A program made the translations under genes and the position numbers. The notes below the pieces were generated by a model that was not told the origin of the DNA, ran no database searches, and saw only the letters and a list, made by a program, of their open reading frames with translations. A stretch of 64,000 nucleotides of DNA, taken from positions 8,175,501 to 8,239,500 of the forward strand of contig NC_070560.1 of assembly GCF_026914185.1 (NCBI RefSeq), in the 5' to 3' direction. Of this stretch, positions 1-64,000 are shown piece by piece. The DNA comes from Puccinia triticina (lineage: Eukaryota; Basidiomycota; Pucciniomycetes; Pucciniales; Pucciniaceae). Positions within the stretch are counted from its first letter, which is position 1. Every line of letters begins with the position of its first letter.

Positions 1-1414
1 AGAGGATGGAAAATTTACACCTTTAAGGCGCATGGCTTCGACAGCGGCGCAGTAAACACAGGCGTATGTTTTTACACTAACCTCGACACGAGTACTAGAA
101 ATAAACGGCAGTGAATGCTAAATGGATCTTGCATCCATTCTCAAAGCACATTTGGCTGGGGCTCAATCAAGTAGGCCCTAATCCTCAATCTTCTTGCATC
201 CATTCCGAACCCTGGTTGCCAAGTATTCGAATCGCCACCACCGAGAATCGGGAATTTATTGTCCGGCCGGTATGTATGATGTGCTGCAATCAATGTAATA
301 GCGGCTGATATCGGGGTGGCGGATTCTAGAAGAGTGCCAGAAAAGCTGTAAACGATTCGGCTGTAACGTAACGCGGGTACTCGAGCCTGAATAAATATTT
401 ATCATGCGTAATATGGTGGGTTTAAAAGTATATAGATGGGTCCTATTCTTGGAAAGGCCGGTTCACAATTGAATTGATGCATCATTGAGGTTCATATTTG
501 CGCTACAACCCCTTGAGAATATTCTGTAGGCGATCCGGGTAGATGGTGGCACTGGCAAATGGTAATCGCCGAAACCCATCTCAATGACCTGAAACAAGCC
601 TAATGTTTACCCCTAAGGCATGCTGCTTTATCGACTTGCCAACGAAAAACCTGAAACAGGTGCGGCTGATTGTATCCTCGGGCGTGTGGACTGTGTATCG
701 TTGAGACTCAGCAGGCGGTCCTCCACACCCTAGTGCGCCATCCACACAGCAGGCTTGAAGTCTAACGAACTATGCACTCAGCAAGATCGGAGGTAAATAG
801 AATCAGCAACATACCCGTCGGGTGTTTTTTAGAAAAATAAGCTTCTCTCCTTCCACCCTATTACGCTGGCGGACATTGCCTCAGTGTGGTTCACATGTTC
901 CCTCAGTATCATTCCCTTTAAAACTATTGAAATCACACCGCCAGCTACTTACTACATTAAGTATTCCACAAGACTTTCTCGTGATCTTGCCTTGAGTTAT
1001 CCAAAGCCTTCTTATCTAGAATAACTACTCAATTTGGGCAACATTCCTAACCTCATGTACGCCGTAGAATCAGTCCGTCTCCTCAAACTTGCCCGTTGGG
1101 TTCAATGATTCACTTCGTCAGACCATATATCACTCTTTCTTTTAAGATTTTTAGCCACCATTGCGGCAATCACTTCGTGTGATTGCGTACCACACTCACT
1201 CCTCCTTCTGCTTGATCCAAACCAACAAAACAATCAACCAAGTGATTCTCAAAAAAAGCAAAGAAAGCGAACACTCGATCGCACACTCAATAAAGCTACA
1301 TAATTAACCCTGACCAGACCCCCCTGATGCGGAAAATCTCATAGTATCTCAACCTGATCCGACAGAATAACTCGCAAGTAAAGAAGAAAACGCGGTCCTT
1401 TTCTGCTGGTAGAA
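1..1414. other. Intergenic sequence, no gene recognised
   Basis: No ORF with recognisable protein content is seen on either strand; the only ORF above 60 codons (111-308) has no recognisable motif. The last 200 bases before 1415 are rich in A and C and could be the promoter and 5' leader of the gene at 1415. No terminal repeats or RNA genes were recognised. Confidence 0.5.
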
Positions 1415-2512
1415 ATGCCTGCTCCACACCCACAACCAAGATCCTGGTCGACGACCATGATAACCATTGGAATCCTTTCCGCAATCATCATCTTCACCTT
1501 CGTTGCATTCTTCGTCTATCTGCGACGTAGAAAGCCAAACAAACCATCAAATAACATCTCGGATCCCGAAGCAAGGCGGTTGAGCCAGGTGACGGGAGAA
1601 AGTGAACGTTCAAACTCTCAAGCTGAAACAAACACTAATAGGACTCAAATCGGATTCAAGATCGTAGGAAGACTGCCGCGCCTGGAGACTATCAATACCC
1701 CCGTCAGATCGGTACATCCTTCAGTCCATAACGCCAGTCCGGCCCGATCCAATTTCGAACCTCCGTTACCAACCATGGGTAGGCGCAGGTCGGATCCCGA
1801 AGAGAGGATCAACACCCAAGTGGCAATAGAAGGTCGAAGATCCCATTTCTTCGAGAGAGATCGACAGCGGAGGAAACACTTCGTAGGACAATCTTTAGAT
1901 TCCAGAATCAATCAAAACCCATCTCTGGAGCCGCCGACAATTATCGAGCTACCCCGAGCCTCGCTGGAAAGCAATGAGCCGACGGATAAGAACAGTCATA
2001 GCCTCTACTCCCCTTTCAACGAACAGGGAGGCTCGATGAGATCACTTTTAGAAATGTCTCCCAGCAAATATGACATATTTCCGCCTTCGGCCGATTCACC
2101 AACGGGTTTCAACCTTCCCACGCCGAATAACCCTAGTCAACCCCAACCCATCGACAGATCACCCGATTTCCGAATTACACCTGCTTCTATAGTTGAGACC
2201 ACCGAGAAAACACCACCGGCTAGAATTCTAAGAAAAAAACTTCTGAACTTAATATCCACTCAGCCAAGACCCGGTCTGGGGAATGAATCGGAGGATAAGT
2301 ACTACTGGGAAATGATGCAAGTGGAAACCAATGAAACCTGGTGGCAGCTTCCGTTCCCTCCTCAACTGTCGCCAATTAAGCCAGAATTTGAACTTTCCGA
2401 CCTCGACTTCCAACCTCAGCCGGAGTCGCCGGGGCCTTTAAGCCATACTGGAAACGGAATATACAATTCTCATCCGCAAGGCATCGAATTGGCTTCCCTG
2501 GGAACCACATGA
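1415..2512 (+). CDS. Hypothetical single-pass membrane protein (365 aa)
   Basis: This is an uninterrupted 365-codon ORF from ATG to TGA. Residues about 16-37 form one hydrophobic segment (ITIGILSAIIIFTFVAFFVY), followed at once by a basic stop-transfer stretch (LRRRKPNK). That predicts a type I/III topology with a very short N-terminal side and a long cytoplasmic tail. The remaining roughly 320 residues are rich in Ser, Pro, Asn and Arg, look disordered, and contain many SP/TP sites. There is no cleavable signal peptide in front of the membrane segment. A second Met at codon 15 (MITIG) lies immediately before the membrane segment and is an alternative start. The family is not recognised. Similar membrane-anchored, disordered-tail proteins are common in fungi, but no function can be assigned. 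No intron is needed. Confidence 0.6.
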   Translation: MPAPHPQPRSWSTTMITIGILSAIIIFTFVAFFVYLRRRKPNKPSNNISDPEARRLSQVTGESERSNSQAETNTNRTQIGFKIVGRLPRLETINTPVRSVHPSVHNASPARSNFEPPLPTMGRRRSDPEERINTQVAIEGRRSHFFERDRQRRKHFVGQSLDSRINQNPSLEPPTIIELPRASLESNEPTDKNSHSLYSPFNEQGGSMRSLLEMSPSKYDIFPPSADSPTGFNLPTPNNPSQPQPIDRSPDFRITPASIVETTEKTPPARILRKKLLNLISTQPRPGLGNESEDKYYWEMMQVETNETWWQLPFPPQLSPIKPEFELSDLDFQPQPESPGPLSHTGNGIYNSHPQGIELASLGTT

Positions 2513-3703
2513 TCAAACGGCGAGAAAACGACCATCGAAGCTGAATTCGTCTTCTCCCTGGACCGGATCTCAACCATCGTAGGAAAAGACTGAAGTGGGT
2601 CCAAGGATCCGACTACTCTATTGAAGAGAAACCACAATTCTCCATTCCGACCTCAGCAGCTTTCGAAAAACCTCAGCATCAATTTTTCCAAAATTTGAGA
2701 CCAATTTTTTGAGCAAATATTCTAGCCAAACTAAGATGTATTATCAGTAATCCAATCTGCGTAGACTTTTACTATTAGATACATGCATTCACACATAACT
2801 ATATACTCTTTTGGCCAATAATATTTGAATTGCTGGTTTAGCTATCAACTTTTTAGGTGAATAATCTGTGAATCTACATATTTAGCTGTTGAAATTGATT
2901 TTAATTCTTTTTTCAATTTTCAATGTTTGTATGGCTTGATAAAAATTTGGACTGATTGACACTCTTTTGAATATCATTGATAAGTGACATAAATACATTC
3001 TGCTCAACAATACACTTCCATCTACTGTTGCATTCATCTCTCTTTTTTTAGATTATCTCTTCTCAGGTCAAAATAGGCTGCAATAAAAAATGATATCAAT
3101 GGGAGAGCATTCACATCAAATTGCCAAGGCATCTAAAACAGAGCTTGGTTCCTGGGGAATGAATTGAATGCTGTACTGTTTTTCTCAGCTAGTACAATAC
3201 ATTCACATGATACAGCTCAGAATACCCTGAAGATACCTCAAAATCTATAAGTTTGACAGGTTGTGGGATGAGGATGCATGGACTTCCCGGCATGTGTGTA
3301 GTGGCAAGAGATAGGGAAGAGTGAGGTGAGTCTCATGGTCCAAAGGGCATACATGGGGCCCTTTGGGAACAGGGTCAAAATGGGAAAGGTACAAAATCAC
3401 CAGCCAAACTCATTGGAAGGTTGGAATCTCTCAGGCCAAAATGTGGACATTAGTCCCAAGTCCCTCCTTTGGAGTTCGCCCTTTGCGCCAGCCCAGGCTC
3501 TACCAGGGCCCTCTGAAGTGGGGGACTTGTGTTAAGTTAGGGATATTCTCATGTCACCACCAGAATGAGATTCAATAATTCATACGGAACAGGAACAGGG
3601 GTCCTGTACCACGCTGAAAGGGACAGGGTAAACCTTACTGACTGGTGAAAATTGACTGAGATTGGGGTTTTACAAGCCACCGGTGACAATTTAAAGGTCA
3701 TAG
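2513..3703. other. AT-rich intergenic region with repeat fragments
   Basis: There is no supported gene. The first 500 bases are AT-rich and likely 3' flank of the gene ending at 2512. At 3521-3540 the motif GGACTTGTGTTAAGTTAG resembles the terminal inverted repeat of the MULE-like element at 60738-62755 and a copy at 63111-63128, so this stretch probably holds a transposon remnant. A partner end could not be placed with confidence. Confidence 0.4.
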
Positions 3704-4424
3704 TGTAATGACCCGGATTGGTTAGCATGGCTTATTATGTAAGAATCATGCTGATTAATATTCAAAGTTTGTTAGATTGTGATGCAGATTGATCAGCATT
3801 GGGATTTCCCTGATGAACGTTGAGTCAATTAAGCATTTTCATTGCTTATGACGTGATAGCCTTTTTGATGATGTCATTGGTTCTCTTGTTACTCCGGTGG
3901 TTTTGTTTAAAGGAACCTCAGGATGTGGTTTGTGATAGGAATGATGATTTTCATGTGTATGAACATAGCTAGGTTTATATACATGAAAATAGTGTGAGAA
4001 AAGGGGTCTAGATGAGACCCTCCACGCGTAACCCCCGCTGGGTTACAACATTGTTGCTCTCTTTGGTTTTTCTTTCTCCCTCTTTCTTTCTTTCTTTCTT
4101 TTCCCATCGGGATATTCTTTGTTATAGTTTTTCCTCACTTTATATTTTGTTATCTGAGAATTCAAACTCTCAAAATCATAAACTCAAAATAAATCTACAC
4201 TTATATCATCCTTGTGACTAAAGACTCCAAATCTTAAGTATCCTAAGTTTACTAAGCAAGCATCCGGCGAACTATCCCCTTAGATAGTTTCATAGCCACT
4301 TATAGTGAACTGTTTAGTAGGCCAGGCTTCACACATAGACCCCAGATTCTGCTTGTCGCGCGTTGTTCTCATAGAGATTCCTCAAATACTCGGAACCTTT
4401 CAAGTCGATCGGGGCAATACTACG
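3704..4424 (+). mobile_element. Putative solo LTR of a Ty3/gypsy retrotransposon
   Basis: The block begins TGTAATGACCCGG, a start common in fungal gypsy LTRs, and runs through a pyrimidine-rich stretch (4060-4110) to about GGGGCAATACTACG. The texture (TG start, promoter-like AT-rich middle, no ORF) suggests a lone LTR. No second copy exists in the window and no clear target-site duplication was found, so the boundaries are approximate. Confidence 0.3.
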
Positions 4425-4645
4425 TATTTAGGTGATGATACAAAAAAATGTTTACATGCAGATTGAATAGAAAGAAATGCGAAGTTTTGTGAAGTGGTAC
4501 GAGTCGAATTTTTCAAACAAACACAGTTGTATTGATATCGGTTACAAACCAAAGAGAACTTGAGAAAATTGAGAAAAAGAATCGCGACGTTGATGATTGG
4601 GAATTGGTAGGAAAGCTGGATGTTTTGATTGAGCGGAAGGTCGAT

Positions 4646-5329
4646 TCATTGAAACTGCCACGAAATCTACATAGAACAAGCCGAAATTCACAAACAACAT
4701 CCGATTAGATCAGATACTCACAACAGACCTTTTCGGATAGGCAAGTTTAAATGATCTGGATTATCTTACCGGCAAGACACCCTGTTCCATGTTACCTATG
4801 GCCTGGAACGCTGAAGGTGAAAGATCCAGAGAGCCGAAGCCACAACCAGGACACTGAAACAGATGATGATTCGGTCAGTTGTTTCTAGTCCAAGATGTTG
4901 GTCGATATCAAGCTCATCAAGATTGGAAATCACGAACTTCATCTGTTACTTTTGCTTGCACAGTTTTTCCAGTCGCCTCATTCTTGATCGAAACGGTCTT
5001 ATGACACGGCGAACCGCCCTCGTACTGTTAAAAGTCCGAGAGTATGTAGGTCAGTAATCTCTCGATGCTGCAAGCTGTTTCATATATTGAAAGCACATTT
5101 TTTTAAAAAAAGGGTAAAGAAACCAACTGCTCACTTGAGCTTGATTCATAGCAACAATGAAATCACTCTGGGAATTGGTGTCGCCACAAGCCCCGGTGCC
5201 AGGAGCAAAATAAGTAGCATGACCGCTGAAACGGCGTTCAAGATGAGATTTCCAAGTAGATAGGGGGGTTCCAAGACAGCTGGTGATTGACAAAAGGACG
5301 ACGAAGAAGCTAAAGATCATCGAGGACAT
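4646..5329 (-). CDS. Secreted double-psi beta-barrel (barwin/expansin-like) protein, 4 exons
   Basis: Four exons splice with GT..AG junctions, all phase 0: 5329-5135, 5024-4938, 4853-4770 and 4666-4646. They encode 128 residues. Residues 1-20 are a signal peptide (hydrophobic core IFSFFVVLLSITSCLG), so the protein should be secreted. The mature part is one double-psi beta-barrel domain: GHATYFAPGTGACG at the start, SPCHKTVSI in the middle, then VTDECPGCGFGSLDLS and a final ISWQF. The conserved Asp in TDECPGC and LDLS and the paired cysteines are present. Known relatives include barwin-like, RlpA-like and expansin-like proteins that bind cell-wall polysaccharide; many fungal members have no shown enzymatic activity. 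The family and reading frame agree across every splice site, which makes the model strong. A role at the fungal or host wall is inference. The second donor (GTTCGT) is non-consensus. Confidence 0.85.
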
Positions 5330-5965
5330 ATCAGCACGGTTTTGGATTTTTGAGCTTTAGTGAGTTAGGGAAGGCTTGGATTCTCGCTTATTTGGATAGT
5401 GATGAACAGTGGCTGAGGTTATAGGATGCTGATGGTTTGTATCCTTCCGGCGAAAAGACTTGTCCTATTTATGCTCGTTTGTCCAACACCATACGAATCT
5501 TCTCTTTCGGAGGAGGGGACCGACCAGTCTTGCTTGTATGACTTGGCCGCCAGATTTTCGGGGTTCGCCTTGTTTTTTCGATCTCGAACGAACGGACTGT
5601 CGAAGGTAAACATTGTTGGTTGCATTATCTCGGTACTCTAAAAACACCGAAAGATGTGAGTTTCTTTTTTTTTTTTTTTTCATGGAGACGCCACCAGCCT
5701 CTCTTTCTTTGCATTAGACAAAGAGCCGAGAAAATGCTAAGCTCCTTTTTTCTGGGGGGGGGGGGGGGGAGCTCTGACTCTGATTTTGAGCACGGATTTT
5801 CCGCACGACTTTCGTCATTATAATGGCTTGCATTGAGGAGATAGGCATTGAACCATGATGCTCTTGTATATTAATTTTGAGCCACTAGACAGTATCGATG
5901 AATCATTTGAACCTCAATTTCAGCTCGGATGTAGGGACTTGAATGTGGGCTAAGGCTTCACGTCC
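5330..5965. other. Intergenic sequence with homopolymer tracts
   Basis: It contains a 16-base T run (5665-5680) and a 16-base G run (5754-5769). Overlapping ORFs of 67-72 codons occur on both strands, but none shows a domain or codon pattern that argues for a gene. The segment next to 5329 is probably the promoter of the secreted protein gene on the minus strand. Confidence 0.5.
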
Positions 5966-6560
5966 CTACCCGGCATGAGAGGACCATACCGAGATTTCGG
6001 CGCCAAACAAATCACCAAATGTTTCCACTAATGCGTGGTATTCATCTGAGCTTCCGTCCCTCCGGGCGACCCTAATTAATGACTTCAATGATTTCCTGAT
6101 TGCATTGAGGGCCTGTACCATAGGGCATGGAAATTGAAATTTTCCAAATTTATTTGCCTCAAAATTTCTTGGGACAAAAACTGAGCCTGGCCAAAATGTA
6201 GGCTTGAGCCCAAATGTGAAGAATTTCAACATTTGAACCCTCTGCTAGTTTTCAGTTTTTGTGTACAGGGCAAAAAAAGTTGAAATTTTTCAAAATTGAG
6301 GCCCATGGTACAGGCCCTCAGAGTCTTATCGTCATGTCGGTGGCTCACCAGTCAGCCACCCTGTACTCAGCGCTGTCAAATGCTGCATGGAGCATAATGT
6401 CAACAGCAAGGTTCATTCTTTGCGTAGAGTCACCCTGAAGTGAACCCAGACCGCCACACAAAACACCAAGGAAGACCAGAGAGGTGTCTGTTTCATCATG
6501 ATGGTTACATCCAATATTTCCTTGCAAGTTTCTTCCAATCTGATCATCCGGTTGTTTCAC
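5966..6560 (-). CDS. Possible two-exon gene with a MITE in its intron (uncertain)
   Basis: Two minus-strand open segments join in frame if an intron is removed. Exon one ends at 6349 (…EYRVADW, donor GTGAGC). Exon two starts at 6095 (acceptor ATCAG, then KSLKSLIRVARRDG…) and ends at the stop at 5966. The peptide looks protein-like (LVFLGVLCGGLGSLQ, ALVETFGDLFGAEISVW) but the family is not recognised. No convincing ATG was found upstream; the segment from 6560 begins with GTG just after an in-frame stop, so an upstream exon may be missing. The 253-base intron holds a 209-base MITE, leaving only 44 bases of original intron. It may be a gene fragment. Confidence 0.3.
6109..6317. mobile_element. 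Short MITE with GGGCCTGTACCAT terminal inverted repeats
   Basis: The block starts GGGCCTGTACCATAGGGC and ends with the inverted form GGCCCATGGTACAGGCCC. It is 209 bases, AT-rich inside and has no ORF. The GGGCCTGT start is typical of Tourist/Harbinger-type MITEs. The flanking trinucleotides are TGA and TCA, so a 3-bp TSD is not cleanly preserved. Confidence 0.6.
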
Positions 6561-6957
6561 TTTTGAATTTCATTTTTGTTTAATTGTTTAGTTTTGCTTG
6601 CATTTATAAAAAAACAACTAAGTTGGAAGGGAGGATAGGCGATAGGATGTACTGGGTGAGAAGAGAGAGAAAAATACAAACAAATAGACGAAAAAAAACT
6701 TTCTTGGCGGGTTTTCAAATGTGTGAGTGCGGGGTGATGCTATAGCTGGTAATGAGACTGTAAGCATCGGGTGGTCTGTCTTCGTGTGGATCAAGGACAT
6801 TGGGAAGGCTATGGAAGTGAGCAGTTTTCTAGGAGGACGTTAGAGACTTGTTCTCACGGTCGAAGCCAGCTGAGAACGAATCAGGAATAATTTCATTCAA
6901 CGGCACCCTATTTATTTTTTATACCAACAAATAAAAGAAAAAAAGTCAGGAAGAGTA
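6561..6957. other. Intergenic sequence
   Basis: AT-rich sequence with several A and T runs and no recognised gene. It separates the stop codon of NDUFV1 (at 6958) from the doubtful gene at 5966-6560 and probably holds the NDUFV1 3' UTR. Confidence 0.5.
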
Positions 6958-8787
6958 TTAAGTATTATAGCTTCTGCAGATGGAAGAGGTTGATGGCCTG
7001 CGGACGCACTCGGATTGTAATCTTCCACCCAGAAGCACTGGCCCATTCTTGGCTCGGAAGTCCTGGATTCTCGCCTCAATTTCCGGTTTGAACTTCCGTA
7101 ACAATCCTTGGATTGGCCAAGCTGCTGCATCACCCTATCGGATTGAAATGAGAAGAGATGTCAAGTTAAGATACATTGAACCGACAGAGAAAAGAAATGA
7201 AGGACGAGAGCTTACCAGGGCACAGATGGTGTGGTTCTCGATCTGCCGAGTCAGTTCCCACAACATGTCAATCTCCCGCTCATGGGCCCGGCCGACAACA
7301 AATCGGTCCATCATTTTCTCCATCCATGTAGTGCCTTCTCTGCACGGAGTGCATTGTCCACAACTCTCATGCTTGTAGAATTTTGCAAATCGGGCAATGG
7401 CTGCTACGATGTCGGTCGATTTGTTCATCACAATCACCGCGCCTGTTCCCAATCCCGAATGGAGATCTTTCAACGAATCGAAGTCCATCCTACAGAAAGT
7501 TCAAACCAATTAGCTGAGTCAATTGGAGGTATCAACGATCAACCATGTCAGACACGCACAAAGCTTCTTCACATTCAGGTTTAGTCAATACTGGTACAGA
7601 TGAGCCACCAGGAACGATTCCCAGCAGATTGTCCCATCCACCGATTACGCCGCCGCAGTGCTTGTCAATCAAGTCTCTCAAGGGGATTGACATTTCCTCT
7701 TCGACGACGCACGGGTTGTTGACATGACCGGAGATACAGAAGAGCTTGGTGCCACTATTGCGTTCTCGCCCGAAGGAGTTGAACCACGAAGCGCCTCTGC
7801 GGATAATCGTCGGAGCGACCGCAACGGTTTCGACGTTGGCCACCGTCGTTGGACATCCAAACAGGCCCACGTCAGCCGGGAACGGCGGTTTCAATCGCGG
7901 CTTGCCTTGCTTGCCCTCCAGCGACTCGATCAATGCCGTCTCTTCTCCACAAATGTAAGCTCCCGCTCCTCGGTGCAGATACACATCGAAATCGTAGCCT
8001 GAGTTACAGGCATTCTTGCCGATGAGGCCCGCTTTGTACGCTTCATCTATCGCCGCTTGTAGATGGTGGGCTTCCATGATAAATTCACCTCGAATGTAAA
8101 TGTAAGCTACAAGCACAAGAAAACACAAAGGGTGCAAAGCGATTATTCAGTTTAACTAACTTGGTCCAGGAGTGATTGAGCTGGGTGACCTACCAGCAGA
8201 TGCATTCATGGCCCGACCGGCAACGAGACAGCCTTCGACCAATTTATGAGGATCGCCGCGCATGATTTCGCGATCTTTACAGGTTCCGGGTTCGCCCTCG
8301 TCAGCATTGACGACGAGATATCTCGGACGAGGGTCTTTCTCGAAACCAGGCTTGTTCATGAATGACCATTTCAGGCCCGATGGGAATCCCGCACCTCCTC
8401 GTCCCCGTAGGCCAGACTCTTTGATCTCTTTGATGATGTATTCGTGGCCCTTGAGGATGATGTCTTTGGTCTTATGCCAGTCTCCTCGGGCCTGTATTGG
8501 TTTTGATCGTCCAGCAAGGTTCAGTATACTGATGTTTGGTTATATGTCAGTGGGGTAATAGATAATGACAGAAACTAAACTTGAGCACCCTTAAGGAGAT
8601 GGTCGTGTTTCATGTATGCATTCTGGAAGATCCTGTCTTGGTCTTTCAAGCCTCCATGAGAGCGACCGGAAGGGTTAGTTGGGACCGAGTTCGTGACTGT
8701 TGCAAATGATCTGAGCTTAGCCTGTTGGGTTTGCTTGATGGCTCGCGTGGTTGGTAGGATAGTTCTGATGGTCGATGTTGAGGGCAT
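6958..8787 (-). CDS. NDUFV1: NADH:ubiquinone oxidoreductase 51-kDa flavoprotein subunit, mitochondrial
   Basis: Five exons (8787-8581, 8491-8194, 8106-7560, 7489-7216, 7134-6958) join in frame to about 500 residues, the normal length of fungal 51-kDa subunits. The protein oxidises NADH in the matrix arm of complex I, carrying FMN and Fe-S cluster N3. Residues 1 to about 30 are a mitochondrial presequence rich in Ser, Thr and Arg. [10 protein letters not shown] (about 99-108) and [10 protein letters not shown] (about 131-140) form the FMN/NADH site. [12 protein letters not shown] (about 393-404) gives three cluster ligands and the Cys in NHTICALGDAA (about 440) the fourth. Introns 1 and 4 are phase 0, intron 2 phase 1 and intron 3 phase 2, with donors GTTTAG, GTAGGT, GTGCGT and GTAAGC. 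The start chosen (MPSTST) gives the best presequence; an in-frame ATG at 8883 would add 32 residues. All catalytic motifs are intact, so it should be functional. Confidence 0.96.
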
Positions 8788-9382
8788 CGTCAATGGTTTT
8801 GATAGTTGGTGGTTGATGGGAGATGGAAATCGTCCAGCTGAACCCTTGCCGGGGAAGGAAAAACTCGAGTGTAACTTGCCCAAACCCTACTTGCCGATTT
8901 CGGCAAGTCAACCTTCCGAGCGCTCCGGGGGGCCCCAGCTCCCAACTTGAACTTTTAGCTCCAAAAACAGTATCATGAAATCCACATATGGCAAGTCGAG
9001 GATATATTACGTAGCCAAACCGCTTTTGGAAGCGAGCATACTTGTACCTGCTCGCTGGGGAGAGATCTTACCCAATGAGTGGCTACTCGGTGCTTGCCAC
9101 AGAGGAACCATCCTGAACCTTCCCACCAAGCAGGTGCTGCAGCGGTTTACGGGATCCTTTCTCGGCCAGCAGGCAGCAACAAGGAGGAGGAATCCTCTCC
9201 CGCCAGGGAGGGTTCTCGCACCCCTCGAGCACGGCTTGTGTAAAGTTCGCGCTTGCCGGTGATTGATGTCTTTTTTGTTGAGACCATAGAACCTCCCTGA
9301 ATTCTCGCCGTTCTGGCCAAAGGGTACGGCAACGTGGCAGATTAATGTGCATTTCATTATTTGTCAAATATTGTCCCCATTA
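8788..9382. other. NDUFV1 upstream region, no gene
   Basis: This is probably the promoter and 5' leader of NDUFV1. Overlapping ORFs of up to 116 codons at 9007-9367 on both strands have no recognisable family and look like frame shadows of GC-rich sequence. Confidence 0.5.
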
Positions 9383-9871
9383 CAGTGACCCCGCCATGTA
9401 AGCATAAGGATGGTGGACACAAATCCTATGCTTAAATCAAGGTATGATTCTTAGTGAAGTAAGCATAAATCAATTATTGCTTAAAGTTATATAGGACTGG
9501 CCTTTATAAGCATTTTAAATTCCCAGGGCAGTTTATGCTTACATTGTGTGACTTGAGATATTTGGGAAGCAGATGATTGGGATATTGCAAGGATTCTGGG
9601 GAAAGGAGCTTTTACCTGCTCACTGGCCAACATTTTTGAGGTTGCTGAGCTGTAGTTTGGAGATTCTTGTGGTTTCCAAGATGGAGATCAGTAGTATCTA
9701 TGGCCCCTTGGCCTCTTTTCCCTGTCCTATATAAGCATATTTCTGTTTTCTCCCCCCAATTTTTTATGCATTATGCATTATGCATAAAAAGCATCAAATT
9801 TGTGATAACCAAAAATGGTGGATGGAAATCCTATGCTTACAGCAAATTATGCTTACATGGCGGGGTCACTG
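9383..9871. mobile_element. Tc1/mariner-type MITE flanked by TA
   Basis: The terminal inverted repeats start CAGTGACCCCGCCATGTAAG and end with the exact inverse, and TA flanks both sides (9381-9382 and 9872-9873). The element is 489 bases. Inside are more copies of the subterminal TTATGCTTAC/GTAAGCATAA motif and an ATGCATTATGCATTATGCAT run. It has no transposase ORF, so it would need a transposase in trans. TA target duplication is the mark of the Tc1/mariner/pogo superfamily. Confidence 0.85.
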
Positions 9872-9939
9872 TAGTCGCTGATACATAAGGATCAGCATCT
9901 TCATTATGCATTTGCTGGGACTTATTGTTGCCAGTTTTG

Positions 9940-10110
9940 CCCACCGGCAAAAAGCTTGCTGCTTCCCCCATTTTTTTCATCTTTTTTGCCTCCCCCCCTC
10001 CCCAAAAATCTTTCTCACCCACCAAAGATCAGCAGGGAACAGCCGGTCCATCATTGGCCCAGCCAGTGATGAGCATCAACCCATCCCTTTTTGATTGTTG
10101 TAACGCTCAA
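9940..10110 (+). repeat. Left copy of an inverted repeat pair (partner near 23465-23665)
   Basis: The stretch containing CCCCAAAAATCTTTCTCACC and CATCAACCCATCCCTTTTTG recurs in inverse orientation at about 23465-23665 with scattered differences. The pair brackets the block into which Element I inserted, so it may be the long terminal repeat pair of an older DNA element, or two independent copies of a repeat. Confidence 0.55.
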
Positions 10111-11498
10111 GAAACCCCATAGGCCACCGACACCAAAACCAGCATCAGCCGGCGGGCCATGTCCCTCAATGCTGAGCAACTCTTCCGCAGAGACAGTCAC
10201 AACAAAGTTACGTGCAAGAGCAACACCGGTGACTCCCATACTTTCTTGACCTTGGAGTGTCTCAGGTGTGTTCCCGGCTGCCAAATAGAGCCTGCTTCAT
10301 TCTCTAATTGCCAGCTGACCCAAAAAACACCAGTGCTGCTCAACAATTGGCTGAAAAAAGCATCTCCACCGCATCTGCCGGCAATTGCAAGGTGACCTTG
10401 GTCAGTCCGCAAAGCCAAGTTCAACCAAAAGAAGTGTAAGTGATCAATGATTGTGCCCATTGCAAGAATATTTTGGCTGAAGTTTCCTATTGTGACTGTT
10501 CTTTTGCAGCTCCATTGCTTCCTGGGAGAAAGCTGCACGGAGCATGTTGAAGGCTTGCTTGGACTCCAAAGTAAGCACTTTGTTGGCTCTTCTCATTGCA
10601 CAAAGTGCCTGACTCTTCTTTGAATTGCTTGTGATCAGGACACCCACGACCCTGCCGCCGCCGCCAAAAACGCGGATCCACATCAGCCTATTCCTATGTA
10701 TCTACTCTTTTTTTTCAAATTCCTTATTATTATTATTTGAAATATTGAAACAATTACTTGTACTGGCTTGTGTAAAAAATTGCCCAAGTCCTCATTCTGC
10801 ATTGTCCCATTGGCAGTTGCCCAGCTCCCATCTCTCAGGCCACCCATTTAATTCATAGGTTGGACAAATTGCAAAGCAGCTTTCTTTTCCGCTGCCAAAT
10901 AACCTTTGCCATCCCTGATCACTTGCTTATATGTTTGGACAGAGATGACTGTTGAAAAGACATTCAAAGTGTAAAAAAAAATCAAACTTTCACAATTCCA
11001 GATGCAAAACAAGTTGTAGAAATACAAGCAAAGAGGCAACCCATCTTGTCTGTCTGTTGTGAAAATTGAGCAAATATAAAGTAAGCAGATAGAATCCCGT
11101 ACATTTCCTTGAAGATAGGGGGAAGATAAATCTAGAAAGTCAAAGCAACCACAACGAGTGACTGAATTGTGGCGCTCATAGCTCTTGGCATGAAGGAAGA
11201 TGCTTAATACAATCTTCTGGTAATCTTTGATCAGAGGGGCTGCCAGGCAGAGAAGGAAGAGTATCTGTTTTGGATGGAACCGGGGTGGCAAGTGGGGTGA
11301 CACAAGCAGCTGAGGTGAGAAATGAGTGCTGTCGAACAGGGGTTTCTTTGTTGTATTCCAACCCATTTTGAGAGCTGTCTTTGACAAATTCTGAGCGGGT
11401 TTGCATATTGTCAAATGCTTCCTTGATCCAGTCATGTGTATCACCTGGCTGGGTGAAGTAGTCTAGCAACCAACCAAAGATCATAATATCAGCAGTGA
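10048..11498 (-). pseudogene. Decayed protein-coding block of unknown family, cut by Element I
   Basis: Several minus-strand segments read like protein but lie in different frames. They include MIFGWLLDYFTQPGDTHDWI (11484 downward), ISVQTYKQVIRDGKGYLAAE (about 10.9 kb), AMRRANKVLTLESKQAFNML (about 10.6 kb) and HLAIAGRCGGDAFFSQLL (about 10.4 kb). Together they suggest an old multi-exon gene or transposon gene. The block ends at the TSD of Element I (11499-11502), and protein-like minus-strand sequence resumes beyond the 3' LTR at 23404-23853. Joining the two sides through the TSD does not give one clean frame. The family is not recognised. Confidence 0.35.
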
Positions 11499-11502
11499 GC
11501 GT

Positions 11503-12305
11503 TGTGGTAGACGGAAAAGTGAAAAATCAAAAGTTTTTTCGCATACATATATTTACTCACAATACGCCTCAAGATACCATCAAACAGACCTCAGAAATGG
11601 ATTCTACGGCCAATTTTACCCCTAGTCACCACTGAAAGCATCACCTGAACCCCGCTGGATTGGAACCTACACTTCTTTGGACACTGGACACCCATCACAC
11701 GTTCAACATACCCAGTCACCAGCCTGTCACCAGCCTCAATTCAAGGATCACAGCATTATGCTTATACAAATCACAGGATACAAACATACATCTCCCCATC
11801 AGACTGCAGTCATTACATATTATCAAGTACTCTTCTATTTCCATATTATGATGTCATCACACACTGACTCTGCAGCCTCAGACTTCATTTATGCACCCCC
11901 TGCATCCACCTGTCAACTCATGCAGTCTACTGTCACTTTACGCAGCCTTCATGTGGCCCTAATGCATTCTTATGACATCATTTATGTACCCCTGACACAT
12001 TATGACATCATTTGTATCTACTCCCACCAGCTAAAATCCCTCACACTGTTGTCTAGATTAGTCAAAACCCTAACCCACAAGCCCTCTGGGGCTCCACTTT
12101 TGTCTATATAAGGAGCTCCCTCCTCCCCAGTTGTCAGCTCCTCAGTTCATTACTCACCAATCACAGTCACCCCAACATTTACAGTTCAGCCTTATATATA
12201 TACTTAAACAACCTACATAACAACCCTTACATTAACAATAACAACAATTTATTCAGTGTCATCAACAAGCTCATCTTGAACCAACCAACCCTATCACTTC
12301 ATTAA

Positions 12306-12337
<32 letters not shown>

Positions 12338-12427
12338 ATCTGATAGTATAGAAGGGCAGAGTTTGCACCTCCATCATCCCCTTCTCCATTCAGCAAAAGG
12401 TTCTCAGGAACACTTTTGAGTCTTACA
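11503..12427 (+). repeat. Element I 5' LTR
   Basis: Starts TGTGGTAGACGG and ends GAGTCTTACA, 925 bases. A TATA box (TATATAAG) lies at 12105-12112, so transcription should start near 12135. ORFs inside it (for example 11677-12111) recur exactly in the 3' LTR and are not genes. The segment directly downstream (AGGGAGTCCCCAACG) is where a primer-binding site should be, but it lacks the usual TGG start. Confidence 0.95.
12105..12112 (+). promoter_or_regulatory. TATA box in the Element I LTR
   Basis: TATATAAG sits about two thirds into the LTR. The matching position in the 3' LTR is 23077-23084. Element II has the same motif in its LTRs on the minus strand (35131-35137 and 45566-45572), so it is conserved between the two families. 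Confidence 0.6.
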
Positions 12428-13034
12428 AGGGAGTCCCCAACGTGATAGGATAATCTTGTTTGATCGACAACGGATAATCAATTTCAACCATATAACCAGA
12501 AATACATCGTCTACGGATCTCAACTTCGAGCGGAAAAAGGAATCAAATTCATCAACAAATCTATCAAACTCAACGGCATATTCAGTTATTCTGTTGAACG
12601 ACTAGTCGACTTTTAGGAACATCCAAAGGACCGATTACAAACCTCTGAAAAGAAAACTTAACCATCCGAACTGAAAAGAGTATCTCGAAGGAAGCAGCCA
12701 GTTATAAAACCTCAAGAAGGGCAAGAGTAAGACCTGAAGAATTTGGATAACTAGGATCCTGTTAGAAGAGAACTCCGGAATCGTTTGAAGAAAACAGCTG
12801 TTTATAAAACCTTAAGAAGGGCAAGTGTAAGACCTGAAGAATTTGGATAGGCAGAGACTGTTTGAAGAACAATCTCAGAACGGTAAAGTTATTTATATCA
12901 ATTATTAAAAGAAAACCCCCAATATGCCCTGGTAAAGAGACCAGAGACCAGATATTATTGTTTCTTTTTCAGAGCACAGTAACAGGTAGCAGCGGATATT
13001 CATATTACAAAACCAGGAATCAACACGAACCGGC
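12428..13034 (+). repeat. Element I untranslated leader with a 100-bp direct repeat
   Basis: There is no gene. The segment at 12700-12749 (TATAAAACCTCAAGAAGGGC … GAATTTGGATA) repeats with small changes at 12800-12849, a period of 100 bases. It lies between the LTR and gag where packaging or dimerisation signals of retroelement RNA would be expected, but that role is inference. Confidence 0.6.
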
Positions 13035-15518
13035 ATGAGTTTACCGTTCAGTCTACCAGATATGGAGAGCGGATTTGCTCCCTCCACCCCGTTTAGAAAC
13101 AGAACATTGACAGGAACTTCGGGACTGAATTGGAATTCGGAATCTACAAATCCACCTCCACCACCTAGGAAAGACAAGGGAAAGGGACCAGAGAATCAAT
13201 TCAGAGAGCAGACTGAAGAGGACTTATCAGACACTGATGAAACTCCACAACCCGAAAATATACCCCCAAGACAAACAACTCCACGACAACGACCTTCTGG
13301 GTACGGAATCCACAATACAGAAAATCAGCAAGAATATATGTTTCAGCCTCAATTTCAACAACAACAAATACCGATGCAAAATCCGCAACCTATGTATTAT
13401 TACCCCCAACCAATACCCCAATCAAAGCCAGTCATCATCAAAGAACCTGGGCTTTTCTACAAGGGTAGCCAGTTTATGAAGTTCCTGCAACGATTCGAGC
13501 GAGCGGCATATGGTCACGGAGCGTCGGATTGCGAGAAAGCAATCCAGATACCACGATTCATACGAACAGAAGAGTTAAAGTGCCAGCTTGAGGAAATGGA
13601 TGGGTACGATGATTATGATTGGAAGAAGCTTCGAGCGGCAATGGTCAAAGCCTGGGGTGACCTCGATAATACGATCATGTATACTGTGGACGACCTTATC
13701 AAAGTAGCTAAGCAGCAAGCTAAAGAAGGAATTTCAAGCTATCGGGATTATAAAGCGTACCTTGCAAAATTCACCCCGATCCTCAAGTATCTAGTAAAGA
13801 ACGAACATATCAACAAAGACGATGACGCCGGTTTACTATTCTTAAGTGCCTTCTCGACAGAAAGCCAACGAAGCATTAAACGCACACTCATCAATGAAAA
13901 TCAGCTTCCAAAGGCCAAGGATGGAAGTAACAAGGCACCAAAATGGGAAGACTTAACAAAGGCCGCGGAAACAGAGGTACAAGTTGACGAAGGTTACACA
14001 AATTTCTCCAGTTTCTCCGAATCCACGCGCATCATGCAGAAGGATTTGGATCTTAAGAAAGGCAACGGAAAGCGACGAGAGCAGATGCTAAAGGAAAGCC
14101 CAAGCAATAAGGAGGTAGAACAGAAACTACAAGAAGTACAGCAGGAGCTTGCCACGCTTAAACAACAGATCAAGAATGGAGCACCCACCGGCTATAATCG
14201 GCAAGGACCATCAGAAAAACAAGAATTCAACCGCGGAAATGCTCGGCCGTCAACCCCGCTATATGAAGCCCAGAACTGCTTTTATTGCAAGAGAGAAGGA
14301 CACCCTACCTATCAATGCCCAGAAGCAGCAAAAGACATGAAACAAGGCTTGGTGAAGCGAATTGGTAAAGAATGGTATTTACCTGACGGCCAGCAAATAC
14401 CGTGGGTACCTTCGAGACCAATACGATCAGTGGTTGCAGGAGCATCAGCCGAACCTCGAATGCAAGAAGCCATCAAGAAATTGGCGGACTCACAGCAAAC
14501 TGAAAATGGGAACACGGCCTTCATGAAAGCCTCAGTACAAACCATCCATTGGAGCCCTCCTACCTTAGGCGCGGAAAACTTCATGAGATCTCATCCTGTC
14601 ACTAGGTCAGAAGCTCAAAAAGGCCGACACGAAGTTAGGATCCAGGAACCAGAAAAAGATGCCATGGATATTGATCGTGAAGAAGAAGTGGACAGATCAC
14701 CAAAAGAAACTCCGAAAAAGGCGCCTGAGAAAGTCTGGAGCCGGGAACGAGTACCGACAATCCTGAAAAGAGACTCACCAGAGGAAGCCCTACTACAGGA
14801 CTTGGACAATGTCAAGATTCCCACAACGTTTGCACAACTCACTACGATATCGCCTTCATACACAGAACAGATCATAGCAAAATTACAGGGACGTCTGTCA
14901 GGCAAGAATACCTCCACCACCTACATCGCAACTGAAGCGGCCAAAGTAGCTGCACCAATGACCACCTTACCAGAGGAAGAAGGACCTTCAGATCCATGCT
15001 ACTACAGTTGTGCCCTGGGATACGTAACCGCGCAAGTTGGGGGAGAAAAAGTCGACTTTATGGTGGATTCCGGTTCTATGGTCAACGTCATACCCCGATC
15101 AGTAGCGGAGGACTTGGAGCTAGAATCTGTGATAGTGAACATACCCATGCAAGGTGTTGGTGGAGCCAGATGCGACATTACCGGCGTAGTCGAGAACTGC
15201 CCAATACAGATCGGCCGATTTTCCGGACCCGCTCACCTCTTTATATCACCAAAGGCTCAAGATTGTATTTTAGGGCGACCTTTTCTATTTGATTACGATT
15301 GCACTTTAGAATACCACGAAACAGGGGAGACTCTCACGTTTCAAGGAAACAAGGGTCGGCGAATTTCGGTACCATTGGCTCGAACCGGACAAGGACGAGG
15401 ATGGGATAATCGAAAGGATCTCAGTACCAATAGTATGAAATCAGTCCCAGCATCAGAACCTAGCAATAACGAAGAACATCGAATGTTTAAGAAGAAGCCG
15501 AATCAGCATTTTTTATAA
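13035..15518 (+). CDS. gag: Element I Gag-protease polyprotein
   Basis: An 827-residue ORF. The N-terminal third is Gln/Pro-rich and disordered, followed by a capsid-like helical region (about 140-330) and a basic, Gln-rich segment. One CCHC zinc knuckle (CFYCKREGHPTYQC, about 415-428) marks the nucleocapsid. The C-terminal part is a retroviral-type aspartic protease with the catalytic DSG in FMVDSGSMVNVIP (about 675-687) and the ILGRPFLFDYDC segment near residue 750. The start matches the homologous Element II start (MGLPFTNMPELE versus MSLPFSLPDMES). The ORF ends CAT TTT TTA TAA, and the codons before the stop form a slippery heptamer that would move ribosomes into pol. It packages element RNA and processes the polyprotein. 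Confidence 0.93.
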   Translation: MSLPFSLPDMESGFAPSTPFRNRTLTGTSGLNWNSESTNPPPPPRKDKGKGPENQFREQTEEDLSDTDETPQPENIPPRQTTPRQRPSGYGIHNTENQQEYMFQPQFQQQQIPMQNPQPMYYYPQPIPQSKPVIIKEPGLFYKGSQFMKFLQRFERAAYGHGASDCEKAIQIPRFIRTEELKCQLEEMDGYDDYDWKKLRAAMVKAWGDLDNTIMYTVDDLIKVAKQQAKEGISSYRDYKAYLAKFTPILKYLVKNEHINKDDDAGLLFLSAFSTESQRSIKRTLINENQLPKAKDGSNKAPKWEDLTKAAETEVQVDEGYTNFSSFSESTRIMQKDLDLKKGNGKRREQMLKESPSNKEVEQKLQEVQQELATLKQQIKNGAPTGYNRQGPSEKQEFNRGNARPSTPLYEAQNCFYCKREGHPTYQCPEAAKDMKQGLVKRIGKEWYLPDGQQIPWVPSRPIRSVVAGASAEPRMQEAIKKLADSQQTENGNTAFMKASVQTIHWSPPTLGAENFMRSHPVTRSEAQKGRHEVRIQEPEKDAMDIDREEEVDRSPKETPKKAPEKVWSRERVPTILKRDSPEEALLQDLDNVKIPTTFAQLTTISPSYTEQIIAKLQGRLSGKNTSTTYIATEAAKVAAPMTTLPEEEGPSDPCYYSCALGYVTAQVGGEKVDFMVDSGSMVNVIPRSVAEDLELESVIVNIPMQGVGGARCDITGVVENCPIQIGRFSGPAHLFISPKAQDCILGRPFLFDYDCTLEYHETGETLTFQGNKGRRISVPLARTGQGRGWDNRKDLSTNSMKSVPASEPSNNEEHRMFKKKPNQHFL
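15509..15515 (+). promoter_or_regulatory. Predicted -1 ribosomal frameshift site between gag and pol
   Basis: The heptamer T TTT TTA lies in the correct phase (CA-T TTT TTA-TAA) immediately before the gag stop at 15516-15518. It fits X XXY YYZ and is the same heptamer used at the gag-pol junction of HIV-1. After a -1 slip the ribosome reads ATA ACT ACC… with no stop until the end of pol at 19081. A downstream stimulatory RNA structure was not identified by eye. Confidence 0.7.
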
Positions 15519-18500
15519 CTACCGGCATCCAGCTAGGGAGTAATTTGCTTCAGCTAGTCAAGCAGGTTATATCTCGGACGCCGGGTTCTCTCGACTGGCC
15601 TAAATCATTTCTCCTAAAAAACTTTCAACAAACATCAAAACAGACAAAAACATTTTTTTCTAAAATCCTATCACTCATAGAGAATATTCTTATCATTTTC
15701 TTTACGCTATTGAAAATCTGTAACATTAGAAAAGACTCACTACCAGTTCCAGAAACAGTGCCTTCGGAAAAACCCGGCATTTTTGGATTAACTCCTTCAG
15801 TCAACACCACTAGAATACCGAAACCGGACAGCAACTCACAACAGCTTCTTGGATCCTTACTTACTAAAGGTTTGGGATCAAGGTTTCAAGATGGATTGTG
15901 CCAGAGTTGGAGGGACGGAAGCTTGTGGTGCATGACAAAGTATAAACCTGTAGCAAAGAAAATCAGACCAATCAATCAACCAATTCCACAAGCACTGAAT
16001 CCACCTCTTCAAAGACCACCGCTATCACGAGATCCCTACCAAACACCTCTTACGCCTCATCCACCAGACTTTAAGCCTACCGCTAGGATTACGGAAGAAC
16101 CCTTGAAAGTAGTAAACTTTGGACCCGACGGATGGCTGTGGGAGGAGGAATTAAAATTGTTCAAGCATTTAATCGTGATTCGAGAAAAAGCTGTGGCCTT
16201 CACGCCGGAGGAAAGAGGACTCTTGAAACATTCATATGGTTTACCATATGTCATACCGGTAATTGATCATGTACCATGGCAGAAGAAACCGATTCCAATC
16301 CCAGCAGCAATCAAAGACGAATACGTGGAGCAAGTACGGGAACGGGTACGGAATAAACTCTACGAGCAATCAACGTCAAGTTACTCTAGTCCGGTTTTTT
16401 GCGTACTCAAACATGACGGGAAGTTAAGGATAGTTCACGACTTACAAGAAATGAATAAAGTCACCATCAAAGACGCAGGGCTACCACCAGCAACAGAAGA
16501 GTTTGTGGAATCCTTTGCCGGACGAGCCTGTTATGGATTAGGTGATATTATGGGTGGATATGACGAAAGGGAATTGGCCCCGGAATCAAGACCTCTCACC
16601 ACCTTTGATACTCCGTTAGGAAGATTTCAACTCACCAGACTTCCGCAGGGCGCAACCAATTCAGTAGCAGTCTATCAAGCACAAATGATGTGGATTCTCC
16701 AGGATGAGATACCCGACCACGTAGGCGTATTTATTGACGATGGCGGTATTAAAGGGCCAAGTTCCACATACAATGATGAAGTTTTAGAAGAGAATCCCGG
16801 AATTCGACGTTTTATCTGGGAATACGCTCAAACGCTGGAAAGAATCTTATTCCGAATTGAAGAGGCGGGACTCACTATCTCAGGAAAGAAATTTGCATGC
16901 TGCGTACCTGCTTTGGATATTGTGGGTCATGTGGTCTGCAAAGAAGGACGAAGGGTTTCAGATCAGAAGAAGAATAAGATAACGACATGGCCAACTCCCA
17001 ATAACGTCACGGAACTCCGAGGCTTCATGGGAATCGTAACTTATGTCAGGATTTTCGTCAGGAATCTGTCTGAAATAGCTGCTCCACTCCGAAGGCTGAC
17101 ACGAAAGGACGTAGAATGGCTCTGGGACAAAAGCTGTGACGATGCCTTCAATCAGCTAAAAGAGATAATTGGAGAAGATATCACCCTGAAGAACCTTGAT
17201 TATTCGAAAGACGCAGGGCTTATTGTTTTAGCAGTGGATTCCAGTTTCATTGCGGCCGGTGCAGTACTCTCACAACAGGAGCTTGAAACCGGATTAAATC
17301 GACCAGTATTGTACGAATCAATTGTGTTTTCGCCAGTCGAATCGAAATATTCACAGCCTAAACTGGAACTCTGTGGGGTGGCACGAATCCTGAAAAAACT
17401 ACAAACGCTCTTATGGGGTCAACATTTCGAACTCCAAGTGGACGCGCAGTCCCTAATTCAAATGATCAACTCACCTTCACTTCCAAATGCCCCCATGACA
17501 AGATGGGTAGCATTCATCCAACTTTTTTCGTTCGAAATGGTGCATAAGCCAGGGAAAACGTTCACGATGCCAGACGCCTTGTCCAGACGTCCAATAAGCG
17601 ACGAAGAGGAAGAATTCTACAATGATACGGAAGACTTTGACGAGGAAGAACCCCTAATCAAAGCCTGCTCATGGTATAACATAATTTCAGCCTCAACGGA
17701 ACTATTGGAGTGGGAGACTTCTGGTTTCTGGACAGACCTCAAATATTATCTACAAACACTGCAGAGACCTTGTTCTATGGATCTGGAGGACTTTCAGAAA
17801 CTTAAACGAAAATCGGTTAACTATTTTATCCAGAATGGACGACTCATGAGAAGACATTCACCCATGCCACAACTAGTGATCTCCAAGATATCCTACCAGA
17901 GCAAGTTATTACGAATGGTTCACGAAGATCTAGGACACCGGGGACTTGAGGAAACATACCAGCGATTAGTCTGCCGATTTTGGTGGCCAAGTTTGAAGAA
18001 AAAAGTCAAATTATGGGTACATAGCTGCGAACCTTGTCAAAAGAGGGACCCATTAGTTCCACGAGAAATACGGCACCCCACAGGAGAGAGTAGCTTATTC
18101 GGACGAGTAGCTTTGGACGTCTGTTATATCAAAGCTGGACGGTACAAGTACTTGCTAGTAGCACGGGATGATTTGTCTGGATGGGTTGAAGCAGCTCCTC
18201 TGGTGAAACTGACAGCCGCAACTATTGGAAAATTTCTCCTTGAAGAATGGGTCTATCGATATGGCGTAATCAAAGCGGTGACGGCAGACAATGGACCGGA
18301 ATTCAAGAATGAATTCATCAAAGCAGTCGAAAAGATTGGAGCAGTATTTAGGCCTCCTACACCTTATTATCCTGAAGCCAATGGTATGATTGAAAGAGGA
18401 CACCGACCCATTAAAGACACCCTAATCAAGATGTGTGGCGAATCTGGTGGGAAATGGAGGGAATATCTGCCTTTAGTACTCTTTGCTGACAGAATTTCGA

Positions 18501-19081
18501 CAAAACGCACAACGGGATATTCACCTTACGAGCTGGTGTTCGGCCAGAAAGCGGTTCTCCCGGTTGACTTGGAAATGGACACTTATCTGGGGATTGATTG
18601 GACTGAAGTCAGCACCACGGAACAACTCTTGGAGGCAAGGACTATGCAACTGGAACGTCGAGAAGAAATTCTAGGGATAGCTCACGAAAAGTTGATGAAG
18701 GTCAGAAATTCATCTGTTCGATACTGGGATCGACGAATGGCAGCAAGACTTCGGAAGCCGTTAGATCCAGGAGAACTAGTTTTGGTCTACAACAAAAGCC
18801 TGGAGGATCAGTGGGGAAAGTTGTTTGCAAATCGATGGAACGGACCTTTTCGGATCAAGCAACAACTACCCAAGGGTTCCTATATCTTGGAAGAATTGGA
18901 TGGGACTGAACTCAAGAGGGCTTATGCAGCTTCACATATCAAACGGTTTTACCCTCGAGGACGTGAACTAGCAGACATTCAGGAGGATGAGGATCCATCT
19001 CAGCCGGAGCCTGCAGACGACGAAATGGAGGAAGTATCTGGCAACAGTTCGGATGGTGGATCATCAGATGGCTCTGACTGA
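15515..19081 (+). CDS. pol: Element I Pol: reverse transcriptase, RNase H, integrase
   Basis: The frame is open from the slippery site to 19081 (about 1188 codons after the slip) with no suitable ATG at its start, consistent with expression as a Gag-Pol fusion. Numbered from 15545: a linker with a hydrophobic stretch (ILIIFFTLLKI, about 52-62); RT from about 255 with YSSPVFCVLKHDGKLRIVHD (about 279) and the catalytic FIDD of VFIDDGGIKG (about 394), where most Ty3 elements have YLDD; RNase H with AVDSS (about 562), PKLELCGV and VDAQSL; integrase zinc finger (HEDLGHRG to CEPCQKR, about 792-835); and integrase core Asp in ALDVCY (about 857), Asp in TADNGPEF (about 914) and Glu in NGMIERG (about 948). 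WNGPFRI near 1099 is the GPF/Y module. There is no chromodomain; the C-terminus is acidic and Ser-rich. All catalytic residues are present. Confidence 0.93.
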   Translation: MTTGIQLGSNLLQLVKQVISRTPGSLDWPKSFLLKNFQQTSKQTKTFFSKILSLIENILIIFFTLLKICNIRKDSLPVPETVPSEKPGIFGLTPSVNTTRIPKPDSNSQQLLGSLLTKGLGSRFQDGLCQSWRDGSLWCMTKYKPVAKKIRPINQPIPQALNPPLQRPPLSRDPYQTPLTPHPPDFKPTARITEEPLKVVNFGPDGWLWEEELKLFKHLIVIREKAVAFTPEERGLLKHSYGLPYVIPVIDHVPWQKKPIPIPAAIKDEYVEQVRERVRNKLYEQSTSSYSSPVFCVLKHDGKLRIVHDLQEMNKVTIKDAGLPPATEEFVESFAGRACYGLGDIMGGYDERELAPESRPLTTFDTPLGRFQLTRLPQGATNSVAVYQAQMMWILQDEIPDHVGVFIDDGGIKGPSSTYNDEVLEENPGIRRFIWEYAQTLERILFRIEEAGLTISGKKFACCVPALDIVGHVVCKEGRRVSDQKKNKITTWPTPNNVTELRGFMGIVTYVRIFVRNLSEIAAPLRRLTRKDVEWLWDKSCDDAFNQLKEIIGEDITLKNLDYSKDAGLIVLAVDSSFIAAGAVLSQQELETGLNRPVLYESIVFSPVESKYSQPKLELCGVARILKKLQTLLWGQHFELQVDAQSLIQMINSPSLPNAPMTRWVAFIQLFSFEMVHKPGKTFTMPDALSRRPISDEEEEFYNDTEDFDEEEPLIKACSWYNIISASTELLEWETSGFWTDLKYYLQTLQRPCSMDLEDFQKLKRKSVNYFIQNGRLMRRHSPMPQLVISKISYQSKLLRMVHEDLGHRGLEETYQRLVCRFWWPSLKKKVKLWVHSCEPCQKRDPLVPREIRHPTGESSLFGRVALDVCYIKAGRYKYLLVARDDLSGWVEAAPLVKLTAATIGKFLLEEWVYRYGVIKAVTADNGPEFKNEFIKAVEKIGAVFRPPTPYYPEANGMIERGHRPIKDTLIKMCGESGGKWREYLPLVLFADRISTKRTTGYSPYELVFGQKAVLPVDLEMDTYLGIDWTEVSTTEQLLEARTMQLERREEILGIAHEKLMKVRNSSVRYWDRRMAARLRKPLDPGELVLVYNKSLEDQWGKLFANRWNGPFRIKQQLPKGSYILEELDGTELKRAYAASHIKRFYPRGRELADIQEDEDPSQPEPADDEMEEVSGNSSDGGSSDGSD

Positions 19082-19671
19082 GCTGGATCACACCTACCAG
19101 GGTTGTTGTTTAAGTTGGGGGAGGAAAAAAGACCTGCTCCTGACAAAGTCACTCTTTAAATAATTTCAATTGTCAGTTCAGTGGATATCAGGACCATCTT
19201 TTCAAACCAAAGCAAAAACTCAACATAAAACAACAACAAAAAAAAAAAAAAAAAAAAAAAAAACCTCACACAGCTTCTATACTGTTCCTTCTTCTCCATT
19301 TCTCTTATCTTTTTTCTCTCTCTTTCTCTCTCAGTGGTATGCTTACAGGGAAGGTTGGGGACAACCTGTTTAAGTTGGGGGAGGGGGGTCTGGGATGGAT
19401 TAATTTCAAAAATGAAAAGAACAAAAGACAACAATAAAATAAAAATAACTAATCATCTTTATCCTTAGGGTTCTGGGGGTTTTACAATTTTTTTTTTTTT
19501 TTTTTGAGTTTTTTAGGATTATCTATCGATTTTTTTTGAGAAGGATACGTTTTACCCCGGGTACTCTGGACAAAAGATTAGTAACAACAGAAAACTAGGA
19601 AAGAAACAAGCCAGAGGATCAGTATTGTGGGTGTAAGCAGGTGTAAAAAGAGGAGGAAACTCACGAAGGAA
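19082..19671 (+). other. Element I post-pol spacer with two internal polypurine tracts
   Basis: The motif AAGTTGGGGGAGG, which also precedes the 3' LTR, occurs here twice (19112-19124 and 19372-19384). Between them are an A run (about 19234-19263) and a pyrimidine-rich tract. A T run lies at about 19488-19505. No ORF is convincing. The spacer separates pol from the 3' end of the antisense gene, which stops at 19672. Confidence 0.7.
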
Positions 19672-21021
19672 CTAGTCATCGTAGCCAGCTTGACGCATGG
19701 TAGATCGAAACTCTTCGGATACGACCTGGAAGATGTGAACTTGCTGGATTCGACCGTTGACGACCTCGTTGGGAATCTGCTGGCAGTAGGGTACGAAGGC
19801 TCGAGCAAAAGTGTGATAGAGCCTAGTATAGGCCTCGGAGTCGATTGCGAAACGAGCACAATGCTCGATAGCTAAGGGACGATGGGGCTCCAGGAGAGCT
19901 TGGACTTGGAGGTCGCTTAAGAAGGGGTAATCCTCGATCGGGGGTTGACCAATGATGGAGGGGGTGGAAGCACGAGAAATGCTACTCATGCTGACGTCGT
20001 CCGCCAGATCAGTCTCGGTGACACCATCGGCATCGGCCTCACCATCGGCATCACCATCGGCATCATCAACGCCGTTGGCATTGGCACCACCTTCAGGATC
20101 AACGGCATCAACCTCGATGGGTTGATGACCGTTGGGCTTGTTACCAGTAGGCGCGGGCGGGTTAAGCCAGTCGGCAGGTGATAGAGTAAGGAGAAGGACG
20201 TACACCACCCGACCACTCAATAAGGAGGTCCATCCCATCATCGGCGCGATCGGTCTCGGCAGTAGCTTCCCCGGATTGAGATGAGCCTGACGCACCCGAA
20301 CCCTGGGAACGATCCCCATACTCGGCCGAGGAATGAGACCCGTACTCGGACGAATCTGCGATCGAGTTTCGACAGCTGATAGCCGGCGAAGTGAGGTTGC
20401 TGGGACGAGGAGCAGCCGGTACCAGCCACTCGTCGCCTATGACAACTCGGTTGGATACTAAGAACTGTGTGGCGAAGATCGGTGGTCAGGAACTCGCATG
20501 GAAAAAAAAAAAGGGGAAGAGAAAGATTGACTCACTGGATTGTCGGCTTCGTCGGAAGCGGGTCGATAAACGGGCGAGTTGGGATGTGATCTCTCACCCG
20601 GGAGGCGAGGTTGGTATACTGGAGACGCCTGGCCGGGACTGGCTGCATCCGCACCCTGAAAGCGGGGGTGGAGGCCCACCAACCCGGGGGGAACCCGCGA
20701 CGGGGAGGGCGACGGGGTCCGGAGTTCGGACGGGGAATCCGGACGATCACTGGATGCGATAATCTGAAGTAACCGAAGAATGGAGTCAGTATTGGATCGG
20801 ATAGCTTACAGCGGTCCGGATATACAACTCACCGAAGCCACTTGGGCCATCGCCGATCCGGCAACGACAAAAGGCCAATGATCCGGAGAAGCCGGGCCAT
20901 CAGCTGAGCGATTGACTCGGGTTCGAGGTCGATTGGGGCGGTTGAACGCTTCCAAACGCTGGCGGGACCATTGGAACCATGAAGGACGAATCACCCCGCC
21001 TCTGTACATAGGCCCGTCCAT
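19672..21021 (-). CDS. Element I antisense accessory gene, 4 exons, unknown function
   Basis: Four minus-strand exons join in phase 0: 21021-20833 (donor GTGAGT), 20763-20536 (donor GTGAGT), 20464-20204 (donor GTACGT) and 20136-19672. They give 380 codons. The last acceptor ends in AAG rather than CAG or TAG. The protein opens MDGPMYRGGVIRPSWFQWSR, has a Pro/Ser-rich middle (SELRTPSPSPSRVPPG), an acidic Asp-Ala-Gly repeat segment, and a helical C-terminal domain (LLEPHRPLAIEHCARF … RIQQVHIFQVV … MRQAGYDD). The C-terminal pattern F-x(6)-C…P…RI-x(5)-FQ…AGY recurs in the antisense gene of Element II (36521-37941). No known domain is recognised. Transcription would run opposite to gag-pol and end near pol. 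An upstream exon may exist. An envelope protein is unlikely because no signal peptide or membrane anchor is seen. Confidence 0.65.
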
Positions 21022-22460
21022 GATAAGGATAGGGTTGTGTACAGAGGAACCTGGCTAGTAGCAGAACAACCAACACGGGTCAGCAGTGCGACAGGACGGC
21101 AAGCTACTGGTATGAGGAACAAAATGGACGCACTCGAGTTGAAGCGCTAGCAGAGGCCCCGCGGGCTCGTAACGGGTAAGGGGACGGGGAAAAGTAGGTA
21201 CGATAGTAAGGTCTGTTGGACATGGTAGCAGACGAAAGTAATAAGCCTAGAAAAGTAGTACTGGGGAGGAGTGAGGTGGATGATGAGGTGGGAGGAGGCG
21301 AGGGGAACCTTTTTTATACTCACCTCGGATTCTGTGAGGACTCATAGGGACTTAAGGACCCGTAGTCCTTTTGCCCCATGCGCGGGCTCTGAACGGAGGC
21401 CACAGACCATTGGTAACTAGAGGTTGGATCGTTCGACTCGACCGAATAGGAACCCCAGATAGAGTCGAGCCGGACGGCGTGCGGGGCCATCTCTCCCTCC
21501 GGAACGATACGTACTCGAACCCACGGCCAGGTCTTGAGAAGCCGGCTGTTGTAGGAAGCGGAAAGAATGCGGCAATTAGTCTTACCGTCTTAGGGCCGGC
21601 CGCTATGAGATCGCCGGCTGGAAACCAACCTTGCCGGCGAAGGCAGCCCAATCAGAAACCCCGAAGACCTGTCAGATTCGGTGGTGCGAGTGGGGCTGGT
21701 AATAAATCTGACGGCTGCATCAGCCAACGTAACGGCCACTCAGCTGTCGAGGAAGAACACGAACGCACTTACTTCGAAAATGAACCCTGCTCACTAGCAG
21801 GGTTCAGTCTAGCTGCAGGCTTGGATGGTGCGAGACCTCGACGGCGGCGGTGATGTATCCGAGGGAATCGGAAGGTCGGCGAAGTTGTGTATGGGTCTTG
21901 AACCCCAAACCCATACGCCTTGAACTCCTGAATAAGCCATACCCCCGAAGGGGGTACGACCGACACACATACACACTTGAGACCCGAATGCGGGGTCGGG
22001 ATAGCTATTGGACGGGTACGACCAACACTAAGTACCCGGGCCCAAAGCCCGATCAGTCAACCATCAAGAACGGGTACGAGTCCCCGATCACTACTCGACA
22101 CTCGAGGCCCGCGGCCTCGACAGCGCGCACCCTGAGGCGCTGGAGCAGCAGCTGCGGCCGCCACCATAGCACAAGCAGCACCATTGGGCAACTTCGCAAC
22201 TGTGGACTGCGGACTGCGCGCAGCACTTCGACTCCCAGACACCTTAAAAATTTCCCTTCAAGAAAAGTCAGAAAAACGACAAAAGTTGAATTTTTGACCA
22301 AAATTCACCCCACCCAGCCTCTCTGACACAGTACCCAGAAGACATCCAACGGCCAAATTCCCAAGGATTCTTCATGTCACCCAGTAAAAAACTCAAGCCT
22401 CAAGCTTCCAAAATTCAAGATACGGCACTTTTCCGGTGGAATTGTCTGGGGACAGACAAT
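21022..22460 (-). other. GC-rich upstream region of the Element I antisense gene
   Basis: This 1.4 kb part of Element I is visibly richer in G and C than its LTRs. It has many short ORFs in both strands (for example 21371-21853) but none matches the antisense protein of Element II. It should contain the promoter of the minus-strand gene and perhaps a further 5' exon. The contrast in base composition is consistent with capture of the cassette from elsewhere. Confidence 0.45.
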
Positions 22461-22474
22461 AAGTTGGGGGAGGA
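22461..22474 (+). promoter_or_regulatory. Element I polypurine tract
   Basis: AAGTTGGGGGAGGA directly abuts the 3' LTR (22475), the position from which plus-strand DNA synthesis starts in LTR retrotransposons. The same 13-mer core occurs twice more just after pol. Confidence 0.85.
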
Positions 22475-23277
22475 TGTGGTAGACGGAAAAGTGAAAAATC
22501 AAAAGTTTTTTCGCATACATATATTTACTCACAATACGCCTCAAGATACCATCAAACAGACCTCAGAAATGGATTCTACGGCCAATTTTACCCCTAGTCA
22601 CCACTGAAAGCATCACCTGAACCCCGCTGGATTGGAACCTACACTTCTTTGGACACTGGACACCCATCACACGTTCAACATACCCAGTCACCAGCCTGTC
22701 ACCAGCCTCAATTCAAGGATCACAGCATTATGCTTATACAAATCACAGGATACAAACATACATCTCCCCATCAGACTGCAGTCATTACATATTATCAAGT
22801 ACTCTTCTATTTCCATATTATGATGTCATCACACACTGACTCTGCAGCCTCAGACTTCATTTATGCACCCCCTGCATCCACCTGTCAACTCATGCAGTCT
22901 ACTGTCACTTTACGCAGCCTTCATGTGGCCCTAATGCATTCTTATGACATCATTTATGTACCCCTGACACATTATGACATCATTTGTATCTACTCCCACC
23001 AGCTAAAATCCCTCACACTGTTGTCTAGATTAGTCAAAACCCTAACCCACAAGCCCTCTGGGGCTCCACTTTTGTCTATATAAGGAGCTCCCTCCTCCCC
23101 AGTTGTCAGCTCCTCAGTTCATTACTCACCAATCACAGTCACCCCAACATTTACAGTTCAGCCTTATATATATACTTAAACAACCTACATAACAACCCTT
23201 ACATTAACAATAACAACAATTTATTCAGTGTCATCAACAAGCTCATCTTGAACCAACCAACCCTATCACTTCATTAA

Positions 23278-23309
<32 letters not shown>

Positions 23310-23399
23310 ATCTGATAGTATAGAAGGGCAGAGTTTGCACCTCCATCATCCCCTTCTCCATTCAGCAAAAGGTTCTCAGGAACACTTTTGAGTCTTACA
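22475..23399 (+). repeat. Element I 3' LTR
   Basis: 925 bases, same ends and length as the 5' LTR, and every ORF read in one copy recurs unchanged in the other. It is followed by the TSD GCGT at 23400-23403. Confidence 0.95.
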
Positions 23400-24522
23400 G
23401 CGTGCATCAAAGTGGCAAAGAAAAGGTGGTAAGAAGAGGAAATAGACAAACTTTCAGCCATGTTTTGGCCAGTATTCCATGAAAGATGACAATCAAAAAG
23501 GGATGGGTTGATGCTTATCACTGGGCCCTGGCTGGGCCAATCGGATATAGCAGGTGGGGGGACCAGCCTTTCCCCACTGATCTTTGGTGGGTGAGAAAGA
23601 TTTTTGGGGAGGGGGGAAGTCAAAAAAGATGAAAAAGAATGGGGGAAGCAGCAAGCTTTTCTGATATAGCTGTATATTTGGTGTACTCTGTTGAGGAGGG
23701 AATGCCGAGAGGCTCTGCTGCTCTCGCCCTGCTGGTCTGAATTTGCAAGAATCCAGATTCCAATATCTGCTTCTTTTCACCTAAATCAACATTCAGAGCA
23801 CTCTTGGCACCAGCCATGCACAATTTCTCCATACGGAAGCCCCGGGGGGTCACAAACTGTGTTCTGCATGTAAAACAAACTTAAAATAAGTCCCCCCTGG
23901 TGGGACTCGGAGGCTCACTGTGGTTGGCGGGGAAGCCGTCTCTCCCGCTGCGCATGGAGGGACTGGTGCACAATGTCAAAAATTTGGGTGAGACAGAAGT
24001 GGTAAATGGGAGGGGAAATATTAAGGGTATGTACCATACATGTTGGTTTTTTTTTGGAATTGATAATTCCCGCATGAGTCAAAAAAGCACTTTGCCATTT
24101 TTTGACTTCAAATCTAAGTTTATTAAGACAGACAATCACAAAAACAAAAATCAAGGGTTTCCCCTACAAAATAATCAAAAATAAATAAATAAAAGCCCAA
24201 ACAAAAACACCCAGCCCAATACCCATCCTCTTCTAGAGAGGGTGCAAGTATTGGGCAGATGACTCCCAGCGCGCCGCATTTAAGGCAATTGCAAAGGGGG
24301 GCCACCAAGAATTAACTCCTCAAACTGTGCACGTGCAACAGCGGAGGGGGTTGAGTACAAACCGCCAGCTGGAAGTGCAGCGGCAGAGGATGCCCTGGGG
24401 ACATTCTTACTTGTATCAGCCCCTCCTTTATATGCCATCCAGATCCCACTGCCAATATTTGTCCAGGTTAAAACAGACAGGACCAGACCCTCCTCGGCCC
24501 TGACAACACATCCACAGCCACA
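23400..24522 (-). pseudogene. Coding-like remnants and repeat sequence right of Element I
   Basis: The stretch 23404-23665 contains the inverted partner of the repeat at 9940-10110. A minus-strand segment at 23853-23620 reads like protein (MAGAKSALNVDLGEKKQILE) and is probably part of the same decayed block as 10048-11498. From 23880 to 24522 only A-rich sequence and short ORFs are seen. No family is recognised. Confidence 0.3.
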
Positions 24523-25793
24523 ATGCTACCACCTACAGTCGCCTCTCCACTTCACGGCCTTGGCAACACATCAAACAACACCCGCAAAAATAACAGATGT
24601 AAGCAGCCGCAACAAGCATCCAATAAGCTGACCCAGGACGCTCACCATCATCACCAGCAGCAGCAACGTCTAACGGACACCCTATCATATGATTTGGACC
24701 CCCAAACAAGCACCAATGACAACAAGCTCAAAGCTCCTAATGATACGCCTTGGAGCGACCTGGCCGAGGCCCAGGGGACCCGGGACCTCCAGAACTTATT
24801 CTTTGGATCCCAAAACAACAAGCTCGAGGCGCCCACCGACCCCTACAGTGGCCGATGCTCTTTGCACTTAACACAGAATACCTTTCACCTCAACGTGCCA
24901 AGTCAGAAGGACACGGTGAGCGAATAAGCAATATCTGGTCACTTGGTGTTACCTTGTACAAGCTGGTTGTGGTTCGGACACCGTTTGAGCTCAATGTGAA
25001 AGAGGAGTTCCTGTCCAAGGAAGCATTGGACGTGTATTACCAATGGTTTGTCATACATACACCGCTTCTTTTCTTTTTGTTTTTTAAACTAATTACACAT
25101 TCCTTTTTGAAATAATAAAGCACTCTGAAAGCTGAATTCTTAGGACCTCATACGCTCTCTAGCGAACTGAAGCAGTTGTTGGTTTTGATGTTGCAACCTG
25201 ATCCCAAGGAGCGACTACAATCATGCTCCGCCGCACTGGCCCACCCGTTATTCCAATGTCCTCTTTCTTCTGACATGACCATTTGTCAACGCACCATTGA
25301 ACGCTCTCTCCCCTCGTCTGTCTTGCGCTCGCCATCCGAACCCGCGGTGACGCTCGTCACACAGAGGGTCTAGCAGCTAAGCTTCCAGTCGCGATCCAGG
25401 TCCAACTCCATAACATCGGCCAGCTTGCTAAGCTCCGGCGCCCGGGGACCAATATCACCCCCACAAAGTCGACACCTAAAGCTGTATTCAAAGATCTGCA
25501 GTCGTCCCCAAGTCAGGATCAAGGAAGACCCGCGTGACTCCTACACGCCCAGTACTTGCAGCCAAATCGCTCAACACTCCCACCACACCCCGCCAAAATA
25601 GAGTTCATGTACCCGACTGCGAAATCAAGAAGAGTGCGGTTATCAAAACAGCTACCTTGCCCCCGAGATTGATGCCCCGCAAACGGGTCCCAGTGGATAG
25701 CTCAAAGAAAACTGTCATGTCTCCCAGAGGTTCTCACACTAAAAAGGTTCTTCTCCACCAACCTACCCTCCTGCAACAAATGAAAGAAAAATA
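24523..25793 (+). pseudogene. Truncated Ser/Thr protein kinase (C-lobe) fragment
   Basis: Only the C-terminal half of a kinase catalytic domain is present. From about 24877 the frame reads TEYLSPQRAKSEGHG (the APE-motif region, here SPQ) and NIWSLGVTLYKLVV (subdomain IX), ending TPFELNVKEEFLSKEALDVY. An intron (from about 25046, donor GTTTGT, to about 25119) leads to AEFLGPHTLSSELKQLLVLM and LQPDPKERLQSCSAALAHPL (subdomain XI, with the invariant Arg in KERL), to a stop at 25373. The downstream Lys/Arg/Pro-rich frame to 25793 may be the displaced tail. The N-lobe, the glycine loop, the HRD and DFG motifs are absent; the upstream Gln/His-rich ORF (24523-24927) is not kinase. The fragment cannot be catalytic. 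Confidence 0.6.
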
Positions 25794-27191
25794 GCGGCAG
25801 TCAGCTGCACAGGCGATCTACACAAATGTTTTATCTTTTTGTCGTAATCGCTACAACCATTGTCTATTATAACATACTTCAGTCTTCACACATCAAACTC
25901 AATGTTTCTTTGAAATAGTCTTGAATTACTCTCTGTCATCTTCCAATCCGTCCCAGCGTGTTCCTACATCCTCAATCACCACCTTTGTTCCTCTCCAGCC
26001 ACATATAGACTTTGCATAGATGCAAGATGCAGCATATAATTGTTGTTGTGAACATTTAGATTTGCTTTTTTAGGTTTCAATGCCCTTGTTCAATATTGTT
26101 TTGCTCACCCAAAAAACACTCCAAGACCATTGTTCTTATACCTACATTGCTTATTATATCTATTGAAGTTAGAAGCACGCACCAACTTTCTTGTTTTGTA
26201 GATGAAATTCATTTCCATCTTGTGTATCACAACACTCATTTCTTCCCTACATTGTTTTCCTTTGTTGCATATAAACTTATCCTGTATTGCTCCCCTAAAC
26301 TCTCAAACTCTTAAAGCCATGATTATTTTGCTTGTATATATTGCAAGTTGTATACCCTTCACATTGTTATTTACACTTTTTCTGCTTATTTATATACACT
26401 GTTTGTATACATATATATATATAACCCATGCTTTTCCCTTTTTTTTTCCTGGTACTTTTCTTCTTGCTGTTTGATTCTCTCGTATCACTCTCTGCACTCA
26501 CTCTGTATCTGCTCTGCCAACCTCTTTTGGCGGCCAGTCACTACATACTTGACACTGTTGTTTCTCTTGTTTTGGCCTGCTTGAGCTTCTACATATTGTT
26601 TGTTGAGGAAGAAAGTACGTACATACCATGCTGGGGGTCTTGTCTTTGCTGCCAACCTACACATCATACAGCTACATGAAATCAATGTAAATATGCAAAA
26701 AGGGAAAGAAAGAATTTTTCTGATATGTATTGAACCTGATTCAAGTGGTTGGGTGGGTAGGATGTTCTTCCCCAGTGGCAGAGAGGGAAACTCAGGGATG
26801 TCTCAAGGGAGATGAAGATTGGGAAGTCTCTGTGTGAGATTTGGGGTCGGCATGGGGCAATCTTCTGGTGTGAATTTTGGATAGACAGGGGGATTAACCA
26901 CAGGGCTATAGGGACTGAACCTGAAGTCTGCAGCGGCGAAGCCACCTTGGCCTCTAGTAGGTTCACCTAAATTGGTGTAACACAGGAGTCAGTTCTTGTG
27001 CTCATCACCCCTGGTCCCTCCCATCCATGTCACTCCTCACACTTACCACCAACCTACAGAATGTCAAAACGGACCCAGGTACCAAATCTACCGCCGGTAC
27101 CCGCGTGTTTTTTGCAAAAAAAGGGCACCCGGCACCGCATCCAGCACCGCCAGGCGGGTACCAGCGGTCTTTTAGGCGGGTGCCACGGGTA
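25794..27191. other. AT-rich intergenic region
   Basis: There is no supported gene. The sequence is pyrimidine- and AT-rich with a short (AT)n run near 26411-26422. ORFs of 70-94 codons are low-complexity. The segment 27070-27190 is GC-rich with repeated GGGTACC-like motifs and immediately precedes the TSD of Element III. Confidence 0.5.
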
Positions 27192-27196
27192 CCAGC

Positions 27197-27889
27197 TGTC
27201 ATGCGACAGAAGGATCTGACCTTCTTAAGATAAAAGGACAAATCAAATCTTGGAGTTGCAACGGGCCAATAACCTTCTCGGCCATCGACATGAAATCTTC
27301 TAGCAGCAAGGGATCAATAACCATTCTTGATCTCTTGCTTGAACCATCAATCGCGTTGAATCATCAATTGCACCCAGACACAAATCCAAATCTAACCAAC
27401 TATCATTCTAAAAATCCCAGTCAATTTCTGTCTTAATCTTCGGCGCAGGATCCTTGAGTAAATAACCTCCTTCTCACTCTCAGTTATCTAGCGGCCACAC
27501 TTTCAATCAATCCCTCGCAGGACTCAAACAACCCATTGCCAAAGTCAATAGGCACCACTAGTTTGGTTTTCATCATTATGCCCCTGTCCTGTTTCATGAC
27601 ATGCAGTATTCCTTGTGTGCGTGTTCTCTATATGTACGGTTGCTTGTATCATGTTTTCCTCTTTCCTCATCAAAATAAGATTATAGTTTCAAGCATTCTT
27701 GGTTGCCTTCTTGTGCAATTTCTATTCCGTGTCCCTCCTAGTGTCTCTAGCTTAGAGTCCGATTATCAAAGCATTTCTCTGAAGTCAGAAGCTACTTCCA
27801 ACTCAGCCTCTCCTTGCTGTTAGTCTTTCACCACTTCCTTTCCTTCCCCAAGTGCCCACCCGTCTGCCTGTACCAGGCACCATGTGACA
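27197..27889 (+). repeat. Element III 5' LTR
   Basis: Starts TGTCATGCGACAG and ends CCATGTGACA, 693 bases. It pairs with 51852-52627, which differs by many substitutions and by internal duplications that lengthen it to 776 bases. ORFs inside (for example 27536-27823) recur in the other LTR and are not genes. Confidence 0.92.
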
Positions 27890-28174
27890 GTACCTTATTT
27901 TGATCCGGTTTTTAAAATCTTCTCCGAAAATTCCGTCAAACCCTACCCTTTGTACAGTTCTTCCAGTTCTTCCCACTTCAACATGCCGACCATCCCTTGT
28001 TCTCCAAACCAACAGTTCGCACCTCGGGCTCCAATTGACCAAACTCTGACTTCCCAAATTCCCGTTTGAGTTTCTGTCCTGGGGTTACCACCTCAAGTTC
28101 AGGTCAAACGCAGTTGTGGGTCAAGTCAGGGGCAGTTTGGCCCCCCATCAAATTCTTCTTGAAGGAGCTTCCGC

Positions 28175-29293
28175 GGTTCGCGTTGTGGGGAGGATGAGGA
28201 TTCCTACAATGATGAACAACTGGAATATCAAGACCAAGACCCAGCCATCAACGGAGAGGAGATCAATGATACTCTGGACGGTCACAATTTCCCGGAGCCG
28301 TCCCCTGGCCCTGAACCGAATCCTCTTCCTGCTTCCAACTCCGTCATGGCGCCCCCAACACCTGTTTCAAACAAGTCGTTAGCCCAAGCCATTCAGCTCT
28401 TGGCTACCATTGTGGGCCAAGGAGCGTTACCAGTGGTTGTTTCAGAACCAGCCCCTCGACCTTCTTTCCGAACTCCCAAGATGAAGAAACTAGATCCTTT
28501 CAATGGTTTTTCTCCCAGCAAACTCCAAGTCTTCTTGCAGCAATGCAAGTTGATTTTCCTGAACAATCCTCACACGTTTCCCACTGATTGTGCCCAAACG
28601 CTCTGTGCCTCATCATATCTGACTGGCAAAGCATTTGACTGGGTCCAACCCTACTTGGAGGTTTTGGAGAATGCGGCTCCAGATTTATTGATGAATTCCT
28701 GGGTTGTTTTTGAAGCTCAGATTGTCACCCTCTTTGGCAATCCAAGCAAGCTCTGCGCCACCGAACATCAAATCAACATGCTTGTGATGAAAGAGACGGA
28801 TCACGCCTCCAACTACATCGCCAGTTTCCAAGCCCTTCAGTCCTGCCTTCCGGGTTGGGGTGATCGCCCATTGATGTTTCATTTCTGGAAAGGCCTTCCC
28901 TCACGCATTCTTGACCTCTTGTCCCAGAACAACGCTGAGGAGTTTCTCAATTTCGGGGAACTCATCAATGCGACTCTCCGCATTGATGCGCACTACCATG
29001 AACGTCAGAAGGAAAAATGACGCAAGAACAACTCTCACCCCGCCCAGGCCAAGAAGGACAACTCTGGAAAGACGACCACCAACGCAGGACAAACCGGCCC
29101 CGCCTCCGGATTGTCCACCTCCAAGCCGACTTCAAAGGCTGCCATGGAGATCACTAAGGTGCTCACTGATGGCCACCTGCAGGCGGTCGAGAAGGAGCGG
29201 AGATTGAAGGCTGGATTGTGTTTGTACTGTGGGGGTCAACATGAGTTTGAGGATTGCGCCAAGCGCGCGGCCCGCAAGTCGGGAAAAGTTTAA
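28175..29293 (+). pseudogene. gag: Element III gag with one premature stop
   Basis: The clearest ATG is at 28346 (MAPPTPVSNKSLAQ), but the same frame stays open upstream through an acidic, Pro-rich segment. The capsid region (KLDPFNGFSPSKLQVFLQQC … FWKGLPSRILDLL) is typical of chromovirus Gag. A TGA at 29018-29020 interrupts an otherwise open frame, most simply a CGA arginine codon changed to TGA. The frame then continues to a zinc knuckle (CLYCGGQHEFEDC, about 29219) and ends at TAA 29291-29293. Confidence 0.85.
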
Positions 29294-30110
29294 GTAGTTG
29301 TTTTGATCAATGCAAAGACAACTATGTGATTTCCCAAAGTGCCATTGACCCTATCCCTTTTTCTTTCTTGCCCCTTGAGCCAATAATCTGTCTGTTGAAG
29401 ACAGCCCCTTCAAATCAACTACGGTTGATTCTCTTTAGGGAAAATTCGCCATACTCTGTGCTCATTGACTCTGGAGCTACACGTTCCTTTGTCAGCCAGA
29501 GGCTGATAGATTCTTTTTCAATTCACACCTCCCCATTGGAGAAATCAATCCCTCTTTTTTCCTATAGTTCCTCCTCGGAGCCCATGCAATGGCTTTCGAG
29601 TAAGGTTTGATGGACTTTTCATATCTCTTTGTTCCCAACCTTTGAATGGGAATGCCTGGTCATAGATGCAACCGGTAATGATGACACCATACTCAGCTAT
29701 GATTTCTTAACTCATTGGAACCCAGATATTAATTGGTCCAAGGGAGTAATTAACCCTTGTCCAAGCATTTCAACCAGTTTGAATGAGTCTCTCCCCTTTT
29801 CTTCTCAGGAACACGTCAGCCTGAGATCAATTATTGCTTTATCCAGCAATGGTTCTCTGCCAGCCAACATGCATTTGGCTGGAAATCCATCAACTTTTTT
29901 GCCATTAGTGGTATATTCCCCTCTCCAGGACAAGTGCGCATTCAATTCTCAAGAAGCGCTACTGAGGGTCATCACAACCGGTTCTCACCAGGAAGTCTTT
30001 GAAGGCAACTTTTTTGATGAGGAACCAGCAGATCTAGAAACCATTTTACCAACCATTTCTTTTGAGTATCACAAGTTTGCATCTGTGTTCTCAACAATTT
30101 TAGCAGATAA

Positions 30111-30334
30111 ACTTGTAGAGACTGTAAAATGAAGATGTGTCTGGTGAGAGTCAAACTCACAACCTCAGCTATGCTGAGACACATACTAGAATGCTGCCTT
30201 TACCAACTAGGCTACAGACGCTTGTGGCTGCCAGCTGGGTGGTTGGTTGGTAGTGCTCATGGGTCAATCCAACAGCCCTCCATACTGTGGTAATACATCA
30301 TGGTAGCAGACTAACAGACAACCCAAAAAAACTT
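30111..30334. repeat. Small insertion carrying a tRNA-like sequence, inside Element III
   Basis: The protein frame reads ILADKL up to about 30110 and resumes PPRRSCDHHIDL at about 30335, a junction continuous in related chromoviruses, so roughly 220 bases were inserted. Both edges show AAACTT, consistent with a short target duplication. On the minus strand the insert has about 110 bases, then a tRNA-like module, then TTTT near its end. It may be a tRNA-derived SINE or a captured tRNA region. Confidence 0.55.
30136..30221 (-). tRNA. Class II tRNA-like sequence (Leu/Ser-type), probably a pseudogene
   Basis: On the minus strand the acceptor arms GCGTCTG and CAGACAC pair at 6 of 7 positions. The D arm is GCC…GGC with the perfect A box TAGCCTAGTTGG. 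A long variable hairpin CTCAGC-ATA-GCTGAG marks a class II tRNA. The T arm is GTGAG-TTTGACT-CTCAC, a near match to the B box, and TTTT follows downstream. The anticodon arm pairs poorly, so the identity cannot be read (TAG or CTA fall in the loop). It is therefore called tRNA-like rather than a working gene. Confidence 0.5.
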
Positions 30335-32846
30335 CCCCCTCGGCGAAGCTGCGATCATCACATTGACCTTATTGGTCCAGTGCCCAAAAAAGGTACTATT
30401 TACCAATTGTTGGAACCCAAGGACAAGGTCCTCCGGGACTACATTTCAGAGAATGTAGAAAAAGGTTTCATTTGACCCAGTTCATCACCAACTGGTTTCC
30501 CTGTTCTTTTTGTCCCCAAGCCAATGGCTCTCTTTGTCTTTGTGTGGATTACCGCCGACTCAACGCGGTAACAAGAAAAAATTCTTACCCTATCCCTCCA
30601 ATGTCCCATTTACTCACCACATTTGCTGACACACAAGTCTTCTCAAAAATTGATCTTCGAGGCGCTTATCACTTAATCAGGATAGCTGAAGGCCATGAAT
30701 ATCTCACGGCGTTTAATACCCGTCATGGTGCTTTTGAGCACTTGGTAATGCCTTTTGGGCTTACCAACACTCCTGCCACTTTCCAAGCCTTAATTATGAA
30801 TGAAATTCTGGGCAACTTGGTCAACGTTTGTGTTGTTGTTTATTTGGATGACATTCTCATTTATTCGCGCTCTCAATCTGACCATGAGGGTCATGTTAAG
30901 GAAGTTCTCCAAAGACTCCATAGCAATAACCTCTATGCAAAAGGATCTAAGTGTATTTTCCATGCCACGGAAGTTACCTTCCTAGGCTATGTTCTTAGTC
31001 TTTCGGGTCTCACCATGGACCTGGACAAGGTGCAACGCATCCTTGATTGGCCTGAACCAACTTCAGTCAAGGGAGTTCAATCTTTCTTGGGCTTTGCAAA
31101 TTTTTATCAAAGGTTCATTCAGGATTATGCTGGCACCATTACCAATCTTAATGCTCTAGTAAAGACGGACACGCCGTTTGTCTTACAGAGCAAGCTCGAC
31201 ATGAGTTTGAGGAGCTTAAGCGTCGTTTTACGACTGCTCCCATCTTGCGTCATTTCAACAGTTCTTTTCATACTCTGGTTGAGACAGATGCTAGCGATTA
31301 TGCTATCGCCGGTGTTTTGTCTCAGTTCGTTGAGGCCTTAGTTCAATCTTCAAAACACCCGGTGGCTTTTGAGAGCAGAAAATTGAAGGCCGGAGAGCTA
31401 AATTATGAAATTCATGATAAAGAGCTCTTGGCGATAATTTTCTGTTTGCAGAAGTGGCGCGCATACTTATTCAGCGTATTGTCCACTGTTGAAGTCATCA
31501 CGGATCATGATGCACTAAAGTACTTCATGATCACTAAGGTCCTTACTCGCCGACAGGCCAGATGGGCTGAGTTTCTTGGCCAATTGAATTTCATCATCAA
31601 TTTTCGCCCTGGGAGATTGTCTTGCCTTCCTGATGCGCTGACGCGCCGGGAGGATGTTTACCCCAAATCGGGGGAAACATTCGCAGACAAGAATCCGGGC
31701 AACGTTCGGCAACTCTTCAAAACTCAGGACGACGGATTGGTTTCCTTGTTTTCGATTTCAACCGAGGCGTTGGGAGACCGCTTGGATTCTTTCCGACTGG
31801 CTCAACTGAACGATTTCAAACTAAGGAATATCCTTGAAGACTTGAAGAAGGGAAGAAGCCGTAAACGTTTCACTTTGGACATCAAGACCAACCTCTTGCT
31901 TTACGATGATCGGTTGTATGTCCCGGACAATGATTCCATGATGTTGGAGGTCTTATTGACACGCCACGACTCAGCCTTGGCGGGCCATTTTGGTCAAGAC
32001 AAGACTCAACAGCTGATTTCTTGGGATTTCTACTGGCCACGAATGACCAAGGAGATTCGCGATTATGTGTCTAGTTGTTATCACTGCCAGCGGAACAAGA
32101 CTCCAAGACACAAGAAATACAGTCTACTCCAACCTCTCCCAATTCCACCACATCCCTGGGATTCTCTCTCCATGGATTTTATCTCTCAATTGCCGGACTC
32201 AAACGGTTTCGATGCAATCCTTGTCATTGTGGACCGCTTCTCAAAAATGGCTCTCTTCATCAAGACCCAGATTACCGCTACTGCTGAGGCCTTGGCCAAC
32301 CTCTACGTGGAATTCGTGTTTTCAAAGCACGGGCTGCCTTCGAACATAGTTTCGGACAGAGGATCGCTATTTGTCTCGACTTTCTGGACCGGACTGTGCG
32401 ATCAATTGAAAATTACACGCAATTTGTCCACAGCCTACCATCCAGAATCAGACGGACAGACAGAGCGAATCAATCAAATCCTTGAGCAGTATCTTCGTAT
32501 GTTTGTAAATTACCAGGAGGACGACTGGAGTGCTTGGCTGCCTCTAGCCGAGTTTTCATACAACAATTAAACCCATTCGGCTATGAAGCATTCTCCTTTC
32601 TATACCCTTTACGGACGACATCCAGTTTTCGACTCGATCCACGTGGACGACTCGAAACCCGCCTCCGACTATCTGAAGAAGATCGAATCGGCTCAGCAAG
32701 ACATCAAGACAAATTTGGAGGCCGCCAACGAGTGCTACAAGACAGCGGCAGACTGGCATCAACTTGAAGCTCCGGCCTTTTCAGTAGGCGATTCAGTATG
32801 GCTGGACGCCTCAAACATCAGATCGACTTGACCAACGAAAAAATTA

Positions 32847-33140
32847 GGGGCAGGCTAAATCCACACCAAAAAATTACTTCATCCACTCCAAAAATGGAGT
32901 GAACAGTAGTCCACTCCAACTTTCATTGGAGTGAACCATAGTGTACTCCAAATTTTGTTGGAGTGAACAAAATTCCACTCCAAAAAAGCCTGTTTTTTGG
33001 AGTGTACCCATGATGCACTCCAAAAATTTTGGAGTAAACCCAATTCCACTCCAAAAATATTTTTTCCAAGCAACATTTGTTTCATTTTTTTTTTTTGGAG
33101 TGCACAGATGTTCATTCCAAATTTATTGGAGTGGATTAAG
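32847..33140 (+). repeat. Left terminal inverted repeat of the foldback element
   Basis: It matches the inverse of about 46840-47130 with few differences. It contains a run of hairpin units in which CACTCCAAAA and TTTTGGAGTG alternate about every 35-45 bases. The long ORFs read across it and its partner (32879-33115 minus and 46868-47122 plus) are products of the repeat, not genes. Confidence 0.85.
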
Positions 33141-33439
33141 GTTTCTCAAATTTAAAAAAATGCAATTTTAAATCTCTAATTGAAACTTGCATGTAACTTT
33201 GAAAAATGTATATTCCAAGTTCTTGGGGTGGAGTACCAGGCAAACTTTAGGGCAGTAGTAGGCAGGTGACATGAACCAACCAAATTTAATCCCCTTGAAT
33301 TTATTTCTGGTTCAGGTTTTAGTCATTGTAGAAACTGAAAACATTTTACATACATAATTTTTGATGTATTTTAAATACACATATGATGCTGACATAAGGT
33401 TTCATTCCTCTTTGAGAACCCTGACTTATTTTAGGGTCA

Positions 33440-33770
33440 GCCTAAATGCACTCCAAACTTTTACTTCATGCACTCCACATTTTTGGCTTTGGGGGGCCAG
33501 CACTCCAAAAAAGTTGGAGTGCCTTGATTTTGTACTCCCAAAACATGGAGTCCCCAGATGGGCACTCCATGTTTCTTGGAGTACACAACTGGGTACTCCA
33601 AACTTGACCAAAATAGGGGAGTGCAGCTAGATGCACTCCAAAAAAAATGGAGTGCAAGCCCAAGCACTCCACCTTTTCAGTGAAGGATTTTGGCTTTGCA
33701 CTCCAGCTAGCAAATACGAAATGGAGTGCATTGGGGTGCACTCCAAGTCTCCTTTTTTTTGGAGTGCCCA
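33440..33770. repeat. Second ACTCC/GGAGT hairpin cluster (left arm)
   Basis: About ten further CACTCC…GGAGTG palindromes with diverged spacers. The matching cluster on the right arm is 46510-46830. An AT-rich 280-base stretch (33150-33430) without hairpins separates it from the outer repeat. Confidence 0.75.
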
Positions 33771-33777
33771 CAGCAAT

Positions 33778-34600
33778 CACACCTCTCGATGACCGGTCTG
33801 GACCGGTCATTGAGGGGACTCACACGACCGGTCATCCAGAGGACTCATACCTCTCGATGACCGGCGCGGACCGGTCATCAGTCACACCTCTCGATGACCG
33901 GTGTGTACCGGTCAACGAGGGGAGGTGCTACTCTCAATGACCAGTCTTTACCGGTCATCAAGGGGACTCCCACCTCTCAATGACCGGCGCGGACCGGTCA
34001 TCAGTCACACCTCCCAATGACTGGTCATCTCCGGTCATCGAGGTGAGTCACATTCCTCAATGACCGGTCAGACCAGTCATCCAGGGTAATAACACCTCTC
34101 GATGACCGGTGTGTACCAGTCATGGAGGGGAGGTGCTACTCTCGATGACCGGTCATCGAGAGGAGATGTTACTCCCCTCGGTGACCAGCACAGACCGGTC
34201 ATCAAGAGATGTGACTCACCTCGATGACCGGTCATCGCCGGTCATCGAGTGTTATTACCCTTGATGACCGGTCTGACCGGTCATCGAGTGGTGTGAGCGG
34301 TGTGAGCCCTCTCAATGACCGACCGGTCATCGGGAGCATCGAGAGGTGTGAGTCCCTTCAATGACCGGTCTGTGCCGGTCACCGAGGGGAGCAGCACCTC
34401 CTCTCGATGACCGGTCAGACCAACCGGTCATTGAGAGTAGCGCCTCCCCTCGATGACTGGTACACACCGGTCATCCAGAGGAGGTGTTATTCCCCTCAAT
34501 GACCGGTCTGACTGGTCATCGAGGGATGTGACTCACCTCGATGACCAGTCATCACCGGTCATCAAGAGGTGTTATTACCCTCAATGACCGGTCTGACCGG
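33778..34600. repeat. GATGACCGGT palindromic minisatellite, left part
   Basis: Many imperfect units of about 25-60 bases contain TGACCGGT followed by ACCGGTCAT, each itself a palindrome, separated by purine- or pyrimidine-rich spacers such as CGAGAGGTGTGA. The array continues at 46071-46470. Element II inserted in it with the TSD CCGG, a subsequence of the repeat unit. Confidence 0.85.
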
Positions 34601-35635
34601 TGTAAGACTCAAAAGGTGTCGTGAGACCCTTTTGCTGAATGGCGAAAGGTATGGATGAGGAGCAAGCTCTGCCTTTCTGTATATCAGAAAACAAGACCAC
34701 CAAGGTAAGCTTGGCAATTTATTTTGTGATAGGATATGTTCGAAGATGAGATGTATAAGAGGATTGTTGTCGATGTCCGAGGTTGATGGGGTTACTGATG
34801 TATGTAGTAGGTGACGGTGACTTGATGTCTCGAGTGGGGCTTGAACCTAGGTCCTTGGCCTGGGGGTATATAAGTTCAGAAAGTGAGGGGTGATGAGGGT
34901 GAGAGGGAGCTAAGCTCAACCAGGAGTGGAACCGGGGACTGGTTACTGGTGAAAGGTGTGTGACTGAGCGGCGATATGAATTTCAAATAAAGTGTGAAAG
35001 GTATGAGAAAGTGAGTGGTGATGTGAGCTGATAACTGTGATATGGATAGATAATATGAGTGATAAGTGAGTAGAGAATATAGACTCCCCAATGGCATCCG
35101 GCCGGGAACAACTGGCAGGCAGAGGCCTCCTTATATAGACAATGATGAGGGAATTTAGCTCCAGGGGAGCAGCTATGAGGGAATTTGGCTGGTGAGAAAG
35201 TACAACTGAGGGAATTTAGCTAGACTATTTACAATGCGTCCCTTTGATATGCAAACAGGATCATATATATTCATACAGGGATTTTCCAAGATCAAAGATA
35301 TGCAACTGGAAAACAAACATATGCAAATGAAAATAGGAGGTGAGAACTGATAAAAGGAAGGAAGAAAGGTAATTCATGTGCCGTATGCATTATGCCAAGT
35401 GTGGTAGCCAAGAGTTGAGTCTGTGTGTGAACCCGCTTGGACTGGTGCGTGAAAGGGATGATTTGCGTATCTTCTGATCCGGTAGAGATATGAGAGTGGT
35501 TTCAGTGGGTGACTAGGGGTTATTTTGGTCCTAGATTCCATTTCTGATTTCCATTTGGCCGTATCTTGAGGCGTTTTGTGAGTACACATAAAAGTTTGAA
35601 TTTTTCCTTCTACAAACACAGGAATAATGACCACA
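34601..35635 (-). repeat. Element II 3' LTR
   Basis: On the minus strand it starts TGTGGTCATTATTCC and ends TTTTGAGTCTTACA. It contains the TATA motif at 35131-35137. It abuts the polypurine tract at 35637-35649. ORFs inside it recur in the other LTR. Confidence 0.95.
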
Positions 35636-36520
35636 TCCTCCCCCAACTTATTGACTGTCCCCAGTCAATTATGACTTATAACTGTGTTTGTTTTGAGGTT
35701 GAGGCTTGATTTGGCTTGAGAGTGTATTCTTGAGTTTATGGTTTTTGTATAGGTATTTTGTGTTTTGCGGAGAGTGAGACTTGAATTTTTGGGTTGAGGC
35801 GGAGGCGTGAACCGGCGCCCTGTTTGTTGGCTGAATTTATTTCTATTCTGAGGTTGGGGTCGAAACCGCGCGCTTGTGGTGTCTGATTTTGTTGGGTTTG
35901 GTGGGAATTGAACCCAGGTTATAGGTGGTTGGTTGTGGTTATGTCCCTTGGGGTTTGAACCGTGGTCCTGCGGTGTCCAAGCTGCTTGTCGTGGTTCCTG
36001 CACAGTCCGCAGTGCGCGCTGGTTGCCGCTATGCTTGCTCACGCGCCTCGGGTGTCGAGTAGTCATCGGGGGTACTTGGTTTGCGTGATTGGTCGCGCGG
36101 GCCTCGCTGCTGCGCCCGCAGTTGCGCTCTGCGCGTTCTGGTGACGTGTGCGTTTCTCCGATTCGGAATACGAGTCCGTGACAATCTCCTTAGGCCTGTG
36201 ATATCCTTTCAGCTCGTTCGATTCCGACTTCGAGCAGCTTCTCCCTCATCCGTCATCCCCACTTCTACGACCCACTCCTCGTTTTTGGCCGCGGTGGTGC
36301 TCAATCTTTAGGTAAGTCGTCTCCTAGTCGCTTTCTTCTCATTTCTTCTTCAATTAGAGCATCCTTTCCGAAGATTCGCCATCACTAGTACTTTCTAGTT
36401 CGTTTACGAGAGAGAACTAATTGCCCGTTCTCTTTTCTTATTCACTTTTACTTTTGCATTCGAACGAAAGACCCGACCATATGCATATCACATTCGAATG
36501 AACTCTGCCGGATCCTTGTT
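35636..36520. other. Element II region between 3' LTR and antisense gene
   Basis: It holds the polypurine tract (35637-35649, minus). Three matches to the tRNA B-box pattern on the minus strand lie at 35951-35961, 35904-35914 and 35857-35867. The rest, 36000-36520, is pyrimidine-rich and should contain the promoter of the plus-strand antisense gene. No ORF is convincing. Confidence 0.5.
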
Positions 36521-37941
36521 ATGCCTAACGGAATCGTTTCGAAATTGACTCCTATCCTCTCCTTGCCACGGGGGTCAATGGGGTCCCTGTGCAAGGAGAG
36601 TATCGTCCGCTTCAAAGCCGATCCTCAAGAGATAAAAGCGTTTTGTCTTCAGCTCTTCCGTTCCGTCTTCAGTCTGCACGCCAAGCTTTCTCTTATCGAT
36701 AGCTATCTTCAGAACTTTATGCCTTCCACTCGCCGTCGTTCTCAACGTGTCTCTGCTGAGGCTCCCCCCTTCGTGGTAGCTCCTGATTGTTGTTATGGCC
36801 TATAAGTTCTGCGCCACGATTCTGATCGTGATCTTTCCTTTGCTTGTTCCTCAGCCGGCTCGTAATGCTCGTCCTTCTCCTCCGACCGATAACGTACATA
36901 CTTTTGCTCGTCCTTCTCCTCCTCCCTCCTCCTTACTTATTTTATCGTTTTCCCTTTTTATTTAGTCTGAGTTTGGGACCCTTGTGTCTTTGAACCGTCT
37001 CGAGATCGATACCACAGTTACTTTTGGAGCGGTTGGGGAGCCTGTTCCTAGCCAGAAGACCTCCAACGAATCGGTACGTTCGCCAGTTTCCCTTCTTCTT
37101 TTTATTTCCGTGTTTCTAACTTCTTTGTTTGTCGTTTTTTTTTTTTTTTTTTTTTTTTTTCCAGGACATGGATGTTGATCCTGCCGCTGGTCCCCGCCAT
37201 GCTGATGTGGTGCTCAACTCGGTTCGTTTTCCATCTTCCCTTTCTTTTCCTTGGATGATACTGATCTTTTGTTATTGTTTCCAGGTCGATCGAGTTCAGG
37301 ACGGGATCAATTTTTACCCCATCCGCGGTGATTGGTCCCCGGCCTGGATTAGCAACTCCTCCATTCAAGCTCCTCCTGGCTTGGCCAGCCCGGTCTATCC
37401 GCCGGTATCCGATTCCTCCACTAGTCCTTCCAGTGTTACCTCCACTTCGCCCGCCAGTTCTCCAGCTCCAGGAGCGACTGCGGCGGCTCCGATTGTTGTC
37501 GATTCTTCTACGGAGGGGACTTCAATTGATGCTGTCATGAATGACCCGCCTCCTTATGTGGCTGACCGTGTCGATCCTGCTGAAGCTCTTCCTCGTCCGA
37601 ATTCACCCATTGAGTTTGGTCCAGTCACTGATTGGGCCACTGAAGGTCCGCCACCTGCTCCGCCGGCCGTTTCTACTCGTCTAATTAATCTTGAACTTCC
37701 CCAAATTCGCCGTACCCTCGTGGGTGACCATACTGTTCCGTTCGGTACCCAAGTCTACCAGGAAGAAGACTTGCTCGTCATTTTCAACCATATCGCCGAC
37801 GACTTCATCCTTCACTGCAACCGATATCCAGCGTCCACCCTCGACGAGCTTGAATCCCGTATCACTTTGTTTCAGAATTTCCAATGGGCGTTCACCGCCA
37901 ATCGAGCGGTGTTCCTTACCACCCACGCCGGCTACTTCTAG
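36521..37941 (+). CDS. Element II antisense accessory gene, 5 exons, unknown function
   Basis: Five exons join in phase 0: 36521-36775, 36855-36893, 36966-37073, 37165-37221 and 37285-37941. Donors are GTAGCT, GTACAT, GTACGT and GTTCGT; acceptors are CAG, TAG, CAG and CAG, one after a run of more than 20 T. The product is about 371 residues, or 305 if translation starts at the in-frame ATG at 36719. The order is a basic N-terminus (MPSTRRRSQR), a short acidic part (DMDVDPAAG), a Ser/Pro/Ala-rich linker, and a helical C-terminal domain (IFNHIADDFILHC … ELESRITLFQNFQWAF … HAGYF). That C-terminus resembles the Element I antisense protein, and GLASPVYPP matches GQASPVYQP there. No known domain is recognised. 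A further donor-like site (TAG/GTATGT) at the stop suggests a spliced 3' UTR. Conserved spliced frames on the antisense strand argue for real expression. Confidence 0.7.
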
Positions 37942-38594
37942 GTATGTCTCTTTTTTTTTTTTTTTTGTTTCCTGACTCGAGTACTGACTGTTTCTTCTTC
38001 TTTTCGCTTTTAGACCCGGCTTCAATATCGGCGGCGAAACTGTGTCGACCTCTGAACATGAATCCCTTCTCCGTTCCGCCTGATTCCTTCTTCTTGAGAA
38101 ACTTGTAACACCTGAAAACCCGTCTTGTCCTCCATGTCCTGTTTGTTCCTCTTGTCGTCCTGATTGTACCTCCTGCTAAAGGCTCCAAATCCCTGCTATG
38201 TGTGTGTGTTCCCAGCTTGTCCCGAGTACCAATCCTATGTTTGATATGTCTGAAGATTGCGAGTAAGAAATCGAGCCTGATTCATCTATTATTTACTTTT
38301 ATGAGTGGGGATAATTAAAACTTGAAAATTTTGAAAAAAACTGAGACTTTGATGAGACTTTGAGACTGATAAGAAAGAACCCCCTCCCCCAACTTCGATG
38401 GTTGTCCTCAACCAAATTGAGAATGATACTGTTACATGGTAAAAGATCCTCCCCCAACTTGAAAAAAAAAAAATGAGTTTAACTTCTTCTTTTTATTTTT
38501 CTTTTTCTTTTTCTTTTTATATTGTTTTCTATTCTTTTTATCTATTTTAATTATGTTTTACCTTCTTGATACTGTTACAACAAAGAAATATAAT
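37942..38594. other. Element II post-pol spacer with two polypurine-like tracts
   Basis: On the minus strand AAGTTGGGGGAGG occurs at 38383-38395 and 38448-38460, just after the end of pol, as in Element I. T runs (37950-37966) and a CTTTTT-rich stretch (about 38485-38520) are also present. The 3' UTR of the antisense gene overlaps this spacer. Confidence 0.65.
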
Positions 38595-41500
38595 TCATTC
38601 TGAGCTTTGCGATTCTTCCTCGGAGTCTTGGTCCGAATCCTGATCTAAATCTTCGACTTCATCCTCCTGAATTTCGGTCAATAGCCGTCCTCGTGGATAG
38701 AATCTTTTGATATGTGATGCTGCGTAAGCCCTCTTTAGTTCTGTTCCGTCTAGTTCTTGCAAAATGTAAGATCCACCGCTGAGTTGCTTCTTAATTTTGA
38801 AAGGCCCGTTCCAACGATGCGCAAACAGCTTTCCCCATTGATCCTCTAGACTTTTATTGTAAATAAGAACCATTTCGCCCGGGTTTAAAGGTTTCCGAAG
38901 TCGGGCCGCCATTTTTCTGTCCCAGAACCTAACTGATGATTCTCGTGTCTCTTGAAGCTTCTGATGAGCTATTCCTAGGATTTCCTCCCTTCTCTCCAGT
39001 TGCCGCGTCCGTGCTTCCAAGAGTTCCGCAGTTGTACTAATGTCTGTCCAATCAATTCCTAAATATGTATCCATTTCCAGGTCCACGGGTAAAACTGATT
39101 TCTGGCCAAATACCAACTCGTATGGTGAGTATCCTGTCGTCCGTTTTGTAGAGATCCTGTCGGAAAAAAGTACTAAAGGCAAATATTCCCGCCACTTTCC
39201 CCCAGATTCTCCACACATTTTTACCAAGGTATCTTTAATAGGTCTGTGCCCTCTTTCAATCATGCCATTAGCTTCTGGGTAGTAGGGTGTTGTAGGCTTA
39301 AATTTTGCTCCAATCTTTTCCACAGCTTTGATAAATTTGTTTTTAAATTCCGGCCCGTTGTCGACCGTGACTGTCTTGATAGGACCGTACCGATAAACCC
39401 ATTCGTCTAGTAGGAATTTCCCAATTTTTGCTGCCGTCAGCTTTTCTAGAGGCGCCGCTTCTACCCATCCAGATAAATCGTCCCTGGCCACCAGTAAGTA
39501 CTTGTACCGCCCCGCTTTGATATGGCATACGTCCAATGCTACACGACCAAACAATGTACTTTCTCCAGTCGGATTTCGGATTTCTCGGGGAATTAAAGAG
39601 TCCCGTTTCTGGCATGCTTCACAGCTTTGGACCCAAAGTTTCACTCGTTTCTTCAAACTTGGCCACCAAAATCTGCAAACTAGTCGTTGATAAGTTTCTT
39701 CTAATCCTCTATGCCCTAGTTCCTCGTGGACGTTTTTCAACAGCTTGAACTGATAATCTGTATTGGATATCACTAGTTGTCCCATGGGTACGTGCCGCCT
39801 CATTAGTTTCTGGTCCTGCACAAAGAAGTTAACTGATTTTCGTTTTAATTGTCTAAAATCTTCTGGTTCCATCCCCTCAGGCTTCTTCAGAGATAACAGA
39901 AAGTATTTAAGGTCCATCCAGAATCCCGGCGCTTCCCATTCTTGTGGTTCCAATGATGTCTTCAGAATTCTAAACTGCGAACAGACTTTGATTACCGGTG
40001 CGTCCTCGTCGAAATCCTCTTGGTCTTCATAGAACTCTGATTCGTCCTCACTGATTGGCCTTCTAGATAGCCCGTCCGGGAGGGTAAATGTGCTCCCTTT
40101 TCTGTGTACAATATCGAATGAAAAGAGTTGGATGAAAGATACCCAGCGCGTCATCGGGGCGTTTGGAAGTGATGATGAGTTAATCATTTGAATTAATGAC
40201 TGTGCATCCACCTGGAGTTCAAAATGTTGACCCCAAAGATATATCTGTAGCTTCTTTAGAATTCTTGCTACCCCGCAAAGTTCTAATTTCGGTTGCGAGT
40301 ACCGGGATTCTACGGGTGAAAACACGATGGATTCGTAAAGTACCGGACGATCTAGTCCTGTTTCTAACTCTTGTTGAAGGAGAACCGCGCCGGCCGCAAT
40401 GAAGCTTGAGTCGACCGCTAACTTAATCATTCCCGCATATTCCGAGTAATCTAGTTTCTTCAAGGTGATTTCTTCTCCAATAATCTTTTTAAGTCTTTCA
40501 AAGGCTTCGTCACATTCTTGACCCCAAACCCATTCTACGTCCTTTCTTGTGAGTTTCCTAAGGGGTGCCGCGATTTCGGAAAGGTTCTCGATGAAGATTT
40601 GAACGTAAGTTACTATTCCCAAGAATCCCCGTAATTCCGTTACATTATTTGGTGTAGGCCATGTTGATACTTTATTTTTCTTGTGCGCTGAAACTCGCCG
40701 TCCTTCTTGACAGACCACGTGACCAACAATATCCAGAGCCGGAACGCACACTGCGAACTTCTTCCCCGAGATCGTAAGTCCTGCTTCTTCAATTCTGAAC
40801 AAGATTCTCTCCAAAGTAACCGCATATTCCCAAATGAATCTTCTGATTCCTGAGTTTTCGTTTAGGACTTCGTTATTGTATCTGCTGCTAGGCCCTTTTA
40901 TTCCTGCATCGTCAATGAATACTCCCACGTTTCCGGGTATTTCGTCTTGAAGGATCCACATCATCTGTGCTTGGTATACTGCTACAGAATTGGTAGCACC
41001 TTGAGGGAGACGAGTGAGTTGAAATCTTCCTAGTGGTGTGTCAAAAGTGGTCAATGGTCGTGACTCTTCCGCTAATTCTCGTTCGCCGTATCCGCCCATG
41101 ATGTCGCCTAGACCGTAACAGGCCCTTCCTGCAAAGGATTCTACAAATTCCTCTGCTGCCGGTGGTAATCCTGCGTCCTTGATAGTGACTTTATTCATTT
41201 CTTGCAGGTCGTGGACAATTCGAAGTTTCCCGTCTGATTTTGCTACACAAAAAACTGGACTCGAGTAACTTGAGGTTGACTGTTCATATAAGCCTGTCCT
41301 GATTCGTTCCCTGACTAACTCCACATATTCGTCTTTTATTGCAGCTGGAATTGGGATCGGTTTCTTCTGCCAAGGCTGATGGTCTATGACTGGTATTACG
41401 TAAGGTAAGCCGTATGAATGTTTCAGAAGTCCTCTTTCCGCTGGGCAAAATGCTATTGCTTTTTCTCGAATCGTGATCAGGTGTTTAAAGAGTTTTAATT

Positions 41501-43928
41501 CTTCATTCCAGAGCCATCCTTCAGGTCCGAAGTTAACCATCTTTAGTTGTTCCTCGGTTACTTTCAGCGTTGGCTCGAATTCTGGTGGATTTCGTGTGAG
41601 TGGGGTTTTGTAGGGGTCTCGAGAAAGGTCAGGCCTTTGAAGTGGTGGATTGAGTGATTGAGGAATTGCTTCGTTGATTGGTCTGATCTTCTTCCCCACC
41701 GGCTTGTATTTTGTCAGACACCAAAGCCCCCCATCCTTCCAGTTCCGACATAATTGCTCCTGGAACGAGATCTGTAAGCCGTTTGCTAGTAGATGCTGCA
41801 GCTGGTTGGTGGAAAACCTCGCAGTTGATTTGATTGAGGATAGGGACCGGCAGATTATTGATTCTTCCTTCTCCATTTTTGGGCGTCTTAATTTCGCTCC
41901 TAGTTCCCAACTTTTCTTTGCTCCCGTTTTGACGTAGCCACCGATAGATGAAAGGGTGATCGACAGTATTTCGTTGAAGGATTTAAAAATTGATGTACTG
42001 ATCTTTGCTAGCCCTTTGAATCCCTCCACAATCATCATTGTTAAGGCCATTATCCAACATAACAAAACCTGTCCTATTTTGAGCCCTTGTGGAACCAAGC
42101 TGAACCCAAACGATCGTATATTATTTGCGCCGAGATCCTTCATGTTGTTCCACCCTCTTCCTTGTCCTACTTTTGCAAGAGGTACTGATACTTGTCTTCC
42201 TTTGTCGCCCAGGAACGTGAGAATTTCGCCTGTCTCCTGGTATCCTAACGTGCATTCGTAGTCGAAAAGGAAGGGTCGTCCAAGGATGCAATCTTGAGCT
42301 TTCGGCGATACAAACAAGTGAGCTGGCCCTGAGAATCTTCCTATGGTTACCGGGCAATTTTCCACTACTCCTTTGATGTCGCATCGCGCACCGCCTACCC
42401 CTTTCATTGGTATGTCCACTGCCACAACTTCTAAATCAAGATCGTGTGCTACTGAGGTTGGTATGACATTGACCATGGATCCTGAATCTATCATGAAATC
42501 GACCTTTGCTCCATTAATTTCGGCTGAAACGTATCCCAAGGCGCAGCTGTAGTAACACGGGTCCCTCTCCTCTTCCTGGTTATTGAGTTCCATAGTTGCT
42601 ACTTTGGTGTCCTTTGTTGAAATGTATGTGGTGTTTGATTTTTCTGGTAACCTGCTCTGTAACTTGGAAATAATCTGGGCTGTGTATGCCGGAGAGATTT
42701 CCGTGAGCTGAGCAAATGTTGTTGGTATCTTGACGTTGTCTAGTTCCTGGAGTAGCGTTTCTTCCGGATTCAATTCCTTCTCTTTTCCAGCTAGTCCCTT
42801 CTCTTTGCTCCATACTTTCTCAACCATTCGTCTTGCTGGGCTGCGTACTGGTGTTTCGAGTTCTTCTTCTTGGTCGACATCCATTTGTTCCTCTTGGCCG
42901 GGCTCCTGGATCCTTACGTTTCTTCGTCCTTTCTGAGCTTCTGACCTTGTCATTGGATGTGATTTAAGGTAATTTTCGGCCCCCAGGGTTGGTGGTTGCC
43001 ACTCAATTATTTGTGCGGAGGTTTTGACTGGCTGCGAATTTTGCTGTTCCTGAGCTGCTTCTTGCATTTTAGGGTCTGCTGACGCGGTAGCTACAACTGT
43101 TCGGATAGGCCTAGTTGGATTCCAAGGAATGTGCTGGCCGTTTGGTAAGTACCAATCCTTCCCGTTACGTTTTACCAAACCTTGTGCTTCATCTTTTAGC
43201 ATTTCCCCGCACCGAGTAGTGGAGTGACCCTCCCTATGGCAGTAGTAACAAGTCTGGCTTTCATAGAGCGGTGTTGAAGGTCTTCCATTCCCTCGTGAGA
43301 ATTCTGATCGATCTGATGGCCTTTCTGGACGGTTTTGGTTGTATGTAACTGGGACTAAACTTCGCATTTGTTGTTTGAGAGCTGATATCTCTTGAGTGAG
43401 TTCTTGAACCTGTTTATCTGCTACTTTGGAATTAGGCGTGTCGGTAATCATCTTTTCTCGTCGACGACCATCTCCCTTCTGAGTGTCCATGGTTTTTTGC
43501 ATGACCCGGTTCGAATCGGCAAAGCTTCGTACATCTACATATCCATTTTCTTCCGTTTGGATTTCCAACTCGGCTGCTTCTATCGCATGGTCCCAGAGTG
43601 GTGGTTTATTACTTCCATCCTTCCCCTTGGGTAGTCTTCCTTGGCTGACGAGCGATCTCCGGATATTCTTCTGACTTTCTTTTGAAAATGCACTTAAAAA
43701 TAATAGCGAGGCATCCTCTTTTTTGTTTATGTGCTCATTGCTGACTAGATACTTGAGGATGGTGGTGAATTTCCCAAGGTATGCTTTGTATTCTCGATGA
43801 CTGCTAAGTTGACCTTCCCTGGAGTATTCTTCTGCTACTTTGATTAGATCGGCTGTGGTGTATAGAACTGTGTCGTCCAATTCGCCCCACGATTCTACCA
43901 TATCTTTCGTAACTTCCTCCAATCGCAT
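38595..43928 (-). CDS. gag-pol: Element II Gag-Pol (fused, lacks the first part of Gag)
   Basis: A single 1777-codon frame covers the capsid C-terminal half, zinc knuckle (CYYCHREGHSTTRC, about 226), protease (MIDSGSMVNVIP, about 478), a linker with a hydrophobic segment (VLLCWIMALTMMIV), RT (YSSPVFCVAKSDGK about 886; catalytic VFIDDAGIKG about 1004), RNase H (AVDSSFIAAG about 1169), the integrase zinc finger (HEELGHRG … CEACQKR about 1401) and core (ALDVCH, TVDNGPEF, NGMIERG, about 1466-1555), then WNGPFKI and an acidic tail. Unlike Element I there is no stop or frame change between protease and RT. The natural start lies upstream in another frame (44434), so this ORF begins only because of a frameshift; its first Met (MRLEEV) is not a real start. 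Confidence 0.92.
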   Translation of the reverse strand: MRLEEVTKDMVESWGELDDTVLYTTADLIKVAEEYSREGQLSSHREYKAYLGKFTTILKYLVSNEHINKKEDASLLFLSAFSKESQKNIRRSLVSQGRLPKGKDGSNKPPLWDHAIEAAELEIQTEENGYVDVRSFADSNRVMQKTMDTQKGDGRRREKMITDTPNSKVADKQVQELTQEISALKQQMRSLVPVTYNQNRPERPSDRSEFSRGNGRPSTPLYESQTCYYCHREGHSTTRCGEMLKDEAQGLVKRNGKDWYLPNGQHIPWNPTRPIRTVVATASADPKMQEAAQEQQNSQPVKTSAQIIEWQPPTLGAENYLKSHPMTRSEAQKGRRNVRIQEPGQEEQMDVDQEEELETPVRSPARRMVEKVWSKEKGLAGKEKELNPEETLLQELDNVKIPTTFAQLTEISPAYTAQIISKLQSRLPEKSNTTYISTKDTKVATMELNNQEEERDPCYYSCALGYVSAEINGAKVDFMIDSGSMVNVIPTSVAHDLDLEVVAVDIPMKGVGGARCDIKGVVENCPVTIGRFSGPAHLFVSPKAQDCILGRPFLFDYECTLGYQETGEILTFLGDKGRQVSVPLAKVGQGRGWNNMKDLGANNIRSFGFSLVPQGLKIGQVLLCWIMALTMMIVEGFKGLAKISTSIFKSFNEILSITLSSIGGYVKTGAKKSWELGAKLRRPKMEKEESIICRSLSSIKSTARFSTNQLQHLLANGLQISFQEQLCRNWKDGGLWCLTKYKPVGKKIRPINEAIPQSLNPPLQRPDLSRDPYKTPLTRNPPEFEPTLKVTEEQLKMVNFGPEGWLWNEELKLFKHLITIREKAIAFCPAERGLLKHSYGLPYVIPVIDHQPWQKKPIPIPAAIKDEYVELVRERIRTGLYEQSTSSYSSPVFCVAKSDGKLRIVHDLQEMNKVTIKDAGLPPAAEEFVESFAGRACYGLGDIMGGYGERELAEESRPLTTFDTPLGRFQLTRLPQGATNSVAVYQAQMMWILQDEIPGNVGVFIDDAGIKGPSSRYNNEVLNENSGIRRFIWEYAVTLERILFRIEEAGLTISGKKFAVCVPALDIVGHVVCQEGRRVSAHKKNKVSTWPTPNNVTELRGFLGIVTYVQIFIENLSEIAAPLRKLTRKDVEWVWGQECDEAFERLKKIIGEEITLKKLDYSEYAGMIKLAVDSSFIAAGAVLLQQELETGLDRPVLYESIVFSPVESRYSQPKLELCGVARILKKLQIYLWGQHFELQVDAQSLIQMINSSSLPNAPMTRWVSFIQLFSFDIVHRKGSTFTLPDGLSRRPISEDESEFYEDQEDFDEDAPVIKVCSQFRILKTSLEPQEWEAPGFWMDLKYFLLSLKKPEGMEPEDFRQLKRKSVNFFVQDQKLMRRHVPMGQLVISNTDYQFKLLKNVHEELGHRGLEETYQRLVCRFWWPSLKKRVKLWVQSCEACQKRDSLIPREIRNPTGESTLFGRVALDVCHIKAGRYKYLLVARDDLSGWVEAAPLEKLTAAKIGKFLLDEWVYRYGPIKTVTVDNGPEFKNKFIKAVEKIGAKFKPTTPYYPEANGMIERGHRPIKDTLVKMCGESGGKWREYLPLVLFSDRISTKRTTGYSPYELVFGQKSVLPVDLEMDTYLGIDWTDISTTAELLEARTRQLERREEILGIAHQKLQETRESSVRFWDRKMAARLRKPLNPGEMVLIYNKSLEDQWGKLFAHRWNGPFKIKKQLSGGSYILQELDGTELKRAYAASHIKRFYPRGRLLTEIQEDEVEDLDQDSDQDSEEESQSSE

Positions 43929-44434
43929 TCGTCGTATCCGTCCATCGCCTCGAGTTCGCTTTTGAGTTCCTCCGTCTGCACAAATCGTCCGATCTGTAAC
44001 GCCTTATCGTAACCCGTTGCCTGGTATGTCCTTGCTGCTCTCTCGTATCGTTTCAGAAACTTCATAAAGTGGGTCCCGTTGTAGAGCAATCCCGGGTCTT
44101 TAATAATTTTTGGTGCTCCTCTTTGCATAACAGGAGACTCGTCTTCTTCTTCCATAAGTCCTTCAGATTGGCGAACATTATGCATCCCGTATCCCTGAGC
44201 TTGTGGTCTAGGTCGACTTTCGTTCTGAGGTGTACCGGAGTCTGATTCATTTCCGCCTTCCTCTTGATCTCTATACGTGTTTGCAGGTCCTTTGTCTTTG
44301 TCTGGGCGTGGTGGTGGTAAACCGGTTTGTGGATTCCAGTTCGAAGTGTTTGAAAAAAATCGGTTTCTCGAAGGAGTTTCTAGAGGAGCAAATCCGCCTT
44401 CCAATTCTGGCATGTTTGTAAATGGTAAGCCCAT
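43902..44434 (-). pseudogene. gag: Element II Gag N-terminal part, displaced by a one-base frameshift
   Basis: Starts MGLPFTNMPELEGGFAP, matching the Element I Gag start, and runs through the Pro/Arg-rich region into the capsid (DPGLLYNGTHFMKFLKRYER, MDGYDECDWRKLR). At about 43901-43909 the frame leaves the track followed by Element I (DYDWKKLRAAMVKAWG) and stops at KIW. The downstream frame continues MVESWGELDD. One base appears to be missing. The site is inside the capsid and has no slippery heptamer, so it looks like a mutation or sequencing error. Confidence 0.85.
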
Positions 44435-45035
44435 GTTGACTTCTGTTGCTTTTCTGGTTGTTCTAAAAAATTCTATCTGTTGAGTATTTATCCTGCTAAT
44501 CTCTGATTTTCTCGATTATAAATGGTCTCTGGTCTCTTTACCAGGGCAAGCTGAGGGGTTTATTCCAAATAACTAATAGTAGCTGGGAGGGTTCTTCTAA
44601 CAGTATACGATTATCCAGAGTCTATTTCTGTCCGGCTTCTTCAGGTGCAATAACCTTTCTTCCGAGCTTCTAATCGTCCGCTTTCTTCGAGTGGTGCTCC
44701 AACGTTCTCTTCTAACAGGATCCTAGTTATCCAAATCCTTTGGCAATCTTCCGTCTTCTGGTATATAACTGGCTGCTTTCTTCAAGATACGTCCTTCAGT
44801 ACTGGTTCGTTGTTCAATCTTTATTCTTCAGAGATGTTGAGTCTTTTTCGTCGCTGGATAGTCTTTTTCAATAGACTAGTTGATCTTCAGAGTAACTGAG
44901 TTTTCCGTTTATTTAAATGACAGTAGTGGCTGATAGATTTGTTGTTCTTTCTTCTTATTCGAGTATTCGACTAATTTGGTTGACTTTGTTCGACAATCCA
45001 ATTATACGGTAATCCGATCACGTTGGGGACTCCCT
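44435..45035 (-). other. Element II untranslated leader
   Basis: No ORF. Directly next to the LTR (45035 downward) it reads AGGGAGTCCCCAACGTGATC, nearly identical to the same position in Element I, which marks the likely primer-binding region. Confidence 0.6.
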
Positions 45036-46070
45036 TGTAAGACTCAAAAGGTGTCGTGAGACCCTTTTGCTGAATGGCGAAAGGTATGGATGAGGAGCAA
45101 GCTCTGCCTTTCTGTATATCAGAAAACAAGACCACCAAGGTAAGCTTGGCAATTTATTTTGTGATAGGATATGTTCGAAGATGAGATGTATAAGAGGATT
45201 GTTGTCGATGTCCGAGGTTGATGGGGTTACTGATGTATGTAGTAGGTGACGGTGACTTGATGTCTCGAGTGGGGCTTGAACCTAGGTCCTTGGCCTGGGG
45301 GTATATAAGTTCAGAAAGTGAGGGGTGATGAGGGTGAGAGGGAGCTAAGCTCAACCAGGAGTGGAACCGGGGACTGGTTACTGGTGAAAGGTGTGTGACT
45401 GAGCGGCGATATGAATTTCAAATAAAGTGTGAAAGGTATGAGAAAGTGAGTGGTGATGTGAGCTGATAACTGTGATATGGATAGATAATATGAGTGATAA
45501 GTGAGTAGAGAATATAGACTCCCCGATGGCATCTGGCCGGGAACAACTGGCAGGCAGAGGCCTCCTTATATAGACAATGATGAGGGAATTTAGCTCCAGG
45601 GGAGCAGCTATGAGGGAATTTGGCTGGTGAGAAAGTACAACTGAGGGAATTTAGCTAGACTATTTACAATGCGTCCCTTTGATATGCAAACAGGATCATA
45701 TATATTCATACAGGGATTTTCCAAGATCAAAGATATGCAACTGGAAAACAAACATATGCAAATGAAAATAGGAGGTGAGAACTGATAAAAGGAAGGAAGA
45801 AAGGTAATTCATGTGCCGTATGCATTATGCCAAGTATGGTAGCCAAGAGTTGAGTCTGTGTGTGAACCCGCTTGGACTGGTGCGTGAAAGGGATGATTTG
45901 CGTATCTTCTGATCCGGTAGAGATATGAGAGTGGTTTCAGTGGGTGACTAGGGGTTATTTTGGTCCTAGATTCCATTTCTGATTTCCATTTGGCCGTATC
46001 TTGAGGCGTTTTGTGAGTACACATAAAAGTTTGAATTTTTCCTTCTACAAACACAGGAATAATGACCACA
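45036..46070 (-). repeat. Element II 5' LTR
   Basis: 1035 bases, same ends as the 34601-35635 copy with at least three substitutions. TATA motif at 45566-45572 on the minus strand. It is followed on the plus strand by the TSD CCGG at 46071-46074. Confidence 0.95.
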
Positions 46071-46480
46071 CCGGTCATCGAGAGATGTGACTCACCTCGA
46101 CGACCGGTGATGACCGGTCATCAAGAGGAGGTGATGACCGGTGATGACCGGTCATCAAGAGGAGGTGTTATTAGCCTTGATGACCGGTGTGACCGATTAT
46201 CGAGGTGTGAGTCCCCTTGATGACCGGTCTGTGCCGGTCATCGGGAGGTGTGACCGGTCCGCGCCGGTCATCAAGAGGTGTGAGTCCCCTCGGTGACCGG
46301 CACGGACCGGTCATCGAGAGATGTTACTCCCCTTGATGACCGGCACAGACCGGCCATCAAGAGGTGTGATTTCTGTGATTTCCCTCAATGACCGGCGGTC
46401 CGGTACAGACTGGTCATTGAGAGGAGATGTTAATCCGCTCAATGCCGGTCTGTACCGGTCATGGATATCAGGAGGATCAA
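46071..46480. repeat. GATGACCGGT palindromic minisatellite, right part
   Basis: This continues the array at 33778-34600, split by Element II. Units keep the TGACCGGT…ACCGGTCAT palindrome with variable spacers. Confidence 0.85.
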
Positions 46481-46509
46481 GTGGGGTGTGTTTGTACATA
46501 GCCCAGTTG

Positions 46510-47130
46510 AAGTTGTAGGCACTCCAGCTCTGGCTGGAGTGCACAGTACTGCACTCCCCTTTTGAGGAGGAGAAATATCAGGAATGGAGTGCTGGGGGAA
46601 TGCACTCCAATCTGATGGAGTGAGACTCATGGGCACTCATTACATTTCCTGGCCACTGGAGTTCTTTGTGGTGCACTCCAAAGAGTCTTGAGTCCCCAGT
46701 TCTGCACTCCAATTGACTTGGAGTACTCTGGTCTGTACTCCAACAATCATTGGAGTGCACACTCCATACACTCACTTTTGGAGTGCTTTTGGGATTTTTT
46801 TGGAGTGCATTTAGGCTGACCCTTATTTTACTGCAATAGTGTTGAAAACCACTCCAATAAATTTGGAGTGAAAATCTGTGCACTCCAAAAAAATGAATCA
46901 TTTTACCTTGGAGAAGATATTTTTGGAGTGGAATTGGGTTTACTCCAACATTTTTGGAGTGCATCATGGGTACACTCCAAAAAACAGGCTTTTTTGGAGT
47001 GGAATTTTGTTCACTCCAACAAAATTTGGAGTACACTATGGTTCACTCCAATGAAAGTTGGAGTGGACTACTGTTCACTCCATTTTTGGAGTGGATGTAG
47101 TGATTTTTTGGTGTGGATTTAGCCTGCCCC
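46510..47130 (-). repeat. Right hairpin cluster and right terminal inverted repeat of the foldback element
   Basis: 46510-46830 is a CACTCC/GGAGTG hairpin cluster; about 46840-47130 is the inverse of the left terminal repeat (32847-33140), ending ATTTAGCCTGCCCC. Confidence 0.85.
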
Positions 47131-47361
47131 AAAAATTGGAGGACTTCCCGTCGATCTGGAAGGCCTTCCAGAGTCAGATCTGGATCTCCAGATTCCAGAG
47201 TTCCAGATATTGCCAGATTGTTTGTTCCGTCCCTCAGATTACAAGCCACTGCAATATATCTAGCCTTGGCGCATCACCAGAGGCCAAGCCCTCACTCCGA
47301 TCCACTCACCCCAACATCTCGGCTCCACAGACTCCACAATCAACGTGTGCTTGTCGGATCA

Positions 47362-48750
47362 ATGGACGACTCCGATTCCGATCAACACTCATCCTTATTA
47401 CACCATCGACAGCACCAACAGCGTCCCATTCGGCGTCATTTCCAGCAGCTGCGAGCTCGTCGAAACCGAGAAGCAGAGGAAGCAGCACTCCTCTGCATGG
47501 CCTTGGGCGTTGGGGGTGGTCCAATGCGACGTTTGAGGACATACCTGACTCGTGGCGATCTGCCGGGGGACCCGCTGGTGGACAGCGCGTGGGCTTGGAT
47601 GTATAGACGCCAAAACGATCGAGCTTTCATTACTACGATGGGCATTGACGTCAAAACTTTCAACAAGATTCTTGGCCCTTTTTCGATACGCTGGAATTCA
47701 GAGACAATTCCGAGAGCGGATGTGGATCAAAATGGCGAACCCCAAGTGGGCAGGCGTGTACTCGATGCTGCTGGGTGTTTGGGTTTAGTCTTGCATTGGT
47801 TGAGCTCAACAATGGCAGCGTACTCCCTCCAGCAAATTTTTTCACTAACCCCGGCGGTCTGTTCTCGGTATCTCTCTTCTGGTCTTCAAATTCTCCTTGA
47901 GGTCCTCAAGAGTCTCCGAAAGGCACGAATTGTCTGGCCATCAACTGAGGATGCCATTCAACCTTATGCAGAAGCAATCGAGAAAAAATTCCCGCTCCTC
48001 ACACGCTGCTTTGGATTTGTGGATGGCTTGAACTTGCCTGTGCTAGTGTCTGATAATGAAGAGTAAGTGAAAGCTGTTGTTTCAGTTTTTCTTTCAGGAA
48101 TTTTGAACTGATTGTATCACTCATTTATTTTCCTCGCACAAAGTGTTCAGAATGCGTACTACAATGGATGGACATGTGCACACTATTGTAGCTGCATTCT
48201 GGCATTTGCACCGGATGGGACGATACTGTACACAATTCTCAATGCCCCGGGATCATGGCATGATTCGGCAATAGCAGGACCACTGTACAACGAGCTCCTC
48301 GACAATACCCCAAAGGGCTTTCAAATCTTGAGTGATACCGCATTCCCCCGCAAGTCCGAACGGCTGCAAAGCCGAATACTGGCCCCAGCAAAAAGAGGCG
48401 ATCGACTTCCTTCATCGCCTGGTTCATACGCACGACTAAAAGTTCTGAACGAACAGATCGTTAAAGCCCGCCAGGCTGCAGAGTGGGGAATGCATTCCCT
48501 CCAATGCTCATTTGCCCGACTCAAATTGCCTCTGCCCGCATCTGATCACCAGTTCCGCGCGGATGTCCTGCAGGTTGTGTGTTGTTTGCATCAGCTCCGT
48601 TGTTGTATGGTTAAAATCAATCAAACCCAAACGGTTTACAACTCGGTATGGGATGAATTGCATGTTGTTTCCAGGGAATTCCATAAAATGCTTTTTAAAG
48701 ACATTGAAAAGGAATGTCACATCAGCCGTTATTATGGTGACTGGTTATGA
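47362..48750 (+). CDS. Harbinger transposase (DDE superfamily), 2 exons
   Basis: Exons 47362-48062 and 48144-48750 (donor GTAAGT, acceptor AAAG) join in phase 2 to 435 residues. The start MDDSDSD is chosen because the frame upstream runs into the terminal repeat. The N-terminal part is basic and Arg-rich. The nuclease motifs are in order: first Asp in FGFVDGLNLPV (about 220), second Asp in APGSWHDSAIAG (about 275), third Asp in ILSDTAFP (about 300) and Glu in AAEWGMHSLQ (about 357). These match the DDE_Tnp_4 family, which cuts at the terminal repeats to excise the element. No stop or frameshift is seen, so the enzyme may be functional. Confidence 0.9.
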
Positions 48751-49076
48751 TGTCAAATGTCTATCTCTGAGCTCAATTTTCTTGTTTGTTTCAATTCAAT
48801 CTCTTCTTTGTTTCAAATCAATATCTATATTGTTATCAGTGATCATGTCCACAAACATCAACTCGATCTATCTGCTCAACCAGAGCTAAGTGAAACAAAT
48901 ACCTAGTAATTGACTCAATGAATCTTCTCAGCGAGAAAACAAGTCAAACAGGCGCTAAGTAATTTTAAATTGCTTTTGTGGACTGTGACATGAAAGTTGG
49001 TCCGATATAAGACAAAAAGGCTATTTTAGTGAGTGAGAATAGGGAAAAGAAAACCATTCAAGATTGGAGTGATTGA

Positions 49077-50516
49077 CTATTGTGTAAGGTGACGGGCTCG
49101 GAGCGATTCGGCGGCGAAAGAAGTACCACTTTGTGGGGCGGGCATACTTGAGGTAAAAACATCTTGCCCCATAGCTTCATTTGCCTCAGATGGCAACGCT
49201 GCTTCGCTGCCCATGTAACGGGGCTCAGTTGATTGACTTGGAAATGCACCGGTTCCCATTCTCAATGGGCCACTAAAGCCTGAGCCGTAAAAACCACCTT
49301 GAGGTTGCTGATGGTGTATCATCGTACCGCCTCGCACCTCCATTCGGAGCTGCATGATTTCCAGCTTGCTGCACAGATTTGTGTTCTCGGATGTTTGCTG
49401 GTACAGGTCCCTCTGGGCCTGATCTAGCTTGTCCTTTGTCTTCTGAAGTTTGGCTTGCACTCGAGTGTGCTTGTCTTGCAGTCGGATAAGCTGGATATTG
49501 ACGCCATCTTGTAAGCGAGCAATCTCCTGTTCCAGTCGGTGGATCGTTGTGTGCGCATCTTGCAACTGGATGGCATACAGATTGGTCATGTTTTGCTCAC
49601 GTTCTCGCTTGTCTCTAGCGTCACTGTTGAAGAAACTACACAAGTGATCTCTGAGCTGCTGTCCACGGGAATTTCTTGAGGGACGGTTGGCAGTTGAAAT
49701 TGGAGAATTATTGTGCCCTCGTGTTTGAGATTGGACTCGATGGACGCCGGTATTTCCAGGTGTTGAACGTCTTGGATTAGTCTCGGCAATCCTCTAGTTG
49801 TCCATTGGTTGAAAAGACGCATTTGGTGACGGATTGCTGGGATTTTGAGATTCTTCCAAGCCCGGAATCAGACTCTCAAAAGATTGCTCAGGGTCTCGGA
49901 ATTGATTGTCATCGTCACAATCATCGTCATCATTGGGTATAGGCGCACCCACTCCGTTCCTGAATGTATATCAGTCATAGTGCATCAGTTTCACTAACTC
50001 ACAAAGTTAAAAAAAATTATTGAAGGAGGCTAACCTCTCATCATCACTCTCCTCTTCATCCTCATCACCTCGGTTTAGCCTGTCGACAACGGTAATATTG
50101 TGTGCACGTGCCTGGATATCGAGGTAGACGGCCTTAGCGTCACGCACCCAATCCGGGGGGTTAGTCTTGCCGGTTGGTTTCCGCTGCTCGTGCAAGCCTT
50201 TGAACTTGGTTTTCAAAGAATCAACCTCTTGTAACGATTGTCCGTTTTGAGATGCATACAAGTTATATATTGCCTGGACCTTTGCCCACTCGTTAGCCCC
50301 CAAGGGCAGAACTTGTTGGACTGCATCAACCAGCGCGATCTGGTCAGCATTGCTATAGCCCTGAGATCCTGGGGTACGTCCACCGGTACGCTTTTGGCCG
50401 CTTGGATTCGAGCTTCTCTGGGTCTGGCTTTGACTTTGGCTTGGGGGTGGGTTAGTTGCTTGAAATTCGGGTGGGTTCACTCGAGTTGGAGTTCTTGCCG
50501 TGCTATTTTGCGCCAT
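49077..50516 (-). pseudogene. Harbinger Myb/SANT-like accessory protein with one in-frame amber codon
   Basis: Exon 1 (50516-50035) starts MAQNSTARTPTRVNPP and contains a Myb/SANT-like DNA-binding domain (YSNADQIALVDAVQQVLPLG, NEWAKVQAIYNLYA, KFKGLHEQRKPTGK). Exon 2 (49959-49077; donor GTTAGC, acceptor TTCAG) continues in frame through an acidic segment and a long coiled coil (LQDAHTTIHRLEQEIARLQD onward) to the stop at 49077. A TAG at 49796-49794 interrupts exon 2 (MDN-stop-RIAETN). It may be a CAG-to-TAG mutation or the edge of an unrecognised intron. In Harbinger elements the Myb-like partner carries the transposase to the nucleus and to the element ends, so loss could make the copy depend on another. 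Confidence 0.75.
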
Positions 50517-50679
50517 CGGTTCTCTTGATGCCAAAATGGCTGGCAGAAGATCTGGGATGCTTAAAGACCTTCGAATATTTCTGGAGCACGGGTTCCCCCG
50601 TGGACCTACCGAAAATCTGAAATCTGGGGGGTCAGATCTGAAATTCCAGATCGACGGGAAGTCCTCCAAGTCCTCCATT

Positions 50680-50846
50680 GGGACTTCCCGTCGATCTGGA
50701 AAGTCAGATCTGAGCTGCCAGATTTCAGATTTCGCAGGGAAATCTAGGTCCCCGAAGATCCCCGAAGCAATCCAGAGTCCCAAATTCCAGATTTCCCTGC
50801 GAAATCTGGAATTCCAGATTTATTCAAAAATGACGGGAAGTCCTCC
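50680..50846. mobile_element. Harbinger-family MITE beside the full element
   Basis: The 167-base block begins GGGACTTCCCGTCGATCTGG and ends TGACGGGAAGTCCTCC. It is flanked by ATT on both sides (50677-50679, shared with the full element, and 50847-50849). It has no ORF and is rich in AGATCTG/CAGATTTC-type short inverted repeats. Confidence 0.75.
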
Positions 50847-50849
50847 ATT

Positions 50850-51224
50850 ATCCGAAAAGAAATTTGGTCCCTTCAAGATTGCGTCTGTAGTCTCAAAAAA
50901 CGCTTTTTGCTTGGAGCTGCCGAGTTCCTGGTCTCGGATTCATCCGGTTTTTCACGTTTCCCTTCTTTCCCCTTCTGTTCCGCCGTTCCCCGGAAAATCT
51001 CAGCCACCTTTAGAACCCGTGCAGGTTCAAGACCACCTGGAATGGGAAGTTTCCGCAATCCTGGATAGCCGGCGACGACGCGGACGACTTCAATACTTGG
51101 TCCAGTGGTCCGGCTACATGGACGACTCAGACCGTGCAACTTGGGAGCCAGCCTCCAACCTGACCAACTGTCCTGAGCTCTTAAAAAAATTTCACTCTGC
51201 TTATCCGACAAAACCTCGACCTTA
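50850..51224 (+). pseudogene. pol: Element III pol, 3' part with chromodomain
   Basis: The frame resumes LSEKKFGPFKI, the GPF/Y module of a chromovirus integrase. It continues through HPVFHVSLL to a chromodomain (HLEWEVSAILDSRRRRGRLQ, YLVQWSGYMDDSDRATWEPA) and stops at 51222-51224. The chromodomain should direct insertion toward modified histones. It is intact here although separated from the rest of pol by 18 kb of nested DNA. Confidence 0.9.
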
Positions 51225-51228
51225 AACT

Positions 51229-51355
51229 TTGACATCTCATTCGTCACGCTTCACATCTCATTCTTCACGCTTTGCATTGCATTCTTCACGCTTCACATCT
51301 CATTATTCGCGCTTCACATCTCATTCTTCACGCTTTGCATCTCATTCCTCAATCG
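51229..51355 (+). repeat. Short tandem repeat in the Element III 3' region
   Basis: About six imperfect copies of a roughly 18-20 base unit (CTCATTCTTCACGCTTCACA and variants). The long ORFs of about 65 codons read across it are repeat artefacts. From 51360 to 51851 there is an A run (about 51461-51486) and no gene. Confidence 0.7.
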
Positions 51356-51851
51356 TTTCAACTTCATCTCCAATTCATCTCTATCTCAATCCTGTCCGGT
51401 ATTTTGTGGATTTCCAACCATCACTGCCATAAACATTCCAACTCTTCATCCTACCTCTAGTAAAAAAAAAAAAAAAAAAAAAAAAATCTTTTCAAACATT
51501 CTTTTCTTTTCTCCTGCTCTTTCTTCTCTTCGTACTCAACTTCTTAATATTTCCGTTCAACATTTCTTCTTCACATACAAATCTTTTCACATTCAAAATC
51601 AACTCTCGATTCTCGTTTCCTCGGTTCGCAAACAAATCACATCGGTCTTCTTTTGGTTTTTCGGCATTCTCAAGGCTCCTCCTAGGTTTGGACGACAGGC
51701 GTGGATCGGGAGATTGGGGTTGCAGGACAATCATGGCGAACTGGTGCAATTGTTGTAGGATAAGGATGACGGGACGGTTTGGGGGTTGTGTGGAGGATTC
51801 TTTTTGGGATTATTGCTCTTGGGACCTTCGCTTTTCTTCAACCCAGGCACC

Positions 51852-52627
51852 TATCATACGACAGAAGGATCTGACCTTCTTGAGATAAAAGGACAAATCA
51901 AATCTTGGAGTTTAAGATAAAAGGACAAATCAAATCTTGGAGTTGTGACGGGCCAATAACCTTCTCGGCCATCAACATGAAATCTTCAAGCAGCGAGGGA
52001 TCAATAACCATTCTTGATCTCTTGCTTGAACCATCAATCGCGTTGAATCATCAATCGCGTTGAATCATCAATTGCGTTGAATCATCAATTGCGTTGAATC
52101 ATCAATTGCGCCCAGACACAAATCCGAATCTAACCAACTATCATTATAAAAATCCCAGTTGAGTTCTGTCTTAATCTTTGGCGCAGGATCCTTGAGTAAA
52201 TAACCTCCTTCTCACTCTTGGTTATCTAGCGGCCGCACTTTCAATCAATCCCTCGCAGGACTCAAACAACCCATCGCCAAAGTCAATAGGCACCACTAGT
52301 TTGGTTTTCATCATTATGCCCCTGTCCTGTTTCATGACATGCAGTATTCCTTGTGTGCGCGTTCTCTATATGTACAGTCGCTTGTATCATGTTTTCCTCT
52401 TTCCTCATCAAAATAAGATTATAGTTTCAAGCATTCTTGGTTGCCTTCTCTTGCAATTGCTATTCCGCGTCCCTCCTAGTGTCTCTAGCTTAGAGTCCAA
52501 TTATCAAAGCATTTCTCTGAAGTCAGAAGCTACTTCCAACTCAGCCTCTCCTTGCTGTTAGTCTTCCACCACTTCCTTTCCTTCCCCAAGTGCCCACCCG
52601 TCTGCCTGTACCAGGCGCCGTGTGACA
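51852..52627 (+). repeat. Element III 3' LTR with internal expansions
   Basis: It ends GCCGTGTGACA and is followed by the TSD CCAGC. It is 83 bases longer than the 5' LTR because a 31-base block containing AAAAGGACAAATCAAATC is duplicated (51884-51946) and the TTGAATCATCAATYGCG unit is repeated four times at about 52028-52110. Its first bases have changed from TG to TA. Confidence 0.9.
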
Positions 52628-52780
52628 CCAGCTGTTTTTCTTTTGCAAAATCAATATCCCAAGTCCAATAGGACTTTGTATTTGAGTAAAAAAAAATCAT
52701 ATATATCAACTATGACTACTTAAATGATCAAATTAGCAGCTATCAGGACTAAAACTAATTTATAAATACTTGATTTAGAT

Positions 52781-53662
52781 TTAAGACATTGGGCAAGCTT
52801 CATCATTGGCCTCCAAATCTATAAACTTTCTTTTTGAATTCTGCTTTGTCTGATTGTCGTCCTTCATTCCTTGTTTCCAATTTTGTAACATACCTTCCTT
52901 GATCAGATTGTTCTTTGAGTAGAATGAAACGGCCATCCCACAAGTTATTGATTGAGGCGTAAGTCTGTGCCTCTTTGATGTGACATAATTGCATCCAAAG
53001 CTAAACGCTCTTTCGACATCAACGGACGTTGCTAAAGCATACAGTGTAAGTGAGTGAAGATGGGGTGAATTTTATGATAAGGAAGATGGTAAAATCACCT
53101 GGGCAGCTCAAAACATGAAGCGCCATATGCACTAGGCCGCTGTGGGTGTCCCTGGAAGCTTTCTGCTGTCCCCACCACTTCAGAGGATTCACTGGGTCCG
53201 TACCATTCAGTATAAGCCCGCCAGATAACCAAATCTCAAGCGGGTTGGATGAGGATTCTCCCCCTCGGGCAGCAGCGGCGTCTCCCAGTCTGGCAAGCAG
53301 ACCATTTTTGGGCTGTGATAAACAAAGAAACTTCAGGAACGGGTATTCAGTAATGATCAGACCAACAATTCTTCCCTTGGAGCTTGCTGTTTCCTTTTGT
53401 TCTTCTGCAGAAGAGGAAGGAGCCATTGGCTTGGACTTGTAAAAAGATACCCACATGTTGTGGGCTAGACATATAGCTTTGGCAATCCAATTGGGCTCCC
53501 AGTGGGCCAGCTTGAAGTACTTGTCTCTAAATGATGGGTGCAGCACTGAAGAATTGTGTTAGTAAGAAACTGAGCATTAAGAATAGAAATATACATACAA
53601 ATCGTGATCCAGTAGAGAGGGGATGTATCAGTCAAGCTATAATATTTGTTTGTTGTTTTCAA
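52781..53662 (-). pseudogene. hAT transposase C-terminal fragment
   Basis: Three minus-strand exons join in frame: 53662-53599, 53545-53099 and 53031-52781. They read LLHPSFRDKYFKLAHWEPNW, then NPLKWWGQQKASRDTHSGLV and LSCPATSVDVERAFSFG, and end near LIKEGM with a stop at 52781. The last part is the dimerisation domain typical of hAT transposases. The N-terminal BED zinc finger and the first catalytic residues are missing, and no terminal repeats were found, so it is a dead remnant. It could derive from an autonomous hAT element of the type that moved the foldback element, but no terminal sequence is left to test this. Confidence 0.75.
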
Positions 53663-53719
53663 TCCATGTCAGCAGGCATTCCTCAATGCCGGTGGATATT
53701 TCTTATTGCTGATAACTGT

Positions 53720-54320
53720 TGAAAGATTTTCAGTGATTTGATCAATGTATAGAACCAACGGTGGGCTGATACACTAACTTTATTGTCAGTGTAGTGTATT
53801 TTTAGTTTTTTCCACTGCACTACACACATAATACTGTTATCCATGATTTTCTGTCAATAACAATACATATTTTTGATGTTATTCTTTTTGGCTGTTATTG
53901 TATTGTTAGTGTATCTGAAATATGTCAGGTTAACAATAACCAAATCCTATTCTTATGATTGTTATCTGTTGTTATTCCTGATAAAAAATACAATAACTGA
54001 TATTTTATCTCTGCAATTAATGATAAAATTACTGTCAGTGTATTGATATTTCTAGTAGTCAAGTTGGTATTGAGTTGCAAAGTATAAATGTAGGATATAA
54101 TGTTTTGAGAATCATTTTCTAGAGGCCAAAAACCATGAAATAACAGATACTGTAGTGCAGAAGATTTTTATCCTAACTCTGATACGCTAACTTTCAGTGA
54201 AATCTTGGTTATCCAAAAGAAATACGCTACCTGTTAGTGTATCCTGGATAACAATACCCAAGATCTTCAATGAGAAACTTTGAATAAACTAACTGTTAGT
54301 GTATTGGGCTGTTATTGGGG
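53720..54320. repeat. AT-rich block with recurring GTTAGTGTAT motif
   Basis: The motif TGTTAGTGTAT or its close variants recurs at about 53905, 54233 and 54294. GGATAACAATACCC follows it at about 54245 and again across the Element IV insertion site. The inverted form ATACACTAAC is at about 53768. It probably represents a decayed repeat or MITE; no gene is seen. Confidence 0.45.
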
Positions 54321-54325
54321 ATAAC

Positions 54326-54980
54326 TGTTGAAACTCGACGCTCTTCCTCAAAGTCCGCGCTCTCGCATTGCGCACCGCGAGCGGCGTGTCTGCGCTGATC
54401 AATGTATACTCAGTCGAAACCTAACCAATTGTATCGGTCTCGGCATCTCAGCTCAGTCTCACATCTCAGCTCCGGACACATCTCTCGTCTTCCGTTCAAT
54501 CAAACTTCAGCCTCAAGGTCTCCGATCCCGAAGCTGCTTCCGCCGATCTCAAGATTCATTCTACGGCGATCAATTCCTCAAGTTATTCAACTTGGTGAGA
54601 AATGCACTCGAAGCATTTCCACTCTCTCATCGATCCTCATTGTATCTCATTGCTAACTCTCCTTCTTCTATTCAGTTCCCTTCTTTCCCTTCCTAAATCC
54701 ACTGCCTTAATCCATCCATTACTCTGACTTTGTCTTCCATTGGTCTGTTCTCTCTACTCCATCTATCAAGCATCCACCATCGACTAACCTCTTTTATTCT
54801 CTTAGTCTTTTACTTCCTGCTTGTCCTGATTGCGTCCGGTTGTCCATCTTCTACATCTTTCTTACCAACTCAGGGTCTGTTCTCCAATTTCTCTTTTTTT
54901 CATATTGTCTTCTGTATTCTCATGCTCTTTGTTTTAGTTTCTGGTCTTTGGTTCTTTGAAATACAGTCAACAGTCCTTTA
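54326..54980 (+). repeat. Element IV 5' LTR
   Basis: Starts TGTTGAAACTCGACG and ends AACAGTCCTTTA. ORFs within it (for example 54402-54656 and 54730-54987) recur exactly in the 3' LTR. Confidence 0.95.
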
Positions 54981-55021
54981 CGATTAACAGTCAAAACAAT
55001 CGCTGCGACTCAGACTATTTC

Positions 55022-58000
55022 ATGTCCAACGAAGAAAAGAAAATCGTCGACAAACCACAGACTTCCTCAAAAAACCAAGACCAGAATCCTGCTACGATGG
55101 CAACCGTTACGAATCGAATGGATAAGGTTCATCCCTCAGTTCTCAAGACTGTGATCGAGGGCATACCTCTCCTCACCATGGACAACTATACCTTCTGGAG
55201 GATAAGAGTTTTTAACTTTCTTGATGTCATCAAACTCAAGAAAGCTCTTACCACCAACGAAGACAAGCTTTCTCAGGAAGAAAATGATTTTCTCAAGGCT
55301 ATTATCGTCGCTAAGCTGGAGTCCACTGTGCAAGCCAACGTCGTCGACTCCGCAAATGAAGACAACGCTAAGCTGACGTGGAAGGCAATCGTTCAATTTT
55401 TTGCTTCGACTCAAGCATCTAATAAGGCTCGCGTGTTTCAATCCTTTCTTCGTGCTCCGTATACTCCGGACGATATTCCTGGCTTCATCACCTCGATGAA
55501 AACCTTTCAGTCTCAACTAGTCGAAGTCGGGTGGACGTTCACCGATGATGCCATCGGGCATATGGTCATCCACAAATTCCCTGCAGACATGAATGACATC
55601 GTGAATCAGATCACCCATTCTGACAAAGAGCCAACCATCGACGTCGTCTTCGATCATCTTCGAGTTCATGAACACAACATCGAAGCTCGTGCATCTGGAA
55701 GCGGTACTAAATCCAATCCCATCACCTTGTATACCGACGAATCCAAGAGATGTCGCAAGGGCTATCACAATCCTGATTCCGATCATCTCAAGGAGAATTG
55801 CTGGAAGTTGTATCCCGGCAAACGAGCTGAACATTATCAGAAGAAAGCCGATGCCGCGAAATCTGAATCATCCGTCAGTAGTTTTCACTCATCAATCTCA
55901 AGCACTCAACATGCGTTCATTCTTGACTCCGGATCCTCCGCGCACATGACTTCTGACAAAGACTTGTTTCACACCCTAGAACTCAAAGAACTAGGATGTG
56001 TTAGAACCAGTTCTGCTCTAGATCAGCTAAAAATCCAAGGCATAGGTTCGATACGGTTGAAGAACAAGTACGGGGAAATCATCTTAAATCAAGTTCTATA
56101 TATTCCCGGATTAGTTGTAAATCTTCTCTCAGTTCGCTGTTTACTTCTTGATGATTACATTGTCAACTTTCATAAAAACTCGTTTGAAATCTTAAAAAAC
56201 AATGAAATTAAAATGTCTGGAAATTATATTGGAAATCTTCCAAACATTGATTTCGATCACGTGGAGCACACGAGCCATCTGTCCTCTGCCGAGTTCCTAC
56301 ACAAGTCTCTCGGTCACGTAAGCTATCATCGACTGAGAAAGAAGTTGGGAATTCCCCTGAAAATTGTCAAATCGTGCGAGTCTTGTGCAGTCTCAAAAAT
56401 CACTAAAGCATCGTTCAAGTCTGTTCACCGACCAGCGTCAAGACCGTTTGAGGAACTTCATTTTGATCTCATCGGTCCAATATGGCCTCCCTCTTTTCAA
56501 GGTCATAGATACATCTTGACAATCGTAGACAGTTGCACTCGTTTTTGTGCTGCGATTCCCATCAAACAGAAGAGCAACACTGTCGATACCATATCCTATT
56601 TAGTTGATGTTGAAGCAAAAAGGTTTGGACATTACCCAAGCACTTTTCACTCGGATCGAGGCACTGAATTCCTAAACTCAGATATGTCAGAGTACTGCAG
56701 TTCGCACTTAATCAAGCAACGCAACTCTGACGCCTATACACCCCAGCAAAACGGTCTAGCCGAAAGATTCAACAGAACCATACTGGAGTCAATGAGAACC
56801 ATTCTAGAGGACTCGGGTATTGAACGCAAATATTGGAGTGAAATAGCCCTAGTTAGCGCTCTTACTCTCAACCAAATACCGACCCATCGCTCCAAGCATT
56901 CACCGTTTGAATTGTTCAAAGGTCGATCACTGCCGCTGAGTTACTTCTATCCACTAGGCAATCGAGTTTCTTATTTGATACTCCCAGAACAGTCCTTCTC
57001 TAAACTCAAACCAAAAGGGAAACTCGGCCGAATTCTGGGATACGTAGACGAATTAAGATCATACCGAATTCTGACTGATGATGGTAAAATTGTTGAAACT
57101 AAGAATGTCTCGTTCCTCGAATATTCATCTCCAGCTTTCAAGAACTCTGACTGGGATATCGAGGTCACTGAAGACACTGCTAGCGCCGAAGCTCCGTCAA
57201 ATGAAGAATCTGACTCTTCCGACGAAAGCGATGAAGGAATAGCCGCCACTCTCAATCCAACTCCAGCTGCTAGCCGCTCTCTTAGAGAACGGACTTCCCA
57301 AGTTAAACCTGTCAAGTACTCATATCTCACCGGTGATCCTACCTCCTTCAAAAACGCGATGAAGTCTACTGAAAAAGACAAATGGTCTCAAGCTACTGAT
57401 GAGGAACTGTCAAACATTGAACATCATGAAGTATGGGACGACATGTACGACACTCCTTCGTCCTTCCTCCGCACTCTTTGGATTTTCAAGACTAAACCAG
57501 CTACTCTATCAGCAAACGAAAGAAAGAAAGCACAACTCTGTATTCAAGGTTTCCTACAGAAGGAAGGTGAAGATTACGGAGATACATTTGCTCCAACTGG
57601 AAAATTCACCACGTTGCTTATTGTACTCATGTTTGCGGTAGATAAAAAGCTTCCAATCCGGCAATTTGACGTGAAAAGCGCCTTCCTTTACGCGCCACTC
57701 AAAGAAGAATTGTACATTAAAACCCCTGAGGGATCATCAAGAAAAGCGCCCTTCCTCAGACTAAAAAAATCTCTGTATGGCCTAAAGCAAGCCCCCGCTA
57801 ATTGGTATGACACTCTCACGTCGTGGTTCAGAGAAATCAACTTTCACCAGTCCTCATCCGATCCTTGCTTGTTTATTCACAACGACAAGAACTCTTTTAT
57901 CTTCTTTCATGTTGATGATCTGATTGTAGTCGGCAATGTCGATGCCTTTGAAAGTCTCTTTCTCCACCGCTTTCCAAATTCATCCGCTCACGACCCGGAC

Positions 58001-58870
58001 ACTTTACTGGGGATGGATGTCACCAAGACCGAAGACACTATCTCGCTGTCTCAAGAGAAATTGATTGAAAAAGGACTGAAGATGCTCGGACTAACCGATT
58101 GTAAACCTGTCAGCACACCACTTTCCGTAGCAGTGCAACTCAAACCGGCTACTCAAGATGAGAAGAACGAATTTTCAAAACTCAATATCAACTACAGAAG
58201 CTTCACCGGTATTCTGAACTATCTGTCATGCAGGACTCGTCCAGATCTGGCTCCGGCGGTATCCATTCTGTCCAGCTTCAACAATGACCCAGGTATAAAT
58301 CATTGGAAAGAAGTTCTTCATTGTTGGAAATACGTTAAAGGCACAGTCAATCTTCATCTAACTCTACGACCCGATCCGTCCCAATCGACCTCTCTTCAAC
58401 ATTACACAGACGCAACCTGGGCTGATGACTTAGAAACTTGCCTATCTCGAAGCGGATCTATTTGTTTTTGGAAAAACTGTCCTGTTGCCTGGAACAGCAA
58501 GCGTCAAAGAAACATAACTCTATCATCAACTGAAGCTGAAATGAATGCACTCGCTGATGGTGTGCAAGAGAATCAATGGATCAAATTTCTTGTTGAAGAA
58601 CTGTGGTCCGACAAACTCAATCCATCTACGTTTCACATCGATAATCAAGGACTTGCTGAAAAACTAAAAAATTTCGGTTCAAATTCAAAAACAAAGCATC
58701 TCGACATAAAAATGAAATGGCTGCGTGATCTCAAAAACAAAAATGAAATCACAATAACTCTCATTCCCGCTGAACAAATGATAGCCGACACCTTGACAAA
58801 AGCAAGCAATGTCGAATCCCTCAATCGCCTCAAGGAAAAATGCTTCCTAGTTTTTTACTCACCAAGTTGA
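55022..58870 (+). CDS. gag-pol: Element IV Gag-Pol polyprotein (Ty1/copia)
   Basis: Translation from the ATG at 55022 (MSNEEKK) gives 1282 residues. The frame also extends upstream to 54956, but that lies inside the LTR. Gag contains NYTFWRIRVFNFLD and a Cys/His segment (CRKGYHNPDSDHLKENCW, about 245). Protease follows with FILDSGSSAHMTS (about 300). The integrase zinc finger is HKSLGHVSYHRL … CESCAVSK (about 427-462), with core Asp in HFDLIGP (about 480), Asp in HSDRGTEF (about 544) and Glu in NGLAERFN (about 579). RT has FDVKSAFLY (about 881), KKSLYGLKQAP and the catalytic FHVDDL (about 961). RNase H has YTDATWADD (about 1128) and STEAEM (about 1170). All catalytic residues are intact with no stop or frameshift. 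Confidence 0.95.
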   Translation: MSNEEKKIVDKPQTSSKNQDQNPATMATVTNRMDKVHPSVLKTVIEGIPLLTMDNYTFWRIRVFNFLDVIKLKKALTTNEDKLSQEENDFLKAIIVAKLESTVQANVVDSANEDNAKLTWKAIVQFFASTQASNKARVFQSFLRAPYTPDDIPGFITSMKTFQSQLVEVGWTFTDDAIGHMVIHKFPADMNDIVNQITHSDKEPTIDVVFDHLRVHEHNIEARASGSGTKSNPITLYTDESKRCRKGYHNPDSDHLKENCWKLYPGKRAEHYQKKADAAKSESSVSSFHSSISSTQHAFILDSGSSAHMTSDKDLFHTLELKELGCVRTSSALDQLKIQGIGSIRLKNKYGEIILNQVLYIPGLVVNLLSVRCLLLDDYIVNFHKNSFEILKNNEIKMSGNYIGNLPNIDFDHVEHTSHLSSAEFLHKSLGHVSYHRLRKKLGIPLKIVKSCESCAVSKITKASFKSVHRPASRPFEELHFDLIGPIWPPSFQGHRYILTIVDSCTRFCAAIPIKQKSNTVDTISYLVDVEAKRFGHYPSTFHSDRGTEFLNSDMSEYCSSHLIKQRNSDAYTPQQNGLAERFNRTILESMRTILEDSGIERKYWSEIALVSALTLNQIPTHRSKHSPFELFKGRSLPLSYFYPLGNRVSYLILPEQSFSKLKPKGKLGRILGYVDELRSYRILTDDGKIVETKNVSFLEYSSPAFKNSDWDIEVTEDTASAEAPSNEESDSSDESDEGIAATLNPTPAASRSLRERTSQVKPVKYSYLTGDPTSFKNAMKSTEKDKWSQATDEELSNIEHHEVWDDMYDTPSSFLRTLWIFKTKPATLSANERKKAQLCIQGFLQKEGEDYGDTFAPTGKFTTLLIVLMFAVDKKLPIRQFDVKSAFLYAPLKEELYIKTPEGSSRKAPFLRLKKSLYGLKQAPANWYDTLTSWFREINFHQSSSDPCLFIHNDKNSFIFFHVDDLIVVGNVDAFESLFLHRFPNSSAHDPDTLLGMDVTKTEDTISLSQEKLIEKGLKMLGLTDCKPVSTPLSVAVQLKPATQDEKNEFSKLNINYRSFTGILNYLSCRTRPDLAPAVSILSSFNNDPGINHWKEVLHCWKYVKGTVNLHLTLRPDPSQSTSLQHYTDATWADDLETCLSRSGSICFWKNCPVAWNSKRQRNITLSSTEAEMNALADGVQENQWIKFLVEELWSDKLNPSTFHIDNQGLAEKLKNFGSNSKTKHLDIKMKWLRDLKNKNEITITLIPAEQMIADTLTKASNVESLNRLKEKCFLVFYSPS

Positions 58871-58876
58871 GGGGGG

Positions 58877-59531
58877 TGTTGAAACTCGACGCTCTTCCTC
58901 AAAGTCCGCGCTCTCGCATTGCGCACCGCGAGCGGCGTGTCTGCGCTGATCAATGTATACTCAGTCGAAACCTAACCAATTGTATCGGTCTCGGCATCTC
59001 AGCTCAGTCTCACATCTCAGCTCCGGACACATCTCTCGTCTTCCGTTCAATCAAACTTCAGCCTCAAGGTCTCCGATCCCGAAGCTGCTTCCGCCGATCT
59101 CAAGATTCATTCTACGGCGATCAATTCCTCAAGTTATTCAACTTGGTGAGAAATGCACTCGAAGCATTTCCACTCTCTCATCGATCCTCATTGTATCTCA
59201 TTGCTAACTCTCCTTCTTCTATTCAGTTCCCTTCTTTCCCTTCCTAAATCCACTGCCTTAATCCATCCATTACTCTGACTTTGTCTTCCATTGGTCTGTT
59301 CTCTCTACTCCATCTATCAAGCATCCACCATCGACTAACCTCTTTTATTCTCTTAGTCTTTTACTTCCTGCTTGTCCTGATTGCGTCCGGTTGTCCATCT
59401 TCTACATCTTTCTTACCAACTCAGGGTCTGTTCTCCAATTTCTCTTTTTTTCATATTGTCTTCTGTATTCTCATGCTCTTTGTTTTAGTTTCTGGTCTTT
59501 GGTTCTTTGAAATACAGTCAACAGTCCTTTA
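58877..59531 (+). repeat. Element IV 3' LTR
   Basis: Same ends and length as the 5' copy, followed by the TSD ATAAC. Confidence 0.95.
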
Positions 59532-59590
59532 ATAACAATACCCCATTTGTCTCGCCAAATAACCATGGATAGACTAACGGATATTGGCCC

Positions 59591-59630
59591 GTAGCGTAGC
59601 GTAGCGTAGCGTAGCGTAGCGTAGCGTAGT
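59591..59630. repeat. (GTAGC)8 microsatellite flanked by GGCCC
   Basis: Seven perfect GTAGC units plus one GTAGT, bounded on both sides by the same GGCCC pentamer (59586-59590 and 59631-59635). The unit resembles the TAGCG motif of the palindromic repeat at 62770-63070. Confidence 0.85.
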
Positions 59631-60084
59631 GGCCCATTGTTGAATTAGAACTATATTTGATAAGCAAGCTGATCCTGCGACCAACATTTGAAGGGTTATC
59701 TCGTAGAAAACATTAAGGACTGATGCCAAATCCCGTGCCAAGTCAAGGGGGTTGAGAAATCAACTATCACAAATTAAAAAATCAACTCCCAAACCCAATT
59801 TACGTCGGGCGGACTGCCTCGGGACGTCTTTCCTGGGTCCTAGCAACCGCATTTTGACCCAGGGGCGTTTTGGGAGTCGGAATTGTAATTCTGTGATCCC
59901 AAACGGCAGTCAGGATTTTAATTTTACAAAAAATCCTAGAAAATAGAGAAATATTTATATGTCCTCACTGGAGCACCCAAATGCTCCCAAAATTTTACAG
60001 CAATCTAAACAAACTGTATAGAAAATATTTTGAGATTTAAAGCAGTAGAAACCATCAGGAAGGCCTTGTGGAACAGGGGGGTTA

Positions 60085-60682
60085 ATTTGGCAGATTTCCT
60101 ACTAAGGCAAACCCCCAAAACCTTATCTATGGTGCGCCAAATGGCCCCAATTTTTTTCTGCCACAAGAATACAATCTTTAAAACATATGCTGAGCTTCAC
60201 GGCATTAGCACACTGTAAGCGCTCCCGGGAGGGGGGCGCTGCACTAACGAGGCTTACAAGGCGAGGACGAGGGGACAAGGCTGAGGCCTCGGGAGGACTT
60301 CTGGAACCAATGTTTCCTTTGATTGCGCAATCCTAGCTCAGGAGAGATGGAAGGAAAATCTCTGTTAGACTACGTACAAGCTGAGAGGAAAGGAGAAAGA
60401 ATAGGAAACTGGGCAGACTCACCTAGCTCAGGAGAGATGGAAGGAACATCTCTGCTGAACTAGGAGGGGCGGGAGGAATGGTTGGACTAAGTATGGGTCT
60501 GTTTGGGATCCTGTGATCCATCTTGTGAAACCCCAAAGGCGGGGGGTTACACACACCTCGGGGCTGATTTGGCGGATTTCCTACTAAGGCAAACCCCCAA
60601 AACCTTATCTATGGTGCTCCAAACGGCCCCAATTTTTTTCTGCCAGAAGAATACACTCTATAGAAAATATGTTGAGCTCCAA
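60085..60682 (+). repeat. Direct repeat pair of about 115 bases with an intervening segment
   Basis: The block containing CTACTAAGGCAAACCCCCAA at 60085-60200 recurs with few changes at 60567-60682. The DNA between them has its own short repeat (CTAGCTCAGGAGAGATGGAA near 60333 and 60423). This may be a pair of diverged element ends or a tandem duplication with an insertion. No ORF is convincing, and 59637-60084 shows nothing recognisable. Confidence 0.6.
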
Positions 60683-60737
60683 GGAGGTATTACACATCAG
60701 GAACACCTTCTATCAACTGTGGGTCAGCTATGCTAAC

Positions 60738-62755
60738 CAAACTTAACTAAGTCCCTCCCCTGCCTGAGGCTTTGCCAGAGGGACTTATGACTAATCTGCA
60801 TTTCTCACATGAGAGATCCAGATAATTGACCACATTCATCATTATATTCCTCATTACTGAGTCAATTCTCAACCCCTCCTTACGGGACTCATTTTTTCTG
60901 AATGACATTCTTCTCAATAAAATTATCATGTATTTTTTATTCCATGTATCTAGCTCATCTACCTCTAAAATAAATATTTCAAAAACCAGGATAAAAGTCA
61001 AAATCACTGTGATGTTGAGCACATCACTACATTTCATTCTCAATTCATTTAGTATTTCCATAGTGCACTGACCCAACCACATTGGGACCCAATACGCAGA
61101 GATGATTGGTGGAAAAAAATAGAAACACATACTTCTATCATGTTGTATCAGCGAATTGACCTCAAGATAACTGCGCACAGTGTAGGACTCATGTGGGACA
61201 CTAAATATAATTTGGTGAAATATCCGCTGAGGGGGAAATAAATTGCTTAATAGGTTGAAAGGCTATTACAACTTACGGGTGGTTTGAAAGACCTGCCCCT
61301 CTAATAATACTATGCAAATATCTAAGAGTCTTGTAATCAATATTTATAAAGATATGGCTGATTCCAAGATAGATCTTACTTTCATATAGTAATCTCTATC
61401 AGACCTAGATCACTTGATTCAACAGGCTAGCAAATCTGTTATAACTTCTTTGCTCGCAGGCAATATACTTACTTTGTTATACTCGTACTACATGTTCCTA
61501 ATATGCTGTTTAATGCAAACTTGTTGTTGTGTTATTCTTGGTTTGACTACTGCCAAAAACACTAATACTGCTACTAAACTTCTACGCTACTTGTACTAAC
61601 CACTAATACCGCTAATAACCGCACTGCTGACTAAACTACCGTATGTGACCAAACCTCTGTAGGCTGATGATAACTAAACTAACTAACCACTTGTGACCAA
61701 AACTCTGTAGGCTGATGGGGAAACCTCTGATGAGGGGAGAAAGGGCCTCCTTATATATTGAAGGGTGAGGGATTTTTGCTCCAGGGAAGCTCCTCATGAG
61801 GGATTATTGCTGCAGGGGATCTCAACTACACAGCCTCTCATGCATGTACTGCGCTGCATGTACAAACAACAAGGGGTTTATGCTGCAGGAGACACTCAAC
61901 TACACAGCATCTGCATGCATGTGCTGCACTGCCTTACAAACAATGAGGGATTTATGCTGCAGGAGACACTTCCTGTACAGCTTATCTGCCTGCATATGCT
62001 GTGCTTCGTGTACAAACAATGAGGGATTTATGCTGCAGGAGACACTTCCTGTACAGCTTATCTGCCTGCATATGCTGTGCTACATGTACAAAAAATGAGG
62101 GAATTATGCTGCGGGAGACACTTCCTGTACAGCTTATCTACCTGCATATGCTGTACTATGCGTACAAACAATGAGGGATATATACTGCATGAGGCGCTTG
62201 AGCTACACAGCACTTTCATGCATGTACTGCGCTGCATGATGTCATGTGTTGCTATGCAACCAAGCCATCTTCCATCCTCTTCCACACACTCTGCATCCAT
62301 TGTCTAACCTGTTCCATTCCCAATGTTGGGGGTCAAGGCCTCTCCTCCCATCTTGCTCCATCTTCCCTTCTTCCCCCACACTGTATTACACACTCCCTCC
62401 ACTATAATACCTCTGCAATGGGCTTTTGGCATTGTCACACATATGGAACACCACAACGGGCGGTTATATTCTGATCCGGTGGAAATTCCAAGAAACTCGA
62501 GGAAATGGATGTTTTAGAAAAATAAAATGAGGGGGAGTATGGACGCAAAAAAGTCTGAAATTATATCAGAAGGAGGGGCAGATGCAGGCGTATCATCCAC
62601 CCAAAACTTAGAAGGTTGAGTATTGTCAGAGTTGAGTTCTGGGGGTTCAAAGGAAAACACCACCAAAACCAAAATATCTCTCATGCAAGAAATGCAGATT
62701 AGTCATAAGTCCCTCCGGCAAAGCCTCAGGCAGGGGAGGGACTTAGTTAAGTTCG
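60738..62755. mobile_element. MULE-like non-autonomous element with 80-bp TIRs
   Basis: The inverted repeats 60738-60817 and 62676-62755 match over 80 bases with few mismatches, starting C(A/G)AACTTAACTAAGTCCC. The 9-bp TSD TATGCTAAC is at 60729-60737 and 62756-62764. Long TIRs with a 9-bp TSD fit the Mutator-like superfamily. The 2,018-base body has no transposase. It contains a tandem repeat (61798-62250) and LTR-like sequence related to Element II. Confidence 0.88.
61798..62250 (+). repeat. 76-bp tandem repeat inside the MULE-like element
   Basis: Six copies start at about 61798, 61871, 61945, 62021, 62097 and 62173, each beginning GAGGGATTTATGCTGCAGG or similar and containing TACAGCTTATCTGCCTGCAT. 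The preceding GGCCTCCTTATATA and GAGGGATTTTTGCTCCAGG resemble the LTR of Element II near 35126-35165. The overlapping ORFs of 76-100 codons here are repeat artefacts. Confidence 0.8.
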
Positions 62756-62769
62756 TATGCTAACCATAG

Positions 62770-63131
62770 CTGTCAGTGTAGCGTAGCGCTGCGCAAATAT
62801 GCTATTTTTAGTGTAGTGTTAGTGCATCTGCGCTAACGCTACGCGCACAGGGTGCAAAGCTATTTTAGGTTTTAGTGTAGCGTTAGCGCAGATAAGCGCA
62901 ATTGCACTAACGCCACAATGGAGCGCGCGCTGCGCAAATGCGCTATATTTTAGCGTAGCGTTAGCGCAATTGCGCGCATCTGAGCTAACGCTACGTGCAC
63001 AGGGTGCAAAGCTATTTTAGGTTTTAGCGTAGCGTTAGTGCAGATACGCGTAATTGCACTAACCCCGCAAAAAGCGCTCCGCAGCTCGCCGTGGTGTAGA
63101 CGTGAGGGAGGGACTTGTGTTAAGTTCGGCT
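62770..63131. repeat. Palindromic TAGCG-rich repeat with a 152-bp tandem period, next to MCM5
   Basis: Imperfect palindromes of TAGCGTTAGCGCA and TGCGCTAACGCTA recur. A segment starting CTAACGCTACGCGCACAGGG at 62833 repeats at 62985, a period of 152 bases, with about 85 bases closely matched. At 63111-63128 lies GGACTTGTGTTAAGTTCG, a variant of the MULE-like tip. The block ends about 190 bases before the MCM5 start codon. Confidence 0.75.
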
Positions 63132-63324
63132 GGCCCGCCGCCGCCGCAGACTTGTGTTACGTTCGGGGGAAGGGGACTTGAGTCTCGTCGCTCGTCACAG
63201 CGCGACGCGAAGTGGTATTTCGCGCATCTACCCCGAGTCGCGAGGTTTCCGGAGTACAACCCAAAGCAAACCACCATCACCACGAGCTGAGCAGCCTCCC
63301 CGATCGGAATAAACATACCTCAGG

Positions 63325-64000
63325 ATGCCGCCATTTGGATTTGACAGGGTAAATGCCGCTCTCACCACATGCCCTCCGAAACAACATGCCGATGTCACTC
63401 TGCTTGCTCCTTTTGTAGGGCTCGGTCAACGTCGTCCCCGTCCTCGGCTCCGTGACTGATCTCGACACCGCATCTAGTAGTGGAGCCGCACATGTCGGAG
63501 GAGTTCCGCCCTACAAGAAGATTCAAAACCTCCGAAAATTTATCCTAGATTTCAGGCTGGGTGAATGTTTCATTTACAGGTACACAACCCCTCACGCAAT
63601 TCGCTCTGTTTCCCAGTGGCCTTATTGTTCTTGTTCTAATCGCTCTTCCAACGCACCAACTCGTGCACCCGGGCTATTCTAGAGATCGGTTGCGTACCAA
63701 TTTATTAGCTAAGGTTTATGCGCTCGAAGTCGAAATGCAGCATCTGATCGTCTACGATGAAGAACTGGCCCATTCGATCTCGAACATGCCAGGAGAAGTT
63801 CTACCGTTGGTCAGTCTCAATTTTTTTAATCGGAAGCAAATTATCACTCAAAAAAAATAAGTTAATGATTGGGTGACCAGTTCGAGATTGCGGTCAGAAA
63901 AGTAGCAGAAGCGCTGGTCTCGCCGATGGCCAAATCAGGAGATTTGTATGACGACGAGGATCCTGAGATCGAATTGGCCGCTCAAGGCATCCATGATCTT
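63325..64000 (+). CDS. MCM5: DNA replication licensing factor MCM5, N-terminal part (cut by window edge)
   Basis: Four exons are visible: 63325-63348, 63419-63579, 63683-63809 and 63881 to beyond 64000. Introns are phase 0, 2 and 0 with standard GT..AG junctions. The peptide MPPFGFDR-GSVNVVPVL continues IQNLRKFILDFRLGECFIYR, DRLRTNLLAKVYALEVEMQH and NMPGEVLPL-FEIAVRKVAE, closely following the start of fungal MCM5/CDC46. MCM5 is one of the six subunits of the MCM2-7 helicase that licenses replication origins in the nucleus. About 143 residues are present; the OB-fold, Walker motifs and arginine finger lie outside the window. The first exon codes for only 8 residues, so the start rests on the ATG at 63325 and its agreement with the family. 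Repeats and transposon tips reach to within 200 bases of it. Confidence 0.93.

What the first reader, a model, noticed from the sequence alone, without database searches (positions are those of the whole stretch)
19672..21021. A spliced, antisense accessory gene sits between pol and the 3' LTR of a Ty3/gypsy element
On the strand opposite to gag-pol, four exons join in phase 0 to a 380-codon frame with Pro/Ser-rich, acidic and helical parts. LTR retrotransposons rarely keep introns, because reverse transcription of a spliced sense RNA removes them; introns on the antisense strand are not recognised in the sense RNA and so persist. The gene is found in the same place in the related Element II. 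Antisense extra ORFs are known in some plant gypsy elements, but I know of no described spliced one in rust fungi.
Basis: partly seen in the sequence, partly recalled or inferred. Interest (0 to 1): 0.88.

Follow-up and report, generated by a model that had tools for sequence, protein, structure and literature searches.

The report
Spliced antisense gene in rust retrotransposons
A family of jumping elements in a wheat leaf rust genome carries, on the strand opposite to its own genes, what looks like an intron-bearing protein gene kept by selection; such backward genes are known in other elements, and this one is unusual for its introns and their conservation.

Summary
The window is Puccinia triticina Pt15 haplotype A (size and contig count match). 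Between pol and the 3' LTR of a Ty3/gypsy element with identical LTRs, the minus strand holds a spliced frame. There are four phase-0 coding introns and, by eye, a 3'UTR intron. Selection for protein is clear: A-B fixed differences fall 4/2/17 on codon positions; dN/dS between loci is 0.19-0.40, with intervals below 1 in eight of nine comparisons. Pol lies on the opposite strand in 29 of 37 loci; 8 had no pol hit. Element II has a probable distant homologue. The kind is known (Grande gene23, RIRE2, Retand, Boty brtn); my searches listed no multi-intron coding version in rusts. Transcription and function are untested.

The parts
11503..12427 (+). 5' LTR of Element I
   Evidence: 925 bp, 100% identical to 22475-23399
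12990..15518 (+). gag-protease ORF of Element I
   Evidence: 842 aa; Asp_protease_2 2.3e-08
15491..19081 (+). pol ORF (RT, RNase H, integrase) of Element I
   Evidence: 1196 aa; RVT_1, RT_RNaseH, Integrase_H2C2
19112..19125 (+). internal copy of the polypurine-tract sequence, just after pol
   Evidence: TTGGGGGAGG core: 6 in the window against 0.2 expected (first-order estimate), 3 in each element
19372..19385 (+). second internal polypurine-tract-like copy
19595..19664 (-). likely 3'UTR intron (GTGAGT..CTAG), 7 nt after the stop codon
   Evidence: read by eye; a GT..AG stretch at or just after the stop also in the 5 non-A copies printed there (L059, L061, L075, L068, L071) and in Element II
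19672..20136 (-). last coding exon as read in the window copy, with stop
   Evidence: its ancestral 5' part is deleted in this copy
20137..20203 (-). last coding intron as read in the window copy (GTACGT..AAG)
   Evidence: ancestral acceptor removed by the deletion at about 20175
20204..20464 (-). coding exon 4
20465..20535 (-). intron 3 (GTGAGT..CAG)
20536..20763 (-). coding exon 3 (TPSPSPSRVPPGLVGLHPR block)
20764..20832 (-). intron 2 (GTGAGT..CAG)
20833..21054 (-). coding exon 2 (PGSSVHNPI..PSWFQWSRQR block)
21055..21133 (-). intron 1 (GTGCGT..TAG)
   Evidence: 24% fixed A-B differences against 1-3% in exons
   Evidence: MSNRPYYRTYFSPSPYPLR; aligned start in families A, D, E, F, G
21312..21318 (-). 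TATA box of the antisense gene (TATAAAA, 95 nt before ATG)
   Evidence: TATAAAA 60-150 nt upstream in 32 of 37 loci
22461..22474 (+). polypurine tract abutting the 3' LTR
   Evidence: same sequence directly followed by TGTGGT, the letters with which the window's LTR begins, in 19 of 20 loci of families D-G
22475..23399 (+). 3' LTR of Element I
36719..37941 (+). antisense gene of Element II: exons 36719-36775, 36855-36893, 36966-37073, 37165-37221, 37285-37941; all junctions phase 0 by hand reading, 305 aa
   Evidence: reading; last exon and its acceptor checked by script (the other coordinates in that script were one base off and were not rerun); probable homology
38595..44003 (-). gag-pol of Element II, opposite to its antisense gene
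   Evidence: 1802 aa, PR-RT-RNaseH-IN

Best explanation
A lineage of Ty3/gypsy elements in P. triticina carries a selected accessory gene in a module between pol and the 3' LTR, on the antisense strand. It most likely has its own TATA promoter, gives an antisense mRNA from which four coding introns and one 3'UTR intron are removed, and encodes an acidic, mostly low-complexity protein with a conserved N-terminal block and a conserved C-terminal block. Because the introns are on the antisense strand, the sense genomic RNA carries them intact and each new copy keeps them. I infer, without direct evidence, that the protein is a nuclear regulator of the element's own expression or integration, comparable in role to what is proposed for Grande gene23 and to retroviral antisense proteins such as HBZ. 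Shown by sequence: gene structure, position, conservation, selection. Inferred: transcription, promoter use, splicing, protein function. The window copy carries a derived form whose last ancestral splice acceptor is deleted.
For: Exon ends fall on the same codons with GT and AG in families A and D and, nearly so, in E; F and G agree with small shifts, partly by eye. In the 17 family-A copies 50 of 51 introns 1-3 have both sites. dN/dS: A-D 0.20 (0.12-0.28), A-E 0.25, A-F 0.26, A-G 0.30, D-E 0.34 and 0.26, D-D 0.40 (0.24-0.62), F-F 0.19. A-B fixed differences are 16 synonymous and 7 not, against 4/19 and 1/20 in the other two frames of the strand. TATA box in 32 of 37 loci. Pol on the opposite strand in 29 of 37 loci, same strand in 0, no hit in 8. 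Two annotation projects, perhaps not independent, model much of it: PtA15/PtB15 and PTTG proteins. No intron is precisely lost in any family-A copy.
Against: No RNA was examined. No known domain: the only listed matches are weak (Pfam TrAA12 0.16, PDB 5npv_B 0.71, none in NCBIfam), and the structure tool was off, so the regulatory role rests on analogy, charge and composition. Within family A some close pairs have dN/dS above 1 (L015-L009 1.58, L015-L016 2.44; also 0.81 and 0.26) on 7-11 changes, as decay after insertion would give. A-B pairs range 0.33-0.55. G-G 0.25 has an interval reaching 1.11. Many copies are broken, and the window copy has lost an ancestral splice site. Introns 2-4 of A and B differ little.
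Confidence: 0.82

Rival explanations
1. The region yields a spliced antisense non-coding RNA that regulates the element; the open frame is incidental. Spliced antisense lncRNAs of TEs are reported in Blumeria.
For: Precedent in a plant-pathogenic fungus (PMC10648671, passages); many copies have broken frames.
Against: Codon-position bias 4/2/17, dN/dS 0.19-0.40 between loci, no stop in 448 codons where 12 are expected.
Confidence: 0.07
2. A host gene with promoter and introns was captured whole, in antisense, by read-through into flanking DNA, and is now carried as a cassette.
For: TATA box, introns and a likely 3'UTR intron look like an ordinary fungal gene; the module lies between copies of the polypurine-tract sequence in both window elements and in 13 of 20 further loci.
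Against: No host or other-species homologue found: the protein searches gave only 6 P. triticina records for Element I (one search was capped at 8000 candidates) and none for Element II. This concerns origin and does not exclude the best explanation.
Confidence: 0.35
3. Constraint comes from something on the sense strand (packaging signal, RNA structure, sense ORF), not from an antisense protein.
For: Sense genomic RNA must pass through the region; one reverse frame shows a similar synonymous count (15/7), as expected where third positions face each other.
Against: The three reverse frames of the intact spliced sequence hold 10, 20 and 24 stops, and the shared GT..AG sites are on the antisense strand. 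Sense-strand splice signals and RNA structure were not examined.
Confidence: 0.03
4. In the window copy the gene is a dying remnant: the deletion took the ancestral acceptor, the kin's fallback AACCAG is absent too, and only a weak AAG site remains.
For: the unspliced form runs into stops in 6 of 6 deletion copies.
Against: Deletion copies make up 6 of 17 family-A copies, 5 of the 6 keep an open frame with an in-frame fallback acceptor, and the window copy's LTRs are identical.
Confidence: 0.35

Closest known systems
Antisense additional ORFs between pol and 3' LTR (aORF-3R) of plant Ty3/gypsy: Grande gene23, RIRE2, PvRetro13
   Same: Same place and orientation, conserved over copies, no clear similarity to known proteins; Grande gene23 has its own promoter (PMC7264820, passages)
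   Different: Fungal; only a TATA box is seen here, promoter use untested; introns on the antisense strand, while the word intron does not occur in the main text of that review
Retand elements with antisense TRP28 (PF04195) ORFs
   Different: No PF04195 match here in 7 of 7 proteins scanned; the word intron does not occur in that main text
Boty / BcGypsy1 with antisense gene brtn (Botrytis cinerea)
   Same: Fungal LTR element with an additional antisense gene
   Different: brtn sequence and exon structure were not available to me (Zhao et al. 2011 seen only as a citation); whether brtn is spliced I cannot say. The Boty-like gag-pol has a chromodomain; none was listed here
HTLV HBZ / APH antisense genes
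   Same: Antisense genes of retroelements; spliced antisense transcripts are named for HTLV-2, -3 and -4 (PMC8622228, passages)
   Different: Retrovirus; HBZ is of bZIP type (recalled); no bZIP match here
Spliced TE-antisense lncRNAs of Blumeria hordei
   Same: Introns on the antisense strand of TE loci in a fungal pathogen (PMC10648671, passages)
   Different: Reported as non-coding; here the codons are under selection

Membership tests
aORF-3R (antisense accessory ORF, pol to 3' LTR) | lies between pol and the 3' LTR | tested here: met
   Window: pol end 19081, gene, PPT 22461, LTR 22475; PPT directly followed by the letters of the LTR start in 19 of 20 loci of families D-G (their LTRs were not otherwise checked)
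aORF-3R (antisense accessory ORF, pol to 3' LTR) | opposite strand to gag-pol | tested here: met
   29 opposite, 0 same strand, 8 without a pol hit, of 37
aORF-3R (antisense accessory ORF, pol to 3' LTR) | present in most copies of the family | tested here: inconclusive
   Copies were found by searching with the gene or its region itself, so elements without it were not counted
aORF-3R (antisense accessory ORF, pol to 3' LTR) | transcribed from its own promoter (shown for Grande) | tested here: inconclusive
   TATAAAA 60-150 nt upstream in 32 of 37 loci; no RNA data
Ty3/gypsy LTR retrotransposon (the carrier) | domain order protease, RT, RNase H, integrase between LTRs | tested here: met
Retand TRP28 proteins | PF04195 domain | tested here: not met
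   No match in 7 of 7 proteins at E up to 1, HMMER filters on
HBZ-like antisense bZIP genes | bZIP domain (recalled) | tested here: not met
   No bZIP family among matches
Boty brtn | sequence homology to brtn | not testable with these tools
   brtn sequence not held
Nuclear regulatory accessory protein | nuclear localisation | not tested

The most novel reading that the evidence does not exclude
The pol-to-LTR module is a cassette: an intron-bearing gene with its own promoter, bracketed by copies of the polypurine tract, exchanged between element lineages and held by selection. Its introns survive because only the sense strand is ever reverse transcribed. The element thus carries and keeps an ordinary split eukaryotic gene, which could be a general route by which retroelements acquire spliced genes.
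Probability: 0.35. Interest if true: 0.78.

Novelty: new variant of a known kind. Interest (0 to 1): 0.6.

Why it matters
Intron loss by reverse transcription is the usual reason given for intron-poor retroelements. A set of related elements that carry the same antisense introns over deep divergence is a natural test of that rule, and gives antisense accessory genes, whose role is unknown in plants too, a system where selection can be measured. It also warns genome annotators: several copies are listed in P. triticina as ordinary hypothetical proteins.

Tried and rejected
Annotated first exon. Four of the six database proteins (P0001-P0004) begin with MA(P/L)HA.. and splice past my ATG. I reject it as conserved coding sequence: in family F it has an in-frame stop in 5 of 5 copies; no match to its first 44 residues at this place was listed in D, E or G; and by eye P0001 and P0003 differ at 12 of its 56 residues. 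An A-specific alternative start remains possible.

Unspliced last intron. I first noted that the last intron of the window copy is 69 nt and open when unspliced. This was wrong: it is 67 nt, and read-through meets a stop in 6 of 6 deletion copies.

Exon gap lengths. Besides the deletion itself, 8 of 16 exon gaps in family A are multiples of three; too few to use as evidence.

First homology search scored only the 8000 candidates sharing most words; the region search scored 1454 candidates and gave the same 6 P. triticina records. Element II region search: none at E up to 1 among 70 candidates. TE genes are often masked before annotation, so absence elsewhere is weak evidence.

Element I against Element II: hhalign probability only 25% (E 7.6e-4); a four-family profile gives 6.7 bits, reached by 4 of 2996 scored shuffles (3000 made). 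I call it probable. Searches failed on a wrong option.

G against A: pol C-terminus dS 0.47 but gene dS about 2.0 (saturated), and D-E exons 1-3 dS 0.77 against exons 4-5 0.08: I read this as recombination of the module between lineages.

Rows dropped: of 40 loci fetched, L026 (same place as L063), L027 (a fragment) and L028 were left out of the counts of 37. The F row of alignment A1 lacks most of exon 4 and the start of exon 5. Codons with gaps or stops were skipped in dN/dS. Only one or two copies per family entered.

Full report
What the window is. G000 has 122,823,596 bases in 18 contigs, the values given for haplotype A of Puccinia triticina Pt15 (PMC9927501, Table 1, passages seen). Element I spans 11503-23399: two 925-bp LTRs without a difference, gag-protease 12990-15518 and pol 15491-19081. 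Identical LTRs mean a recent insertion (established reasoning).

The observation. DNA of 19600-21100 has 17 copies in the genome that cover most of it, the window's included, some cut at the gene's 3' end (the tool calls its counts lower bounds). I used all 17 (L009-L025) and 20 further loci (L059-L078) picked from the protein search, which lists some of its 190 exon matches.

Corrected gene model. An upstream exon, 21223-21134, starts with ATG and joins in phase 0 through a 79-nt intron (GTGCGT..TAG). Its protein, MSNRPYYRTYFSPSPYPLR.., has aligned counterparts in families D (MPRRTYYRTYF..), E, F (MSHRPYYRPYF..) and G (MPVSSTYRTYY..). TATAAAA stands 60-150 nt upstream in 32 of 37 loci; in L025 the script did not locate the start, and L015, L024, L062 and L066 lack the heptamer in the 200 nt searched. 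Most database models use another first exon; reasons against it are under Tried and rejected.

Introns. In family D the exon matches run from first to last residue and are flanked by AG and GT at nearly every boundary; in E they agree within a residue or two; in F and G the boundaries shift a little, matches do not always reach them, and I read some by eye. Intron sequence between families was not measured, only its flanks seen. In family A, introns 1-3 have both sites in 50 of 51 cases, and no intron is cleanly missing. In L075 (family E) only 19 bases separate exons 1 and 2, an imprecise loss. After the stop comes one more likely intron, by eye, in the window, in the five non-A copies printed (L059, L061, L075, L068, L071) and in Element II. 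In family G it falls at the stop itself.

The window's own copy. Eleven of 17 copies have some 86 bases more at about 20175; these hold the last acceptor (TGAACAG) and the first 43 bases of the last exon. The window copy and five relatives (L010-L014) lack them, three of these with 3 bases more gone. With AACCAG as acceptor four of those five relatives keep an open frame and one has 2 stops; the window copy lacks AACCAG and is open with AAG. The annotated protein PtA15_3A108 (P0002) reads ..EWSGG-PAPTGNEPNG.., which is the AACCAG junction. The lost residues include the EWDxTWxTLPxW block, shared by A, D and E and partly by G.

Selection. Between subfamilies A (11 copies) and B (5 copies), 23 coding sites are fixed differences: codon positions 4, 2, 17; 16 synonymous, 7 not. 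The chance of 17 or more of 23 at third positions is 8e-5 if positions were equal. Fixed differences reach 24% in intron 1 and 7% upstream, and 1-3% in exons; introns 2, 3 and 4 have 5.8, 3.1 and 0%, so the exon-intron contrast rests mainly on intron 1. Pairwise dN/dS with bootstrap ranges: A-D 0.20 (0.12-0.28), A-E exons 1-3 0.25 (0.15-0.38), A-F 0.26 (0.16-0.39), A-G 0.30 (0.19-0.45), D-E exons 1-3 0.34 (0.22-0.51) and exons 4-5 0.26 (0.09-0.61), D-D 0.40 (0.24-0.62), F-F 0.19 (0.10-0.33), G-G 0.25 (0.05-1.11). The highest dS values are near saturation. L015 against B copies gives 0.33-0.55 and against L025 0.51. The pol C-terminus is held more strongly, 0.03-0.08 in four comparisons; A-F was saturated, and L015 against the window gave 0.30 on two changes. 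Among close family-A copies gene ratios go from 0.26 to 2.44 on 7-11 changes. Of 16 in-frame stops in the 17 family-A copies, 14 are CGA-to-TGA.

Position. In 29 of 37 loci the end of pol was found in the fetched flank, always on the opposite strand; in 8 no pol was found there. In 19 of the 20 loci of families D-G the polypurine-tract sequence AAGTTGGGGGAGG[AT] is directly followed by TGTGGT, the letters with which the window's LTR begins; in the family-A loci no such place was seen, and the fetched flank on that side is short.

Polypurine copies. The core TTGGGGGAGG occurs 6 times in the window against 0.2 expected by a first-order estimate, three times in each of Elements I and II: twice after pol, once at the LTR. 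The exact 14-mer occurs both after pol and at the LTR in 13 of 20 loci of families D-G, and after pol in 11 of 17 family-A loci. The antisense module therefore sits between copies of the tract. Either the inner copies prime plus-strand DNA, as internal tracts do in some retroelements (recalled), or they mark how the module came in. I cannot separate these.

Element II. On the + strand, 36719-37941, five exons can be read, all in phase 0, for 305 aa (reading; in the script all but the last exon were one base off). Its C-terminus aligns with family A-G in the same register (hhalign probability 25%, E 7.6e-4), and a four-family profile scores it above all but 4 of 2996 shuffles. A broken relative on contig 17, 70% identical over 557 of the 654 coding bases of the last exon, differs mostly at third positions (31/19/68). 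Element II pol is 82% identical to Element I pol over 1052 residues, so the gene evolves far faster than pol.

What it may do. The L015 protein (448 aa, pI 4.8) is positively charged in residues 1-80, strongly acidic in 241-360, 28-50% Pro/Ser/Thr/Gly in the 40-residue blocks of the first 360 residues and 12-18% after that. No domain was recognised. Acidic stretches with Trp, Leu and Phe (DDGMDLLIEW..EWDDTWTTLPDW) resemble acidic activation regions; this likeness is from memory. A nuclear regulator of the element is my best guess, about 0.35 by itself.

Novelty. Antisense genes between pol and the 3' LTR are known in plants and in Boty (PMC7264820, PMC11963269, PMC8365987, PMC4227169: passages). 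My seven answered paper searches listed none whose title or abstract start names a spliced coding one in a rust element; I read passages of nine papers, and the library lacks most subscription papers. The rust TE survey PMC12210899 does not hold the word antisense in its main text.

Noticed in passing
19112-19125, 19372-19385, 22461-22474; cores on the minus strand at 35637-35646, 38383-38392, 38448-38457: Polypurine-tract sequence in three copies in each of two related elements, bracketing the antisense module; exact pairs in 13 of 20 further loci.
   Followed up: partly
L071, L075 against the window: Gene and pol seem to have different histories: family G has pol dS 0.47 but gene dS about 2 from A; family E joins D-like exons 4-5 to distinct exons 1-3.
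   Followed up: partly
15491-15518: In Element I gag-protease and pol are in different frames overlapping by 28 nt, whereas Element II has one 1802-aa ORF.
   Followed up: no
32819-34601 and 46070-47158: Inverted repeats of 272 and 119 nt (90% and 82%) and arrays of GACCGGTCATCGAGG-like units flank Element II, as if it sat in an inverted-repeat element.
   Followed up: no
27225-32570 and 51912-52376: An older Ty3-type element (gag, RT, RNase H, integrase) whose repeat ends are 95-96% identical over the stretches shown, with Element II apparently nested inside.
   Followed up: no
54326-59176: Copia-type element, 1310-aa ORF with RVT_2, terminal repeats identical over the 300 nt shown.
   Followed up: no
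50010-50819 minus strand: ORF with DUF6818 (1.6e-11).
   Followed up: no
L067-L070, L074 (family F): Family F seems to hold a second copy of the TPSPxRxPPGL block before exon 3 (seen in L067 and L070), perhaps an exon duplication.
   Followed up: no
P0001-P0006: Copies of this retrotransposon gene are deposited as hypothetical proteins of P. triticina, four of six with a doubtful first exon.
   Followed up: yes
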